From positions 7,387 through 44,932 of the forward strand of contig NZVC01000031.1 in NCBI GenBank assembly GCA_002701395.1: a stretch of DNA of 37,546 bases, written 5' to 3'. The DNA is from Maritimibacter sp. GTDB taxonomy: Bacteria > Pseudomonadota > Alphaproteobacteria > Rhodobacterales > Rhodobacteraceae. The translations under genes and the position numbers were made by a program. Numbering within the stretch: the stretch's first letter is position 1; each line of letters opens with the position of its first letter. This document shows positions 1-37,546 of the stretch, one piece after another. The notes below the pieces were generated by a model. That model was not told where the DNA came from, searched no databases, and saw nothing but the letters and a program-made list of their open reading frames with translations.

Positions 1-189
1 ATCCACGTCCCGCCGCCGCCCGCGAACCAGCTGGTTCTGGTGACGACGACCGACAGGCCCTACGAATCCGACGGCCTGTTCGAGCCAGTGACCGTAACGG
101 GCATGTTCGGCGCCGCTGCGACCTCGACCCAGCTTGCCGAAATCGGCTACGCGATCTCGGCCGACACGGTCGAAGCCTACGCTGGATAA
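1..189 (+). CDS. DUF3299-family protein, C-terminal fragment
   Basis: The reading frame is open from the first base and stops with TAA at 187-189; the 5' part lies outside the window. The 62 visible residues begin with I-H-V-P-P-P-P-A-N-Q and end with a stretch reading G-L-F-E-P-V-T-V-T-G-M-F-G. This resembles the conserved C-terminal part of DUF3299 proteins, small exported or periplasmic proteins of unknown function. The gene converges on the amtB operon, and the two ends are separated by a hairpin. Family assignment rests on recalled sequence pattern only; no function can be given. Confidence 0.6.
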   Translation: MHVPPPPANQLVLVTTTDRPYESDGLFEPVTVTGMFGAAATSTQLAEIGYAISADTVEAYAG

Positions 190-216
190 GAAAAGGGCGA
201 CCCCGAAGGGCCGCCC
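186..216 (-). terminator. Rho-independent terminator of the amtB operon
   Basis: Read on the minus strand, bases 216-195 form a 9-bp stem (GGGCGGCCC / GGGTCGCCC, allowing one G-U pair) closed by a TTCG tetraloop. It is followed directly by TTTTCTTAT. It lies just past the stop of the small gene at 245-418 and just past the stop of the convergent DUF3299 gene. The T-run is on the minus-strand side, so it should end transcription coming from amtB. Confidence 0.8.
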
Positions 217-244
217 GATCCAGACGCGTGTTCGTGCGCGTGTG

Positions 245-418
245 TTATTTCGGCTTGTAGCTCGCGTAGGCGTGCTTGTCGTGCGACGCGGCGTAGACGA
301 TGGCCCCCACCGTGACGGCCAGCGCGCCGATCAGGGCGATGCCCATCATCATCGGGCTGTCGGCCCAGGTGAAGATGGCCTCGGCCCCGTCCCAGCTGGT
401 GATCGGAGAAGTGTTCAT
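245..418 (-). CDS. Small membrane protein downstream of amtB (57 aa)
   Basis: A 57-codon ORF starts at ATG 418 and ends at TAA 245-247, 12 bp downstream of the amtB stop on the same strand. The upstream sequence GGAGCAACCGC gives a ribosome binding site at sensible spacing. The product has a short N-terminal part (M-N-T-S-P-I-T-S-W), one hydrophobic helix at about residues 23-44 rich in Met, Ala and Gly, and a basic tail ending Y-K-P-K. It looks like a single-span inner membrane protein. Position suggests a link to the ammonium channel, but I recognise no family with a known role. The usual amtB partner glnK is absent from this side. Confidence 0.7.
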   Translation of the reverse strand: MNTSPITSWDGAEAIFTWADSPMMMGIALIGALAVTVGAIVYAASHDKHAYASYKPK

Positions 419-430
419 GCGGTTGCTCCT

Positions 431-1783
431 TTACTCTGCCGGCGCTGCGCCGGGGTCGATGGTGGTGACAGGGCCGGGAATGTAGCCCTCGGGATAGGCC
501 TCGACCGGCACCTTGACCACGTCGAGCCCGATTTCCTGAATGTGATCCGGCACGCGCAGCAGGCCGAACATCTTCAGGATCAACGAGACGACGTAACCCG
601 GGATGAAGCCCAGCAGCGCCATCGTGATCGCGCCGACGATCTGGCCGATCAGCGAGACCGGCGGATAGCCTTCGCCGACGTTTGGATAACCGGCCGCGAA
701 GATGCCGCAGGCAACCACGCCGATCAGGCCGCCGATGCCGTGCACCGGGAAGGCGCCCACTGCGTCGTCGATCCCCATCTTCTCCAGCTTGACCGCGACC
801 ATCGGCACGACAAAGCCGGCGAAGGTACCCAGCAGGAACGCGACGGGCGGATAGTAGACATCAAGCCCGGACGCCGCGGCGAAGATGCCGATCAGCGCGC
901 CGGACATCATCCAGAACGGATCGCGGGTCTTCATCCAAGCGCCGATGATGCCGCCTGCCATGCCCATGAGCGTGTTGAAGGCAAAGGCGGACAGGGTGGT
1001 CGGCTGACCGTAGATGTTCTGCCACTGCTCGCCGGGGATGTAGATGATACAGCCGCCGAGGAAGCCGAAGAAGCCGACGATGATCAGCATCAGCCCGGTG
1101 ATCGTGAACGGGATGTTGTGCGCCTTGATCACGTTGGCCGACCCGTCCGCGTTGAACTTGCCGACGCGCGGGCCAAGGTTGATCAGCACGCCAAGGGCGA
1201 AGAAGCCGGCGACCATGTGCACGACGCCAGCGGCGCCAACGTCATGATAGCCCCACTTCACCGTCAACCAGCCGGTGGGGTGCCAGCCCCAAGCACCGCC
1301 AAGAATCCAGACGACCGAGCCGAGCAGGATCGCGAGGATCAGGAAGCCGGCGGTCTGGATCCGCTCGATCACCGCGCCCGAGAAGATCGAAGCGGTTGTC
1401 GCGGCGAACAGCGTGAACGCCGCCCAGAAGATGCCGGTTGCGTTGTCGGCAAGGTTCGGCCCCATCGACAGGTCCCACGGAAGGCCCGCGGCGCCGTCGG
1501 CGGCGGGGATGAACCCGTTGTAGAACGCAAGATAGATGTACCAGCCGAAGAAATAGAAGGTCGGCACCATGAACGCGAAGGCGAGGATGTTCTTGATCCC
1601 CGATGCCAGCACGTTCTTTACGCGGCTTGCCCCCATCTCGTAGGCAAGAAATCCCGCGTGGATGGTGATCATCAGCGCGGTACACCACCAATAGAATATT
1701 TCCGAGTTGACCGTGCCGGCCCAACCGGCGCCGCCCTCTAGGGCGGTCACCCGTTCGACCAACTGGGCGAGTTCCCGTTCCAT
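431..1783 (-). CDS. amtB: Ammonium transporter (Amt family)
   Basis: This 450-residue polytopic inner-membrane protein of the Amt/Rh family conducts ammonium into the cytoplasm. A string of hydrophobic helices fills the sequence. The two pore histidines expected for the family are visible: H189 in G-A-A-G-V-V-H-M and H348 in D-D-A-V-G-A-F-P-V-H-G. The length fits family members of roughly 400-450 residues. The N-terminus (M-E-R-E-L-A-Q-L-V-E-R-V) is amphipathic and looks like a short helix, not a cleaved signal. ATG 1783 is preceded by AGGGAGTCAGAGACG, a good Shine-Dalgarno. The gene is transcribed away from the glutamine-synthetase-like gene across a 317-bp gap and is followed by a 57-aa membrane protein and a terminator. 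No glnK (PII) gene is adjacent. I saw no convincing sigma-54 promoter. Confidence 0.95.
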   Translation of the reverse strand: MERELAQLVERVTALEGGAGWAGTVNSEIFYWWCTALMITIHAGFLAYEMGASRVKNVLASGIKNILAFAFMVPTFYFFGWYIYLAFYNGFIPAADGAAGLPWDLSMGPNLADNATGIFWAAFTLFAATTASIFSGAVIERIQTAGFLILAILLGSVVWILGGAWGWHPTGWLTVKWGYHDVGAAGVVHMVAGFFALGVLINLGPRVGKFNADGSANVIKAHNIPFTITGLMLIIVGFFGFLGGCIIYIPGEQWQNIYGQPTTLSAFAFNTLMGMAGGIIGAWMKTRDPFWMMSGALIGIFAAASGLDVYYPPVAFLLGTFAGFVVPMVAVKLEKMGIDDAVGAFPVHGIGGLIGVVACGIFAAGYPNVGEGYPPVSLIGQIVGAITMALLGFIPGYVVSLILKMFGLLRVPDHIQEIGLDVVKVPVEAYPEGYIPGPVTTIDPGAAPAE

Positions 1784-1987
1784 CGTCTCTGACTCCCTGT
1801 CAGCACATTGTTTGTGAAAGGGGCAGGCGCCCCTCTGGTGCTGAGAGTGAAGAAAGTTTCCTGTCAGCCAAAATGCGCAATCACGGAATCGTGGGTTTTC
1901 GCCGGGTTTGCCCGGTTTCAGGCGACGCTACGGAAGCCCAGCCCGCTTTTTGGGCGAAGTGAGAAAGGTGCCGGGCGTTTTGTCGCC

Positions 1988-2008
1988 TTATTCTCGTGCA
2001 GAGAATAA
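1988..2008. promoter_or_regulatory. Perfect inverted repeat in the amtB / GS-like divergent promoter region
   Basis: The 317-bp gap between amtB and the GS-like gene (1784-2100) is clearly more AT-rich than the coding DNA. It contains a perfect inverted repeat with 8-bp arms TTATTCTC and GAGAATAA separated by GTGCA. It lies about 95 bp before the start of the GS-like gene. The inner 15 bp (TTCTC-N5-GAGAA) are similar in shape to the TTTC-N7-GAAA sites found further along the window. Other short repeats in the gap are CCGGG-TTTG-CCCGG near 1900-1915 and two copies of GTTTCCTGT near 1856 and 2010. This is probably an operator; which protein binds is unknown. Confidence 0.5.
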
Positions 2009-2100
2009 ATGTTTCCTGTGAGTGTTAGTTTTTCGTGGACAAGGGCGATTCCCTTCGACTTGTCTTGGGCAACGAACATCACAACAGGGACCACGGCCAG

Positions 2101-3570
2101 ATGGATATCGAAAGCTTCGTCGAGGAAGAGGGACGCGCCGAGAAGATCAAGGCGGTGCGCGAGAAGATCGACGCGCTGGGGATCGAGTATCTCTACCTTC
2201 AGTTCGTGTCGGTGACCGGCAAGATCATGGGCAAAGGCATCCCGGCCGACCACTGGGAAAGCGTTGCGAAGAAGGGGTTTCAGCTGGTCTACGGCGCCAC
2301 GGTAAACCTTTTCACCAACCGTGCGGGCGATTATCTCGGCTATGGCCCCGAGGCCGCCGAGCTGGTGGGTATCCCCGAGCCCGAGACCTTCATGCAGCTT
2401 CCGTGGGCGCCGGAAATCGGCCGCATGTACTGCACCCTGTTCCGCAACCGTGAAGAAAAGGTCGACCCGGGCGCCTACCTGACGGCCGACTGCCGGGGCA
2501 ACCTGCGCCGGATGCACAAGGCGTTCCAGGAAAAGCACGGCCTGCAACTGCGCATGGGCACCGAGCCCGAGATGATGTGGCTGAAGTTCGATGAGAACGG
2601 CAAGCCGAACGAGGGCTATTCCAAGCCCTACTGCTATCACATCGACCAGTTCGAAAGCCTGCGCCCGGTGTCGATGCAGGTGATCCGCTATGCCCGCAAG
2701 ATGGGCTTGGACATGATCCAGGGCGACCACGAGGATGCGCCGGGCCAGCTAGAGCTGAACTGGACCTTCGACGACGTGCTGCGCAACGCCGACCGCCTGA
2801 CCACCTATCGCCAGCTTTGCGCGCAGGTCGCGCGCGAGAACGGCATTTTTGCCTGCTTCATGACCAAACCCTTCATGGGGGTCTCGGCGTCCGGCTGTCA
2901 CCACAACATGTCGCTGTGGACCGAGGGCGAAGACGTCTTCAAGAAGACCGGCAACGACCCGGACAACCTGCCGGGCATGGCCGAGAACTACATGTATGTC
3001 TCGGGCGGCGACAACACGTTCATGCCCGACACCGACGACCCGCAGATGCCCGGCAAGACGGGGCTGAAGGCGATCGGCGGCGTGGTGCAGCACCTTCAGG
3101 CGCTGACGGCAATTGGCGCGTCCACGGTCAACAGCTATCGCCGCTTGTGGGACACGGGCTTCTGGGCGCCGGTGTTTAGCGACTGGGGTTTCCAGAACCG
3201 CACCACCGGCCTGCGGGTGTCGGCACCGGGGCGGTTCGAATATCGCTCGGTCGACTCGATGGTGAACCCGTACCTGATGGGCTCGGCGCTTTTGGCCGCG
3301 ATGGACGACGGGCTGGACAACGATCTTGATCCCGGCAAGCCCGAGGAACGCAACATCTACGACGCGATGGCGCAGGGCAAGAAGGTCAAGAAGCTGCCGA
3401 TGTCGCTGGGCGAGGCGCTGGTGCACCTTGAAAACGACGAAGTGGTGCAGAAGGGGCTGCCCGGCGAGATGTATCGCCTGTACCACGAGTACAAGTCGGA
3501 CGAATGGGCGCGCTTCATGTCCACCGTGACCGATTGGGACAAGGACACCTACATGGAGTGCCTGCCGTGA
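2101..3570 (+). CDS. Glutamine synthetase-family gamma-glutamyl ligase (substrate unknown)
   Basis: A 489-residue cytoplasmic ligase of the glutamine synthetase superfamily, expected to join ammonia or an amine to the gamma-carboxylate of glutamate (or a related acid) with ATP. Visible active-site elements: E155 and E157 in G-T-E-P-E (metal), H-E-D-A-P-G-Q-L-E-L-N at 210-220, G-C-H-H-N-M-S near 265-271, N344-S-Y-R-R-L, and R378-F-E-Y-R. ATG 2101 is chosen because AGGGA lies about 10 bp upstream; a GTG at 2035 would add 22 atypical residues. It differs clearly from the 438-residue GmaS encoded at 28072. The last 4 bases overlap the start of a P450 gene, so the two are probably made together. 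The neighbouring ammonium transporter hints at nitrogen supply. Superfamily is certain; the amine substrate is not known. Confidence 0.85.
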   Translation: MDIESFVEEEGRAEKIKAVREKIDALGIEYLYLQFVSVTGKIMGKGIPADHWESVAKKGFQLVYGATVNLFTNRAGDYLGYGPEAAELVGIPEPETFMQLPWAPEIGRMYCTLFRNREEKVDPGAYLTADCRGNLRRMHKAFQEKHGLQLRMGTEPEMMWLKFDENGKPNEGYSKPYCYHIDQFESLRPVSMQVIRYARKMGLDMIQGDHEDAPGQLELNWTFDDVLRNADRLTTYRQLCAQVARENGIFACFMTKPFMGVSASGCHHNMSLWTEGEDVFKKTGNDPDNLPGMAENYMYVSGGDNTFMPDTDDPQMPGKTGLKAIGGVVQHLQALTAIGASTVNSYRRLWDTGFWAPVFSDWGFQNRTTGLRVSAPGRFEYRSVDSMVNPYLMGSALLAAMDDGLDNDLDPGKPEERNIYDAMAQGKKVKKLPMSLGEALVHLENDEVVQKGLPGEMYRLYHEYKSDEWARFMSTVTDWDKDTYMECLP

Positions 3571-4763
3571 CACTTGTACTGGAAGATGCCCCCTTCCTTG
3601 ACGTGGCCAACCCTGCCTTCTCGCTCCGGTCCGAACCGGTGCGGAAGGCGCGCGATGCCTCGTGGTATGCCAAGACGCCATATGGTCTGGCCGTATTGCG
3701 CCACAAGGAAATGGGCGAGCTGCTGACCCACAAGTCGCTGATCCAGGGCAGCCACAACTGGCCCGCGCTGAACGGCGTGCCCAGCGGGCTGTTCGCGGAC
3801 TGGTGGAACAGCTCGATCCTCGTGACAGAGGGCGACGACCACTGGCGGCTGCGGCGGCTGGTGAACCCGGCGTTCTCTCCGAAGGTCGTCAAGGCGATGA
3901 TGCCCGAGTTCGAGCGCATCGCCACCGACCTGACGGATGCCTTCATCGGCAAGGGAAGCTGCGATTTCATGGCGGACTTCGCGGACCCCTACGCGGCCCG
4001 GGTGCTGTGCCTGATCCTTGGACTGCCGGAAAGCGACGCGGCCTTCATCCTGCGCACCTCGGCCACGATGGGGCTGGCGCTGGGCGTGAACTACAAGGCC
4101 GAGATCGACGTGATCGAGGCGGCGACCAAGGAACTGGGCGACTTCATGAACGCGGTGCTGGCCGAGCGTCAGGCCAACCCCGGCGACGACATCCTGTCGG
4201 CGATGGTTCAGGCGACATCCGACGGCGACCGGCTGTCGGACGCCGAACTGAAGAACCTTGCCCTGATGCTGGCCTTTGCCGGGGTGGACACCACCCGCAA
4301 CCAGCTTGGGCTTGGCATGTCGATGTTCATGGACCACCCCGTGCAGTGGGACGCGCTGGCGGCCGATCCGTCGCTGGACATGGCCGCCGCGACAGAGGTG
4401 ATGCGCATGCGCCCGACTATCACGTGGGTGACGCGCGAGGCGATCGAGGATTTCGACTATGGCGGGATCACCGTGGCGAAGGGCACGGTGCTGCATCTGT
4501 ACTCGGAAAGCGCGGGGACCGACCCTGTGGCGATGGGCGATGCGCCGTTCGACATCACGGCGAAGCGGGCCCGCAACTATGGGTTCGGTGGCGGCATCCA
4601 TCACTGCCTTGGCAACCTTGTGGCGCGCAACGACATGGCGGTGGCCTATCGGCTGCTGTCGCAGCGCATCACCTGCCCGACACCGGCGGGCGACGCGACG
4701 TGGCTGGCCGACAGCGGCAACACCGGGCCCGTCTCGTTGCCGATCGCGTTCGAGGCGCGGTAG
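3567..4763 (+). CDS. Cytochrome P450
   Basis: A 398-residue soluble bacterial-type P450 without a membrane anchor. The heme-binding loop F340-G-G-G-I-H-H-C347-L-G carries the cysteine ligand. The oxygen-binding I-helix motif A-G-V-D-T-T is at 238-243, and the K-helix E-x-x-R is E277-V-M-R. The likely start is GTG 3567, which overlaps the TGA of the upstream ligase by 4 nt (GTGA), a sign of translational coupling. No ferredoxin or reductase gene is next to it, so electrons must come from elsewhere. The pairing with a GS-like ligase suggests it may hydroxylate or N-dealkylate a gamma-glutamylated amine; that is inference. Family certain, substrate unknown. Confidence 0.92.
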   Translation: MTLVLEDAPFLDVANPAFSLRSEPVRKARDASWYAKTPYGLAVLRHKEMGELLTHKSLIQGSHNWPALNGVPSGLFADWWNSSILVTEGDDHWRLRRLVNPAFSPKVVKAMMPEFERIATDLTDAFIGKGSCDFMADFADPYAARVLCLILGLPESDAAFILRTSATMGLALGVNYKAEIDVIEAATKELGDFMNAVLAERQANPGDDILSAMVQATSDGDRLSDAELKNLALMLAFAGVDTTRNQLGLGMSMFMDHPVQWDALAADPSLDMAAATEVMRMRPTITWVTREAIEDFDYGGITVAKGTVLHLYSESAGTDPVAMGDAPFDITAKRARNYGFGGGIHHCLGNLVARNDMAVAYRLLSQRITCPTPAGDATWLADSGNTGPVSLPIAFEAR

Positions 4764-4876
4764 CAGACAGGGCGGGCGAACGCGAGGCGCGGGCATTCCT
4801 GACGTCGCGACCGCAAGGCGGCCTTGCATACGCGGCCCCTTGACCGCATCGCGATAACGGGCGACCTCAGATCAAG

Positions 4877-4908
4877 CGGCCGGAGAGTCTCCGGCCGTTT
4901 TTCTTTTT
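4877..4908 (+). terminator. Rho-independent terminator after the GS-like/P450 operon
   Basis: A perfect 10-bp stem (CGGCCGGAGA / TCTCCGGCCG around a single G, so effectively a 3-base loop) at 4877-4897 is followed by TTTTTCTTTTT. It lies about 115 bp after the P450 stop and just before the MFS gene, so it separates the two units. The region 4764-4876 contains no gene that I can support. Confidence 0.88.
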
Positions 4909-4927
4909 CATGCCCCCGAGAACCGTC

Positions 4928-6382
4928 ATGCAGCCAGATATTTCCTCCGCCCCGGTGGCCAGCGCCGCGTCCGCCCCTGAACACGCCGCGCGGAATCGTC
5001 TGGTGATCACGTTGCTGATGGTGTCGGCCTTCACGGTCATCCTGAACGAGACGATCATGTCGGTGGCCCTGCCGCGGCTGATGACCGATCTCGGCGTGAC
5101 CGCGAACGCCGCGCAGTGGCTGACGACGGCCTTCCTGCTGACGATGGCGGTGGTGATCCCGATCACGGGCTTCCTGCTGCAGCGGTTCCATACGCGGTTC
5201 GTCTTCACCATGGCGATGAGCCTGTTCAGCCTTGGCACCTTGGTCTGCGCTGCGGCGCCGGGGCTGGGCCTGCTGATCGTGGGCCGTATCGTTCAGGCGA
5301 TGGGCACGGCGATCATGATGCCGCTGCTGATGACCACGGTGATGAACCTTGTCCCCGCCGAAAGCCGGGGCCGGACGATGGGCAACATTTCCATCGTGAT
5401 CTCGGTCGCGCCGGCCATCGGGCCGACGATTTCCGGGATCATCCTGTACTACCTGCACTGGCGCTGGATGTTCATCCTTGTGCTTCCCATCGGGCTGGGC
5501 GCGCTGGCGCTGGGCTGGGCGAAGCTGGTGAACGTGACAGAGCCGAAGAAGGCCCCGCTGGACCTGATCTCGGTTCCGCTGTCCGCCATCGGGTTCGGTG
5601 GGCTGGTCTACGGCCTGTCCACCATCGGCGAGGGGCACGGCGAAGGCGGGCCGGTGCCGATCTGGCTACCGCTGGTGGTCGGTGGCGTGGTTCTGGTGAT
5701 CTTCATCGCCCGCCAGCTGATGCTGCGTGACCGGGCGCTGCTGAACTTCCATACCTTCAAGGTGAAGGTCTTCACCGTGTCGGTAATCATGATGGGCTTC
5801 GCGATGATGGCGCTGTTCGGCATGATCATCCTGTTGCCGATCTACATGCAAAGCGTGCTGGGCATGGAGCCGCTGACCGCCGGTTTGCTGCTTTTGCCGG
5901 GTGGGCTGGTCATGGGCCTTCTCGCGCCCGCCATCGGCCGAGCCTTTGACCGGGTCGGCGCGCGCAAGCTGGTGATCCCCGGCGCGGTTCTGGTCAGTTC
6001 GGGCCTGTGGATCATGTCGACCTTCGGCGTCTCGACCTCGATGGTCTGGGTGCTGGTGGCGCATGTCGTTCTCAGCGTCGGGCTGGCCCTGCTGTTCACG
6101 CCGCTGTTCACCTCTTCGCTGGGGTCGCTGCCGCAGGACCTGTATTCGCACGGCAGTGCCGTGATCGGGACCGTGCAGCAAGTTGCGGGCGCGGCGGGCA
6201 TCGCCCTGTTCGTGTCGATCATGTCGCTGCGGATCGGAACCGAACTGGCCGCCGGTGCGGACACGGTGGCGGCGACCGCCGCGGGCCTGCGACTTGGCTT
6301 CACCACCGGCGCGGCGATCTCGATGCTGATGATCGTGGCGGCGTTCTTCGTGCGCCGCCCGCCGGACCAGCGCCCGGACTGA
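4928..6382 (+). CDS. MFS transporter, DHA2-type drug/metabolite exporter
   Basis: A 484-residue inner-membrane protein with about 14 hydrophobic segments, typical of the EmrB/QacA (DHA2) branch of the major facilitator superfamily, which exports compounds using the proton gradient. The first helix ends in the motif L-N-E-T-I-M-S-V-A-L-P, characteristic of the branch. Further on, A-A-Q-W-L-T-T-A-F-L-L and V-G-R-I-V-Q-A-M-G-T-A match family motifs. An upstream in-frame ATG at 4910 lies against the terminator T-run with no ribosome binding site, so ATG 4928 is preferred. It stands alone behind a terminator and converges on the VOC gene. No substrate can be inferred. Confidence 0.88.
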   Translation: MQPDISSAPVASAASAPEHAARNRLVITLLMVSAFTVILNETIMSVALPRLMTDLGVTANAAQWLTTAFLLTMAVVIPITGFLLQRFHTRFVFTMAMSLFSLGTLVCAAAPGLGLLIVGRIVQAMGTAIMMPLLMTTVMNLVPAESRGRTMGNISIVISVAPAIGPTISGIILYYLHWRWMFILVLPIGLGALALGWAKLVNVTEPKKAPLDLISVPLSAIGFGGLVYGLSTIGEGHGEGGPVPIWLPLVVGGVVLVIFIARQLMLRDRALLNFHTFKVKVFTVSVIMMGFAMMALFGMIILLPIYMQSVLGMEPLTAGLLLLPGGLVMGLLAPAIGRAFDRVGARKLVIPGAVLVSSGLWIMSTFGVSTSMVWVLVAHVVLSVGLALLFTPLFTSSLGSLPQDLYSHGSAVIGTVQQVAGAAGIALFVSIMSLRIGTELAAGADTVAATAAGLRLGFTTGAAISMLMIVAAFFVRRPPDQRPD

Positions 6383-6412
6383 ACCGGGCCACAGGCGGGG
6401 CGGCGTCACGTT

Positions 6413-7285
6413 TTACAAAGATGTGACGCGAATCTCGGTGCCCCACGCGTCGCGCACGGCCACCACGTCCGGCGCGGCGCGGCTTTGCAACTCGACATAG
6501 GCGAGGCCGGTGAACCCCTCGGGGCGGATCGAGGCGCCCGCGCTTTGCCACTGGTTCACCGCGATATGGTGGTGATAGCCGCCCGTCGACAGGAACACGG
6601 CACCCTCCCGCGCCCGCACCTCGTCGAATCCCATCTGCGTCTGCCACCAGTCGCCCGCGACCGACGCGTCGCCGACCTTCAGGTGAACATGGCCGACGAC
6701 CGTGCCCTCGGGGCCGGATTCCCACGGGATCGGCGCGGGGCCCGCCGTTGCCAGCAGATTCTCGAAGTCGATCGGATTGCTTGCCATCTCGACGCTGCCG
6801 CCGGTCCAGACCCAGTCGGACGCGGGCCGGTCGGCATAGATCTCGACCCCGTTGCCCTCGGGGTCGGTCAGATAGATCGCCTCGCTCACAAGATGGTCGG
6901 CCACGCCATCGACGGGAAACTGCCGGTCCATCGCGAACAGCACCCAGCGCGCAAGGTCCCGGCGGGACGGCAGCAGGAACGCGGTGTGGTACAGGCCCGC
7001 CTGCGTCGGCGGGGCGATGTTCAGCGCGCTGTCCTCGGTGATCTCCAGCAGCACGTCGTGTCCGTTGCCCATCGCGATCACGTTGCCTTCGCCACCCATG
7101 CGGCGCAGGCCCACGCGGTCGGCGTACCAATCGGCCAGCCGCTCGGCGTCCCGGGCCCAAAGCCCGACCTTCCCGACGCTGACCGGGGCGGACATCGGCA
7201 ACCCGTCTTCGGCGGCGGATAGGGTGCGGGGCAGTGCGGCGGCCGCACCGGCAGAGGCAAGCAGGGTTCGACGGGTCATCGGCAT
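6413..7285 (-). CDS. Two-domain VOC (glyoxalase/dioxygenase-fold) protein with Tat signal
   Basis: A 290-residue protein with two vicinal-oxygen-chelate units. The first starts near V-G-K-V-G-L-W-A-R-D-A-E-R-L-A-D-W-Y-A and the second near V-G-H-V-H-L-K-V-G-D. Overall it resembles CatE/YfiE-like ring-cleavage dioxygenases. H-T-A-F-L-L, E-I-Y-A-D and H-V-H-L contain plausible metal ligands. The N-terminus M-P-M-T-R-R-T-L-L-A-S-A-G followed by an Ala-rich segment is a twin-arginine signal, so the folded metalloprotein is probably exported to the periplasm. Two ATGs lie 6 bp apart (7285 and 7279); either keeps the signal. A GCGTCAC/GTGACGC inverted repeat at 6403-6429 spans its stop codon and may help end transcription between the convergent genes. 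Substrate unknown. Confidence 0.8.
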   Translation of the reverse strand: MPMTRRTLLASAGAAAALPRTLSAAEDGLPMSAPVSVGKVGLWARDAERLADWYADRVGLRRMGGEGNVIAMGNGHDVLLEITEDSALNIAPPTQAGLYHTAFLLPSRRDLARWVLFAMDRQFPVDGVADHLVSEAIYLTDPEGNGVEIYADRPASDWVWTGGSVEMASNPIDFENLLATAGPAPIPWESGPEGTVVGHVHLKVGDASVAGDWWQTQMGFDEVRAREGAVFLSTGGYHHHIAVNQWQSAGASIRPEGFTGLAYVELQSRAAPDVVAVRDAWGTEIRVTSL

Positions 7286-7401
7286 GTGCAATTCTTCCGG
7301 GGTTATCGTGTCCGCGAAATGATCGCCCGGACGCCGCGTCATTTCTACATGCGCGGACGCACAGTCACCGTCATCCGGACGCACGCAAATAACCGTGTTT
7401 C

Positions 7402-8952
7402 TCAGCCCAATCCAAGCGTGGCGGCGATCCGGTCGGCTCCCATCGCGCCGATCAGCACCGACGGCGCGTTGGTGTTGCCGCTGACGATACGCGGCATGAC
7501 CGACGCGTCGGCGACCGACAGTCCTTCGACCCCGTGCACGGCCATCGTGGCGGGATCGACCACAGCCATCGGATCGGTGCCCATCTTCGCGGTGCCCACG
7601 GGGTGATAGATCGAATCCGCTGTCGCCCGCACCACGGCGTCCAGATCGGCGTCCGTCGTCTTGCCGTGGCCGGGCCGCAGTTCGTCGCCGGTGATGGCGG
7701 CAAGGGCGGGCTGGCGGCACAACTCGCGCAGAAAGCGCAGCCCTTCGCGCAGCGCGGCGACGTCGGCATCGGCGGCAAGGTAGTTCGGGTCGATCAGCGG
7801 CTTCGCCGACGGATCCGCCGAGGCCAGCCGCAGCCGTCCGCGGCTTTCCGGCTGCAACTGGGTGACGTCGATCGCGAACCCGTGGCCCCGGTCGTCGTCG
7901 GTGGCGCCGTCGAAGGCCAGCGCGTTGATGAAGTGCAACTGCGTGTCGGGCGGGCCGTCGTCCCCGCCCAGCCGCAGGAAGGCTCCGGCCTCAAGCCCCT
8001 GCTGGCGCCCGACGCCTTTCTTGGTCAGCAGCCATTGCGCGCCGACCAGCAGGTTGTTGGGAAACTTCGCGTGGTCCCACAGCGACAGGGGGCGGGTCAT
8101 GCGGTGCTTGACCTTCACCTCGAGGTGATCGTGCAGGTTCTCGCCCACGCCCGGCACGTCGGCCCGCACCGCGATGCCAAGCTCGGACAGATGATCCGCC
8201 GGGCCGATCCCCGACAGCATCAGGGTCTGCGGCGTGCCGATGGCGCCCGCCGCCAGCACGACGTGCCCGGCCTGCAAGGTTTCCTCGCTGCCCGCCGTCG
8301 CGACCCGCAAGCCCCGGATGCGCCCGACGCCGGTCAGCCCTAGCACGCGGGTGCCGGTGCGGACGGTCAGGTTCGCACGTCCCTTCGCCAGCCCGAGATA
8401 GGCCGCCGCCGCGCTGCGCCGCCGCCCGTCCTTCACATTCAGGCGGAACATGCCGAAGCCAGCCTGCCGCCCCTCGACCGCATCGAAGACGGGAAACCCC
8501 ATTTCGCCACCGGCGGCGATGAAGGCGGAATAGGGCTTTGACCCGCTGTCGGGCATCGAGGGGTCAAGCGTAGCCTTCACCTGCGCCAGCGCCGGTTCCA
8601 CCGACTGCCAGCCCCAGCCTGCGCAGCCCGCGGCCTCCCACGCGTCGTAGTCAGATGGATGCCCCTCGACATAAACCATCGCGTTGATGCCCGAGGACCC
8701 GCCCACCACCTTGCCGCGCGGCACGTATAGTTTGCGGCCGTCCATGTGCGCCTGTGGCACCGATTCATAGTGCCAGTTGAACCGGGGGTGCGAGATCGCC
8801 TTGGCGGCACCGGCGGGCATCTGCACGAAGGGGTGGCGGCCTGCGGGCCCGGCTTCGATCAGCAGGACCGTGCAGGCGGGATCGCGGGACAGGCGTTCGG
8901 CCAACGCGCACCCGGCACTGCCCGCGCCGATGACGATGACGTCGTAGCTCAC
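7402..8952 (-). CDS. GMC-family FAD oxidoreductase (choline dehydrogenase-like)
   Basis: A 516-residue glucose-methanol-choline oxidoreductase. The N-terminal dinucleotide motif is Y-D-V-I-V-I-G-A-G-S-A-G. The GMC signature V-P-R-G-K-V-V-G-G-S-S-G-I-N-A-M follows near residue 80. The second signature G-A-I-G-T-P-Q-T-L-M-L-S-G-I-G lies in the middle, and the C-terminal catalytic region contains Y-H-P-V-G-T-A-K-M-G and S-G-N-T-N-A-P. Such enzymes oxidise primary alcohols to aldehydes. Likely start is GTG 8952, overlapping the TGA of the MetX-like gene by 4 nt. It is the last gene of a three-gene minus-strand operon that diverges from tmm. It resembles BetA, but the true substrate (choline, another amino-alcohol, or an unrelated alcohol) cannot be read from sequence. 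Confidence 0.92.
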   Translation of the reverse strand: MSYDVIVIGAGSAGCALAERLSRDPACTVLLIEAGPAGRHPFVQMPAGAAKAISHPRFNWHYESVPQAHMDGRKLYVPRGKVVGGSSGINAMVYVEGHPSDYDAWEAAGCAGWGWQSVEPALAQVKATLDPSMPDSGSKPYSAFIAAGGEMGFPVFDAVEGRQAGFGMFRLNVKDGRRRSAAAAYLGLAKGRANLTVRTGTRVLGLTGVGRIRGLRVATAGSEETLQAGHVVLAAGAIGTPQTLMLSGIGPADHLSELGIAVRADVPGVGENLHDHLEVKVKHRMTRPLSLWDHAKFPNNLLVGAQWLLTKKGVGRQQGLEAGAFLRLGGDDGPPDTQLHFINALAFDGATDDDRGHGFAIDVTQLQPESRGRLRLASADPSAKPLIDPNYLAADADVAALREGLRFLRELCRQPALAAITGDELRPGHGKTTDADLDAVVRATADSIYHPVGTAKMGTDPMAVVDPATMAVHGVEGLSVADASVMPRIVSGNTNAPSVLIGAMGADRIAATLGLG

Positions 8953-9956
8953 GCCAGAAGCTCTTTCAGCGCGGCATCGACGAAGGCCGTATCCTCGGCC
9001 GCCTTGCCGCCGCCGGCATAGTGGCCCCAGACCGACTCGATCACGCGCAGTTCCGCATTGGGCATCTGCGCGACCTCGGCGGCGTTGTCTTCGGGCGGGA
9101 AGTAGAAGTCGGTGCGCCCCGGCATGATGATCGCCTTCGCCGTGATCGCCCCCAGCGCCGCCGCGCGGTCGCCGTTGTAGATCGGATTGTCCGAAATATC
9201 GCAGGCCTGCCACGTCGCGATCAGCGACAGCATGTCGTTGGCGTCGCGCGGGAAATACGCGCCGTCCCACGCGCGCTTCAGATAATCCTCCAGCGACGAG
9301 AACCCCAGTTCGCGCCACATCTCGCGGCGATACCATTCCTGGCTAAGCGCCCAGCCCGCCCAGACCCGGCCCTGCGCGGTGAAGCCGCGCCACGGCTGTT
9401 CCTTGTAATATCCGTTCATCCACGCCGGATCGGTGATCAGCGCGTATTTCACGCCTTCAAGAAAGACGTGGGTGTGCGGCGCAGTGATCGCCTGACCACA
9501 GAAGCACGACATGGCGCGAACCCGGTCGGGGAAGATCGCGGCCCAGTGATAGGATTGCTGCCCGCCCATCGACCAGCCGCAGACCAGCCGGATCTGTTCG
9601 ATCCCCCACAGGTCTTTCAGCATCCGTTCTTGCAGGATGACGTTGTCGTAATGCGTGACCAGCGGAAAGTCCGGGCCGCCCAGCGGGGCGGGGGTGTTCG
9701 ACGGCGACGACGAGGCGCCGTTGCCCAGCGTGTTCGGAACGATGATGAAGTATTTCGCCGGGTCCAGCGCCATGCCTTCGCCGATCAGCGGCGGCTGCTC
9801 GTTGTGGGTCCCGGCGTAGCGCGTGGGATAGACGATCACGTTGTCCTTGGCCGCGTTCAGTTCGCCATAGGTGACATAGGCGATCTTGGCGTCCGGCAGG
9901 GTCAGGCCGGATTGCAGGACGAAATCGCCCGCGTTGTAGATCTTGGCGTCGGTCAT
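8949..9956 (-). CDS. Alpha/beta-fold hydrolase of the MetX (homoserine acetyltransferase) family
   Basis: A 335-residue alpha/beta hydrolase. The nucleophile elbow is G-W-S129-M-G-G; the other triad members are probably D283 in G-R-T-D-F-Y and H312 in W-G-H-Y-A-G-G-G. The N-terminal half (I-A-Y-V-T-Y-G-E-L-N, then N-V-I-V-Y-P-T) is typical of the homoserine O-acetyltransferase family. Many members beside catabolic genes are hydrolases and not methionine enzymes. It sits between a glutamine amidotransferase and a GMC oxidoreductase, with 4-nt overlaps on both sides, and no other methionine gene is nearby. I therefore infer a hydrolase or acyl-transfer role in a catabolic pathway and do not call it metX. 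ATG 9956 is chosen because it overlaps the upstream stop as ATGA. Confidence 0.85.
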   Translation of the reverse strand: MTDAKIYNAGDFVLQSGLTLPDAKIAYVTYGELNAAKDNVIVYPTRYAGTHNEQPPLIGEGMALDPAKYFIIVPNTLGNGASSSPSNTPAPLGGPDFPLVTHYDNVILQERMLKDLWGIEQIRLVCGWSMGGQQSYHWAAIFPDRVRAMSCFCGQAITAPHTHVFLEGVKYALITDPAWMNGYYKEQPWRGFTAQGRVWAGWALSQEWYRREMWRELGFSSLEDYLKRAWDGAYFPRDANDMLSLIATWQACDISDNPIYNGDRAAALGAITAKAIIMPGRTDFYFPPEDNAAEVAQMPNAELRVIESVWGHYAGGGKAAEDTAFVDAALKELLA

Positions 9957-10675
9957 GCGGGCACCTCGCTGGGGATGCCGACCTGACGGCACCAGTTATC
10001 GAACAGGGTCCGGGCGTTGCGCTGCAGGTCCGGGAAGTGGCGGGCGACATCGTCGGTCAGGCGGTCGGCCCCGTCCGGGCCCAGCCGGTCGGCAAGCACC
10101 ACGGCGGCGGCGGGGATCGCCGCCCAGTCGGCCACGACATCGGGCCCGACCTCGGGGTGGCTTTGCATCGAGAAGGCGCGTGGTCCGTACTGGATGGCGT
10201 GAACCGCGCAGTCTTCGGACGTCGCCACGCAGGTCGCGCCCGGGGGCAGGGCGGTCACCTCGACCCCGTGCCAGATCAGCACCGGGAAGGTTGGCGGCAT
10301 GTCGGCAAGGAACGGCGAGGGTGCCGAGATGGTAACGCCCAGCACGCCGATCTCTGCCCCGCCCTTCGCGCAGGCGCCGCCCAGAGATTCGGCCATCAAC
10401 TGGTGGCCAAGGCAGATACCGAAGGCGGCGAGACCGCGATGCTGCACCGCTTCGCGGATGTACCGCTTTTCGTCGATCAGCCACGGATGGATGTCTTCCT
10501 CAAACACGTCCATCGCGCCGCCGAGTATCCAAAGCGCGTCCACATCGTCCAGCGGCGGCAGGCTGTCGCGGCCCAGCAGCACGACTGTCATGCGGTGGCC
10601 TGCATCGGCGATCATCGGGGCGAACAACGCCAGATGCGCCGTCGGTTCATGCTGAAGAACGACGAAATGTGCCAA
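9953..10675 (-). CDS. Class I glutamine amidotransferase-like protein
   Basis: A stand-alone class I (triad) glutamine amidotransferase domain of about 240 residues. The nucleophile is C88 in G-I-C-L-G-H-Q-L, and the His/Glu pair is H173 and E175 in Q-S-H-P-E-V-G. It resembles GMP-synthase-like amidotransferases (COG0518), which hydrolyse glutamine or gamma-glutamyl amides. The start is uncertain: there is no ATG near the domain, and TTG 10675 lies 4 bases after GAGGGG and gives a natural N-terminus (A-H-F-V-V-L-Q-H-E). Upstream in-frame codons would add an unlike, Arg-rich extension. It is the first gene of a three-gene operon divergent from tmm. A role as a gamma-glutamyl hydrolase would fit the gamma-glutamyl chemistry in this region but is unproven. 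Confidence 0.8.
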
Positions 10676-10758
10676 TCTGCCCCTCGATCGTGCTGCTGCC
10701 CGACTCTTGGGCAGCTTTTTTGCGTGTACCGGAAAACTTCCACTCAAAACTGGCCGCC

Positions 10759-10775
10759 GCAAGAATTTTTCTTGC
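10759..10775. promoter_or_regulatory. Perfect inverted repeat upstream of tmm
   Basis: GCAAGAATTTTTCTTGC has perfect 7-bp arms around TTT. It lies in the AT-rich gap (10676-10832) between the divergent amidotransferase operon and tmm, about 60 bp before the tmm start. It is overlapped by the sequence TTTCTTGCCTGACAGTGAAA, whose TTTC...GAAA ends recall the TTTC-N7-GAAA sites elsewhere in the window but with longer spacing. A binding site for a regulator of tmm is likely; which one is not known. Confidence 0.45.
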
Positions 10776-10832
10776 CTGACAGTGAAAATTTTCGAGCATG
10801 AGGAAAACATGGGCCAACAGGGAATTTATGCC

Positions 10833-12188
10833 ATGCGGATATGCGTGATCGGAGCAGGACCGTCCGGGCTTGCACAGCTACGGGCGTTTCAGTCGGCGAA
10901 GATGAAGGGCAAGGAGATCCCCGAGATCATCTGCTACGAGAAGCAGGCCGACTGGGGCGGATTGTGGCGGTACGACTGGCGCACCGGCGTCGACGAATAC
11001 GGCAACCCCTGCCACGGTTCTATGTATCGCTATTTGTGGTCGAACGGCCCGAAGGAAGGGTTGGAGTTCGCCGACTATTCCTTCGATGAACATTTCGGCA
11101 AGCCGATCGCCAGCTATCCGCCGCGCGCCGTGCTGTTCGATTATATCGAGGGTCGCGTGAAGGCGGCGGGCGTCCGCGACTGGATTCAGTTCTCGACCGT
11201 CGTGCGGGACGTAAGCTTTGACGATGCGACGGGTCTGTTCACGGTTGTCGCCCGAAATTGCGAGACCGACACCGAAACCCGCGAGACCTTCGATCACGTC
11301 ATCGTCGCGACCGGGCATTTCTCGGTCCCCAACGTGCCGTATTATCCCGGGTTCGAAAGCTTCAACGGACGTGTGCTGCACGCCCATGACTTCCGCGACG
11401 CGCGCGAGTTCGAGGGCAAGGACATCCTGATCCTCGGCACCTCGTACTCGGCCGAGGACATCGGGTCGCAATGCTGGAAGTACGGCGCGAAGTCGATCAC
11501 GGTCGCCCACCGGACGGCACCGATGGGCTTTGACTGGCCCGAGAACTGGCAAGAGGTTCCGGCGCTTGTGAAGGTCGAGGGCAAGACCGCCTTCTTCAAG
11601 GACGGCACCAGCAAAGAGGTCGACGCGATCATCCTGTGCACCGGCTACAAGCACCACTTCCCGTTCCTGCCCGACGACCTGCGGCTGAAGACGGCGAACC
11701 GGCTTGCGGCAAGCGACCTGTACAAGGGCGTCGTCTGGGTCAAGAATCCGAAGCTGTTCTATCTGGGCATGCAGGACCAGTGGTTCACCTTCAACATGTT
11801 CGACGCGCAGGCGTGGTGGGTGCGGGACTGTATCATGGGCAAGATCGCCCTGCCGGACGCCACCGCGATGGAGGCCGACTGGAAACAGCGTCAGGCGGAC
11901 GAGGATGCCGTGGCCGACGACTATGGCGCCATCGTGTACCAAGGCGACTACGTGAAAGAGCTGATCGCCGAGACGGATTATCCGTCGTTCAACGTGGATG
12001 GTGCGAACGAGGCGTTCTTCCAGTGGAAGAAGCACAAGAAGAAGGGGATCATGACCTTCCGCAACCACGGCTATGTCTCGCCCCTGACCGGCACGATGGC
12101 GCCGCCGCACCACACGCCGTGGAAGGACGCGCTGGACGACTCGCTGGAAAGCTACCTGACCGCACCGGAACCGGTTCCGGGCGAATAG
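10833..12188 (+). CDS. tmm: Trimethylamine monooxygenase
   Basis: A 451-residue cytoplasmic class B flavin monooxygenase that oxidises trimethylamine to trimethylamine N-oxide with NADPH and O2. Visible: FAD motif G-A-G-P-S-G at about residues 7-12; the FMO signature [11 protein letters not shown] from residue 177; and the NADPH site G-T-S-Y-S-A-E-D near 202-209, with the Tyr that bacterial Tmm proteins have there. The stretch [13 protein letters not shown] is typical of Tmm as distinct from other FMOs. Length fits characterised Tmm enzymes. Two ATGs are possible: 10833 (Tmm-like N-terminus M-R-I-C-V-I-G-A-G) and 10809, which follows AGGA closely and adds 8 residues. tdm begins 1 nt after its stop, so the two are co-transcribed. 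Confidence 0.95.
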
Positions 12189-12189
12189 C

Positions 12190-14538
12190 ATGGGGCTGGA
12201 GACGCCTTTTGCGCGGTCGGGCGTCGTCGCGCCCGGCCTGCCGGTTCTGCCGCCGGGGGTCGAACGGCTTCCGGTGCCGGGCGGTGGCAGCCGCGCGGTC
12301 GAGATCCGGGCAGGCGACGAGATCACGCTGGTCGACCGCGAGGGTGGGCAGCGCGCCGAAGTCGTGGCCTTCCGCCCCGATGGGCGCTGTGACGCAGGGC
12401 TGATCGGCAAGGCGGCGGATTGGGTGCCGGACGGGCTGCGCCGGTCGCTGGACAGCCGGTCGGGCCGGGTGGTGCGGCGCGCGCTGGAACGGGCGGGGTT
12501 CGATCTGGGGCAGGCGCTGGGCGTCGCCGCTTTCGGGCCCGAGAGCCCCCCGAACGACAGCGTGACATGGGTCGCGGCAGGGGACGGGCTGCTGATCGTC
12601 GCGGCCCCTGGCGGGCCGATGTCGCCGGAAGACAACGACACCCCGACCGACATCCTGCTGTACCTGCGCCGCGCCGACACGGGCGAGGCGCGAACGCGCC
12701 ATGCGCCGCCCGATCCGCTGGCGGACCCGGTGCTGGACGTGAACATCCAGCCGGGCGAGGCGCATGTCTACGAGGTGCCGGCGGGGACGTGGATTCAGAT
12801 CCTCGACGTGCAGGGACGCGAATGCTCGGACTTTCAGGCGTTCTCGAAACGCGCGCTGGACGCCGGGACCGACCGCGAGATCGACCCGACCGCGACCCGG
12901 TCGATGACCGGCACCGCCTATCCGCTTCCGGGTCTGCATTCGAAGTTCTGGACCGTGGATTTCGAGCCGCTGGTCGAGGTGGTGCAGGATACTGTCGGTC
13001 GTCACGACACCTTCGGGCTGGCCTGCACCTCGCGGTATTACGAGGACATGGGATATTTCGGGCACCACAACTGCACCGACAACATCAACGCGGGGCTTGC
13101 GGCCTACGGCGTCCGGCCGCGCGCCGGGTGGCCTGCGATCAACTTCTTCTTCAACACGATGATCGATGCGGACCACGGGATCGTCGGTGACGAGCCTTGG
13201 TCGCGGCCGGGCGACTACGTGATGGTGCGGGCGCTGGCCGATCTTGTCTGCGTCTCGACCGCCTGTCCCGACGACATAGACCCGGCCAACGGCTGGAACC
13301 CGACCGACATCCAGCTGCGCACGTACCGCCCCGAGGAAAGCTTCCAGCGGGCCATCGGATGGCGCAAGCGACCAGAGGACGATGTGGAAATGACCAAGGA
13401 AACCGGGTTTCACGACTGCTTCGCGCAGCACACCCGTGATTTCGTGGAATACCAAGGCTACTGGCTGGCGAATGCCACGCGGGCGGGCTGGCAGGACGAA
13501 TACTGGGCCTGCCGCGAGAAGGCCGCGATCATGGATCTGTCGCCCCTGCGCAAGTACGAGGTGACCGGCCCCGACGCCGAGGCGTTGCTGCAGGCCTGCG
13601 TGACCCGCAACATCGCGAAGCTCGCGGTTGGGCAGGTGGTCTATACCGCCGTGTGCGCCGACCACGGCGGGATGATCGACGACGGCACCGTGTTCCGCAT
13701 GTCCGACCATGCCTTCCGCTGGATCGGTGGCACGGACGACAGCGGGTTGTTCCTGCGCGAACGTGCGGCGGCGCTGGGGTTGAACGCGCATGTCCGCACC
13801 TCGACCGACCAGCTGTGCAACGTCGCGGTGCAGGGGCGCCTGAGCCGCGAGATCCTGTCCGAGGTGTTCTGGACCCCGCCCGCGCGGCCAACGGTCGACG
13901 AACTGGGCTGGTTCCGTTTCACCATCGCGCGGATCGGCGGGTTTGACGGGATGCCAGTGATGATCAGCCGGACCGGCTATACCGGCGAACTGGGCTATGA
14001 GGTGTTCTGCCACCCGAAAGACGCCCGCGCGGTCTGGGATGCGATCTGGGCGGTGGGCGCGCCGAAGGGGATGCTGCCTTTGGGCCTTGCCGCGCTGGAT
14101 GTGCTCCGGGTCGAGGCGGGGCTGGCCTTCGCGGGCCACGAGTTCGACGACCAGACCGACCCGTTCGAGGCGGGCATCGGCTTTACCGTGCCGCTCAAGT
14201 CCAAGCAGGACGACTTTGCCGGCCGCGCCGCGCTGGAATCGCGCAAGGCCAGCCCGCAGCGGCGGCTGGTGGGGCTTGTGCTGGAGGGACGCGAGGTGCC
14301 GTCGCACGGCGACTGCGTCCGCGCGGGCCGGGTGCAGGTCGGGGTCGTCACCTCGGCGGTGTGGTCGCCTGTGCTGAACCGGGTGATCGCGCTGGCGCGG
14401 GTAAACCTGCCGCATGGCGAAATGGACGAGGTGCTAGAGATCGGTCGTCTGGACGGCCATCAGAAGCGGCTGCCCGCGACGGTGGTCCCGTTCCCGCATT
14501 TCGACCCGACCAAAAGCCGGGCCAAGGGCCTTTACTGA
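12190..14538 (+). CDS. tdm: Trimethylamine-N-oxide demethylase (DUF1989-GcvT fusion)
   Basis: A 782-residue two-part enzyme that cleaves TMAO to dimethylamine and formaldehyde. The N-terminal half carries a DUF1989 (urea carboxylase-associated) domain, with A-C-T-S-R-Y-Y, H-H-N-C-T-D-N and C-V-S-T-A-C-P upstream of the hallmark N-P-T-D near residue 370; these cysteines are plausible zinc ligands. Residues 1-165 look like a divergent copy of the start of the same fold. From about 430 to the end is a GcvT/aminomethyltransferase-type folate-binding module (R-T-G-Y-T-G-E-L-G-Y-E-V-F, then R-V-E-A-G-L-A-F-A-G), which in Tdm traps formaldehyde as methylene-THF. This architecture and the position right after tmm match known Tdm. 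The gene converges on the TRIC-type gene with only 19 bp between. Confidence 0.93.
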   Translation: MGLETPFARSGVVAPGLPVLPPGVERLPVPGGGSRAVEIRAGDEITLVDREGGQRAEVVAFRPDGRCDAGLIGKAADWVPDGLRRSLDSRSGRVVRRALERAGFDLGQALGVAAFGPESPPNDSVTWVAAGDGLLIVAAPGGPMSPEDNDTPTDILLYLRRADTGEARTRHAPPDPLADPVLDVNIQPGEAHVYEVPAGTWIQILDVQGRECSDFQAFSKRALDAGTDREIDPTATRSMTGTAYPLPGLHSKFWTVDFEPLVEVVQDTVGRHDTFGLACTSRYYEDMGYFGHHNCTDNINAGLAAYGVRPRAGWPAINFFFNTMIDADHGIVGDEPWSRPGDYVMVRALADLVCVSTACPDDIDPANGWNPTDIQLRTYRPEESFQRAIGWRKRPEDDVEMTKETGFHDCFAQHTRDFVEYQGYWLANATRAGWQDEYWACREKAAIMDLSPLRKYEVTGPDAEALLQACVTRNIAKLAVGQVVYTAVCADHGGMIDDGTVFRMSDHAFRWIGGTDDSGLFLRERAAALGLNAHVRTSTDQLCNVAVQGRLSREILSEVFWTPPARPTVDELGWFRFTIARIGGFDGMPVMISRTGYTGELGYEVFCHPKDARAVWDAIWAVGAPKGMLPLGLAALDVLRVEAGLAFAGHEFDDQTDPFEAGIGFTVPLKSKQDDFAGRAALESRKASPQRRLVGLVLEGREVPSHGDCVRAGRVQVGVVTSAVWSPVLNRVIALARVNLPHGEMDEVLEIGRLDGHQKRLPATVVPFPHFDPTKSRAKGLY

Positions 14539-14557
14539 CCCGGCAGCGCCGTGGAGG

Positions 14558-15175
14558 TCAGCCCCACGGTGCGCGGGGAAGCCGCCAGCCGAACCGGACG
14601 CTGGCCAGCCGTAGCGCCAACGCCAGCAGGGCCGCGACGACCGTCGCCGGGATGGCGGGCATGCCGGACCGCAGCGCGACCGCATAGGTCAGCGCCCCCG
14701 CCAGCGCGGCAAGGGCATAGACCTCTTCATGCAGCACGCGAGGCACCTCGGCGGCCAGCATATCGCGCAACATGCCGCCGCCGACCGCCGTCATCACGCC
14801 CAGCAGCACCGCGCCCGGGATCGCCAGGCCGAATTCCAGCGCCTTGTGGCATCCCGCGACGCAGAACACGCCCAGCCCCAGCGCATCCAGCACCATAACC
14901 GGGCGGCGCAGGCGGTTGATCACCGGGCCAAGGAAGAACACGCACAGCCCCGCCCCGGCGGCAACGCCCAGCGGAGTCAGCGTGCGCAGCGCGGCGGGCG
15001 GCGTATCGCCCAGCAGGATGTCGCGGACCATGCCGCCAGCCACGCCCGTCGCGACGGCCAGCACAACGATGCCGAACAGGTCCAGCTTGCGGCGCACCGC
15101 GACAAGCGCGCCGCTTAGCCCGAAGGCGAAGGTGCCAAGCACGTCCAGCGTGGCGATCAGCAGGGTGGCGGTCAT
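14558..15175 (-). CDS. TRIC/UPF0126-family membrane protein
   Basis: A 205-residue inner-membrane protein with about seven hydrophobic helices arranged as two similar halves. Each half has a glycine-rich turn followed by Arg-Asp: G-V-A-G-G-M-V-R-D-I-L-L-G-D and A-V-G-G-G-M-L-R-D-M-L-A. This is the signature of the UPF0126 family, prokaryotic relatives of trimeric intracellular cation channels; some members have been linked to glycine or cation movement. It begins at ATG 15175 and is alone on the minus strand between tdm and the copper genes. No functional link with methylamine use can be shown from sequence. Confidence 0.88.
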   Translation of the reverse strand: MTATLLIATLDVLGTFAFGLSGALVAVRRKLDLFGIVVLAVATGVAGGMVRDILLGDTPPAALRTLTPLGVAAGAGLCVFFLGPVINRLRRPVMVLDALGLGVFCVAGCHKALEFGLAIPGAVLLGVMTAVGGGMLRDMLAAEVPRVLHEEVYALAALAGALTYAVALRSGMPAIPATVVAALLALALRLASVRFGWRLPRAPWG

Positions 15176-15309
15176 CGTTGCGGTCTCCGGTTGGCTGCCG
15201 TGCAGCCTAGCGGGCGCGCGGGGCGATGCACAGATGCCGGTGGACCCGACGGGTGATGTGACAATCTCTCTCTTTCGTTCGACCGTTGGTTCGCGATAGA
15301 GATCGCCGC

Positions 15310-15666
15310 ATGACCAGATCCTGGCCTCATATCCTGTTCGGGCTGCTGTTGGCTGTCACGCTTGTCGTGTCGGGCGCGCTGTCAGCGCGGCAGATGGGGC
15401 CGGACCGCGACAAGATGATGGCGGAAGCCTCGCTTGCGGCGCTGGGCGGAAGCCTTGCGGATCTGTGCCAGACCGATGGCGGCCCGGCGCATGTCCACGA
15501 CTGCCCGTTCTGCCACAAGCTGCCAGAGGCACAGAGCATGGCGTTCACGCCTGCGGCCTCGCGGGTGGTGCATCGCTTCGTTGCCGACCTGTCGCCCGAT
15601 CTTGTCACCGGCCCGCAGACGCACGGGTTGCACAGAACGGCGCGCGCTCCTCCACGCACGGCCTGA
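15310..15666 (+). CDS. Small DUF2946-like exported protein, copper context
   Basis: A 118-residue protein with a hydrophobic N-terminal segment (about residues 5-25) that looks like a signal peptide or anchor. It is followed by a Cys/His patch, D-L-C-Q near residue 57 and H-V-H-D-C-P-F-C-H near 66-74. The C-P-x-C pattern and size resemble DUF2946 proteins, found beside copper handling genes. ATG 15310 is chosen over an upstream in-frame ATG at 15286 that would put charged residues before the signal. It leads a plus-strand group with a YcnI-PCuAC fusion and a SCO protein, so a role in periplasmic copper binding is likely but unproven. Confidence 0.7.
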   Translation: MTRSWPHILFGLLLAVTLVVSGALSARQMGPDRDKMMAEASLAALGGSLADLCQTDGGPAHVHDCPFCHKLPEAQSMAFTPAASRVVHRFVADLSPDLVTGPQTHGLHRTARAPPRTA

Positions 15667-15749
15667 GATCCCCCTCGTTTTGGCCCGCCATCGTGCGGGC
15701 GGTGATCAATGGCAGACCGGCACAGCCGGCTGCGACCCTTGGAGCGACC

Positions 15750-16778
15750 ATGAAACTTCTTTCCCTGACCTTCGTCCCGGCCCTTGCGCTTGCGCTGTCC
15801 GGGTCCGCCGCCCTTGCGCATTCGACGCTTGCGCAAAGCGAAGTCACCGCAGGTGCCACGACGAAGCTGACCGTCCGCGTGCCGCACGGCTGTGATGGCG
15901 AAGCGACCCACACCGTCGAGGTGACGCTGCCCGAAGGCGTCTACAACGCCAAGCCGATGCCCAAGGCCGGGTGGGAGCTGACGACCGAAACCGGCGCCTA
16001 TGCGACCCCCTACATGAACCACGGCACCGAAATGACCGAAGGCGTGCGCAAGGTCACATGGTCTGGCGGCAATCTTGAAGATGGGTGGTACGATGAGTTC
16101 ACCGTCCGCGCGGTGATCGGCCCCGAAGTGACGCCCGGCACGATCCTGTACCTTCCGGTGATGCAGTACTGCGCGAACGGAACATCTGACTGGACCGATA
16201 TCACCGGCGCCGATGGCGTGCCGAACCCCGCGCCCAACGCGCGGGTCGTCGCGGGTGCTGGTCATGGACACGGGCATGGCCACGGTGCCGGACACGGGCA
16301 CGACCATGACGCGGCCGCCATTACAAACGACGGGCCGGTTGTCGCCGGGGACCTGACGCTGACGGGCGGCTTCTCGCGCGCGACGCTGCCGAACGCCCCC
16401 GTTGGTGGTGGCTTCCTGACCATCGAGAACGCGGGCGCCGCCGACCGCCTTGTCTCTGCCAGTTCCGACGCGGCCGAACGTGTCGAGATCCACGAGATGG
16501 CGATGGACGGCGACGTCATGCGGATGCGCAAGCTTTCGGACGGCCTGCCGCTTCCTGCGGGCGAGACGGTTGATCTGAAGCCCGGCGGCTATCACCTGAT
16601 GTTCATGGGCCTGACCGGCGCGCTTGTCGAAGGTGAGACCCTAGAGGTCACGCTGGAATTCGAGAACGCGGGCGAGGTCGTTGTGCCGCTGCTGATCGGC
16701 GCGCCGAACGCCAAAGGGCCCGGCAACGGCACGATGCAGCACGATCACGGCCACATGGCCGACACCGGCAAGGAGTGA
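15750..16778 (+). CDS. YcnI (DUF1775)-PCuAC fusion copper chaperone
   Basis: A 342-residue periplasmic protein joining two copper-binding modules. The signal peptide (1-23) ends A-A-L-A, so the mature protein begins with His (H-S-T-L-A-Q-S), as in YcnI proteins where the first His binds copper. DUF1775 covers about 24-165. A linker near 170-187 is built of repeated Gly-His. Residues 195-330 are a PCuAC (DUF461) domain with the H-x-M ... M-x-M ... H-L-M-F-M ligand pattern (first His about 248, second about 281). The C-terminus has a further H-D-H-G-H-M. Likely role: copper delivery toward the Cu-A/Cu-B sites of cytochrome oxidase, together with the SCO protein that starts 6 bp later. Confidence 0.9.
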   Translation: MKLLSLTFVPALALALSGSAALAHSTLAQSEVTAGATTKLTVRVPHGCDGEATHTVEVTLPEGVYNAKPMPKAGWELTTETGAYATPYMNHGTEMTEGVRKVTWSGGNLEDGWYDEFTVRAVIGPEVTPGTILYLPVMQYCANGTSDWTDITGADGVPNPAPNARVVAGAGHGHGHGHGAGHGHDHDAAAITNDGPVVAGDLTLTGGFSRATLPNAPVGGGFLTIENAGAADRLVSASSDAAERVEIHEMAMDGDVMRMRKLSDGLPLPAGETVDLKPGGYHLMFMGLTGALVEGETLEVTLEFENAGEVVVPLLIGAPNAKGPGNGTMQHDHGHMADTGKE

Positions 16779-16784
16779 AAACGG

Positions 16785-17378
16785 ATGACCAGAAACCGGG
16801 TATTCATCGGAATTCTCTGGGCCGCGGCGGCAATCGCGCTGCTTGCGTTTGCCTACTTCAGGTTTGTGGCGCCGCAGATCGAGGCGCGCGTCAGCGACGG
16901 GCTGGGCGTGGGAGATTACGAACTCGTCACCACGGACGGTCAGCCCTTCACGGAAGACAGCCTGAAGGGCGGCGCGACGGCGGTGTTCTTCGGCTTTACC
17001 CATTGTCCCGAGGTCTGCCCGACCACGCTGGGGGATGTCGCCGGCTGGCAGGACGAGCTTGCCGCAGATGGCGAGGAACTGCGCGTGTTCTTCGTGACCG
17101 TCGACCCCGAGCGGGACACGACCGAGGTGCTGGGCGACTATGTCGGCTGGGTGCCTGGTACCGTCGGCGTGACCGGGACGCCGGAAGAGGTCAAGAAGGC
17201 CGAGAAGGCGTTCATGGTCTACTCTGCGAAGGTCCCGCTGGAAGGCGGCGATTACACGATGGACCATTCGGCCAGCGTGCTGTTGTTCGACGAAGATGGC
17301 CGGTTCTTCGAGCCGGTCGGCTATGGTGAAGGCTTCGACCGCGCGGTGGCAAAGATCCGGCGGATGATCGGGGCCTGA
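16785..17378 (+). CDS. SCO1/SenC-family copper chaperone
   Basis: A 197-residue membrane-anchored thioredoxin-fold protein. A single N-terminal helix spans about residues 7-28. The copper/redox motif is F-T-H-C-P-E-V-C-P near residues 70-78, and the third ligand is the His in T-M-D-H-S-A-S-V near 163. The family assists assembly of the Cu-A site of cytochrome c oxidase on the periplasmic side. ATG 16785 lies 6 bp after the stop of the YcnI-PCuAC gene, behind AAGGAGTGAAAACG, so the two are one operon. Confidence 0.93.
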   Translation: MTRNRVFIGILWAAAAIALLAFAYFRFVAPQIEARVSDGLGVGDYELVTTDGQPFTEDSLKGGATAVFFGFTHCPEVCPTTLGDVAGWQDELAADGEELRVFFVTVDPERDTTEVLGDYVGWVPGTVGVTGTPEEVKKAEKAFMVYSAKVPLEGGDYTMDHSASVLLFDEDGRFFEPVGYGEGFDRAVAKIRRMIGA

Positions 17379-17395
17379 CCGGGCCCCCTCCCTAA

Positions 17396-17417
17396 CCTCC
17401 CCCCAATCGGGGGGAGG
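17396..17417. terminator. GC-rich hairpin between the convergent SCO and SDR genes
   Basis: A perfect 9-bp stem (CCTCCCCCC / GGGGGGAGG) around AATC sits between the stops of the SCO gene (17378) and the SDR gene (17451). There is no T-run on either side, so it is not a textbook intrinsic terminator. Pairs of C-run/G-run arms of this kind occur as dispersed intergenic hairpins in Rhodobacteraceae. It could stabilise the 3' ends or reduce read-through. Confidence 0.45.
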
Positions 17418-17450
17418 GGCTTGGTTGCGCTTGCGTCTGGCGGCGGCGGC

Positions 17451-18230
17451 CTAGATCTCTTCGATGGCTTCCAGCGACTCCGGCAGGATCTGTCCGCCGT
17501 CCACCACAATGGTCTGGCCGGTGATGTACCCGGCCTCTTTCGATGCGAAGAACAGCGCGGCGTTGCCGATGTCCTCGGGGTCGCCCAACCGTTTCAGCGG
17601 GATCGAGGCGGCCATCGTATCAAGGTAGTCCTGCCCAAGATCGGCCAGCCCCTCGGTCGCGATGTTGCCCGGCAGGACCGCGTTGATCGTGACGTTGTAG
17701 CGCGACAGTTCCATTGCCGCCGTTTTCAGGAACCCAAGCTGACCGGATTTCGATGCGCCATAGTGGGTCCAGCCGGGAAAGCCGGTGAACGGGCCGGTGA
17801 TCGACGAGGTCAGAACGATCCGCCCGCCGCCCTTCGCCTTGAACGCGGGGATGCAGGCTTTGGTGCACAGGAACGACGACCGAAGGTTGGTGGCCATCAC
17901 GGCGTCCCATTCCTCGACCTCCATGTCGATCAGCTTGGACTGCGGGAACGCACCCGCGTTAGCGCACAGGATATCCACGCCACCGAGCGCTTCGGTCGCC
18001 GCCGCGACCATGCCCTGCACGGCGTCCCAGTCGGACACGTCGGCGGAATGGGCCAGCGCGGTTCCGCCGTCTGCGGTCAGCTCTGCCGCTGCCGCCTCGG
18101 CGGCGGACAGGTCGCGCCCAACGATAAGGACCTTCGCGCCTGCTCTGGCGAAAACCCGTGCAATCCCACGTCCGATACCCTTCGAGCCGCCGGTGACGAT
18201 TGCGGTCTGTCCCGTGATCGGTGTCAGCAT
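17451..18230 (-). CDS. Short-chain dehydrogenase/reductase (SDR)
   Basis: A 259-residue classical SDR. The cofactor motif T-G-G-S-K-G-I-G is at 13-20, C-A-N-A-G near 89-93, and the catalytic Ser/Tyr/Lys are about S143, Y157 and K161 (Y-G-A-S-K). The C-terminal I-T-G-Q-T-I-V-V-D-G-G-Q is typical of FabG-like members. It should interconvert an alcohol and a ketone or aldehyde with NAD(P)H. ATG 18230 is chosen because the residues upstream are not SDR-like. It is divergent from the APH-type kinase gene across about 120 bp, so it may belong functionally to that module. No substrate can be assigned. Confidence 0.9.
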   Translation of the reverse strand: MLTPITGQTAIVTGGSKGIGRGIARVFARAGAKVLIVGRDLSAAEAAAAELTADGGTALAHSADVSDWDAVQGMVAAATEALGGVDILCANAGAFPQSKLIDMEVEEWDAVMATNLRSSFLCTKACIPAFKAKGGGRIVLTSSITGPFTGFPGWTHYGASKSGQLGFLKTAAMELSRYNVTINAVLPGNIATEGLADLGQDYLDTMAASIPLKRLGDPEDIGNAALFFASKEAGYITGQTIVVDGGQILPESLEAIEEI

Positions 18231-18354
18231 CCTGTCATCTCTCCCTGTCTTTTGCCCGGATGCTTGCGTCTGACGCACGGGCAGGGAAGAGAGAGGGTGG
18301 AACGGTCCCACCCCCGCAGTGACGGGACCGGGGAACTGCACGGAAGTTGGGCGC

Positions 18355-19332
18355 ATGGGCGGAGTTTACAGCGAAACGGTGCTGGAGGAGTTGGCGGAGG
18401 GGGTTCAGGGCCTGCTGCCCGAATGGGGCCTTTCGGGCACCTTGCGGCTGCTGACCATCTCGGAGAACGCGACTTACCTGCTGGACGGGCCGCACGGGCG
18501 CACGGTCTTTCGCGTCCATCGCCCCGGCTATCACACCGAGGATGAAATCCGGTCCGAACTTGCGTGGATCGAGGCATTGCGGGCGCAGGGCATCGTCGAG
18601 ACACCGGCGATCCTGCCGACCCGCGACGGCGTCCGGGTCCGGGCCTTCGATCACGGGGACGAACTGCGCCATGTCGTGGCCTTCGCCTTTGCCGAGGGGA
18701 TCGAACCGCGCCCCGGCGACGACCTTGTGCCCGGCTTCCGGACGCTGGGCGGCATCAGCGCGCGGCTGCACGGGCATGTGCGCGCGTGGGACAAGCCCGC
18801 AGGTTTCCTGCGCAAGACGTGGACGTTCGACACCATTGCCGGGGACCGGCCGCACTGGGGGCCGTGGCAGGCCGCGCTGGGGCTGACGCCGGACGGGCGC
18901 GCGGTGCTGGATCGTCTGGCGGCTGCGCTGGACGCGCGGCTGGCCGCATGGGGCACGGGGCCGGATCGGTTCGGGTTGATCCATGCCGACTTGCGGCTGG
19001 CCAACCTGCTGGTCCGCGAGGGCGGGCTGACGGTGATCGACTTCGACGATTGCGGGTTCGGCTGGTTCGGCTTCGACTTCGCCGCCGCCGTCAGCTTCAT
19101 GGAAGAAGCCCCCGAGATCCCCGCGCTGATGGACGCTTGGGTCGAGGGCTATCGCGCCGTGGCGCCGCTGGGGGACGCGGACGCGGCGATGCTGCCGACC
19201 TTCGTCATGCTGCGCCGCCTGCAACTGACCGCGTGGATCGCCAGCCACGCCGAGACGCCCACCGCGCAAGAGTTCGGTGACGGGTTCACCGACGGCACGG
19301 TGATGCTGGCCGAGCGGTATCTGTCGGCATGA
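18355..19332 (+). CDS. APH-fold small-molecule kinase (amino-alcohol kinase candidate)
   Basis: A 325-residue aminoglycoside phosphotransferase-fold kinase. The catalytic loop is H210-A-D-L-R-L-A-N217 and the metal motif is I-D-F-D-D near 228-232; both are intact. The sequence recalls homoserine kinase II and hydroxylysine/ethanolamine-type kinases more than antibiotic kinases. ATG 18355 follows GGAAG at about 10 bp. The stop overlaps the ATG of the class III PLP enzyme by 4 nt. An APH kinase coupled to an AGXT2L-like PLP enzyme recalls the animal pair that phosphorylates 5-hydroxylysine and then eliminates phosphate, and the ethanolamine-phosphate phospho-lyase system. The likely role is to phosphorylate an amino-alcohol for the next enzyme; the substrate is inference. 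Confidence 0.83.
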   Translation: MGGVYSETVLEELAEGVQGLLPEWGLSGTLRLLTISENATYLLDGPHGRTVFRVHRPGYHTEDEIRSELAWIEALRAQGIVETPAILPTRDGVRVRAFDHGDELRHVVAFAFAEGIEPRPGDDLVPGFRTLGGISARLHGHVRAWDKPAGFLRKTWTFDTIAGDRPHWGPWQAALGLTPDGRAVLDRLAAALDARLAAWGTGPDRFGLIHADLRLANLLVREGGLTVIDFDDCGFGWFGFDFAAAVSFMEEAPEIPALMDAWVEGYRAVAPLGDADAAMLPTFVMLRRLQLTAWIASHAETPTAQEFGDGFTDGTVMLAERYLSA

Positions 19333-20627
19333 GCGTCACGTCGCGCGACATCCTAGACATGAACGCCTTTCACGGCGATGGCGACGACCCGCTGGTCGCG
19401 CGGCGGTTGGCGAGCATGGGGGCGGCGTCGACGCTGTTCTTCGAACGGCCCATCGAGATGGTCAGCGCGCAGGGGGCCGAGATGACGGCGGCGGACGGCA
19501 CCGTCTTCCTTGATCTCTACAACAACGTGCCGTCCGTCGGGCATTCGCACCCCCGCGTCGTGGCCGCCGTGCAGGATCAGGTGGCGCGGCTGAACACCAA
19601 CTCGCGCTATCTCAGCGCGGTGACCGAGGCCTATTCCGAGCGCCTGCTGGCGACGGTGCCTGTGCCCGATGCACGGATCGCCTACACCTGCTCTGGCAGC
19701 GAGGCGAACGATCTTGCGCTGCGGATCGCCCGGCTTTCGACGGGGAAGCGTGGCGTCGTGGTGACCGAGGCCGCGTATCACGGCAATACCGCCGCTGTGA
19801 CCGAGGTGTCGCCGGTGTCCTACCGGCAGGGCGGGGTGCCCGACCACGTCCGGCTGATCCCACCGCCCGGACCCGCCTATGGCGACGATATCGCGGGCGG
19901 CTTCGCGTCGGCTCTGCGCGCGGCGATCGCCGGACTGGAAGCCGACGGGCACGGGTTCGCGGCCTTCCTGTGCGACTCGATCTTTTCGTCCGACGGGGTG
20001 TTCGCCTTCGACTGGTCGGCGCTGGTCGCGGCGGCAGAGGTCACGCGCACGGCGGGCGGGCTTTATATCGCGGACGAGGTGCAGCCGGGCTTTGGCCGCA
20101 CCGGGCGCGGGCTGTGGGCCGTGGCGGCGGCGGGGGCGGTGCCGGACATCCTGACGATGGGCAAGCCGATGGGGAACGGATTTCCCATGGCGGCGATGGT
20201 GGCCCGCGCCGATCTGCTGGCGCGGTTCGCAGAGGCCTTCGGGTACTTCAACACCTTCGCCGGAAATCCCGTGGCCGCGGCGGCGGGGTCGGCGGTGCTG
20301 GATGTGATCGAGGACGAGGGCCTGATCGCCAACGCCGCCGCCGTCGGTGCGCGGCTGAAGGACGGGCTGACGGCGCTGGACAGTCCTGTCATCGGCGCGG
20401 TCCGGGGCTGCGGACTGTACCTTGGGGTCGACATCGTCGCGGGCGACGCACCTGACCCGGACGGCGCGACGCGGCTGATCAACGCGCTTCGGGATCGCCG
20501 CATCATGGTCGGCGCCGCCGGTCGTTTCGGCCACACGCTGAAGATCCGCCCGCCCCTGTGCCTGAGCGCGGAACAGGCGGATCGCTTTCTTGGCGTCTTC
20601 GCCGAGTTGACCGCCGGGCCTGCCTGA
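19329..20627 (+). CDS. Class III PLP enzyme, phospho-lyase-like (AGXT2L/ETNPPL branch)
   Basis: A 432-residue fold-type I PLP enzyme of the class III aminotransferase family. PLP-binding elements: G-S-E-A-N-D near 122-127, D249-E-V-Q-P-G-F-G-R-T-G, and the Schiff-base lysine K279 in T-M-G-K-P-M-G-N-G-F-P. The N-terminal block L-Y-N-N-V-P-S-V-G-H-S-H-P followed by L-N-T-N-S-R-Y-L, and the M-G-K-P-M-G-N-G segment, are features of the branch containing ethanolamine-phosphate and phosphohydroxylysine phospho-lyases. Those enzymes release phosphate and ammonia and leave an aldehyde. The 4-nt overlap with an upstream kinase supports phospho-lyase over transaminase. The substrate is unknown; an ordinary omega-aminotransferase remains possible. 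Confidence 0.85.
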   Translation: MSVTSRDILDMNAFHGDGDDPLVARRLASMGAASTLFFERPIEMVSAQGAEMTAADGTVFLDLYNNVPSVGHSHPRVVAAVQDQVARLNTNSRYLSAVTEAYSERLLATVPVPDARIAYTCSGSEANDLALRIARLSTGKRGVVVTEAAYHGNTAAVTEVSPVSYRQGGVPDHVRLIPPPGPAYGDDIAGGFASALRAAIAGLEADGHGFAAFLCDSIFSSDGVFAFDWSALVAAAEVTRTAGGLYIADEVQPGFGRTGRGLWAVAAAGAVPDILTMGKPMGNGFPMAAMVARADLLARFAEAFGYFNTFAGNPVAAAAGSAVLDVIEDEGLIANAAAVGARLKDGLTALDSPVIGAVRGCGLYLGVDIVAGDAPDPDGATRLINALRDRRIMVGAAGRFGHTLKIRPPLCLSAEQADRFLGVFAELTAGPA

Positions 20628-20638
20628 TTTCGCGGCAC

Positions 20639-20653
20639 TTTCTCTCCTCGAAA
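20639..20653. promoter_or_regulatory. Candidate operator TTTC-N7-GAAA upstream of the choline-kinase-like gene
   Basis: TTTCTCTCCTCGAAA lies 12 bp after the phospho-lyase stop and about 85 bp before the start of the choline-kinase-like gene, in a short AT-rich gap. The same 15-bp outline, TTTC-N7-GAAA, occurs before the XRE gene (24056) and twice before mgsA (24896 and 24916). It is a plausible operator for the XRE-cupin regulator encoded nearby. Confidence 0.5.
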
Positions 20654-20738
20654 TGTGACTGGTTAGAAAACTATTTGCATCCCACGCAAGTCGTCGTGAC
20701 AGTCGGGTCAACATCCGACCGGCCGTGCAGGGAGGCTC

Positions 20739-21635
20739 ATGACCGATAGCGAACCCGTCCCCGAGGCGCTTGAAGCGCGCATCCGCGCGATCCCCTTCTG
20801 GACCGATCCGGGCGCAATCTCGGCGCTGGGCGGCGGCATCACCAACGTGAACGCGGTGGTCGAGGATGGCGGGCGCAAATACGTCGTCCGGCTGGGCGAG
20901 GACATCCCCGAGCACCTTGTGATGCGCTGGAACGAACGCCGCATTGCCGAGGCCGCCGCAGCCGCTGGCGTGTCGCCGCCGCTGCGCCATTTCGAGCCCG
21001 GCGTGATGGTGTTCGACCATGTCGAGTCCACCGCACTTGAGGAACAGGACCTGCACGACGCCCAGACACTGACCGAGGCGGTGGCGCTGGTCGGGCGGGT
21101 TCACCGCGAGGTGACGCGGGCGATCACCGGGCCGGTGCTGACCTTCTGGGTGTTCCACGTCATCCGAACCTACGCCGCCTATCTGAAGGCCAAGGGTTCG
21201 CGCCACGCACCGAAGCTGGACGCGCTGCTGGCGCAGTCCGACCTGTTGGAAGACGGCGTCGGCCCGGTGCAGCTTGTGTTGGGGCACAACGACCTGCTGC
21301 CCGCCAACATCCTGCGCGGCGCGGACCGGCTTTGGCTGGTGGATTGGGAATACGGCGGCTTCAATTCCCCGCTGTTCGACCTTGGCGGGCTGGCCAGCAA
21401 CGCGGGCCTGCCAGAAGAGGCCGAGATCGGGATGCTGGCGGCTTTTTTCGGACGCCCGCCCGATGCCGCGTTGCTGCGCAGCTATCGTGCGATGAAATGC
21501 GCCTCGCTTCTGCGCGAGACGACGTGGAGCATGGTTTCGGAAATCTCGTCCGACATCGACTTCGACTATGCCGCCTACACGGAGGAAAACATGACCCGAT
21601 ACGAGGCCGCTTTGGCCGACTGGAGTCGCGGATGA
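20739..21635 (+). CDS. Choline/ethanolamine kinase-like protein (LicA type)
   Basis: A 298-residue kinase of the choline kinase branch of the APH fold. It has an ATP-site glycine region (L-G-G-G-I-T-N-V-N), the catalytic loop G-H183-N-D185-L-L-P-A-N-I-L, and the metal motif L-V-D202-W-E-Y-G-G; the W-E-Y-G and following F-D-L-G are hallmarks of choline/ethanolamine kinases. ATG 20739 follows GGGAGG closely. The stop overlaps the start of the FAD/GcvT enzyme (ATGA), so the two form a coupled pair. It should phosphorylate choline, ethanolamine or an N-methylated ethanolamine. Lipopolysaccharide decoration, the role of LicA, is not supported by the neighbours. Confidence 0.85.
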   Translation: MTDSEPVPEALEARIRAIPFWTDPGAISALGGGITNVNAVVEDGGRKYVVRLGEDIPEHLVMRWNERRIAEAAAAAGVSPPLRHFEPGVMVFDHVESTALEEQDLHDAQTLTEAVALVGRVHREVTRAITGPVLTFWVFHVIRTYAAYLKAKGSRHAPKLDALLAQSDLLEDGVGPVQLVLGHNDLLPANILRGADRLWLVDWEYGGFNSPLFDLGGLASNAGLPEEAEIGMLAAFFGRPPDAALLRSYRAMKCASLLRETTWSMVSEISSDIDFDYAAYTEENMTRYEAALADWSRG

Positions 21636-24046
21636 GCTTGCCAGACAGTGCCGAGGTTGTCGTTGTCGGCGGCGGGATCATCGGATGCTCGACCGCCTAT
21701 CACCTTGCCAAGATGGGGGTCGAGGTGGTGCTGCTGGAGCGGGCCAAGCTGACCAGCGGGTCGACCTTCCACGCGGCGGGGCTGGTGGGGCAGTTGCGGT
21801 CCTCGGCCAATATCACCCAGCTTCTGGGATATTCGGTCGAGCTGTATGACCGGCTGGAAGAAGAGACCGGGCTTGCCACGGGCTGGAAACGGAACGGCGG
21901 TCTGCGGCTTGCGTGCAATGACGAACGCTGGACCGAGGTAAAGCGGCAGGCCACGACGGCGCATTCCTTCGGGCTGGAGATGGAACTGTTGACCGCGAAA
22001 GAGGCGCAGGACCTTTGGCCGCTGATGGACGTATCGGACGTGGTCGGCGCGGCTTTCCTGCCGACCGACGGTCAGGCGAACCCGTCCGACATCACCGCCG
22101 CGCTGGCGAAAGGCGCGCGGTTGGCGGGCGCGCTGATCGTCGAGGATTGCGCGGTGCAGTCGGTCGACATCGAGAACGGTGTGGTGACGGGTGTCGTCAG
22201 CGACAAGGGCCGCATCGACTGCCCGAAGGTCGTCGCCTGCTGCGGTCAGTGGACCCGCGCCTTTGCCGCGACCGTCGGGGTGAACGTGCCGCTGGTGTCG
22301 ATGGAACACCAGTACATGGTGACCGAGCGGATCGAGGGGGTGACGCCGAACCTGCCAACCCTGCGCGACCCCGACCGGCTGACCTACTGGAAGGAAGAGG
22401 TCGGCGGGCTGGTGATGGGCGGCTACGAGCCCAACCCGAAGCCGTGGGCCGTGAAGGGCATTCCCGAGGGGTTCCACTTCAGCCTGCTGGATTCCGACTT
22501 CGACCATTTCGAGCAGATCATGGAGCTGGCGCTGGGCCGTGTTCCCGCGATGGAGACGGCGGGGATCAAGACCCTGACCAACGGGCCGGAAAGCTTCACG
22601 CCCGACGGCAATTTCATCCTTGGCGAGGCGCCGGAACAGCCCGGATTTTTCGTCGGCGCGGGGTTCAACGCCTTCGGCATCGCCTCGGGCGGCGGCGCGG
22701 GCATGGCGCTGGCGGAGTGGGTGGCGAAGACAGAGCCGCCGTTCGATCTGTGGCCGGTGGACATTCGCCGCTTTGGCCGCCCGCATTTCGACACGGACTG
22801 GATCCGCACCCGCACGGTCGAGGCCTACGGAAAACACTACACGATGGCGTGGCCGTCCGAAGAACACGACAGCGGCCGCCCCTGCCGCCGTTCGCCGCTG
22901 TACGCGACGCTGAAGGCGCGCGGCGCGGTGTTCGGCGAAAAGCTGGGGTGGGAACGGCCCAACTGGTACGGGCCGGACGGCGCGCGGGACGAATACACCT
23001 ATGGCCGTCCCAACTGGTTCGCGCATGTCGGGGCGGAACACGCAGCCTGTCGTGACGGCGTGGTACTGATCGACCAGTCGTCCTTCGCCAAGTTCGCGCT
23101 GAAGGGGCCGGATGCGATGGCCGCGCTGGGCTGGATCGCCGCGAACGACGTCAGCGGTCCTCCGGGCAGTCTGACCTACACGCAAATGCTGAACGATCAC
23201 GGCGGCATCGAGGCGGATCTGACCTGTGCCCGGATGGCTTTGGATGAATATTACATCGTGACCGGCACCGGCTTTGCCACGCGGGATTTCGACTGGATCG
23301 CGAAAGGTATCCCGCAGGGCATGAACGCGCAGTTGGTGGACGTGACCTCGGGCTGGGCGGTGCTGTCGCTGATGGGGCCGAAGGCACGGGATATCCTGCA
23401 GGCGGTCACGCGGGCGGACGTGTCGAACGACGCCTTCCCCTTCGGCACCGCGCAGACCATCGGCATCGCGGGCGCTCCGGTTCGGGCGCTGCGGGTGTCC
23501 TATGTCGGTGAACTGGGGTGGGAGCTGCATATCCCGACCGAGTACGCCCTGTCGGTCTATGACGCGCTGCATGCGGCTGGCGATGTGACCGACGCCGGCT
23601 ATCGCGCGATCGAGACGCTGCGGTTGGAAAAGGGGTATCGCGCGTGGGGGGCGGACATCGGACCGGACCACACGCCGCTGGAGGCGGGATTGGGCTGGGC
23701 GGCGCGCAAGTCCACCGACTATCGCGGCAAGGCGGCGGTCGAGGCGCAGCGGGCCACCGGCGTGACCAAGATGCTGGCGACCTTTACCGCCGACCCAAAG
23801 GTGATCCTGCTGGGCCGCGAGACGATCTATCGCGACGGCGTTCGGGTCGGATACCTGTCCTCGGGCGGGTTCGGCCATACCGTCGGCAAGGCGATCGGCA
23901 TGGGCTATGTCCGCCACGCCGAGGGTGTCACCCGCGACTGGGTTCTGGGCGGAACCTACGAGCTGGAAGTCGCGACCAAGCGGGTGCCGTGTGAGGTCAC
24001 GCTGTCGCCGTTATACGATCCGCAGAACGTCAGGGTGAAATCCTGA
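21632..24046 (+). CDS. FAD/folate demethylating dehydrogenase (dimethylglycine/sarcosine dehydrogenase-like)
   Basis: An 804-residue fusion of an N-terminal DAO-type FAD oxidoreductase (about 1-400) and a C-terminal GcvT-type folate-binding module (about 440-800), as in dimethylglycine and sarcosine dehydrogenases. The FAD motif is G13-G-G-I-I-G18. S-G-S-T-F-H47-A-A-G matches the site where family members attach FAD covalently through His. The GcvT part contains Y-V-G-E-L-G-W-E-L-H and L-R-L-E-K-G-Y-R-A-W-G-A-D-I. The family removes an N-methyl group and passes it to tetrahydrofolate as methylene-THF. ATG 21632 overlaps the kinase stop. Coupling to a choline-kinase-like gene suggests a methylated amino-alcohol or its phosphate as substrate, an inference; glycine betaine-derived dimethylglycine is the conventional alternative. 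Confidence 0.9.
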   Translation: MSLPDSAEVVVVGGGIIGCSTAYHLAKMGVEVVLLERAKLTSGSTFHAAGLVGQLRSSANITQLLGYSVELYDRLEEETGLATGWKRNGGLRLACNDERWTEVKRQATTAHSFGLEMELLTAKEAQDLWPLMDVSDVVGAAFLPTDGQANPSDITAALAKGARLAGALIVEDCAVQSVDIENGVVTGVVSDKGRIDCPKVVACCGQWTRAFAATVGVNVPLVSMEHQYMVTERIEGVTPNLPTLRDPDRLTYWKEEVGGLVMGGYEPNPKPWAVKGIPEGFHFSLLDSDFDHFEQIMELALGRVPAMETAGIKTLTNGPESFTPDGNFILGEAPEQPGFFVGAGFNAFGIASGGGAGMALAEWVAKTEPPFDLWPVDIRRFGRPHFDTDWIRTRTVEAYGKHYTMAWPSEEHDSGRPCRRSPLYATLKARGAVFGEKLGWERPNWYGPDGARDEYTYGRPNWFAHVGAEHAACRDGVVLIDQSSFAKFALKGPDAMAALGWIAANDVSGPPGSLTYTQMLNDHGGIEADLTCARMALDEYYIVTGTGFATRDFDWIAKGIPQGMNAQLVDVTSGWAVLSLMGPKARDILQAVTRADVSNDAFPFGTAQTIGIAGAPVRALRVSYVGELGWELHIPTEYALSVYDALHAAGDVTDAGYRAIETLRLEKGYRAWGADIGPDHTPLEAGLGWAARKSTDYRGKAAVEAQRATGVTKMLATFTADPKVILLGRETIYRDGVRVGYLSSGGFGHTVGKAIGMGYVRHAEGVTRDWVLGGTYELEVATKRVPCEVTLSPLYDPQNVRVKS

Positions 24047-24055
24047 GGGGCAAAG

Positions 24056-24070
24056 TTTCGCGACAGGAAA
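24056..24070. promoter_or_regulatory. Candidate operator TTTC-N7-GAAA upstream of the XRE-cupin gene
   Basis: TTTCGCGACAGGAAA lies 10 bp after the FAD/GcvT stop and 82 bp before the XRE-cupin start. It shares its outer arms and 7-bp spacing with the sites at 20639, 24896 and 24916. Its position would fit autoregulation. Confidence 0.5.
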
Positions 24071-24151
24071 ATTCGCTGCTTGAGGGGGCGGGGTGAACAC
24101 CATACAACTCGGTCAGTTTGCCAAGCGAGTGCCAAGGGAGGCAATGGCCAG

Positions 24152-24799
24152 ATGAACAAGCCGACGAAGACATCCGAGACCAAGCTGACGCAAGACCCGC
24201 ACGCCACGCGGGAAGTCCGCGAGAAAAACCTCGAAGTCGCCATCGGCCGGCAGGTGCGTGACCTGCGCAAGCGGCAGCGGATGACCGGCTCGGATCTTGC
24301 CGCGGCCTCCGGCCTTTCGGTGGGCACCCTGTCGAAGATCGAGAACGGCCATATCTCGCCCTCGTTGAACACGCTGCAGGTGCTGGCGAATGCGCTGCGC
24401 GTGCCCTTTGTCCAGCTGTTCACCGGCTTCGACGAGGTGCGCGGCGCGATGCACGTCAAGGCGGGGCAGGGTGTCGAGATCGAACGCGCGGGCACCCGCG
24501 CAGGGCACCAGTATAACCTGCTGGGGCACATCGGATCGAACAACTCGGGCGTCGTGGTCGAGCCCTACCTGATCACGTTGGACAGCGAAGCTGACCGTTT
24601 TCCGGCGTTTCAGCACGAGGGGATCGAGTTCCTGTACATGCTGGAAGGCAAGATCGACTATCGCCACGGCGACCAGTTGTACCTGCTGGAACCGGGCGAC
24701 GCGCTGTTGTTCGATTCGGACGCGCCGCACGGTCCCGAGGTGCTGTTGGAACTGCCGTCGCGGTATCTTTCGATCATCACCTACCCGCAGGCCGGCTGA
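24152..24799 (+). CDS. XRE-family transcriptional regulator with C-terminal cupin
   Basis: A 215-residue DNA-binding regulator. An N-terminal XRE helix-turn-helix (about residues 30-85: L-R-K-R-Q-R-M-T-G-S-D-L-A, then S-V-G-T-L-S-K-I-E-N-G) is joined to a cupin sensor domain (about 130-210, with H-E-G-I-E-F-L-Y-M-L-E-G and L-L-E-P-G-D-A-L-L-F-D-S-D-A-P-H). Regulators of this layout often sense small amines, sugars or amino acids and control adjacent operons. ATG 24152 follows AGGGAGG by 10 bp. It lies between the demethylase pair and mgsA, and matching 15-bp operator-like sites lie upstream of all three units. It is therefore the best candidate for the local regulator; repression versus activation cannot be told. 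Confidence 0.9.
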   Translation: MNKPTKTSETKLTQDPHATREVREKNLEVAIGRQVRDLRKRQRMTGSDLAAASGLSVGTLSKIENGHISPSLNTLQVLANALRVPFVQLFTGFDEVRGAMHVKAGQGVEIERAGTRAGHQYNLLGHIGSNNSGVVVEPYLITLDSEADRFPAFQHEGIEFLYMLEGKIDYRHGDQLYLLEPGDALLFDSDAPHGPEVLLELPSRYLSIITYPQAG

Positions 24800-24895
24800 C
24801 GTGGCGTCGGGCAAGCGCCCAAAATCTCTACTTGCAGGCCCTGCTGACCGCCTTTTGCGCCCTATGCAAAGGCGCTTTCCGGCTGTGCTCGAATC

Positions 24896-24930
24896 TTTCT
24901 AGCAGAGAAAGAAAGTTTCTTGAAAAGAAA
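24896..24930. promoter_or_regulatory. Two tandem TTTC-N7-GAAA sites upstream of mgsA
   Basis: TTTCTAGCAGAGAAA (24896-24910) and TTTCTTGAAAAGAAA (24916-24930) are both palindromic in their arms. Their starts are exactly 20 bp apart, about two helical turns, so a protein would bind both on the same face. They end 63 bp before the mgsA start. A further imperfect hairpin (GCCTTTTGC / GCAAAGGC, 24850-24873) lies upstream and may end the XRE transcript. The gap 24800-24993 holds no gene. Confidence 0.6.
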
Positions 24931-24993
24931 TTCCTCGGTGGCTAGAAGAAGATCGAGAGGGCAGGTTGCCCAAGGAACGAACTGGAGACGACC

Positions 24994-25881
24994 ATGTGTG
25001 GCATCGTGGGCCTTTTTCTGAAGTCGGAGGCGCTGCGCCCCAAGCTGGGCGAGATGCTGACCGACATGCTGATCACCATGACCGACCGCGGCCCCGACTC
25101 GGCCGGTATCGCGATCTATGGTGACCCCGGCGACGGGCTGAAGGTGACCGTCCAGTCCGACACGCCTGCCGAAGACTTCGACGGGCTCGACGTGGCGCTG
25201 GGCGAAGTGCTGGGCGGTGCGGTTCCGATGAAAGTGTCCGACACCCACGCCGTGCTGACCATCCCCGCCGACGCCAAGACGCGCGCGGTCGCGTTCCTTG
25301 AAGATCGCGGACTGCGCGTGATGGGCGTGGGCGAGGCGATGGAGATCTACAAGGAAGTCGGCCTGCCGAAGGACGTCGCCGCGCGGTTCGACCTGCGCAC
25401 CATGGGCGGCAGCCACGGCATCGGCCACACCCGCATGGCGACGGAAAGCGCGGTGACGACGCTGGGCGCGCATCCGTTCTCGACCGCGTCCGACGAATGC
25501 CTTGTGCACAACGGCTCGCTGTCGAACCACAACCGCCTGCGCCGCCAACTTGCGCGCGAGGGTTTCGTGACCAAGACCGAGAACGACACAGAGGTCGGCG
25601 CGGCCTACATCTCGTCCCGCATCGCGGGCGGTGCCAGCCTTGGCGAGGCGCTGGAAGGCACGCTGCAGGATCTCGACGGGTTCTTCACCTTCGTGATGGG
25701 CACCAAGACCGGGTTCGGCGTGGTGCGCGACCCGATCGCCTGCAAGCCCGCCGTGATGGCCGAGACCGACGATTACGTCGCCTTCGGCTCCGAGTATCGC
25801 GCTTTCGCGGACCTGCCGGGGATCGAAACCGCCCGCGTCTGGGAACCCGAGCCCGCCACCGTCTATTTCTGGGAGCGCTGA
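24994..25881 (+). CDS. mgsA: N-methylglutamate synthase subunit A (class II glutamine amidotransferase-like)
   Basis: A 295-residue protein starting M-C-G-I-V-G-L-F, so Cys2 becomes the N-terminal nucleophile of a class II (Ntn) amidotransferase once Met is removed. Further family elements are D-R-G-P-D-S-A-G, G-H-T-R-M-A-T and V-H-N-G-S-L-S-N. In glutamate-synthase-like N-methylglutamate synthase, MgsA handles the gamma-glutamyl part. The complex moves the methylamino group to 2-oxoglutarate, or in effect converts gamma-glutamylmethylamide to N-methylglutamate. It starts the mgsABC operon 194 bp after the XRE gene, behind two operator-like sites. GlxB-type proteins are the main alternative; the following genes settle it. 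Confidence 0.92.
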   Translation: MCGIVGLFLKSEALRPKLGEMLTDMLITMTDRGPDSAGIAIYGDPGDGLKVTVQSDTPAEDFDGLDVALGEVLGGAVPMKVSDTHAVLTIPADAKTRAVAFLEDRGLRVMGVGEAMEIYKEVGLPKDVAARFDLRTMGGSHGIGHTRMATESAVTTLGAHPFSTASDECLVHNGSLSNHNRLRRQLAREGFVTKTENDTEVGAAYISSRIAGGASLGEALEGTLQDLDGFFTFVMGTKTGFGVVRDPIACKPAVMAETDDYVAFGSEYRAFADLPGIETARVWEPEPATVYFWER

Positions 25882-25898
25882 ACATGGAGGCTGCAGCA

Positions 25899-26597
25899 AT
25901 GGCCAAACCCGCAACCGACGCTTTGGTGCTGGACATGTCCGCCACCGAACTGCGCGAGGTGAACGCGACGCTTCAGGGCGCCTCTGGCAACGAGACGGCC
26001 TTCGAACTGGTCAACCCGCGCGGCAGCCACGCCGTTGCGGTCGGGCTCGACGCGCAGATCGAGGTCACGGTGAAGGGCTCGACCGGGTACTACTGCGCCG
26101 GGATGAACAAGCAGGCAACGGTGCATGTCGAGGGCTCGGTCGGCCCGGGCGTGGCCGAGAACATGATGTCCGGCACGGTGATCGTGGATGGCGACGCCTC
26201 GCAATACGCGGGCGCGACGGGGCACGGCGGGCTGCTGGTGGTGAAGGGCAACGCGTCCTCGCGCTGCGGCATCTCGATGAAGGGCATCGACATCGTGGTG
26301 CACGGCAACATCGGCCACATGTCCGCCTTCATGGCGCAGAAGGGCAACCTTGTTGTGCTGGGCAATGCTGGCGACGCGCTGGGCGACAGCCTGTACGAGG
26401 CGCGGCTGTTCGTGCGCGGCGAGGTGAAAAGCCTTGGCGCCGACTGCATCGAAAAAGAGATGCGCCCCGAACATCTGGAAATCCTTGCCGACCTGCTGGA
26501 CCGCGCCGGCGCCGACGCGAAGCCGGAAGAGTTCAAGCGTTACGGCTCGGCCCGCAAGCTTTACAACTTCAACATCGACCACGCAGACGAATACTGA
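25899..26597 (+). CDS. mgsB: N-methylglutamate synthase subunit B (GltB C-terminal domain-like)
   Basis: A 232-residue protein resembling the C-terminal GXGXG beta-helix domain of glutamate synthase. Many short Gly-rich turns are visible: V-E-G-S-V-G-P-G-V-A, V-D-G-D-A-S-Q-Y-A-G-A-T-G-H-G-G, V-K-G-N-A-S, V-H-G-N-I-G-H-M, L-G-N-A-G. It is the structural middle subunit of N-methylglutamate synthase. ATG 25899 has GGAGG 8 bp upstream; the in-frame ATG at 25884 lies before that ribosome binding site and lacks one of its own. It is 17 bp after mgsA and 10 bp before mgsC. Confidence 0.92.
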   Translation: MAKPATDALVLDMSATELREVNATLQGASGNETAFELVNPRGSHAVAVGLDAQIEVTVKGSTGYYCAGMNKQATVHVEGSVGPGVAENMMSGTVIVDGDASQYAGATGHGGLLVVKGNASSRCGISMKGIDIVVHGNIGHMSAFMAQKGNLVVLGNAGDALGDSLYEARLFVRGEVKSLGADCIEKEMRPEHLEILADLLDRAGADAKPEEFKRYGSARKLYNFNIDHADEY

Positions 26598-26607
26598 GGA
26601 CGGCACG

Positions 26608-27933
26608 ATGAAAGACATTCCGCAGACCGAACCGCGCCAGTCCTGGACCTTCTCGAACGAGATCAACTCCGAGATCCGGCGCGCCGCGCAGACCGGCATC
26701 TACGACATCCGCGGCGGCGGCGCGAAACGGCGGGTGCCGCATTTCGACGACCTGCTGTTCCTTGGTGCGTCGATGTCGCGCTATCCGCTCGAAGGCTACC
26801 GCGAGAAATGCGAGACCGGCGTGACGCTGGGCACCCGTTTCGCGAAGAAGCCGATCGAGCTGAAGATCCCGATCACCATCGCCGGCATGTCCTTCGGCTC
26901 GCTCTCCGGCCCGGCGAAAGAGGCGCTCGGGCGCGGCGCCACCCTCGCCGGCACCTCGACCACCACCGGCGACGGCGGCATGACCGAGGAAGAGCGCGGC
27001 CATTCCGAGAAGCTGGTGTACCAGTACCTGCCGTCGCGCTACGGCATGAACCCAGACGACCTGCGCCGCGCCGATGCGATCGAGGTCGTGGTGGGGCAGG
27101 GCGCCAAGCCGGGCGGCGGCGGCATGCTGCTGGGCCAGAAGATCACGGAACGCGTCGCCGGAATGCGCGACCTGCCGGTCGGCATCGACCAGCGGTCGGC
27201 CTGCCGCCACCCGGACTGGACCGGGCCGGACGATCTGGAAATCAAGATCCTCGAACTGCGCGAGATCACCGGCTGGGAAAAGCCGATCTACATCAAGGTC
27301 GGCGGCGCGCGGCCCTATTACGACGTCGCGCTGTCGGTGAAGGCAGGCGCGGACGTGATCGTGCTGGACGGGATGCAGGGCGGCACCGCCGCCACGCAGG
27401 ACGTGTTCATCGAACATGTCGGCCAGCCCACGCTCGCCTGTATCCGGCCCGCCGTGAAGGCGCTGCAGGATCTCGGGATGCACCGCAAGGTCCAGCTGGT
27501 CGTGTCCGGCGGCATCCGCACCGGGGCCGACGTGGCCAAGGCGCTGGCGCTGGGCGCCGACGCGGTGTCCATCGGCACCGCCGCGCTGGTGGCGCTGGGC
27601 GACAACGACCCGAAATGGGAAGACGAATACCGCAAGCTTGGCACCACCACCGGCGCCTACGACGACTGGCACGAGGGCCGCGACCCGGCGGGCATCACAA
27701 CGCAGGACCCCGAGCTGATGGCGCGGCTTGATCCGGTCGAGGCGGGGCGGCGCTTGCGCAACTACCTCAACGTGATGACGCTGGAATGCCAGACGCTCGC
27801 GCGCGCCTGCGGCAAAAGCCACGTCCACAACCTCGAACCCGAGGACCTGTGCGCGCTGACGATGGAAGCCGCCGCAATGGCGCAGGTGCCGCTGGCGGGG
27901 ACCGACTGGTACCCGGGCAAGGCTGGGTTCTGA
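26608..27933 (+). CDS. mgsC: N-methylglutamate synthase subunit C (FMN-binding glutamate synthase domain)
   Basis: A 441-residue protein homologous to the FMN/iron-sulfur central domain of glutamate synthase. Recognisable elements: I-A-G-M-S-F-G-S-L-S, T-T-T-G-D-G-G-M near 120, G-Q-G-A-K-P-G-G-G-G near 165 (flavin phosphate loop), I-K-V-G-G-A-R-P-Y and V-L-D-G-M-Q-G-G-T-A-A, then S-G-G-I-R-T-G-A-D-V-A-K. This is the catalytic subunit making N-methylglutamate from the methylamine nitrogen. ATG 26608 is 10 bp after mgsB. A 138-bp gap with a dispersed repeat separates it from gmaS. Confidence 0.93.
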   Translation: MKDIPQTEPRQSWTFSNEINSEIRRAAQTGIYDIRGGGAKRRVPHFDDLLFLGASMSRYPLEGYREKCETGVTLGTRFAKKPIELKIPITIAGMSFGSLSGPAKEALGRGATLAGTSTTTGDGGMTEEERGHSEKLVYQYLPSRYGMNPDDLRRADAIEVVVGQGAKPGGGGMLLGQKITERVAGMRDLPVGIDQRSACRHPDWTGPDDLEIKILELREITGWEKPIYIKVGGARPYYDVALSVKAGADVIVLDGMQGGTAATQDVFIEHVGQPTLACIRPAVKALQDLGMHRKVQLVVSGGIRTGADVAKALALGADAVSIGTAALVALGDNDPKWEDEYRKLGTTTGAYDDWHEGRDPAGITTQDPELMARLDPVEAGRRLRNYLNVMTLECQTLARACGKSHVHNLEPEDLCALTMEAAAMAQVPLAGTDWYPGKAGF

Positions 27934-27962
27934 CCAAGGCCAGATAACACCGGGAACCGGCC

Positions 27963-28011
27963 CCTTCTTTGGTCCGAAAATATCCCGGGGGTCCGGGGGC
28001 AGCGCCCCCGG
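27963..28011. repeat. Dispersed GC-rich repeat, copy 1 (between mgsC and gmaS)
   Basis: The element contains CCTTCTTTG, then GAAAATATCCCGGGGG, then a perfect hairpin CCGGGGGC-AGC-GCCCCCGG at 27993-28011. A second copy with the same order of blocks lies on the opposite strand at 36505-36560. It sits inside the operon, so here it is not obviously a terminator in the direction of transcription: the A/T block (AAAATAT) precedes the hairpin, giving a terminator-like order only on the minus strand. Confidence 0.75.
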
Positions 28012-28071
28012 CCGGCCGGGCCGGGAACCACGGCCCGCTGATACAAAGAAAACGAACAGGGACCGACCACG

Positions 28072-29388
28072 ATGACCGACCTCGCCGCCTTCGCGAAGAA
28101 GACCAACGTTAAGTATTTCATGATCTCCTACACCGACCTGTTCGGCGGTCAGCGGGCCAAGCTGGTGCCTGCGGCGGCGATCTCGGACATGCAGGCGGAC
28201 GGGGCCGGCTTCGCGGGCTTCGCGACGTGGCTCGACATGACCCCGGCCTATCCGGACATGCTGGCGGTGCCGGACCCGGACACCGTGATCCAGCTGCCGT
28301 GGAAGCCCGAGGTCGCGTGGGTCGCCGCCAACTGCGTTATGGAAGGCCAAGAGGTCGCGCAGGCGCCGCGCAACGTGCTGCGCCGTCTGGTGGCCGAGGC
28401 GGCCGAACAGGGTCTGCGTGTGAAGACCGGGGTCGAGGCCGAGTTCTTCCTGCTGACGCCCGAGGGCGACAAGATCAGCGACCCCGCCGATACCGCGGCG
28501 AAGCCCTGCTATGACCAGCAGGCCGTCATGCGGCGCTATGACGTGATCTCCGAGATTTGCGACTACATGCTGGATCTGGGCTGGGGCCCGTACCAGAACG
28601 ACCACGAGGACGCGAACGGCCAGTTCGAGATGAACTGGGAATTCGATGACGCGCTGGTCACCGCCGACCGGCATTCCTTCTTCAAGTTCATGGTCAAATC
28701 GGTGGCTGAAAAGCACGGCCTGCGCGCGACCTTCATGCCGAAACCGATCGAGGGGCTGACCGGCAACGGTTGTCACGCGCATATCTCGGTCTGGTCGACG
28801 GACGGCAAGACCAACGCCTTCGCGGGCGATGGGGGCGGGCAGGTCGGCGAAGTCGGTCTGTCGATGGACGGCGGTCATTTCCTTGGCGGGATCATGACCC
28901 ACGCCACCGCGATGACCGCGATCACCAATCCAACGGTCAACAGCTATAAGCGGCTGAACGCACCGGTGACCCTGTCGGGCGCGACATGGGCGCCGAACAC
29001 GGTCACATGGACCGGCAACAACCGCACCCATATGGTGCGCGTTCCGGGCCCGGGCCGGTTCGAGCTTCGCCTGCCGGACGGCGCGGCCAACCCCTATCTG
29101 CTGCAGGCGGCGATCATCGCCGCAGGTCTGTCGGGGCTGAAGACCAACGCCGATCCCGGCAAGCGGCACGACATCGACATGTACGCCGAGGGTCACACGG
29201 TGAAGGACGCGGTCAAGCTGCCCCTGAACCTGCTGGACGCGATCCGTGCGTTTGAGGCGGATCAGGGCTTTACCACGGCGATGGGGTCCGAATTCTCGGC
29301 CGCCTATGCCAAGATGAAGCGCAAGGAATGGGACAGCTTCGTGTCGCATTTCTCGGCTTGGGAACGGGAGCATACGCTGGACATCTGA
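28072..29388 (+). CDS. gmaS: Gamma-glutamylmethylamide synthetase
   Basis: A 438-residue member of the glutamine synthetase superfamily that ligates monomethylamine to glutamate with ATP, forming gamma-glutamylmethylamide. Active-site elements: V-E122-A-E124-F-F, N176-D-H-E-D-A-N-G-Q-F-E, F-M-P-K-P then N-G-C-H-A-H-I-S, N-S-Y-K-R-L, and R-F-E-L-R-L-P-D-G-A-A-N-P-Y-L. The N-terminus F-M-I-S-Y-T-D-L-F-G-G-Q-R-A-K-L-V-P is typical of GmaS. ATG 28072 has AGGGA 11 bp upstream. Its place between mgsABC and mgdABCD makes the assignment secure and distinguishes it from the longer ligase at 2101. Confidence 0.94.
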   Translation: MTDLAAFAKKTNVKYFMISYTDLFGGQRAKLVPAAAISDMQADGAGFAGFATWLDMTPAYPDMLAVPDPDTVIQLPWKPEVAWVAANCVMEGQEVAQAPRNVLRRLVAEAAEQGLRVKTGVEAEFFLLTPEGDKISDPADTAAKPCYDQQAVMRRYDVISEICDYMLDLGWGPYQNDHEDANGQFEMNWEFDDALVTADRHSFFKFMVKSVAEKHGLRATFMPKPIEGLTGNGCHAHISVWSTDGKTNAFAGDGGGQVGEVGLSMDGGHFLGGIMTHATAMTAITNPTVNSYKRLNAPVTLSGATWAPNTVTWTGNNRTHMVRVPGPGRFELRLPDGAANPYLLQAAIIAAGLSGLKTNADPGKRHDIDMYAEGHTVKDAVKLPLNLLDAIRAFEADQGFTTAMGSEFSAAYAKMKRKEWDSFVSHFSAWEREHTLDI

Positions 29389-29481
29389 GGCAGGTATCCG
29401 CCACGCGGGAACGGTGTCACGAACGTGACTTCACCCGGCGCGGCGGGTCTGCAAGGTCAGACACAGGACGGCGGAGGGATC

Positions 29482-30729
29482 ATGCGATATTCCGGATTGC
29501 GGCTGGTCGCCGAGGCATTGCGGGGTCACCGGGGATGGAAGCCCCTGTGGCGCGACCCCGAACCGCAAAAGGACTATGACTTCGTCATCATCGGTGGCGG
29601 TCACGGGATGGCCACGGCCTATTACCTTGCCAAGACCTTCGGCAAAGCGCGGATCGCGGTGCTGGACAAGGGGTGGATCGGCGGCGGCAACATCGGGCGC
29701 AACACGACGATCATCCGCTCGAACTATCTGCTGCCGGGGAACGAGCCGTTCTACGAATTGTCGATGAAGCTGTGGGAAGGGCTGGAGCAGGAGTTCAACT
29801 TCAATGCGATGGTCAGCCAGCGCGGCATCATCAACCTGATCCACACCGACAGCCAGCGCGACACCTACCGACGCCGGGGCAACGCGATGCTGCTGGCAGG
29901 TGCCGATGCGCGGCTGCTGACGGCGGACGAAGTGCGCGAGCGGGCGCCGTTCCTGAACTTCGACAATCCCCGGTTCCCGATCAAGGGCGGCCTGATGCAG
30001 GAACGCGCGGGCACGGCGCGGCACGATGCCGTTGTCTGGGGCTATGCCCGGGGTGCGGACATGGCCGGTGTCGACATCATCCAGAACTGCGAGGTCACGG
30101 GCTTCGAGATCGCGGACGGTCGCGTCACCGGGGTCGAGACCACGCGCGGCCGGATCGGCGCGAAGACGGTGGGAGTCGCGGTCGCGGGCAACTCGGGCCG
30201 CGTGATGGCGATGGCCGGGATGCGGCTGCCGATCGAAAGTCATGTGCTGCAGGCCTTCGTGTCCGAGGGGCTGAAGCCAACGATTCCCGGGGTCATCACC
30301 TTCGGGGCCGGGCATTTCTATATCAGTCAGTCGGACAAGGGCGGGCTGGTCTTCGGCGGCGACATCGACGGCTACAATTCATATGCGCAGCGCGGCAACC
30401 TGCCCACCGTCGAGGACGTGGCCGAGGGCGGCATGGCGCTGATGCCGATGATTGGCCGGGCGCGGATGCTGCGGTCTTGGGGCGGCGTGATGGACATGTC
30501 GATGGACGGCTCGCCGATCATCGACGCGACGGGGATCGACGGGCTCTATCTGAATGCGGGCTGGTGTTACGGCGGGTTCAAGGCGACGCCGGCGTCCGGC
30601 TATTGCTTTGCCCATCTGCTGGCGACGGGCCGCCCGCACGAGACGGCGGCGGCGCTGCGGCTGGACCGCTTCGCGCGGGGCCACGTGATCGACGAACGCG
30701 GCGCCGGCGCGCAGCCGAACCTGCACTGA
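29482..30729 (+). CDS. mgdA: N-methylglutamate dehydrogenase subunit A (sarcosine oxidase beta-like)
   Basis: A 415-residue DAO-fold FAD protein like the beta subunit of heterotetrameric sarcosine oxidase. The FAD motif D-F-V-I-I-G-G-G-H-G is near residue 35, followed by R-N-T-T-I-I-R-S-N-Y and, at the C-terminus, Y-G-G-F-K-A-T-P-A-S-G. It holds the amine-oxidising active site of the MgdABCD complex, which demethylates N-methylglutamate. ATG 29482 has GGAGGG upstream. After the stop, at 30730, comes an unusual 89-bp stretch with two palindromes before mgdB. Confidence 0.92.
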   Translation: MRYSGLRLVAEALRGHRGWKPLWRDPEPQKDYDFVIIGGGHGMATAYYLAKTFGKARIAVLDKGWIGGGNIGRNTTIIRSNYLLPGNEPFYELSMKLWEGLEQEFNFNAMVSQRGIINLIHTDSQRDTYRRRGNAMLLAGADARLLTADEVRERAPFLNFDNPRFPIKGGLMQERAGTARHDAVVWGYARGADMAGVDIIQNCEVTGFEIADGRVTGVETTRGRIGAKTVGVAVAGNSGRVMAMAGMRLPIESHVLQAFVSEGLKPTIPGVITFGAGHFYISQSDKGGLVFGGDIDGYNSYAQRGNLPTVEDVAEGGMALMPMIGRARMLRSWGGVMDMSMDGSPIIDATGIDGLYLNAGWCYGGFKATPASGYCFAHLLATGRPHETAAALRLDRFARGHVIDERGAGAQPNLH

Positions 30730-30738
30730 GGAGGGAAG

Positions 30739-30825
30739 ATGCAGAATTTTCTAGAAAATTCTGAAAGACACGATCTTCTAGAAGATCGTGCCCCGTCGTG
30801 CGGGCGGGGGATGTCGGAATGCTGA
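30739..30825 (+). CDS. 28-codon leader-like ORF between mgdA and mgdB
   Basis: ATG 30739 follows GAGGAGGGAAG, the strongest ribosome binding site in this stretch. The frame runs 28 codons (beginning M-Q-N-F-L-E-N-S-E-R-H-D) to TGA 30823-30825, overlapping the mgdB start at 30819 by 7 nt. Both perfect 22-bp palindromes lie inside it without breaking the frame. It may work by translational coupling: ribosomes that finish it are placed on the mgdB start. Whether a peptide accumulates is unknown, and the frame could be fortuitous. Confidence 0.4.
   Translation: MQNFLENSERHDLLEDRAPSCGRGMSEC
30742..30790. repeat. Two adjacent perfect 22-bp palindromes between mgdA and mgdB
   Basis: Palindrome 1 is 30742-30763 (half-site CAGAATTTTCT) and palindrome 2 is 30769-30790 (half-site CACGATCTTCT), separated by AAAGA. 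Both are perfect over 22 bp and share the centre TTCTAGAA. In RNA they would form two hairpins with CUAG loops. The stretch is strikingly AT-rich against the GC-rich neighbours. It may be an inserted dispersed element, an mRNA processing or stability element, or a paired binding site. Confidence 0.9.
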
Positions 30826-31091
30826 TCCCTCATCCCTTGCTGGGACTACGCGACGCGCAAGAGTTCACCTATCTCGGCGACGCCCGCCTGCTGGACCGGC
30901 CCGATCCCGCGGACGGCGAAGCGGCGTTCTGCGACTATGTCTTCCTGCGCGACAACCCGGCGGGCGTGCACCGCGAGCTTTGGTATCACGAGCAGGGAGA
31001 CCGGTCGTGGCTGGTGGTCACCCGCGACACCGTCACCCACGAGATCCTTGGCGCCGAACTGGCCCGCTACGGCAAGGGAGGCGCGGCATGA
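30819..31091 (+). CDS. mgdB: N-methylglutamate dehydrogenase subunit B (sarcosine oxidase delta-like)
   Basis: A 90-residue protein matching the small delta subunit of heterotetrameric sarcosine oxidase: E-F-T-Y-L-G-D-A, then F-L-R-D-N-P-A-G-V-H-R-E-L-W-Y-H and V-T-R-D-T-V-T-H-E-I. In the sarcosine oxidase subunit an N-terminal C-P-x-C-G pair with two later histidines binds zinc. Here the N-terminus is M-L-I-P-H-P-L-L-G-L and both cysteines are missing, while the H-R-E-L-W-Y-H histidines remain. ATG 30819 lies 8 bp after GGGGG and overlaps the upstream short ORF. The stop overlaps the mgdC start (ATGA). Confidence 0.88.
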   Translation: MLIPHPLLGLRDAQEFTYLGDARLLDRPDPADGEAAFCDYVFLRDNPAGVHRELWYHEQGDRSWLVVTRDTVTHEILGAELARYGKGGAA

Positions 31092-34033
31092 CCCGGCTCG
31101 ACGGCGGCCTGATCGACCGGGACCGCACCCTGTCCTTCCGCTTCGATGGCCACCGTTACCTGGGCCATCCCGGCGACACGCTGGCCTCGGCGCTTTTGGC
31201 GAACGGTGTGCGGCTGATGGGGCGCAGCTTCAAGTACCACCGCCCGCGCGGCGTTCTGACCGCCGGGTCGGAAGAGCCCAACGCGCTGGTCGAACTGCGC
31301 AGCGGAGCGCGGCAAGAGCCCAACACGCGGGCCACCGTCGCTGAATTGTTCGACGGGCTGGAGGCCCGCAGCCAGAACCGGTTCCCGTCACTGGGGTTCG
31401 ACCTGCTGGGCGTGAACGACCTGTTCGCGCCGTTCCTGACCGCCGGGTTCTATTACAAGACCTTCATGTGGCCCAAGGCGCTCTGGGAAAAGCTGTACGA
31501 ACCCGCGATCCGGCACGCGGCGGGGCTTGGTCGGTTGTCTATGCAGCCCGACCCCGACGCCTACGACCGGGGCTTCCTGCACTGCGACCTGCTGGTGATC
31601 GGCGGTGGCGCGGCCGGGCTGGCGGCGGCACTGACGGCAGGCCGGGCGGGTGCCCGCGTGGTGCTGGCGGACGAGGATTTCCGGCTGGGCGGGCGGCTTC
31701 TGGCGGAAAGCCATACGCTGGACGAGGCCCCCGCGACGGACTGGGTCCGCGCAGCCAAGACAGAGCTGGACAGCCTGCCGAACGTGCGGGTGCTGACCCG
31801 GACCACGGTGTTCGGCGCCTACGATCACGGGATCTATGGCGCGGTTGAACGGGTGTCGGATCACCTTGCCGAGCCGGGCGACCGGGTGCGCCAGACGCTG
31901 TGGCGGATCACCGCGAAGCGCACGGTGCTGGCCGCCGGCGCGACCGAGCGGCACATTCCCTTCCGCAACAACGACCGCCCCGGCATCATGCTGGCGGGCG
32001 CGATGCGGGCCTATGCGAACCGGTGGGCGGTCAGCCCGGTGACCACGGGCGAACGGGTGGCGGTGTTCACCAACAACGACGACGGGCACCGCACGGCGGT
32101 GGACCTGCTGGCCAAGGGCGTTCCGGTTCTGGCGGTGATCGATCCGCGCGAGGACGCGCCGCGGCTGGGCGGATATCAGGTGATGGCGGGCGCGTCGGTG
32201 ACCGGGACGCGGGGCAGGCTGGGCCTGACGTCGATCGAGGTGACGCGGAACGGCCGGCCGGAATGGCTGGAATGTTCGGCGCTTGGCGTGTCCGGTGGGT
32301 GGAACCCGAACGTGCACCTTGCCTCGCACCACCGGGGGCGGCCGGTCTGGTCGGAGGACCACCTTGCCTTCCTGCCGGGCGGCGACCTGCCGCCGGGCAT
32401 GTCTGTTGCCGGGGCTGCCGCCGGGAAGGGATCGACCCATGCGGCACTGGCGGACGGCGCGGCGCAGGCCCGTGCGGCGCTGGAGTCATTGGGCCTTTCG
32501 GCGCGCGAGCTTCCGCTTCCCAAGGCCGAGGACGCGCCGCTGTCGCAGGCCGCGGTCTGGCATGTGCCGGGCCGGGGGCGGGCGTGGGTCGACTTTCAGA
32601 ACGACGTCACGGTCAAGGACATCGCGCTGGCCCACAAAGAGAACATGCGCCCGGTCGAGCACCTGAAGCGGTGGACGACACTGGGCATGGCGACCGATCA
32701 GGGAAAGACCGCCAACGTCACCGCGCTGGCCGTGATGGCGGAACTGACCGGCAAGGAGATCCCGCAGACCGGCACCACGATCTTCCGCCCGCCCTATACG
32801 CCTGTCGCCATGTCGGTGTTGGGCGGCGGCGACACCGGGCCCGATTTCCGGCCCACCCGCCTGACCCCGACGCACGCATGGGCAAAGGCGCGGGGCGCGG
32901 AATTCGTCGAGGTCGGCCAGTGGATGCGGGCGCAGTACTTCCCCCGGGACGGAGAGACGCACTGGCGCCAGTCGGTCGACCGCGAGGCAAAGGCGGTGCG
33001 GTCGGGCGTGGGGCTGTGCGACGTGACCACGCTGGGCAAGATCGACGTGCAGGGCGCGGATGCGGCGGTGTTCCTTGACCGGATCTATTCCAACATGATC
33101 TCGACGCTGAAGGTCGGTCGGGTCCGCTATGGCCTGATGCTGCGCGAGGACGGGTTCGTCTATGACGACGGCACCTGCGCCCGGATGGCCGAGGACCATT
33201 TCGTCGTTACCACGACCACGGGCAACGCGGGTCTTGTGTTCCGCAACATGGAATTCGCGCGCCAGTGCCTGTGGCCGGACCTGGACGTGCAGGTGATCTC
33301 GACCACCGACGCATGGGCGCAGATCGCGGTGGCGGGGCCGAACGCGCGGACGCTGCTGTCGCGGCTGGTGGACGATGGGTTCGACCTTTCGAGCGCGGCG
33401 TTCCCCTTCATGGCCTGCGGCGACCTGACCATCTGCGGCGGTCTGCGGGCGCGGCTGTTCCGGATTTCGTTCTCGGGCGAACTCGCCTACGAGATCGCGG
33501 TGCCGGCACGGTACGGCAACGCGCTGATGCAGCGGCTGACAGAGCGCGGGCAGGATCTTGGCGTGACGCCCTACGGGACAGAGGCGCTGGCGGTGTTGCG
33601 GATCGAGAAGGGTCACGCGGTCGCGGCCGAGATCAACGGGCAGACCACGGCGGCGATGCTGGGGCTGGGGCGGATGGTGTCCGGGAAGAAGGACTCGATC
33701 GGCGCGGTGATGTCGCGGCGCGAAGGGCTGGCGGAAGACCGGCGGCGGCTTGTGGGGCTGATGCCCGTCGATCCCAGCCAGCAGGTGATGGCCGGCGCGC
33801 ACCTGTTCGAACCGGGCGCCGAACAGACCACGGCGACCGACCAAGGCTGGGTCACGTCGAGTTGTTTTTCGCCGCACCTTGGCAGCTATATCGCGCTGGG
33901 CTTTCTTGAAGAAGGCGACAGCCGCATGGGTGACGTAGTGATCGCGGCGAACCCGCTGGCGGGAGTGAACCTAGAGACGAAGGTGGTCAGCCCGCATTTC
34001 GTCGATCCGGAAGGAGAGCGGCTGCGTGACTGA
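31088..34033 (+). CDS. mgdC: N-methylglutamate dehydrogenase subunit C (sarcosine oxidase alpha-like)
   Basis: A 981-residue protein like the alpha subunit of heterotetrameric sarcosine oxidase. Residues 1-100 hold the N-terminal SoxA segment (G-H-P-G-D-T-L-A-S-A-L-L-A, F-K-Y-H-R-P-R-G). A dinucleotide-binding domain begins with L-L-V-I-G-G-G-A-A-G at about 168-177. From roughly 600 to 970 is a GcvT-type folate-binding module (T-L-G-K-I-D-V-Q-G, F-S-G-E-L-A-Y-E-I-A-V, R-I-E-K-G-H). In the complex it passes the methyl group removed from N-methylglutamate to tetrahydrofolate, giving methylene-THF for FolD. It overlaps mgdB by 4 nt and mgdD by 8 nt, indicating tight coupling. Confidence 0.94.
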   Translation: MTRLDGGLIDRDRTLSFRFDGHRYLGHPGDTLASALLANGVRLMGRSFKYHRPRGVLTAGSEEPNALVELRSGARQEPNTRATVAELFDGLEARSQNRFPSLGFDLLGVNDLFAPFLTAGFYYKTFMWPKALWEKLYEPAIRHAAGLGRLSMQPDPDAYDRGFLHCDLLVIGGGAAGLAAALTAGRAGARVVLADEDFRLGGRLLAESHTLDEAPATDWVRAAKTELDSLPNVRVLTRTTVFGAYDHGIYGAVERVSDHLAEPGDRVRQTLWRITAKRTVLAAGATERHIPFRNNDRPGIMLAGAMRAYANRWAVSPVTTGERVAVFTNNDDGHRTAVDLLAKGVPVLAVIDPREDAPRLGGYQVMAGASVTGTRGRLGLTSIEVTRNGRPEWLECSALGVSGGWNPNVHLASHHRGRPVWSEDHLAFLPGGDLPPGMSVAGAAAGKGSTHAALADGAAQARAALESLGLSARELPLPKAEDAPLSQAAVWHVPGRGRAWVDFQNDVTVKDIALAHKENMRPVEHLKRWTTLGMATDQGKTANVTALAVMAELTGKEIPQTGTTIFRPPYTPVAMSVLGGGDTGPDFRPTRLTPTHAWAKARGAEFVEVGQWMRAQYFPRDGETHWRQSVDREAKAVRSGVGLCDVTTLGKIDVQGADAAVFLDRIYSNMISTLKVGRVRYGLMLREDGFVYDDGTCARMAEDHFVVTTTTGNAGLVFRNMEFARQCLWPDLDVQVISTTDAWAQIAVAGPNARTLLSRLVDDGFDLSSAAFPFMACGDLTICGGLRARLFRISFSGELAYEIAVPARYGNALMQRLTERGQDLGVTPYGTEALAVLRIEKGHAVAAEINGQTTAAMLGLGRMVSGKKDSIGAVMSRREGLAEDRRRLVGLMPVDPSQQVMAGAHLFEPGAEQTTATDQGWVTSSCFSPHLGSYIALGFLEEGDSRMGDVVIAANPLAGVNLETKVVSPHFVDPEGERLRD

Positions 34034-34601
34034 TCTTGTGCCCACGACCGCGCTGGGGGACGCCGCGCCGTGCACGGCGACCTTTGGGTCCCTGACACTG
34101 ACAGAGAACGACCGGCTGGCGCTGGCTTCGGTCGCCCTGCGCCGGAACATGGACGTGCCCGCGCCGATGGGGCTGGCGTTGCCGGGGCCGGGGCCGGGGG
34201 ACTGGGTCGAGGGCGTCGGTGTCGCGGCGTTCTGGACCGGTCCGGGCCAGTGGATGATCGAGGGGCCGGTGCCCGAGGACCCGCGCGAGGATTTCGCCGC
34301 CGAGGTCCTGCGCAACGCGCCGGGCTGTTCGGTGACAGAGCAAACCGATGGCTGGGTCGCGGTCGAGATCGTGTCGGACGCCGGGGAAGGTCCGATCCTT
34401 GACCTGCTTGAACGGCTCGTGAATCTTGACCCCGTGACGCTGCGGCCCGGAAAGGCGTCGCGAACCGTCCTTGAACATCTGGGCGTTTTCGTTATCCGAC
34501 GGGACGAAGACCGGCTTGCGGTCATCGGCATGCGCTCGGCGGCGGGATCGCTGTGGCACGCGCTGAGTACCGCGGCCCACAGACTGGAGGGTGCGGCGTG
34601 A
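34026..34601 (+). CDS. mgdD: N-methylglutamate dehydrogenase subunit D (sarcosine oxidase gamma-like)
   Basis: A 191-residue protein corresponding to the gamma subunit of heterotetrameric sarcosine oxidase; such subunits have a truncated folate-enzyme-like fold (here [10 protein letters not shown], then G-W-V-A-V-E-I, L-G-V-F-V-I-R). No catalytic motif of its own is visible. Likely start is GTG 34026, with GGAGAG upstream, overlapping the end of mgdC by 8 nt. Its TGA overlaps the GTG of folD. Confidence 0.9.
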
Positions 34602-35500
34602 CCGCGACGATCATCGACGGCAAGGCCTTTGCGGCGACGGTACGGGAAAAGGTGGCGGCGGGCGTCGCCACGCTGAAAGCGGATCACGGGATCACCCCCG
34701 GTCTGGCTGTCGTGCTGGTGGGCGAGGACCCGGCCAGTCAGGTCTATGTGCGCAACAAGGGGACGCAGACGATCGAGGTCGGCATGAACTCGTTCGAGCA
34801 CAAGCTGCCCGCCGACGTGCCCGAGGCCGAGCTGTACGCGCTGATCGACCGGCTGAACGCGGACCCCGCGGTGCACGGCATTCTGGTGCAGTTCCCGGTG
34901 CCGGATCATCTGAGCGAAACCGACATCGTCGCCCGCATCGACCCGGCGAAAGACGTCGACGGGCTGCATGTCGTGAACGCGGGCCTGCTGGCCAGCGGGC
35001 AGAAGGCGATGGTGTCCTGCACGCCGCTGGGTTGCCTGATGCTGCTGCGCGACCAACTGGGCAGCCTGTCCGGCCTGAACGCGGTGGTCGTCGGACGGTC
35101 CAACCTTGTGGGCAAGCCGCTGGCGCAGCTGCTGCTGCGTGACAGCTGCACGGTGACGATCGCGCATTCGCGCACCAAGGACCTGCCGGAGGTTTGCCGT
35201 GGCGCCGACATCCTGATCGCCGCCGTGGGGCGGCCGCAGATGGTGAAGGGCGACTGGGTCAAGCCGGGCGCCGCCGTCATCGACGTGGGCATCAACCGGA
35301 TCGACGCGCCCGAGCGGGGCGAGGGCAAGACGCGGCTGGTGGGCGACGTGGATTTCGCAAGTGCGTCGGAGGTTGCGGGCGCGATCACGCCGGTGCCCGG
35401 CGGCGTCGGCCCGATGACCATCGCCTGCCTGCTGGCCAACACGCTGACGGCCTGTTGCCGGGCGAACGATTTGCCCGAGCCCGACGGCCTGACGGCCTGA
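34598..35500 (+). CDS. folD: Bifunctional methylene-THF dehydrogenase / methenyl-THF cyclohydrolase
   Basis: A 300-residue FolD that oxidises 5,10-methylene-THF to methenyl-THF with NADP and hydrolyses it to 10-formyl-THF. Family elements: S-Q-V-Y-V-R-N-K (catalytic Lys) near 45-52, [27 protein letters not shown] near 165, and the C-terminal [11 protein letters not shown]. Start is GTG 34598, overlapping the mgdD stop as GTGA. Fused to the mgd operon, it takes the one-carbon unit made by MgdC and by the other GcvT-type enzymes in the window. A housekeeping folD elsewhere in the genome would be expected. Confidence 0.95.
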
Positions 35501-35558
35501 GACCCATTCAAAACAAGTCTGCATGGCCCGCGTGGCCCGACCCGACAGGAGAGCCGGA

Positions 35559-36443
35559 ATGTCGAAATTCACTCTGACCGTCACCTGCCCGACGACCCGT
35601 GGCATCGTCGCGGCGATCTCTTCCTACCTTGCCGAGAAGGGCTGCAACATCACCGACAGCTCGCAGTTCGACGACTTCGAGACGGGTAATTTCTTCATGC
35701 GCGTCAGCATGGTGTCGGAAACCGGGATCGAGTTGCAGGATCTGGAAGCCGGGTTCGCCGAGACCGCGAAATCCTTCGACATGGACTTTGCGTTCCACGA
35801 CGAGGGCGCGAAGATGAAGGTGGTGATCATGGTGTCGCGGTTCGGGCACTGCCTGAACGACCTGCTGTACCGCTGGCGCATTGGCGCGCTGCCGATCGAG
35901 ATCGTGGCCGTGATCTCGAACCACATGGATTACCAGAAGCTGGTCGTGAACCACGACATCCCGTTCCACTGCATCAAGGTCACGAAAGAGAACAAGCCCG
36001 AGGCCGAGAAGCAGATCATGAACGTGGTCGAGGACACCGGCGCCGAGCTGGTGGTTCTGGCGCGCTACATGCAGATCCTCAGCGACGAGCTGTGCCAGAA
36101 GATGTCGGGCCGGATCATCAACATCCACCACTCGTTCCTGCCGTCCTTCAAGGGGGCGAACCCCTACAAGCAGGCATTCGAGCGGGGCGTGAAGCTGATC
36201 GGGGCGACGTCGCATTATGTCACCGCCGATCTGGACGAGGGTCCGATCATCGAGCAGGACACGGTGCGGGTCACGCACGCGCAGTCGCCGTCGGACTATG
36301 TTTCGCTTGGGCGTGACGTGGAAAGCCAGGTGCTGGCGCGGGCGATCCACGCGCACATTCACCGCCGCGTGTTCCTGAACGGGAACAAGACGGTGGTGTT
36401 CCCAGCCTCGCCTGGTTCCTACGCAAGCGAACGGATGGGGTGA
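35559..36443 (+). CDS. purU: Formyltetrahydrofolate deformylase
   Basis: A 294-residue PurU with an N-terminal ACT-type domain (1-80, G-I-V-A-A-I-S-S-Y-L-A-E) and a C-terminal formyl transferase fold. The catalytic block N-I-H-H-S-F-L-P-S-F-K-G-A-N-P-Y and A-T-S-H-Y-V-T-A-D-L-D-E-G-P-I-I are intact. It hydrolyses 10-formyl-THF to formate and THF, regenerating folate for the demethylases; formate can then be oxidised for energy. ATG 35559 follows AGGAG by 8 bp. It is 58 bp after folD and is the last gene of the methylamine operon. It is followed by a copy of the dispersed repeat. Confidence 0.95.
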   Translation: MSKFTLTVTCPTTRGIVAAISSYLAEKGCNITDSSQFDDFETGNFFMRVSMVSETGIELQDLEAGFAETAKSFDMDFAFHDEGAKMKVVIMVSRFGHCLNDLLYRWRIGALPIEIVAVISNHMDYQKLVVNHDIPFHCIKVTKENKPEAEKQIMNVVEDTGAELVVLARYMQILSDELCQKMSGRIINIHHSFLPSFKGANPYKQAFERGVKLIGATSHYVTADLDEGPIIEQDTVRVTHAQSPSDYVSLGRDVESQVLARAIHAHIHRRVFLNGNKTVVFPASPGSYASERMG

Positions 36444-36504
36444 CACACTGAGTGTCCGACGCCTGCGCACGGCGCCGGCGTCACCGCGTGAATCCGCCGG
36501 CGGT

Positions 36505-36560
36505 GGGGGCTCTGCCCCCGTCGCTTCGCGACTCCCCCGAGGTATTTTCAAAGAGAAGAA
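36505..36560. repeat. Dispersed GC-rich repeat, copy 2 (after purU)
   Basis: On the plus strand: hairpin GGGGGC-TCT-GCCCCC (36505-36519), small hairpin TCGC-TTC-GCGA (36521-36531), then CTCCCCCGAGGTATTTTC and AAAGAGAAGAAG. Its reverse complement shows the same blocks, in the same order, as copy 1 at 27963-28011: CTTCT...TTTG, GAAAATAYCYCGGGGG, GGGGGCAGMGCCCCC. Here the T-containing block follows the hairpin downstream of purU, so this copy could act as a weak terminator between the convergent purU and TerB-like genes. Confidence 0.75.
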
Positions 36561-36604
36561 GCCGGGCGTGAGACAGGCCCCGCTTGGCCGGGGGCGGGTC
36601 GCTG

Positions 36605-37027
36605 TCAGAGTTGCATGTGGCGGGCGCGGGCGCCGCGTTCGATGGCGGCGGCGTGCAGGCGGTCGATGCGAAGCTCGTAGCGGATCTCGGCGAGGAACTG
36701 CAGTTCGGTCTCGCCCAGCAGGCCGTCCGATGCGGCGACGTCGCAGGCCAGCGCGTAGGCGGTTTCCCACAGCTTTTCCGGCAGCGTTTCCCGGACGAGG
36801 CCGAACAGGGCGTCAAGCCCGTCCTCTTCGCCGAACAGGTCGAAAACGGTGGTGGAGACGCGTTTGAGGCGGTCTTTGTCGTAGTCCGCGAAGACCGGCA
36901 TGTGGTCGAGGATGGATTCGATGGACACGAGTTCCGCCGTCCGGATGTTCTGGTCGGAGGCCGAAAGCGCGATCATCACTGCGACAAGACTGTCTTGGGG
37001 CGAGAGGGTGAGCTGGTTGTCATCCAC
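36605..37027 (-). CDS. TerB-like (tellurite resistance protein B fold) cytoplasmic protein
   Basis: A 140-residue all-helical protein. Two repeats of an acidic, TerB-like motif are visible: M-I-A-L-S-A-S-D-Q-N-I-R-T-A-E near 18-32 and A-C-D-V-A-A-S-D-G-L-L-G-E-T-E near 92-106. The spacing and the A-x-S-D-G-x-x-x-x-x-E pattern are typical of the TerB/TerB-N superfamily. The most likely start is GTG 37027, which has AGGA 9 bp upstream; earlier in-frame codons give an Arg-rich unlike extension. Most chromosomal members of this family have no proven link to tellurite. It is divergent from lysK. Confidence 0.8.
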   Translation of the reverse strand: MDDNQLTLSPQDSLVAVMIALSASDQNIRTAELVSIESILDHMPVFADYDKDRLKRVSTTVFDLFGEEDGLDALFGLVRETLPEKLWETAYALACDVAASDGLLGETELQFLAEIRYELRIDRLHAAAIERGARARHMQL

Positions 37028-37145
37028 GAGTCGGAATCCTTCGAAAGCGGGTTCAGGGTCGTAAATATTGACGCCGGGGTGCCCGGGCAATAGGGAGTGG
37101 CGTCCCCGGGGCCGGGTGCCCCTGTCAGAGAATCGAGAGAACGAC

Positions 37146-37546
37146 ATGTCCGATCTGCGCGAAGCCGCGATGACGTCCAAGGCCTGGCCCTTCGAAGAAG
37201 CGCGCCGGGTGTTGAAACGTTACGAGAAGGCGCCGCCGGAAAAGGGCTATGTCCTGTTCGAAACCGGCTATGGCCCGTCCGGCCTGCCGCATATCGGCAC
37301 CTTCGGCGAGGTTCTGCGTACGACGATGATCCGGCGGGCGTTCGAGCTGATCTCGGACATCCCGACGCGGCTGATCTGTTTTTCGGACGACATGGACGGG
37401 ATGCGCAAGGTTCCGGGCAACGTTCCGAACCAAGAGCGGCTGCGGGAGGACCTTCAGCGCCCGCTGACCAGCGTGTACGACCCGTTCGAGGAATACCCGT
37501 CCTTCGGCGACCACAACAACGCGATGCTGCGCCGGTTCCTTGATAC
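37146..37546 (+). CDS. lysK: Lysyl-tRNA synthetase, class I (5' part)
   Basis: The first 133 codons of a class I lysyl-tRNA synthetase; the gene runs off the end of the window. Visible: [18 protein letters not shown] near residues 40-56, containing the class I H-I-G-H-type motif (here H-I-G-T), then [11 protein letters not shown] near 80-90. It charges tRNA-Lys. Class I LysRS of the archaeal type replaces the class II enzyme in many alphaproteobacteria, including Rhodobacteraceae, and supports that placement. The start follows GAGAGAACGAC closely. Confidence 0.93.

Follow-up and report, generated by a model that had tools for sequence, protein, structure and literature searches.

Two coupled kinase gene pairs in a Maritimibacter trimethylamine island and a candidate phosphorylate-then-demethylate route for methylated ethanolamines

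Introduction

Do two kinase gene pairs that stand in tandem within a bacterial trimethylamine (TMA) island form one pathway, and on which compounds might they act? The question arises from a 37,546-nucleotide stretch of Maritimibacter sp. DNA (the window), for which a sequence-only reading had proposed a single four-gene route that phosphorylates N-methylated ethanolamines or choline, demethylates them with THF and splits the remaining phosphoethanolamine. From the families and adjacency of the genes, their operon context, the pocket residues and co-occurrence, and with substrates that are predicted, we give even chances to a different account: two pairs that are separate in most relatives lie side by side here, of which K2/FAD-GcvT would phosphorylate and then demethylate N-methylated ethanolamines, while K1/lyase, together with a short-chain-type (SDR) dehydrogenase, would split phosphate esters.

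Results

Two coupled pairs in a trimethylamine island

Pfam scores placed all four genes as first read (Table 1), and ATGA overlaps at 19329-19332 and 21632-21635 couple K1 to the phospho-lyase and K2 to FAD-GcvT, respectively, confirming two coupled pairs in tandem on the same strand. The nearby folD-purU was likewise borne out. Both pairs are embedded in a trimethylamine/methylamine island comprising tmm, tdm, mgs, gmaS, mgd, folD and purU, in which tmm, tdm and gmaS each exceed curated cut-offs (for tmm and tdm, those of NCBIfam equivalog models). A scan for promoters and terminators gave no signal clearly exceeding chance. A conserved cluster (e10) proved to be antisense to K2 and was set aside. 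The sequence-only reading had named neither the TMA island, with tmm and tdm over their cut-offs, nor the divergent SDR gene at 17451-18230.

Table 1. Features of the window discussed in the text, with coordinates in window positions.
Feature	Position	Strand	Evidence or remark
tmm, trimethylamine monooxygenase	10707..12188	+	NF058570, 829 bits (cut-off 675)
tdm, TMAO demethylase	12190..14538	+	NF053776, 1164 bits (cut-off 1100)
Block of Gly transporter, DUF1775-PCuAC, SCO1, SDR, K1 and lyase	14558..20738		tdm-K2 interval, ~6.2 kb
SDR dehydrogenase, divergent from K1	17451..18230	-	ORF extends to 18356; homology starts at about Met 18230
K1, APH-type kinase	18355..19332	+	APH PF01636, 95 bits (scan from 18319)
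ETNPPL-type PLP phospho-lyase	19329..20627	+	Aminotran_3 PF00202, 226 bits
Gap between the two pairs	20628..20738		111 nt
K2, choline/ethanolamine-kinase fold	20739..21635	+	Choline_kinase PF01633, 71 bits; APH, 44 bits
FAD-GcvT	21632..24046	+	DAO 231, FAO_M 65, GCV_T 272, GCV_T_C 69 bits (scan from 21617)
XRE-cupin regulator, between FAD-GcvT and mgs	24152..24799	+	Kept in related islands; start codon picked by eye
mgsABC, N-methylglutamate synthase genes	24994..27933	+	GATase_6, GXGXG, Glu_synthase
gmaS, gamma-glutamylmethylamide synthetase	28072..29388	+	TIGR03105, 658 bits (cut-off 470)
mgd-type (sarcosine-oxidase-like) N-methylglutamate dehydrogenase genes	29425..34601	+	29425-30729, 30788-34033; 34026-34601 by position only
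folD and purU, methylene-THF outlet	34553..36443	+	~10 kb downstream of the four-gene block

Pair 1 and 1-amino-2-propanol enzymes

The PLP enzyme is nearer to phospho-lyases (5g4i, 317 bits; 6tor, 270 bits) than to any transaminase (best PDB match, 160 bits), which rules out an ordinary transaminase by score and upholds the initial ETNPPL-like assignment; the human ethanolamine-phosphate phospho-lyase is among its nearest solved relatives. K1 matches PDB entry 6ef6 best (283 bits; next entry, 49 bits), and the SDR matches 6ci8/6ci9 (298/296 bits). Their database names are aminoglycoside phosphotransferase and 3-oxoacyl-ACP reductase, respectively; we take 6ef6 to be the Mycobacterium smegmatis aminopropanol kinase and 6ci8/6ci9 to be its aminopropanol dehydrogenase, and lyases of the 5g4i type presumably also take phosphoethanolamine. 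A K1-type kinase and an SDR, as in the 1-amino-2-propanol (AAUM/Aut) module, thus occur together in the window, and the SDR is kept at 69-75% in four of five fetched relatives with the same K1 and lyase, and at 91% in L070. From these matches, K1 is likely a 1-amino-2-propanol/ethanolamine kinase and the SDR the likely 1-amino-2-propanol/aminoacetone dehydrogenase of the same module; together with the lyase they likely phosphorylate 1-amino-2-propanol or ethanolamine and split the ester to aldehyde, ammonia and phosphate. Of the role first proposed for pair 1, the phospho-lyase-type assignment stands; in sequence the pair more nearly resembles 1-amino-2-propanol enzymes.

In the AAUM/RMM/Aut set described in excerpts of PMC6620236, a 1-amino-2-propanol dehydrogenase is accompanied by an APH phosphotransferase and an aminotransferase-like enzyme; the SDR matches the first of these and K1 the second. 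Those excerpts read the PLP enzyme as an aminotransferase with the kinase acting later, not as a kinase followed by a lyase. Kin of K1 and the SDR adjoin a microcompartment (BMC) shell gene (PF00936 in L069) and an aldehyde dehydrogenase family gene; unlike in the AAUM/RMM/Aut set, no shell gene was found beside pair 1, nor any PF00936 match among 30 window proteins scanned, a subset of the ORFs. It is only slightly short of an even call that pair 1 is solely an aminoacetone/1-amino-2-propanol utilization module of SDR, kinase and lyase, with no microcompartment, that never meets the K2 route: the best matches of K1 and the SDR and the neighbours of their kin point that way, whereas the retention of pair 1 beside K2 in both the window and L070, and the presumed acceptance of phosphoethanolamine by 5g4i-type lyases, speak against it.

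K2 kinase and its FAD-GcvT partner

K2 clearly exceeds the Pfam cut-off for choline kinases (29 bits), all 16 PDB matches of its profile are choline/ethanolamine kinases, and the catalytic residues Thr/Asn/Asp/Asn/Asp/Glu are retained. Thiamine kinase (49 bits, cut-off 299) and the N-oxide kinase GntI (116 bits, cut-off 357) were considered as identities and rejected. K2 shares its fold family, these catalytic residues and three aromatic pocket residues with LicA (4r77/4r78; excerpts of PMC4364537) and 3dxq: Y205, W263 and Y280 are invariant in all 34 aligned sequences (LicA pocket: Y197, W251, W254, Y268, E213). In contrast, LicA Glu213, which binds choline's ammonium, is Asn221 in K2 (34/34 aligned), the Trp254 position (266 in K2) is V, T, M or I, and the K2 operon appears catabolic, whereas LicA serves cell-wall phosphocholine. 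The Trp254 change is not diagnostic because it is common to a second kinase, K2b, as well; K2b retains a LicA-type Glu, its residues being placed by counting from the invariant Tyr rather than by tool alignment to LicA. The lack of LicA's ammonium-binding acidic residue, as read from the K2 sequences, counts against the route proposed below.

FAD-GcvT combines DAO, FAO_M, GCV_T and GCV_T_C domains in one chain and has dimethylglycine dehydrogenases as its best PDB matches (495 bits), as the sequence-only reading had it. Dimethylglycine dehydrogenase (5l46, 4pab) and dimethylglycine oxidase (1pj5) share this FAD-oxidase-GcvT architecture and align over nearly full length; unlike them, the window protein is kinase-linked, falls in a clade separate from the sampled paralogues and has its own conserved positions. 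In a sampled, midpoint-rooted tree, all 54 kinase-linked tips form one clade (support 1.0) apart from 20 generic paralogues, and Arg249 is found in 54/54, whereas the 17 of 20 sampled paralogues that have a residue at this position carry E, G or T. For this subfamily, we predict transfer of N-methyl groups onto THF. Choline was set aside as a direct FAD substrate on chemical grounds; it is unlikely, as a quaternary nitrogen offers no free electron pair.

We counted neighbours at 80 K2 loci from named genomes. In 72 of them the gene immediately after K2 is FAD-GcvT, the window's type in 68 and a second type in four; of the other eight, four reach a contig end and four lack FAD-GcvT, as do two of 17 fetched K2-bearing genomes beside K2. 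Directly upstream of K2, 54 of the 80 loci (three undecidable) carry a double-length ProW/TmoW-like permease of a TmoX-like ABC importer, ten loci have TMA genes nearby, and none has both. The one importer binding protein searched matches 4xz6 with 260 bits (next entry, 43), and 4xz6 carries, at the numbers given, each of the seven pocket residues that PMC8918994 lists for TmoX. Among 47 aligned relatives, W55, W102 and W177 are kept in all and E131 in 46 (one X), while W222 is changed to Y and F220 to W; F106 is reduced to G or A in 47/47, which would make a larger aromatic box. An inositol-monophosphatase-family phosphatase gene accompanies 43 of 54 importer loci, compared with 1 of 26 others, and a second kinase 41 of 54, often as a second kinase/FAD-GcvT pair. 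Next to the window's K2 pair we found neither importer nor phosphatase, and the window's genome yielded no match to the fused permease. Ten neighbour proteins from eight loci, six of which have neither importer nor TMA genes, showed no shared theme in Pfam. A kinase/FAD-GcvT unit that serves N-methylated amino-alcohols, as first suggested, and stops at ethanolamine fits the importer, the kinase fold and the ethanolamine-route genes described below, with choline dropped as FAD substrate.

A candidate phosphorylate-then-demethylate route

In the proposed route, dimethyl- or monomethyl-ethanolamine would be imported, in relatives through the TmoX-like ABC importer, and converted by K2 to a phosphate ester, whose phosphate could give the dimethylglycine-dehydrogenase-type enzyme an acidic handle, substituting for the carboxylate that its family normally binds. 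Oxidation of an N-methyl group by the FAD domain would be followed by its transfer to THF by the GcvT domain, and the resulting methylene-THF would pass to folD/purU. Phosphoethanolamine would remain once one or two such rounds are complete (many relatives have two kinase/FAD-GcvT pairs). From it the phosphatase of relatives could release ethanolamine, which the gamma-glutamyl-ethanolamide route would take to glycine; in the window, the phospho-lyase could use phosphoethanolamine directly as an alternative exit, a convergence that may be accidental or selected. Somewhat tentatively, and a shade below even, we propose an aerobic pathway of this kind in marine Rhodobacteraceae and some other proteobacteria, in which the importer and kinases of the choline-kinase fold would act with a new FAD-GcvT subfamily to turn (di)methyl-ethanolamine into phosphoethanolamine and methylene-THF as a flavin counterpart of MthK/MthB. 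Its exit would differ, relatives using phosphatase plus gamma-glutamylation and the window a PLP phospho-lyase.

By analogy, the cobalamin-dependent MthK/MthB is closest in logic to the K2 operon. In Eubacterium limosum MthK-MthB-MthC-MthA, an amino-alcohol is phosphorylated and then N-demethylated, with the methyl group passed to THF, and the authors argue that the phosphate is an acidic handle (excerpts of PMC12155760). Kinase first, demethylation of the phospho-form and transfer to THF would thus be common to both; the Mth route, however, is anaerobic, of the cobalamin/MttB type, acts on a quaternary amine and makes methyl-THF, whereas FAD-GcvT requires its amine to be tertiary or secondary, and its product would be methylene-THF. 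No MttB-type methyltransferase or corrinoid protein was seen among the 30 window proteins scanned; the candidate demethylase there is FAD-GcvT.

Should the route exist, it would be a second independent case in which phosphorylation fits an amino-alcohol to a demethylase whose relatives use carboxylate-bearing amines. In marine bacteria, an aerobic route for using methylated ethanolamines, which are kin to lipid head groups, would tie phospholipid turnover to one-carbon metabolism and nitrogen release. Of 149 genera sampled from the family, 33 yielded a K2 gene and the pair is therefore common, yet the literature searched holds no description of it or of a K2/FAD-GcvT/importer operon.

Alternatively, no phosphorylated intermediate is formed: FAD-GcvT would use free sarcosine, dimethylglycine or methylated ethanolamine, and K2 would act on another compound or only after demethylation. 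The dimethylglycine dehydrogenases among the nearest solved relatives, the Glu-to-Asn change in K2 and the need of the ethanolamine-route genes for free ethanolamine favour this, but the adjacency of kinase and FAD-GcvT, the phosphatase in the importer operon and the separate clade with its Arg249 argue against it, and we regard it as unlikely.

Ethanolamine-route genes and co-occurrence

Near K2, 11 of 80 loci carry one or more genes of the gamma-glutamyl-ethanolamide route, six of them just a single gene. In five of the 80, ligase, aldehyde dehydrogenase and Fe alcohol dehydrogenase (FeADH) follow the order of the phosphoethanolamine-induced ethanolamine gamma-glutamylation operon of Phaeobacter sp. 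MED193 (excerpts of PMC10132767), and L084 (Cognatishimia maritima) has all genes in a single row. Unlike at these loci, the Phaeobacter operon imports ethanolamine through the TRAP system EtoXVW, and its published figure legend has no kinase or FAD-GcvT (PMC10132767). In the window, the ligase query matches only gmaS and an upstream GS-like gene (25-29%). GlnA4 of Streptomyces reportedly represents a related system of ethanolamine gamma-glutamylation.

Comparing 33 K2-bearing with 116 other genomes, with kinship ignored, K2 goes with the ligase (31/33 versus 61/116, p = 5e-6) and FeADH (32/33 versus 72/116, p = 3e-5). The association is weaker when ligase and FeADH must lie within 5 kb (25/33 versus 58/116, p = 0.0098), a test that several of nine failing genomes miss with one gene at a contig end. 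The window genome's own ligase match (C3, 59%) adjoins an SDR and a BadF-type kinase, not FeADH, so some of the 92 ligase matches may be paralogues. Nowhere among the 149 genomes does K2 lie near the ligase/FeADH module, the minimum distance being 40 kb (eight genomes, same contig). Association with gmaS is weak (16/33 versus 29/116, p = 0.017).

The two pairs might still form a single linear pathway in the window, with methylated ethanolamine phosphorylated, demethylated and passed as phosphoethanolamine to the lyase. Their tandem order on one strand, the kinship of the lyase with the human enzyme and the higher frequency of any ETNPPL-like enzyme with K2 (25/33 versus 49/116, p = 7.5e-4) are in its favour. 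However, K1/lyase of the same clade occurs in 2 of 80 K2 loci and, by genome, shows no association (2/33 versus 4/116, p = 0.61), K1 would be redundant, and none of five fetched relatives carrying the K1/lyase unit has K2 within a stretch of ~19.5 kb; we consider such a pathway improbable. Co-occurrence of the four genes had been named beforehand as the test of one conserved pathway, and since the pairs are apart in most relatives, that claim falls as a general statement.

The trimethylamine island and its insert

Resembling the Ruegeria pomeroyi pathway from TMA/TMAO to methylamine (excerpts of PMC13390433 and PMC8918994), the island holds tmm, tdm, mgs, gmaS and mgd-type genes, and K2 relatives have a TmoX-type importer; K2/FAD-GcvT is absent from the genes named in those excerpts, and the window's regulator is XRE-cupin, whereas TmaR is there rooted with AraC. 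The K1-lyase block lies within a 6-7 kb tdm-K2 stretch in the window and one Maritimibacter genome; in L070 this stretch measures 7.2 kb and K1/lyase adjoins K2 as in the window. Eight related islands (L071-L076, L080, L081) lack the ~6.2 kb block, and their tdm stop overlaps the K2 start, where the window has its 111-nt gap instead. Such an overlap, found in 8 of 10 TMA-type K2 loci, is left unexplained by the ethanolamine route and counts against it. That K2/FAD-GcvT in TMA islands supplies the demethylation of dimethylamine that is missing from the steps between tdm and gmaS, as the overlap and the position of the genome's sole PF11927 gene (148 bits) outside the window might suggest, is highly doubtful, as dimethylamine offers a kinase no hydroxyl and the 54 importer-bearing K2 loci are without TMA genes. 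The PF11927 gene lies beside a methyltransferase gene and two others that have no match in Pfam.

Two coupled gene pairs in a trimethylamine island

A scan of the window bore out the four genes at the places where the sequence-only reading had put them, and its two proposed translational couplings were confirmed: an ATGA overlap joins the APH-type kinase (K1) to the ETNPPL-type PLP enzyme (pair 1), and another joins the choline/ethanolamine-kinase-fold protein (K2) to the FAD-GcvT demethylase-type protein (pair 2), with 111 nt between lyase and K2. This block lies inside a trimethylamine/methylamine (TMA) island, in which tmm and tdm exceed NCBIfam equivalog cut-offs, and gmaS exceeds the TIGR03105 cut-off; downstream of these come mgsABC, mgd-type genes, folD and purU. 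The nearest named locus, from a Maritimibacter MAG (L070, CP051232.1), matches the window's gene order between tdm and mgdA, and the 14 genes compared are 84-99% identical.

Upstream of tmm, a glutamine-synthetase-like protein (TIGR03105, 317 bits, below the cut-off of 470) and a cytochrome P450 are conserved at 78-97% identity in nine of ten TMA-type K2 loci; the tenth, L070, ends short of the region. The same nine loci conserve a GMC oxidoreductase (PRK02106, 533 bits, just under the choline dehydrogenase cut-off of 605), adjoined in five loci by a gene of cluster e21, alpha/beta hydrolase-like as judged by eye.

Coordinates of features in the window and in related loci
Feature	Locus	Coordinates	Strand
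Glutamine-synthetase-like protein and cytochrome P450	window	2035-4763	
GMC oxidoreductase	window	7402-9336	opposite tmm
Fused DUF1775-PCuAC protein; SCO1 protein	window	15465-17378	
SDR, divergent dehydrogenase	window	17451-18230	-
K1	window	18355-19332	+
K1-lyase ATGA overlap	window	19329-19332	+
PLP phospho-lyase	window	19329-20627	+
K2	window	20739-21635	+
K2-FAD-GcvT ATGA overlap	window	21632-21635	+
FAD-GcvT protein	window	21632-24046	+
PF11927 gene	L172 (window genome, C6)	4451-5335	
Glutamine-synthetase-like gene, SDR, BadF-type kinase	L173 (window genome, C3)	5601-8711	
Rieske oxygenase region	L038 (relative)	3556-8140	

Conservation and contexts of pair 2

K2 and FAD-GcvT are conserved together as a unit. 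A scan of genome contigs confirmed 144 K2 relatives, from which 80 loci were kept; a FAD-GcvT gene directly follows K2 in 72 (68 of the window's type, four of a second type), while four loci stop at a contig edge and four have no FAD-GcvT. In a family sample of one genome per genus, 33 of 149 genomes carry K2, and FAD-GcvT lies beside it in 15 of the 17 fetched. The sampled kinase-linked FAD-GcvTs form one clade under midpoint rooting (54/54 tips, support 1.0) that includes none of 20 generic paralogues, a set that may omit true dimethylglycine dehydrogenases. Several positions, Arg249 among them, are fixed in these 54 and differ in the sampled generic proteins. Our literature searches, made in an open-access library that mostly lacks subscription papers, turned up no description of the K2/FAD-GcvT operon.

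Directly upstream of K2, 54 of the 80 loci carry a double-length permease, accompanied by an OpuAC-type binding protein, an ATPase and a DeoR-like regulator (50 each), an inositol-monophosphatase-family phosphatase (43), a second kinase, K2b (41), and a second FAD-GcvT (40); importer, phosphatase and both kinase/FAD-GcvT pairs occur together in 29. TMA genes accompany the K2 pair in 10 of 80 loci, importer and TMA genes never occur together (0/80), and 16 loci have neither. A fused permease of this type was not found in the window's genome. In four loci (L129, L137, L141, L143) K2 is followed by the second-type FAD-GcvT and then K2b, so that the two pairs can form a single row.

Pair 1, added locally to the island

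Pair 1 has been added locally to the TMA island. Eight related islands (L071-L076, L080, L081) have the tdm stop overlapping the start of K2, by 4 nt in five and 8 nt in three. The window instead has 6.2 kb between tdm and K2, with genes for a glycine transporter and copper handling, the SDR, K1 and the lyase; in L070 this stretch is 7.2 kb and, as far as compared, contains the same genes. The copper genes encode a fused DUF1775-PCuAC protein and a SCO1 protein. Co-occurrence of all four genes in relatives, which the sequence-only reading proposed as a check on its pathway, was rare: a same-clade lyase or K1 appeared in just two of 80 K2 loci, L070 and, on the other strand, L077, and neither gene was present in 18 K2 regions from the 17 fetched family-sample genomes. 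By genome, a same-clade lyase occurs in 2/33 K2-bearing genomes against 4/116 others (p 0.61). Any ETNPPL-like enzyme, a set mixing several clades and fused forms, is commoner in K2-bearing genomes (25/33 versus 49/116, p 7.5e-4).

By score, the PLP enzyme is a predicted phospho-lyase, as had been proposed (5g4i, 317 bits; human ETNPPL 6tor, 270; best transaminase, 160). The best PDB match of K1 is 6ef6 (283 bits; second, 49), which we take to be the (S)-1-amino-2-propanol kinase of Mycobacterium smegmatis, and those of the SDR are 6ci8/6ci9 (298/296 bits), presumably its (S)-1-amino-2-propanol dehydrogenase. Five relatives whose lyase is closest to the window's (54-62%) were fetched: K1 adjoins the lyase in all five, and four have an SDR (69-75%) inside the locus, directly divergent in two. 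Among six fetched loci with K1 but without a close lyase, three have an SDR (64-68%) next door; all three carry an aldehyde-dehydrogenase-type gene and two a BMC-shell-type gene, the Pfam check covering the L069 copies. Given these matches and neighbourhoods, pair 1 and the SDR read as a putative three-gene amino-alcohol module of the aminoacetone/1-amino-2-propanol type. A published reconstruction interprets the PLP enzyme of a related microcompartment cluster as an aminotransferase (PMC6620236); on the scores here, we favour a lyase.

Substrate pockets of K2 and the importer

A profile of 34 K2 sequences matched 16 PDB sequences, all choline/ethanolamine kinases, and through this alignment we mapped onto K2 the catalytic and choline-pocket residues of LicA given in PMC4364537. 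Catalytic Thr29, Asn32, Asp176, Asn181, Asp194 and Glu196 are kept in 34/34 (T35, N38, D185, N190, D202, E204), as are Tyr197, Trp251 and Tyr268 (Y205, W263, Y280), whereas Trp254 is replaced by V/T/M/I and Glu213 by Asn221 in all; K2b retains the LicA-type Glu in 8/8. K2 is therefore, by its residues, a predicted amino-alcohol-kinase-type enzyme with an altered nitrogen pocket, which counts against choline itself as substrate.

The one importer binding protein searched matched 4xz6 with 260 bits (next entry, 43). Because this chain has, at the stated numbers, all seven TmoX pocket residues listed in PMC8918994, we take it to be TmoX. Among 47 aligned relatives, W55, W102 and W177 are kept in all and E131 in 46 (one X), while W222 is changed to Tyr, F220 to Trp and F106 to Gly (45) or Ala (2). 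We read this pocket as a probable aromatic box of the TMAO type, enlarged to take a bigger methylated amine bearing oxygen. Some relatives (L038, L091, L096) encode Rieske oxygenase alpha subunits close to the K2/FAD-GcvT pair, and these could provide a quaternary-to-tertiary demethylation step.

A proposed route and its alternatives

Most likely, the substrate would be imported, phosphorylated, N-demethylated with the methyl passing onto THF, and dephosphorylated, after which ethanolamine would be converted to glycine. Since kinase and phosphatase share one operon, the arrangement suggests that the phosphate is a temporary handle. The same logic is published for an E. limosum system, where the authors argue that the action of a kinase on the alcohol yields an acidic substrate (PMC12155760).

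Ethanolamine gamma-glutamylation genes occur in 11 of 80 K2 loci, as one such gene apiece in six, and a ligase-ALDH-FeADH trio in five (L071, L080, L084, L130, L148), these loci being non-independent, several from one genus (Salipiger, Litoreibacter). L084, from Cognatishimia maritima, combines both kinase/FAD-GcvT pairs, phosphatase, regulator and importer with an amidohydrolase-ligase-ALDH-FeADH row. The ligase matches 5dm3, presumably from Chromohalobacter, with 679 bits. Across genomes, uncorrected for phylogeny, the ligase occurs in 31/33 K2-bearing against 61/116 others, FeADH in 32/33 against 72/116 and, most strictly, an adjacent ligase-FeADH module in 25/33 against 58/116 (p 0.0098); K2 near that module was not seen in the 149-genome family sample. 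A Phaeobacter MED193 operon induced by phosphoethanolamine has its genes in the order of the ligase-ALDH-FeADH trio (PMC10132767). The window's genome holds a different ligase cluster (L173), whose ligase, at 59% identity, is mistakable for the ethanolamine ligase.

The earlier proposal that phosphoethanolamine leaves by the lyase may hold for the window, where the enzyme could take it directly, but the arrangement was seen only there, in L070 and, less closely, in L077. A dimethylamine role for K2/FAD-GcvT in TMA islands is possible, yet would leave the kinase without a substrate.

The sole PF11927 (haem N-demethylase-like) gene of the window's genome scores 148 bits and adjoins a methyltransferase gene. 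One relative, whose genome carries L089, has in addition a copy that scores higher, at 219 bits, and may be the true DmmA.
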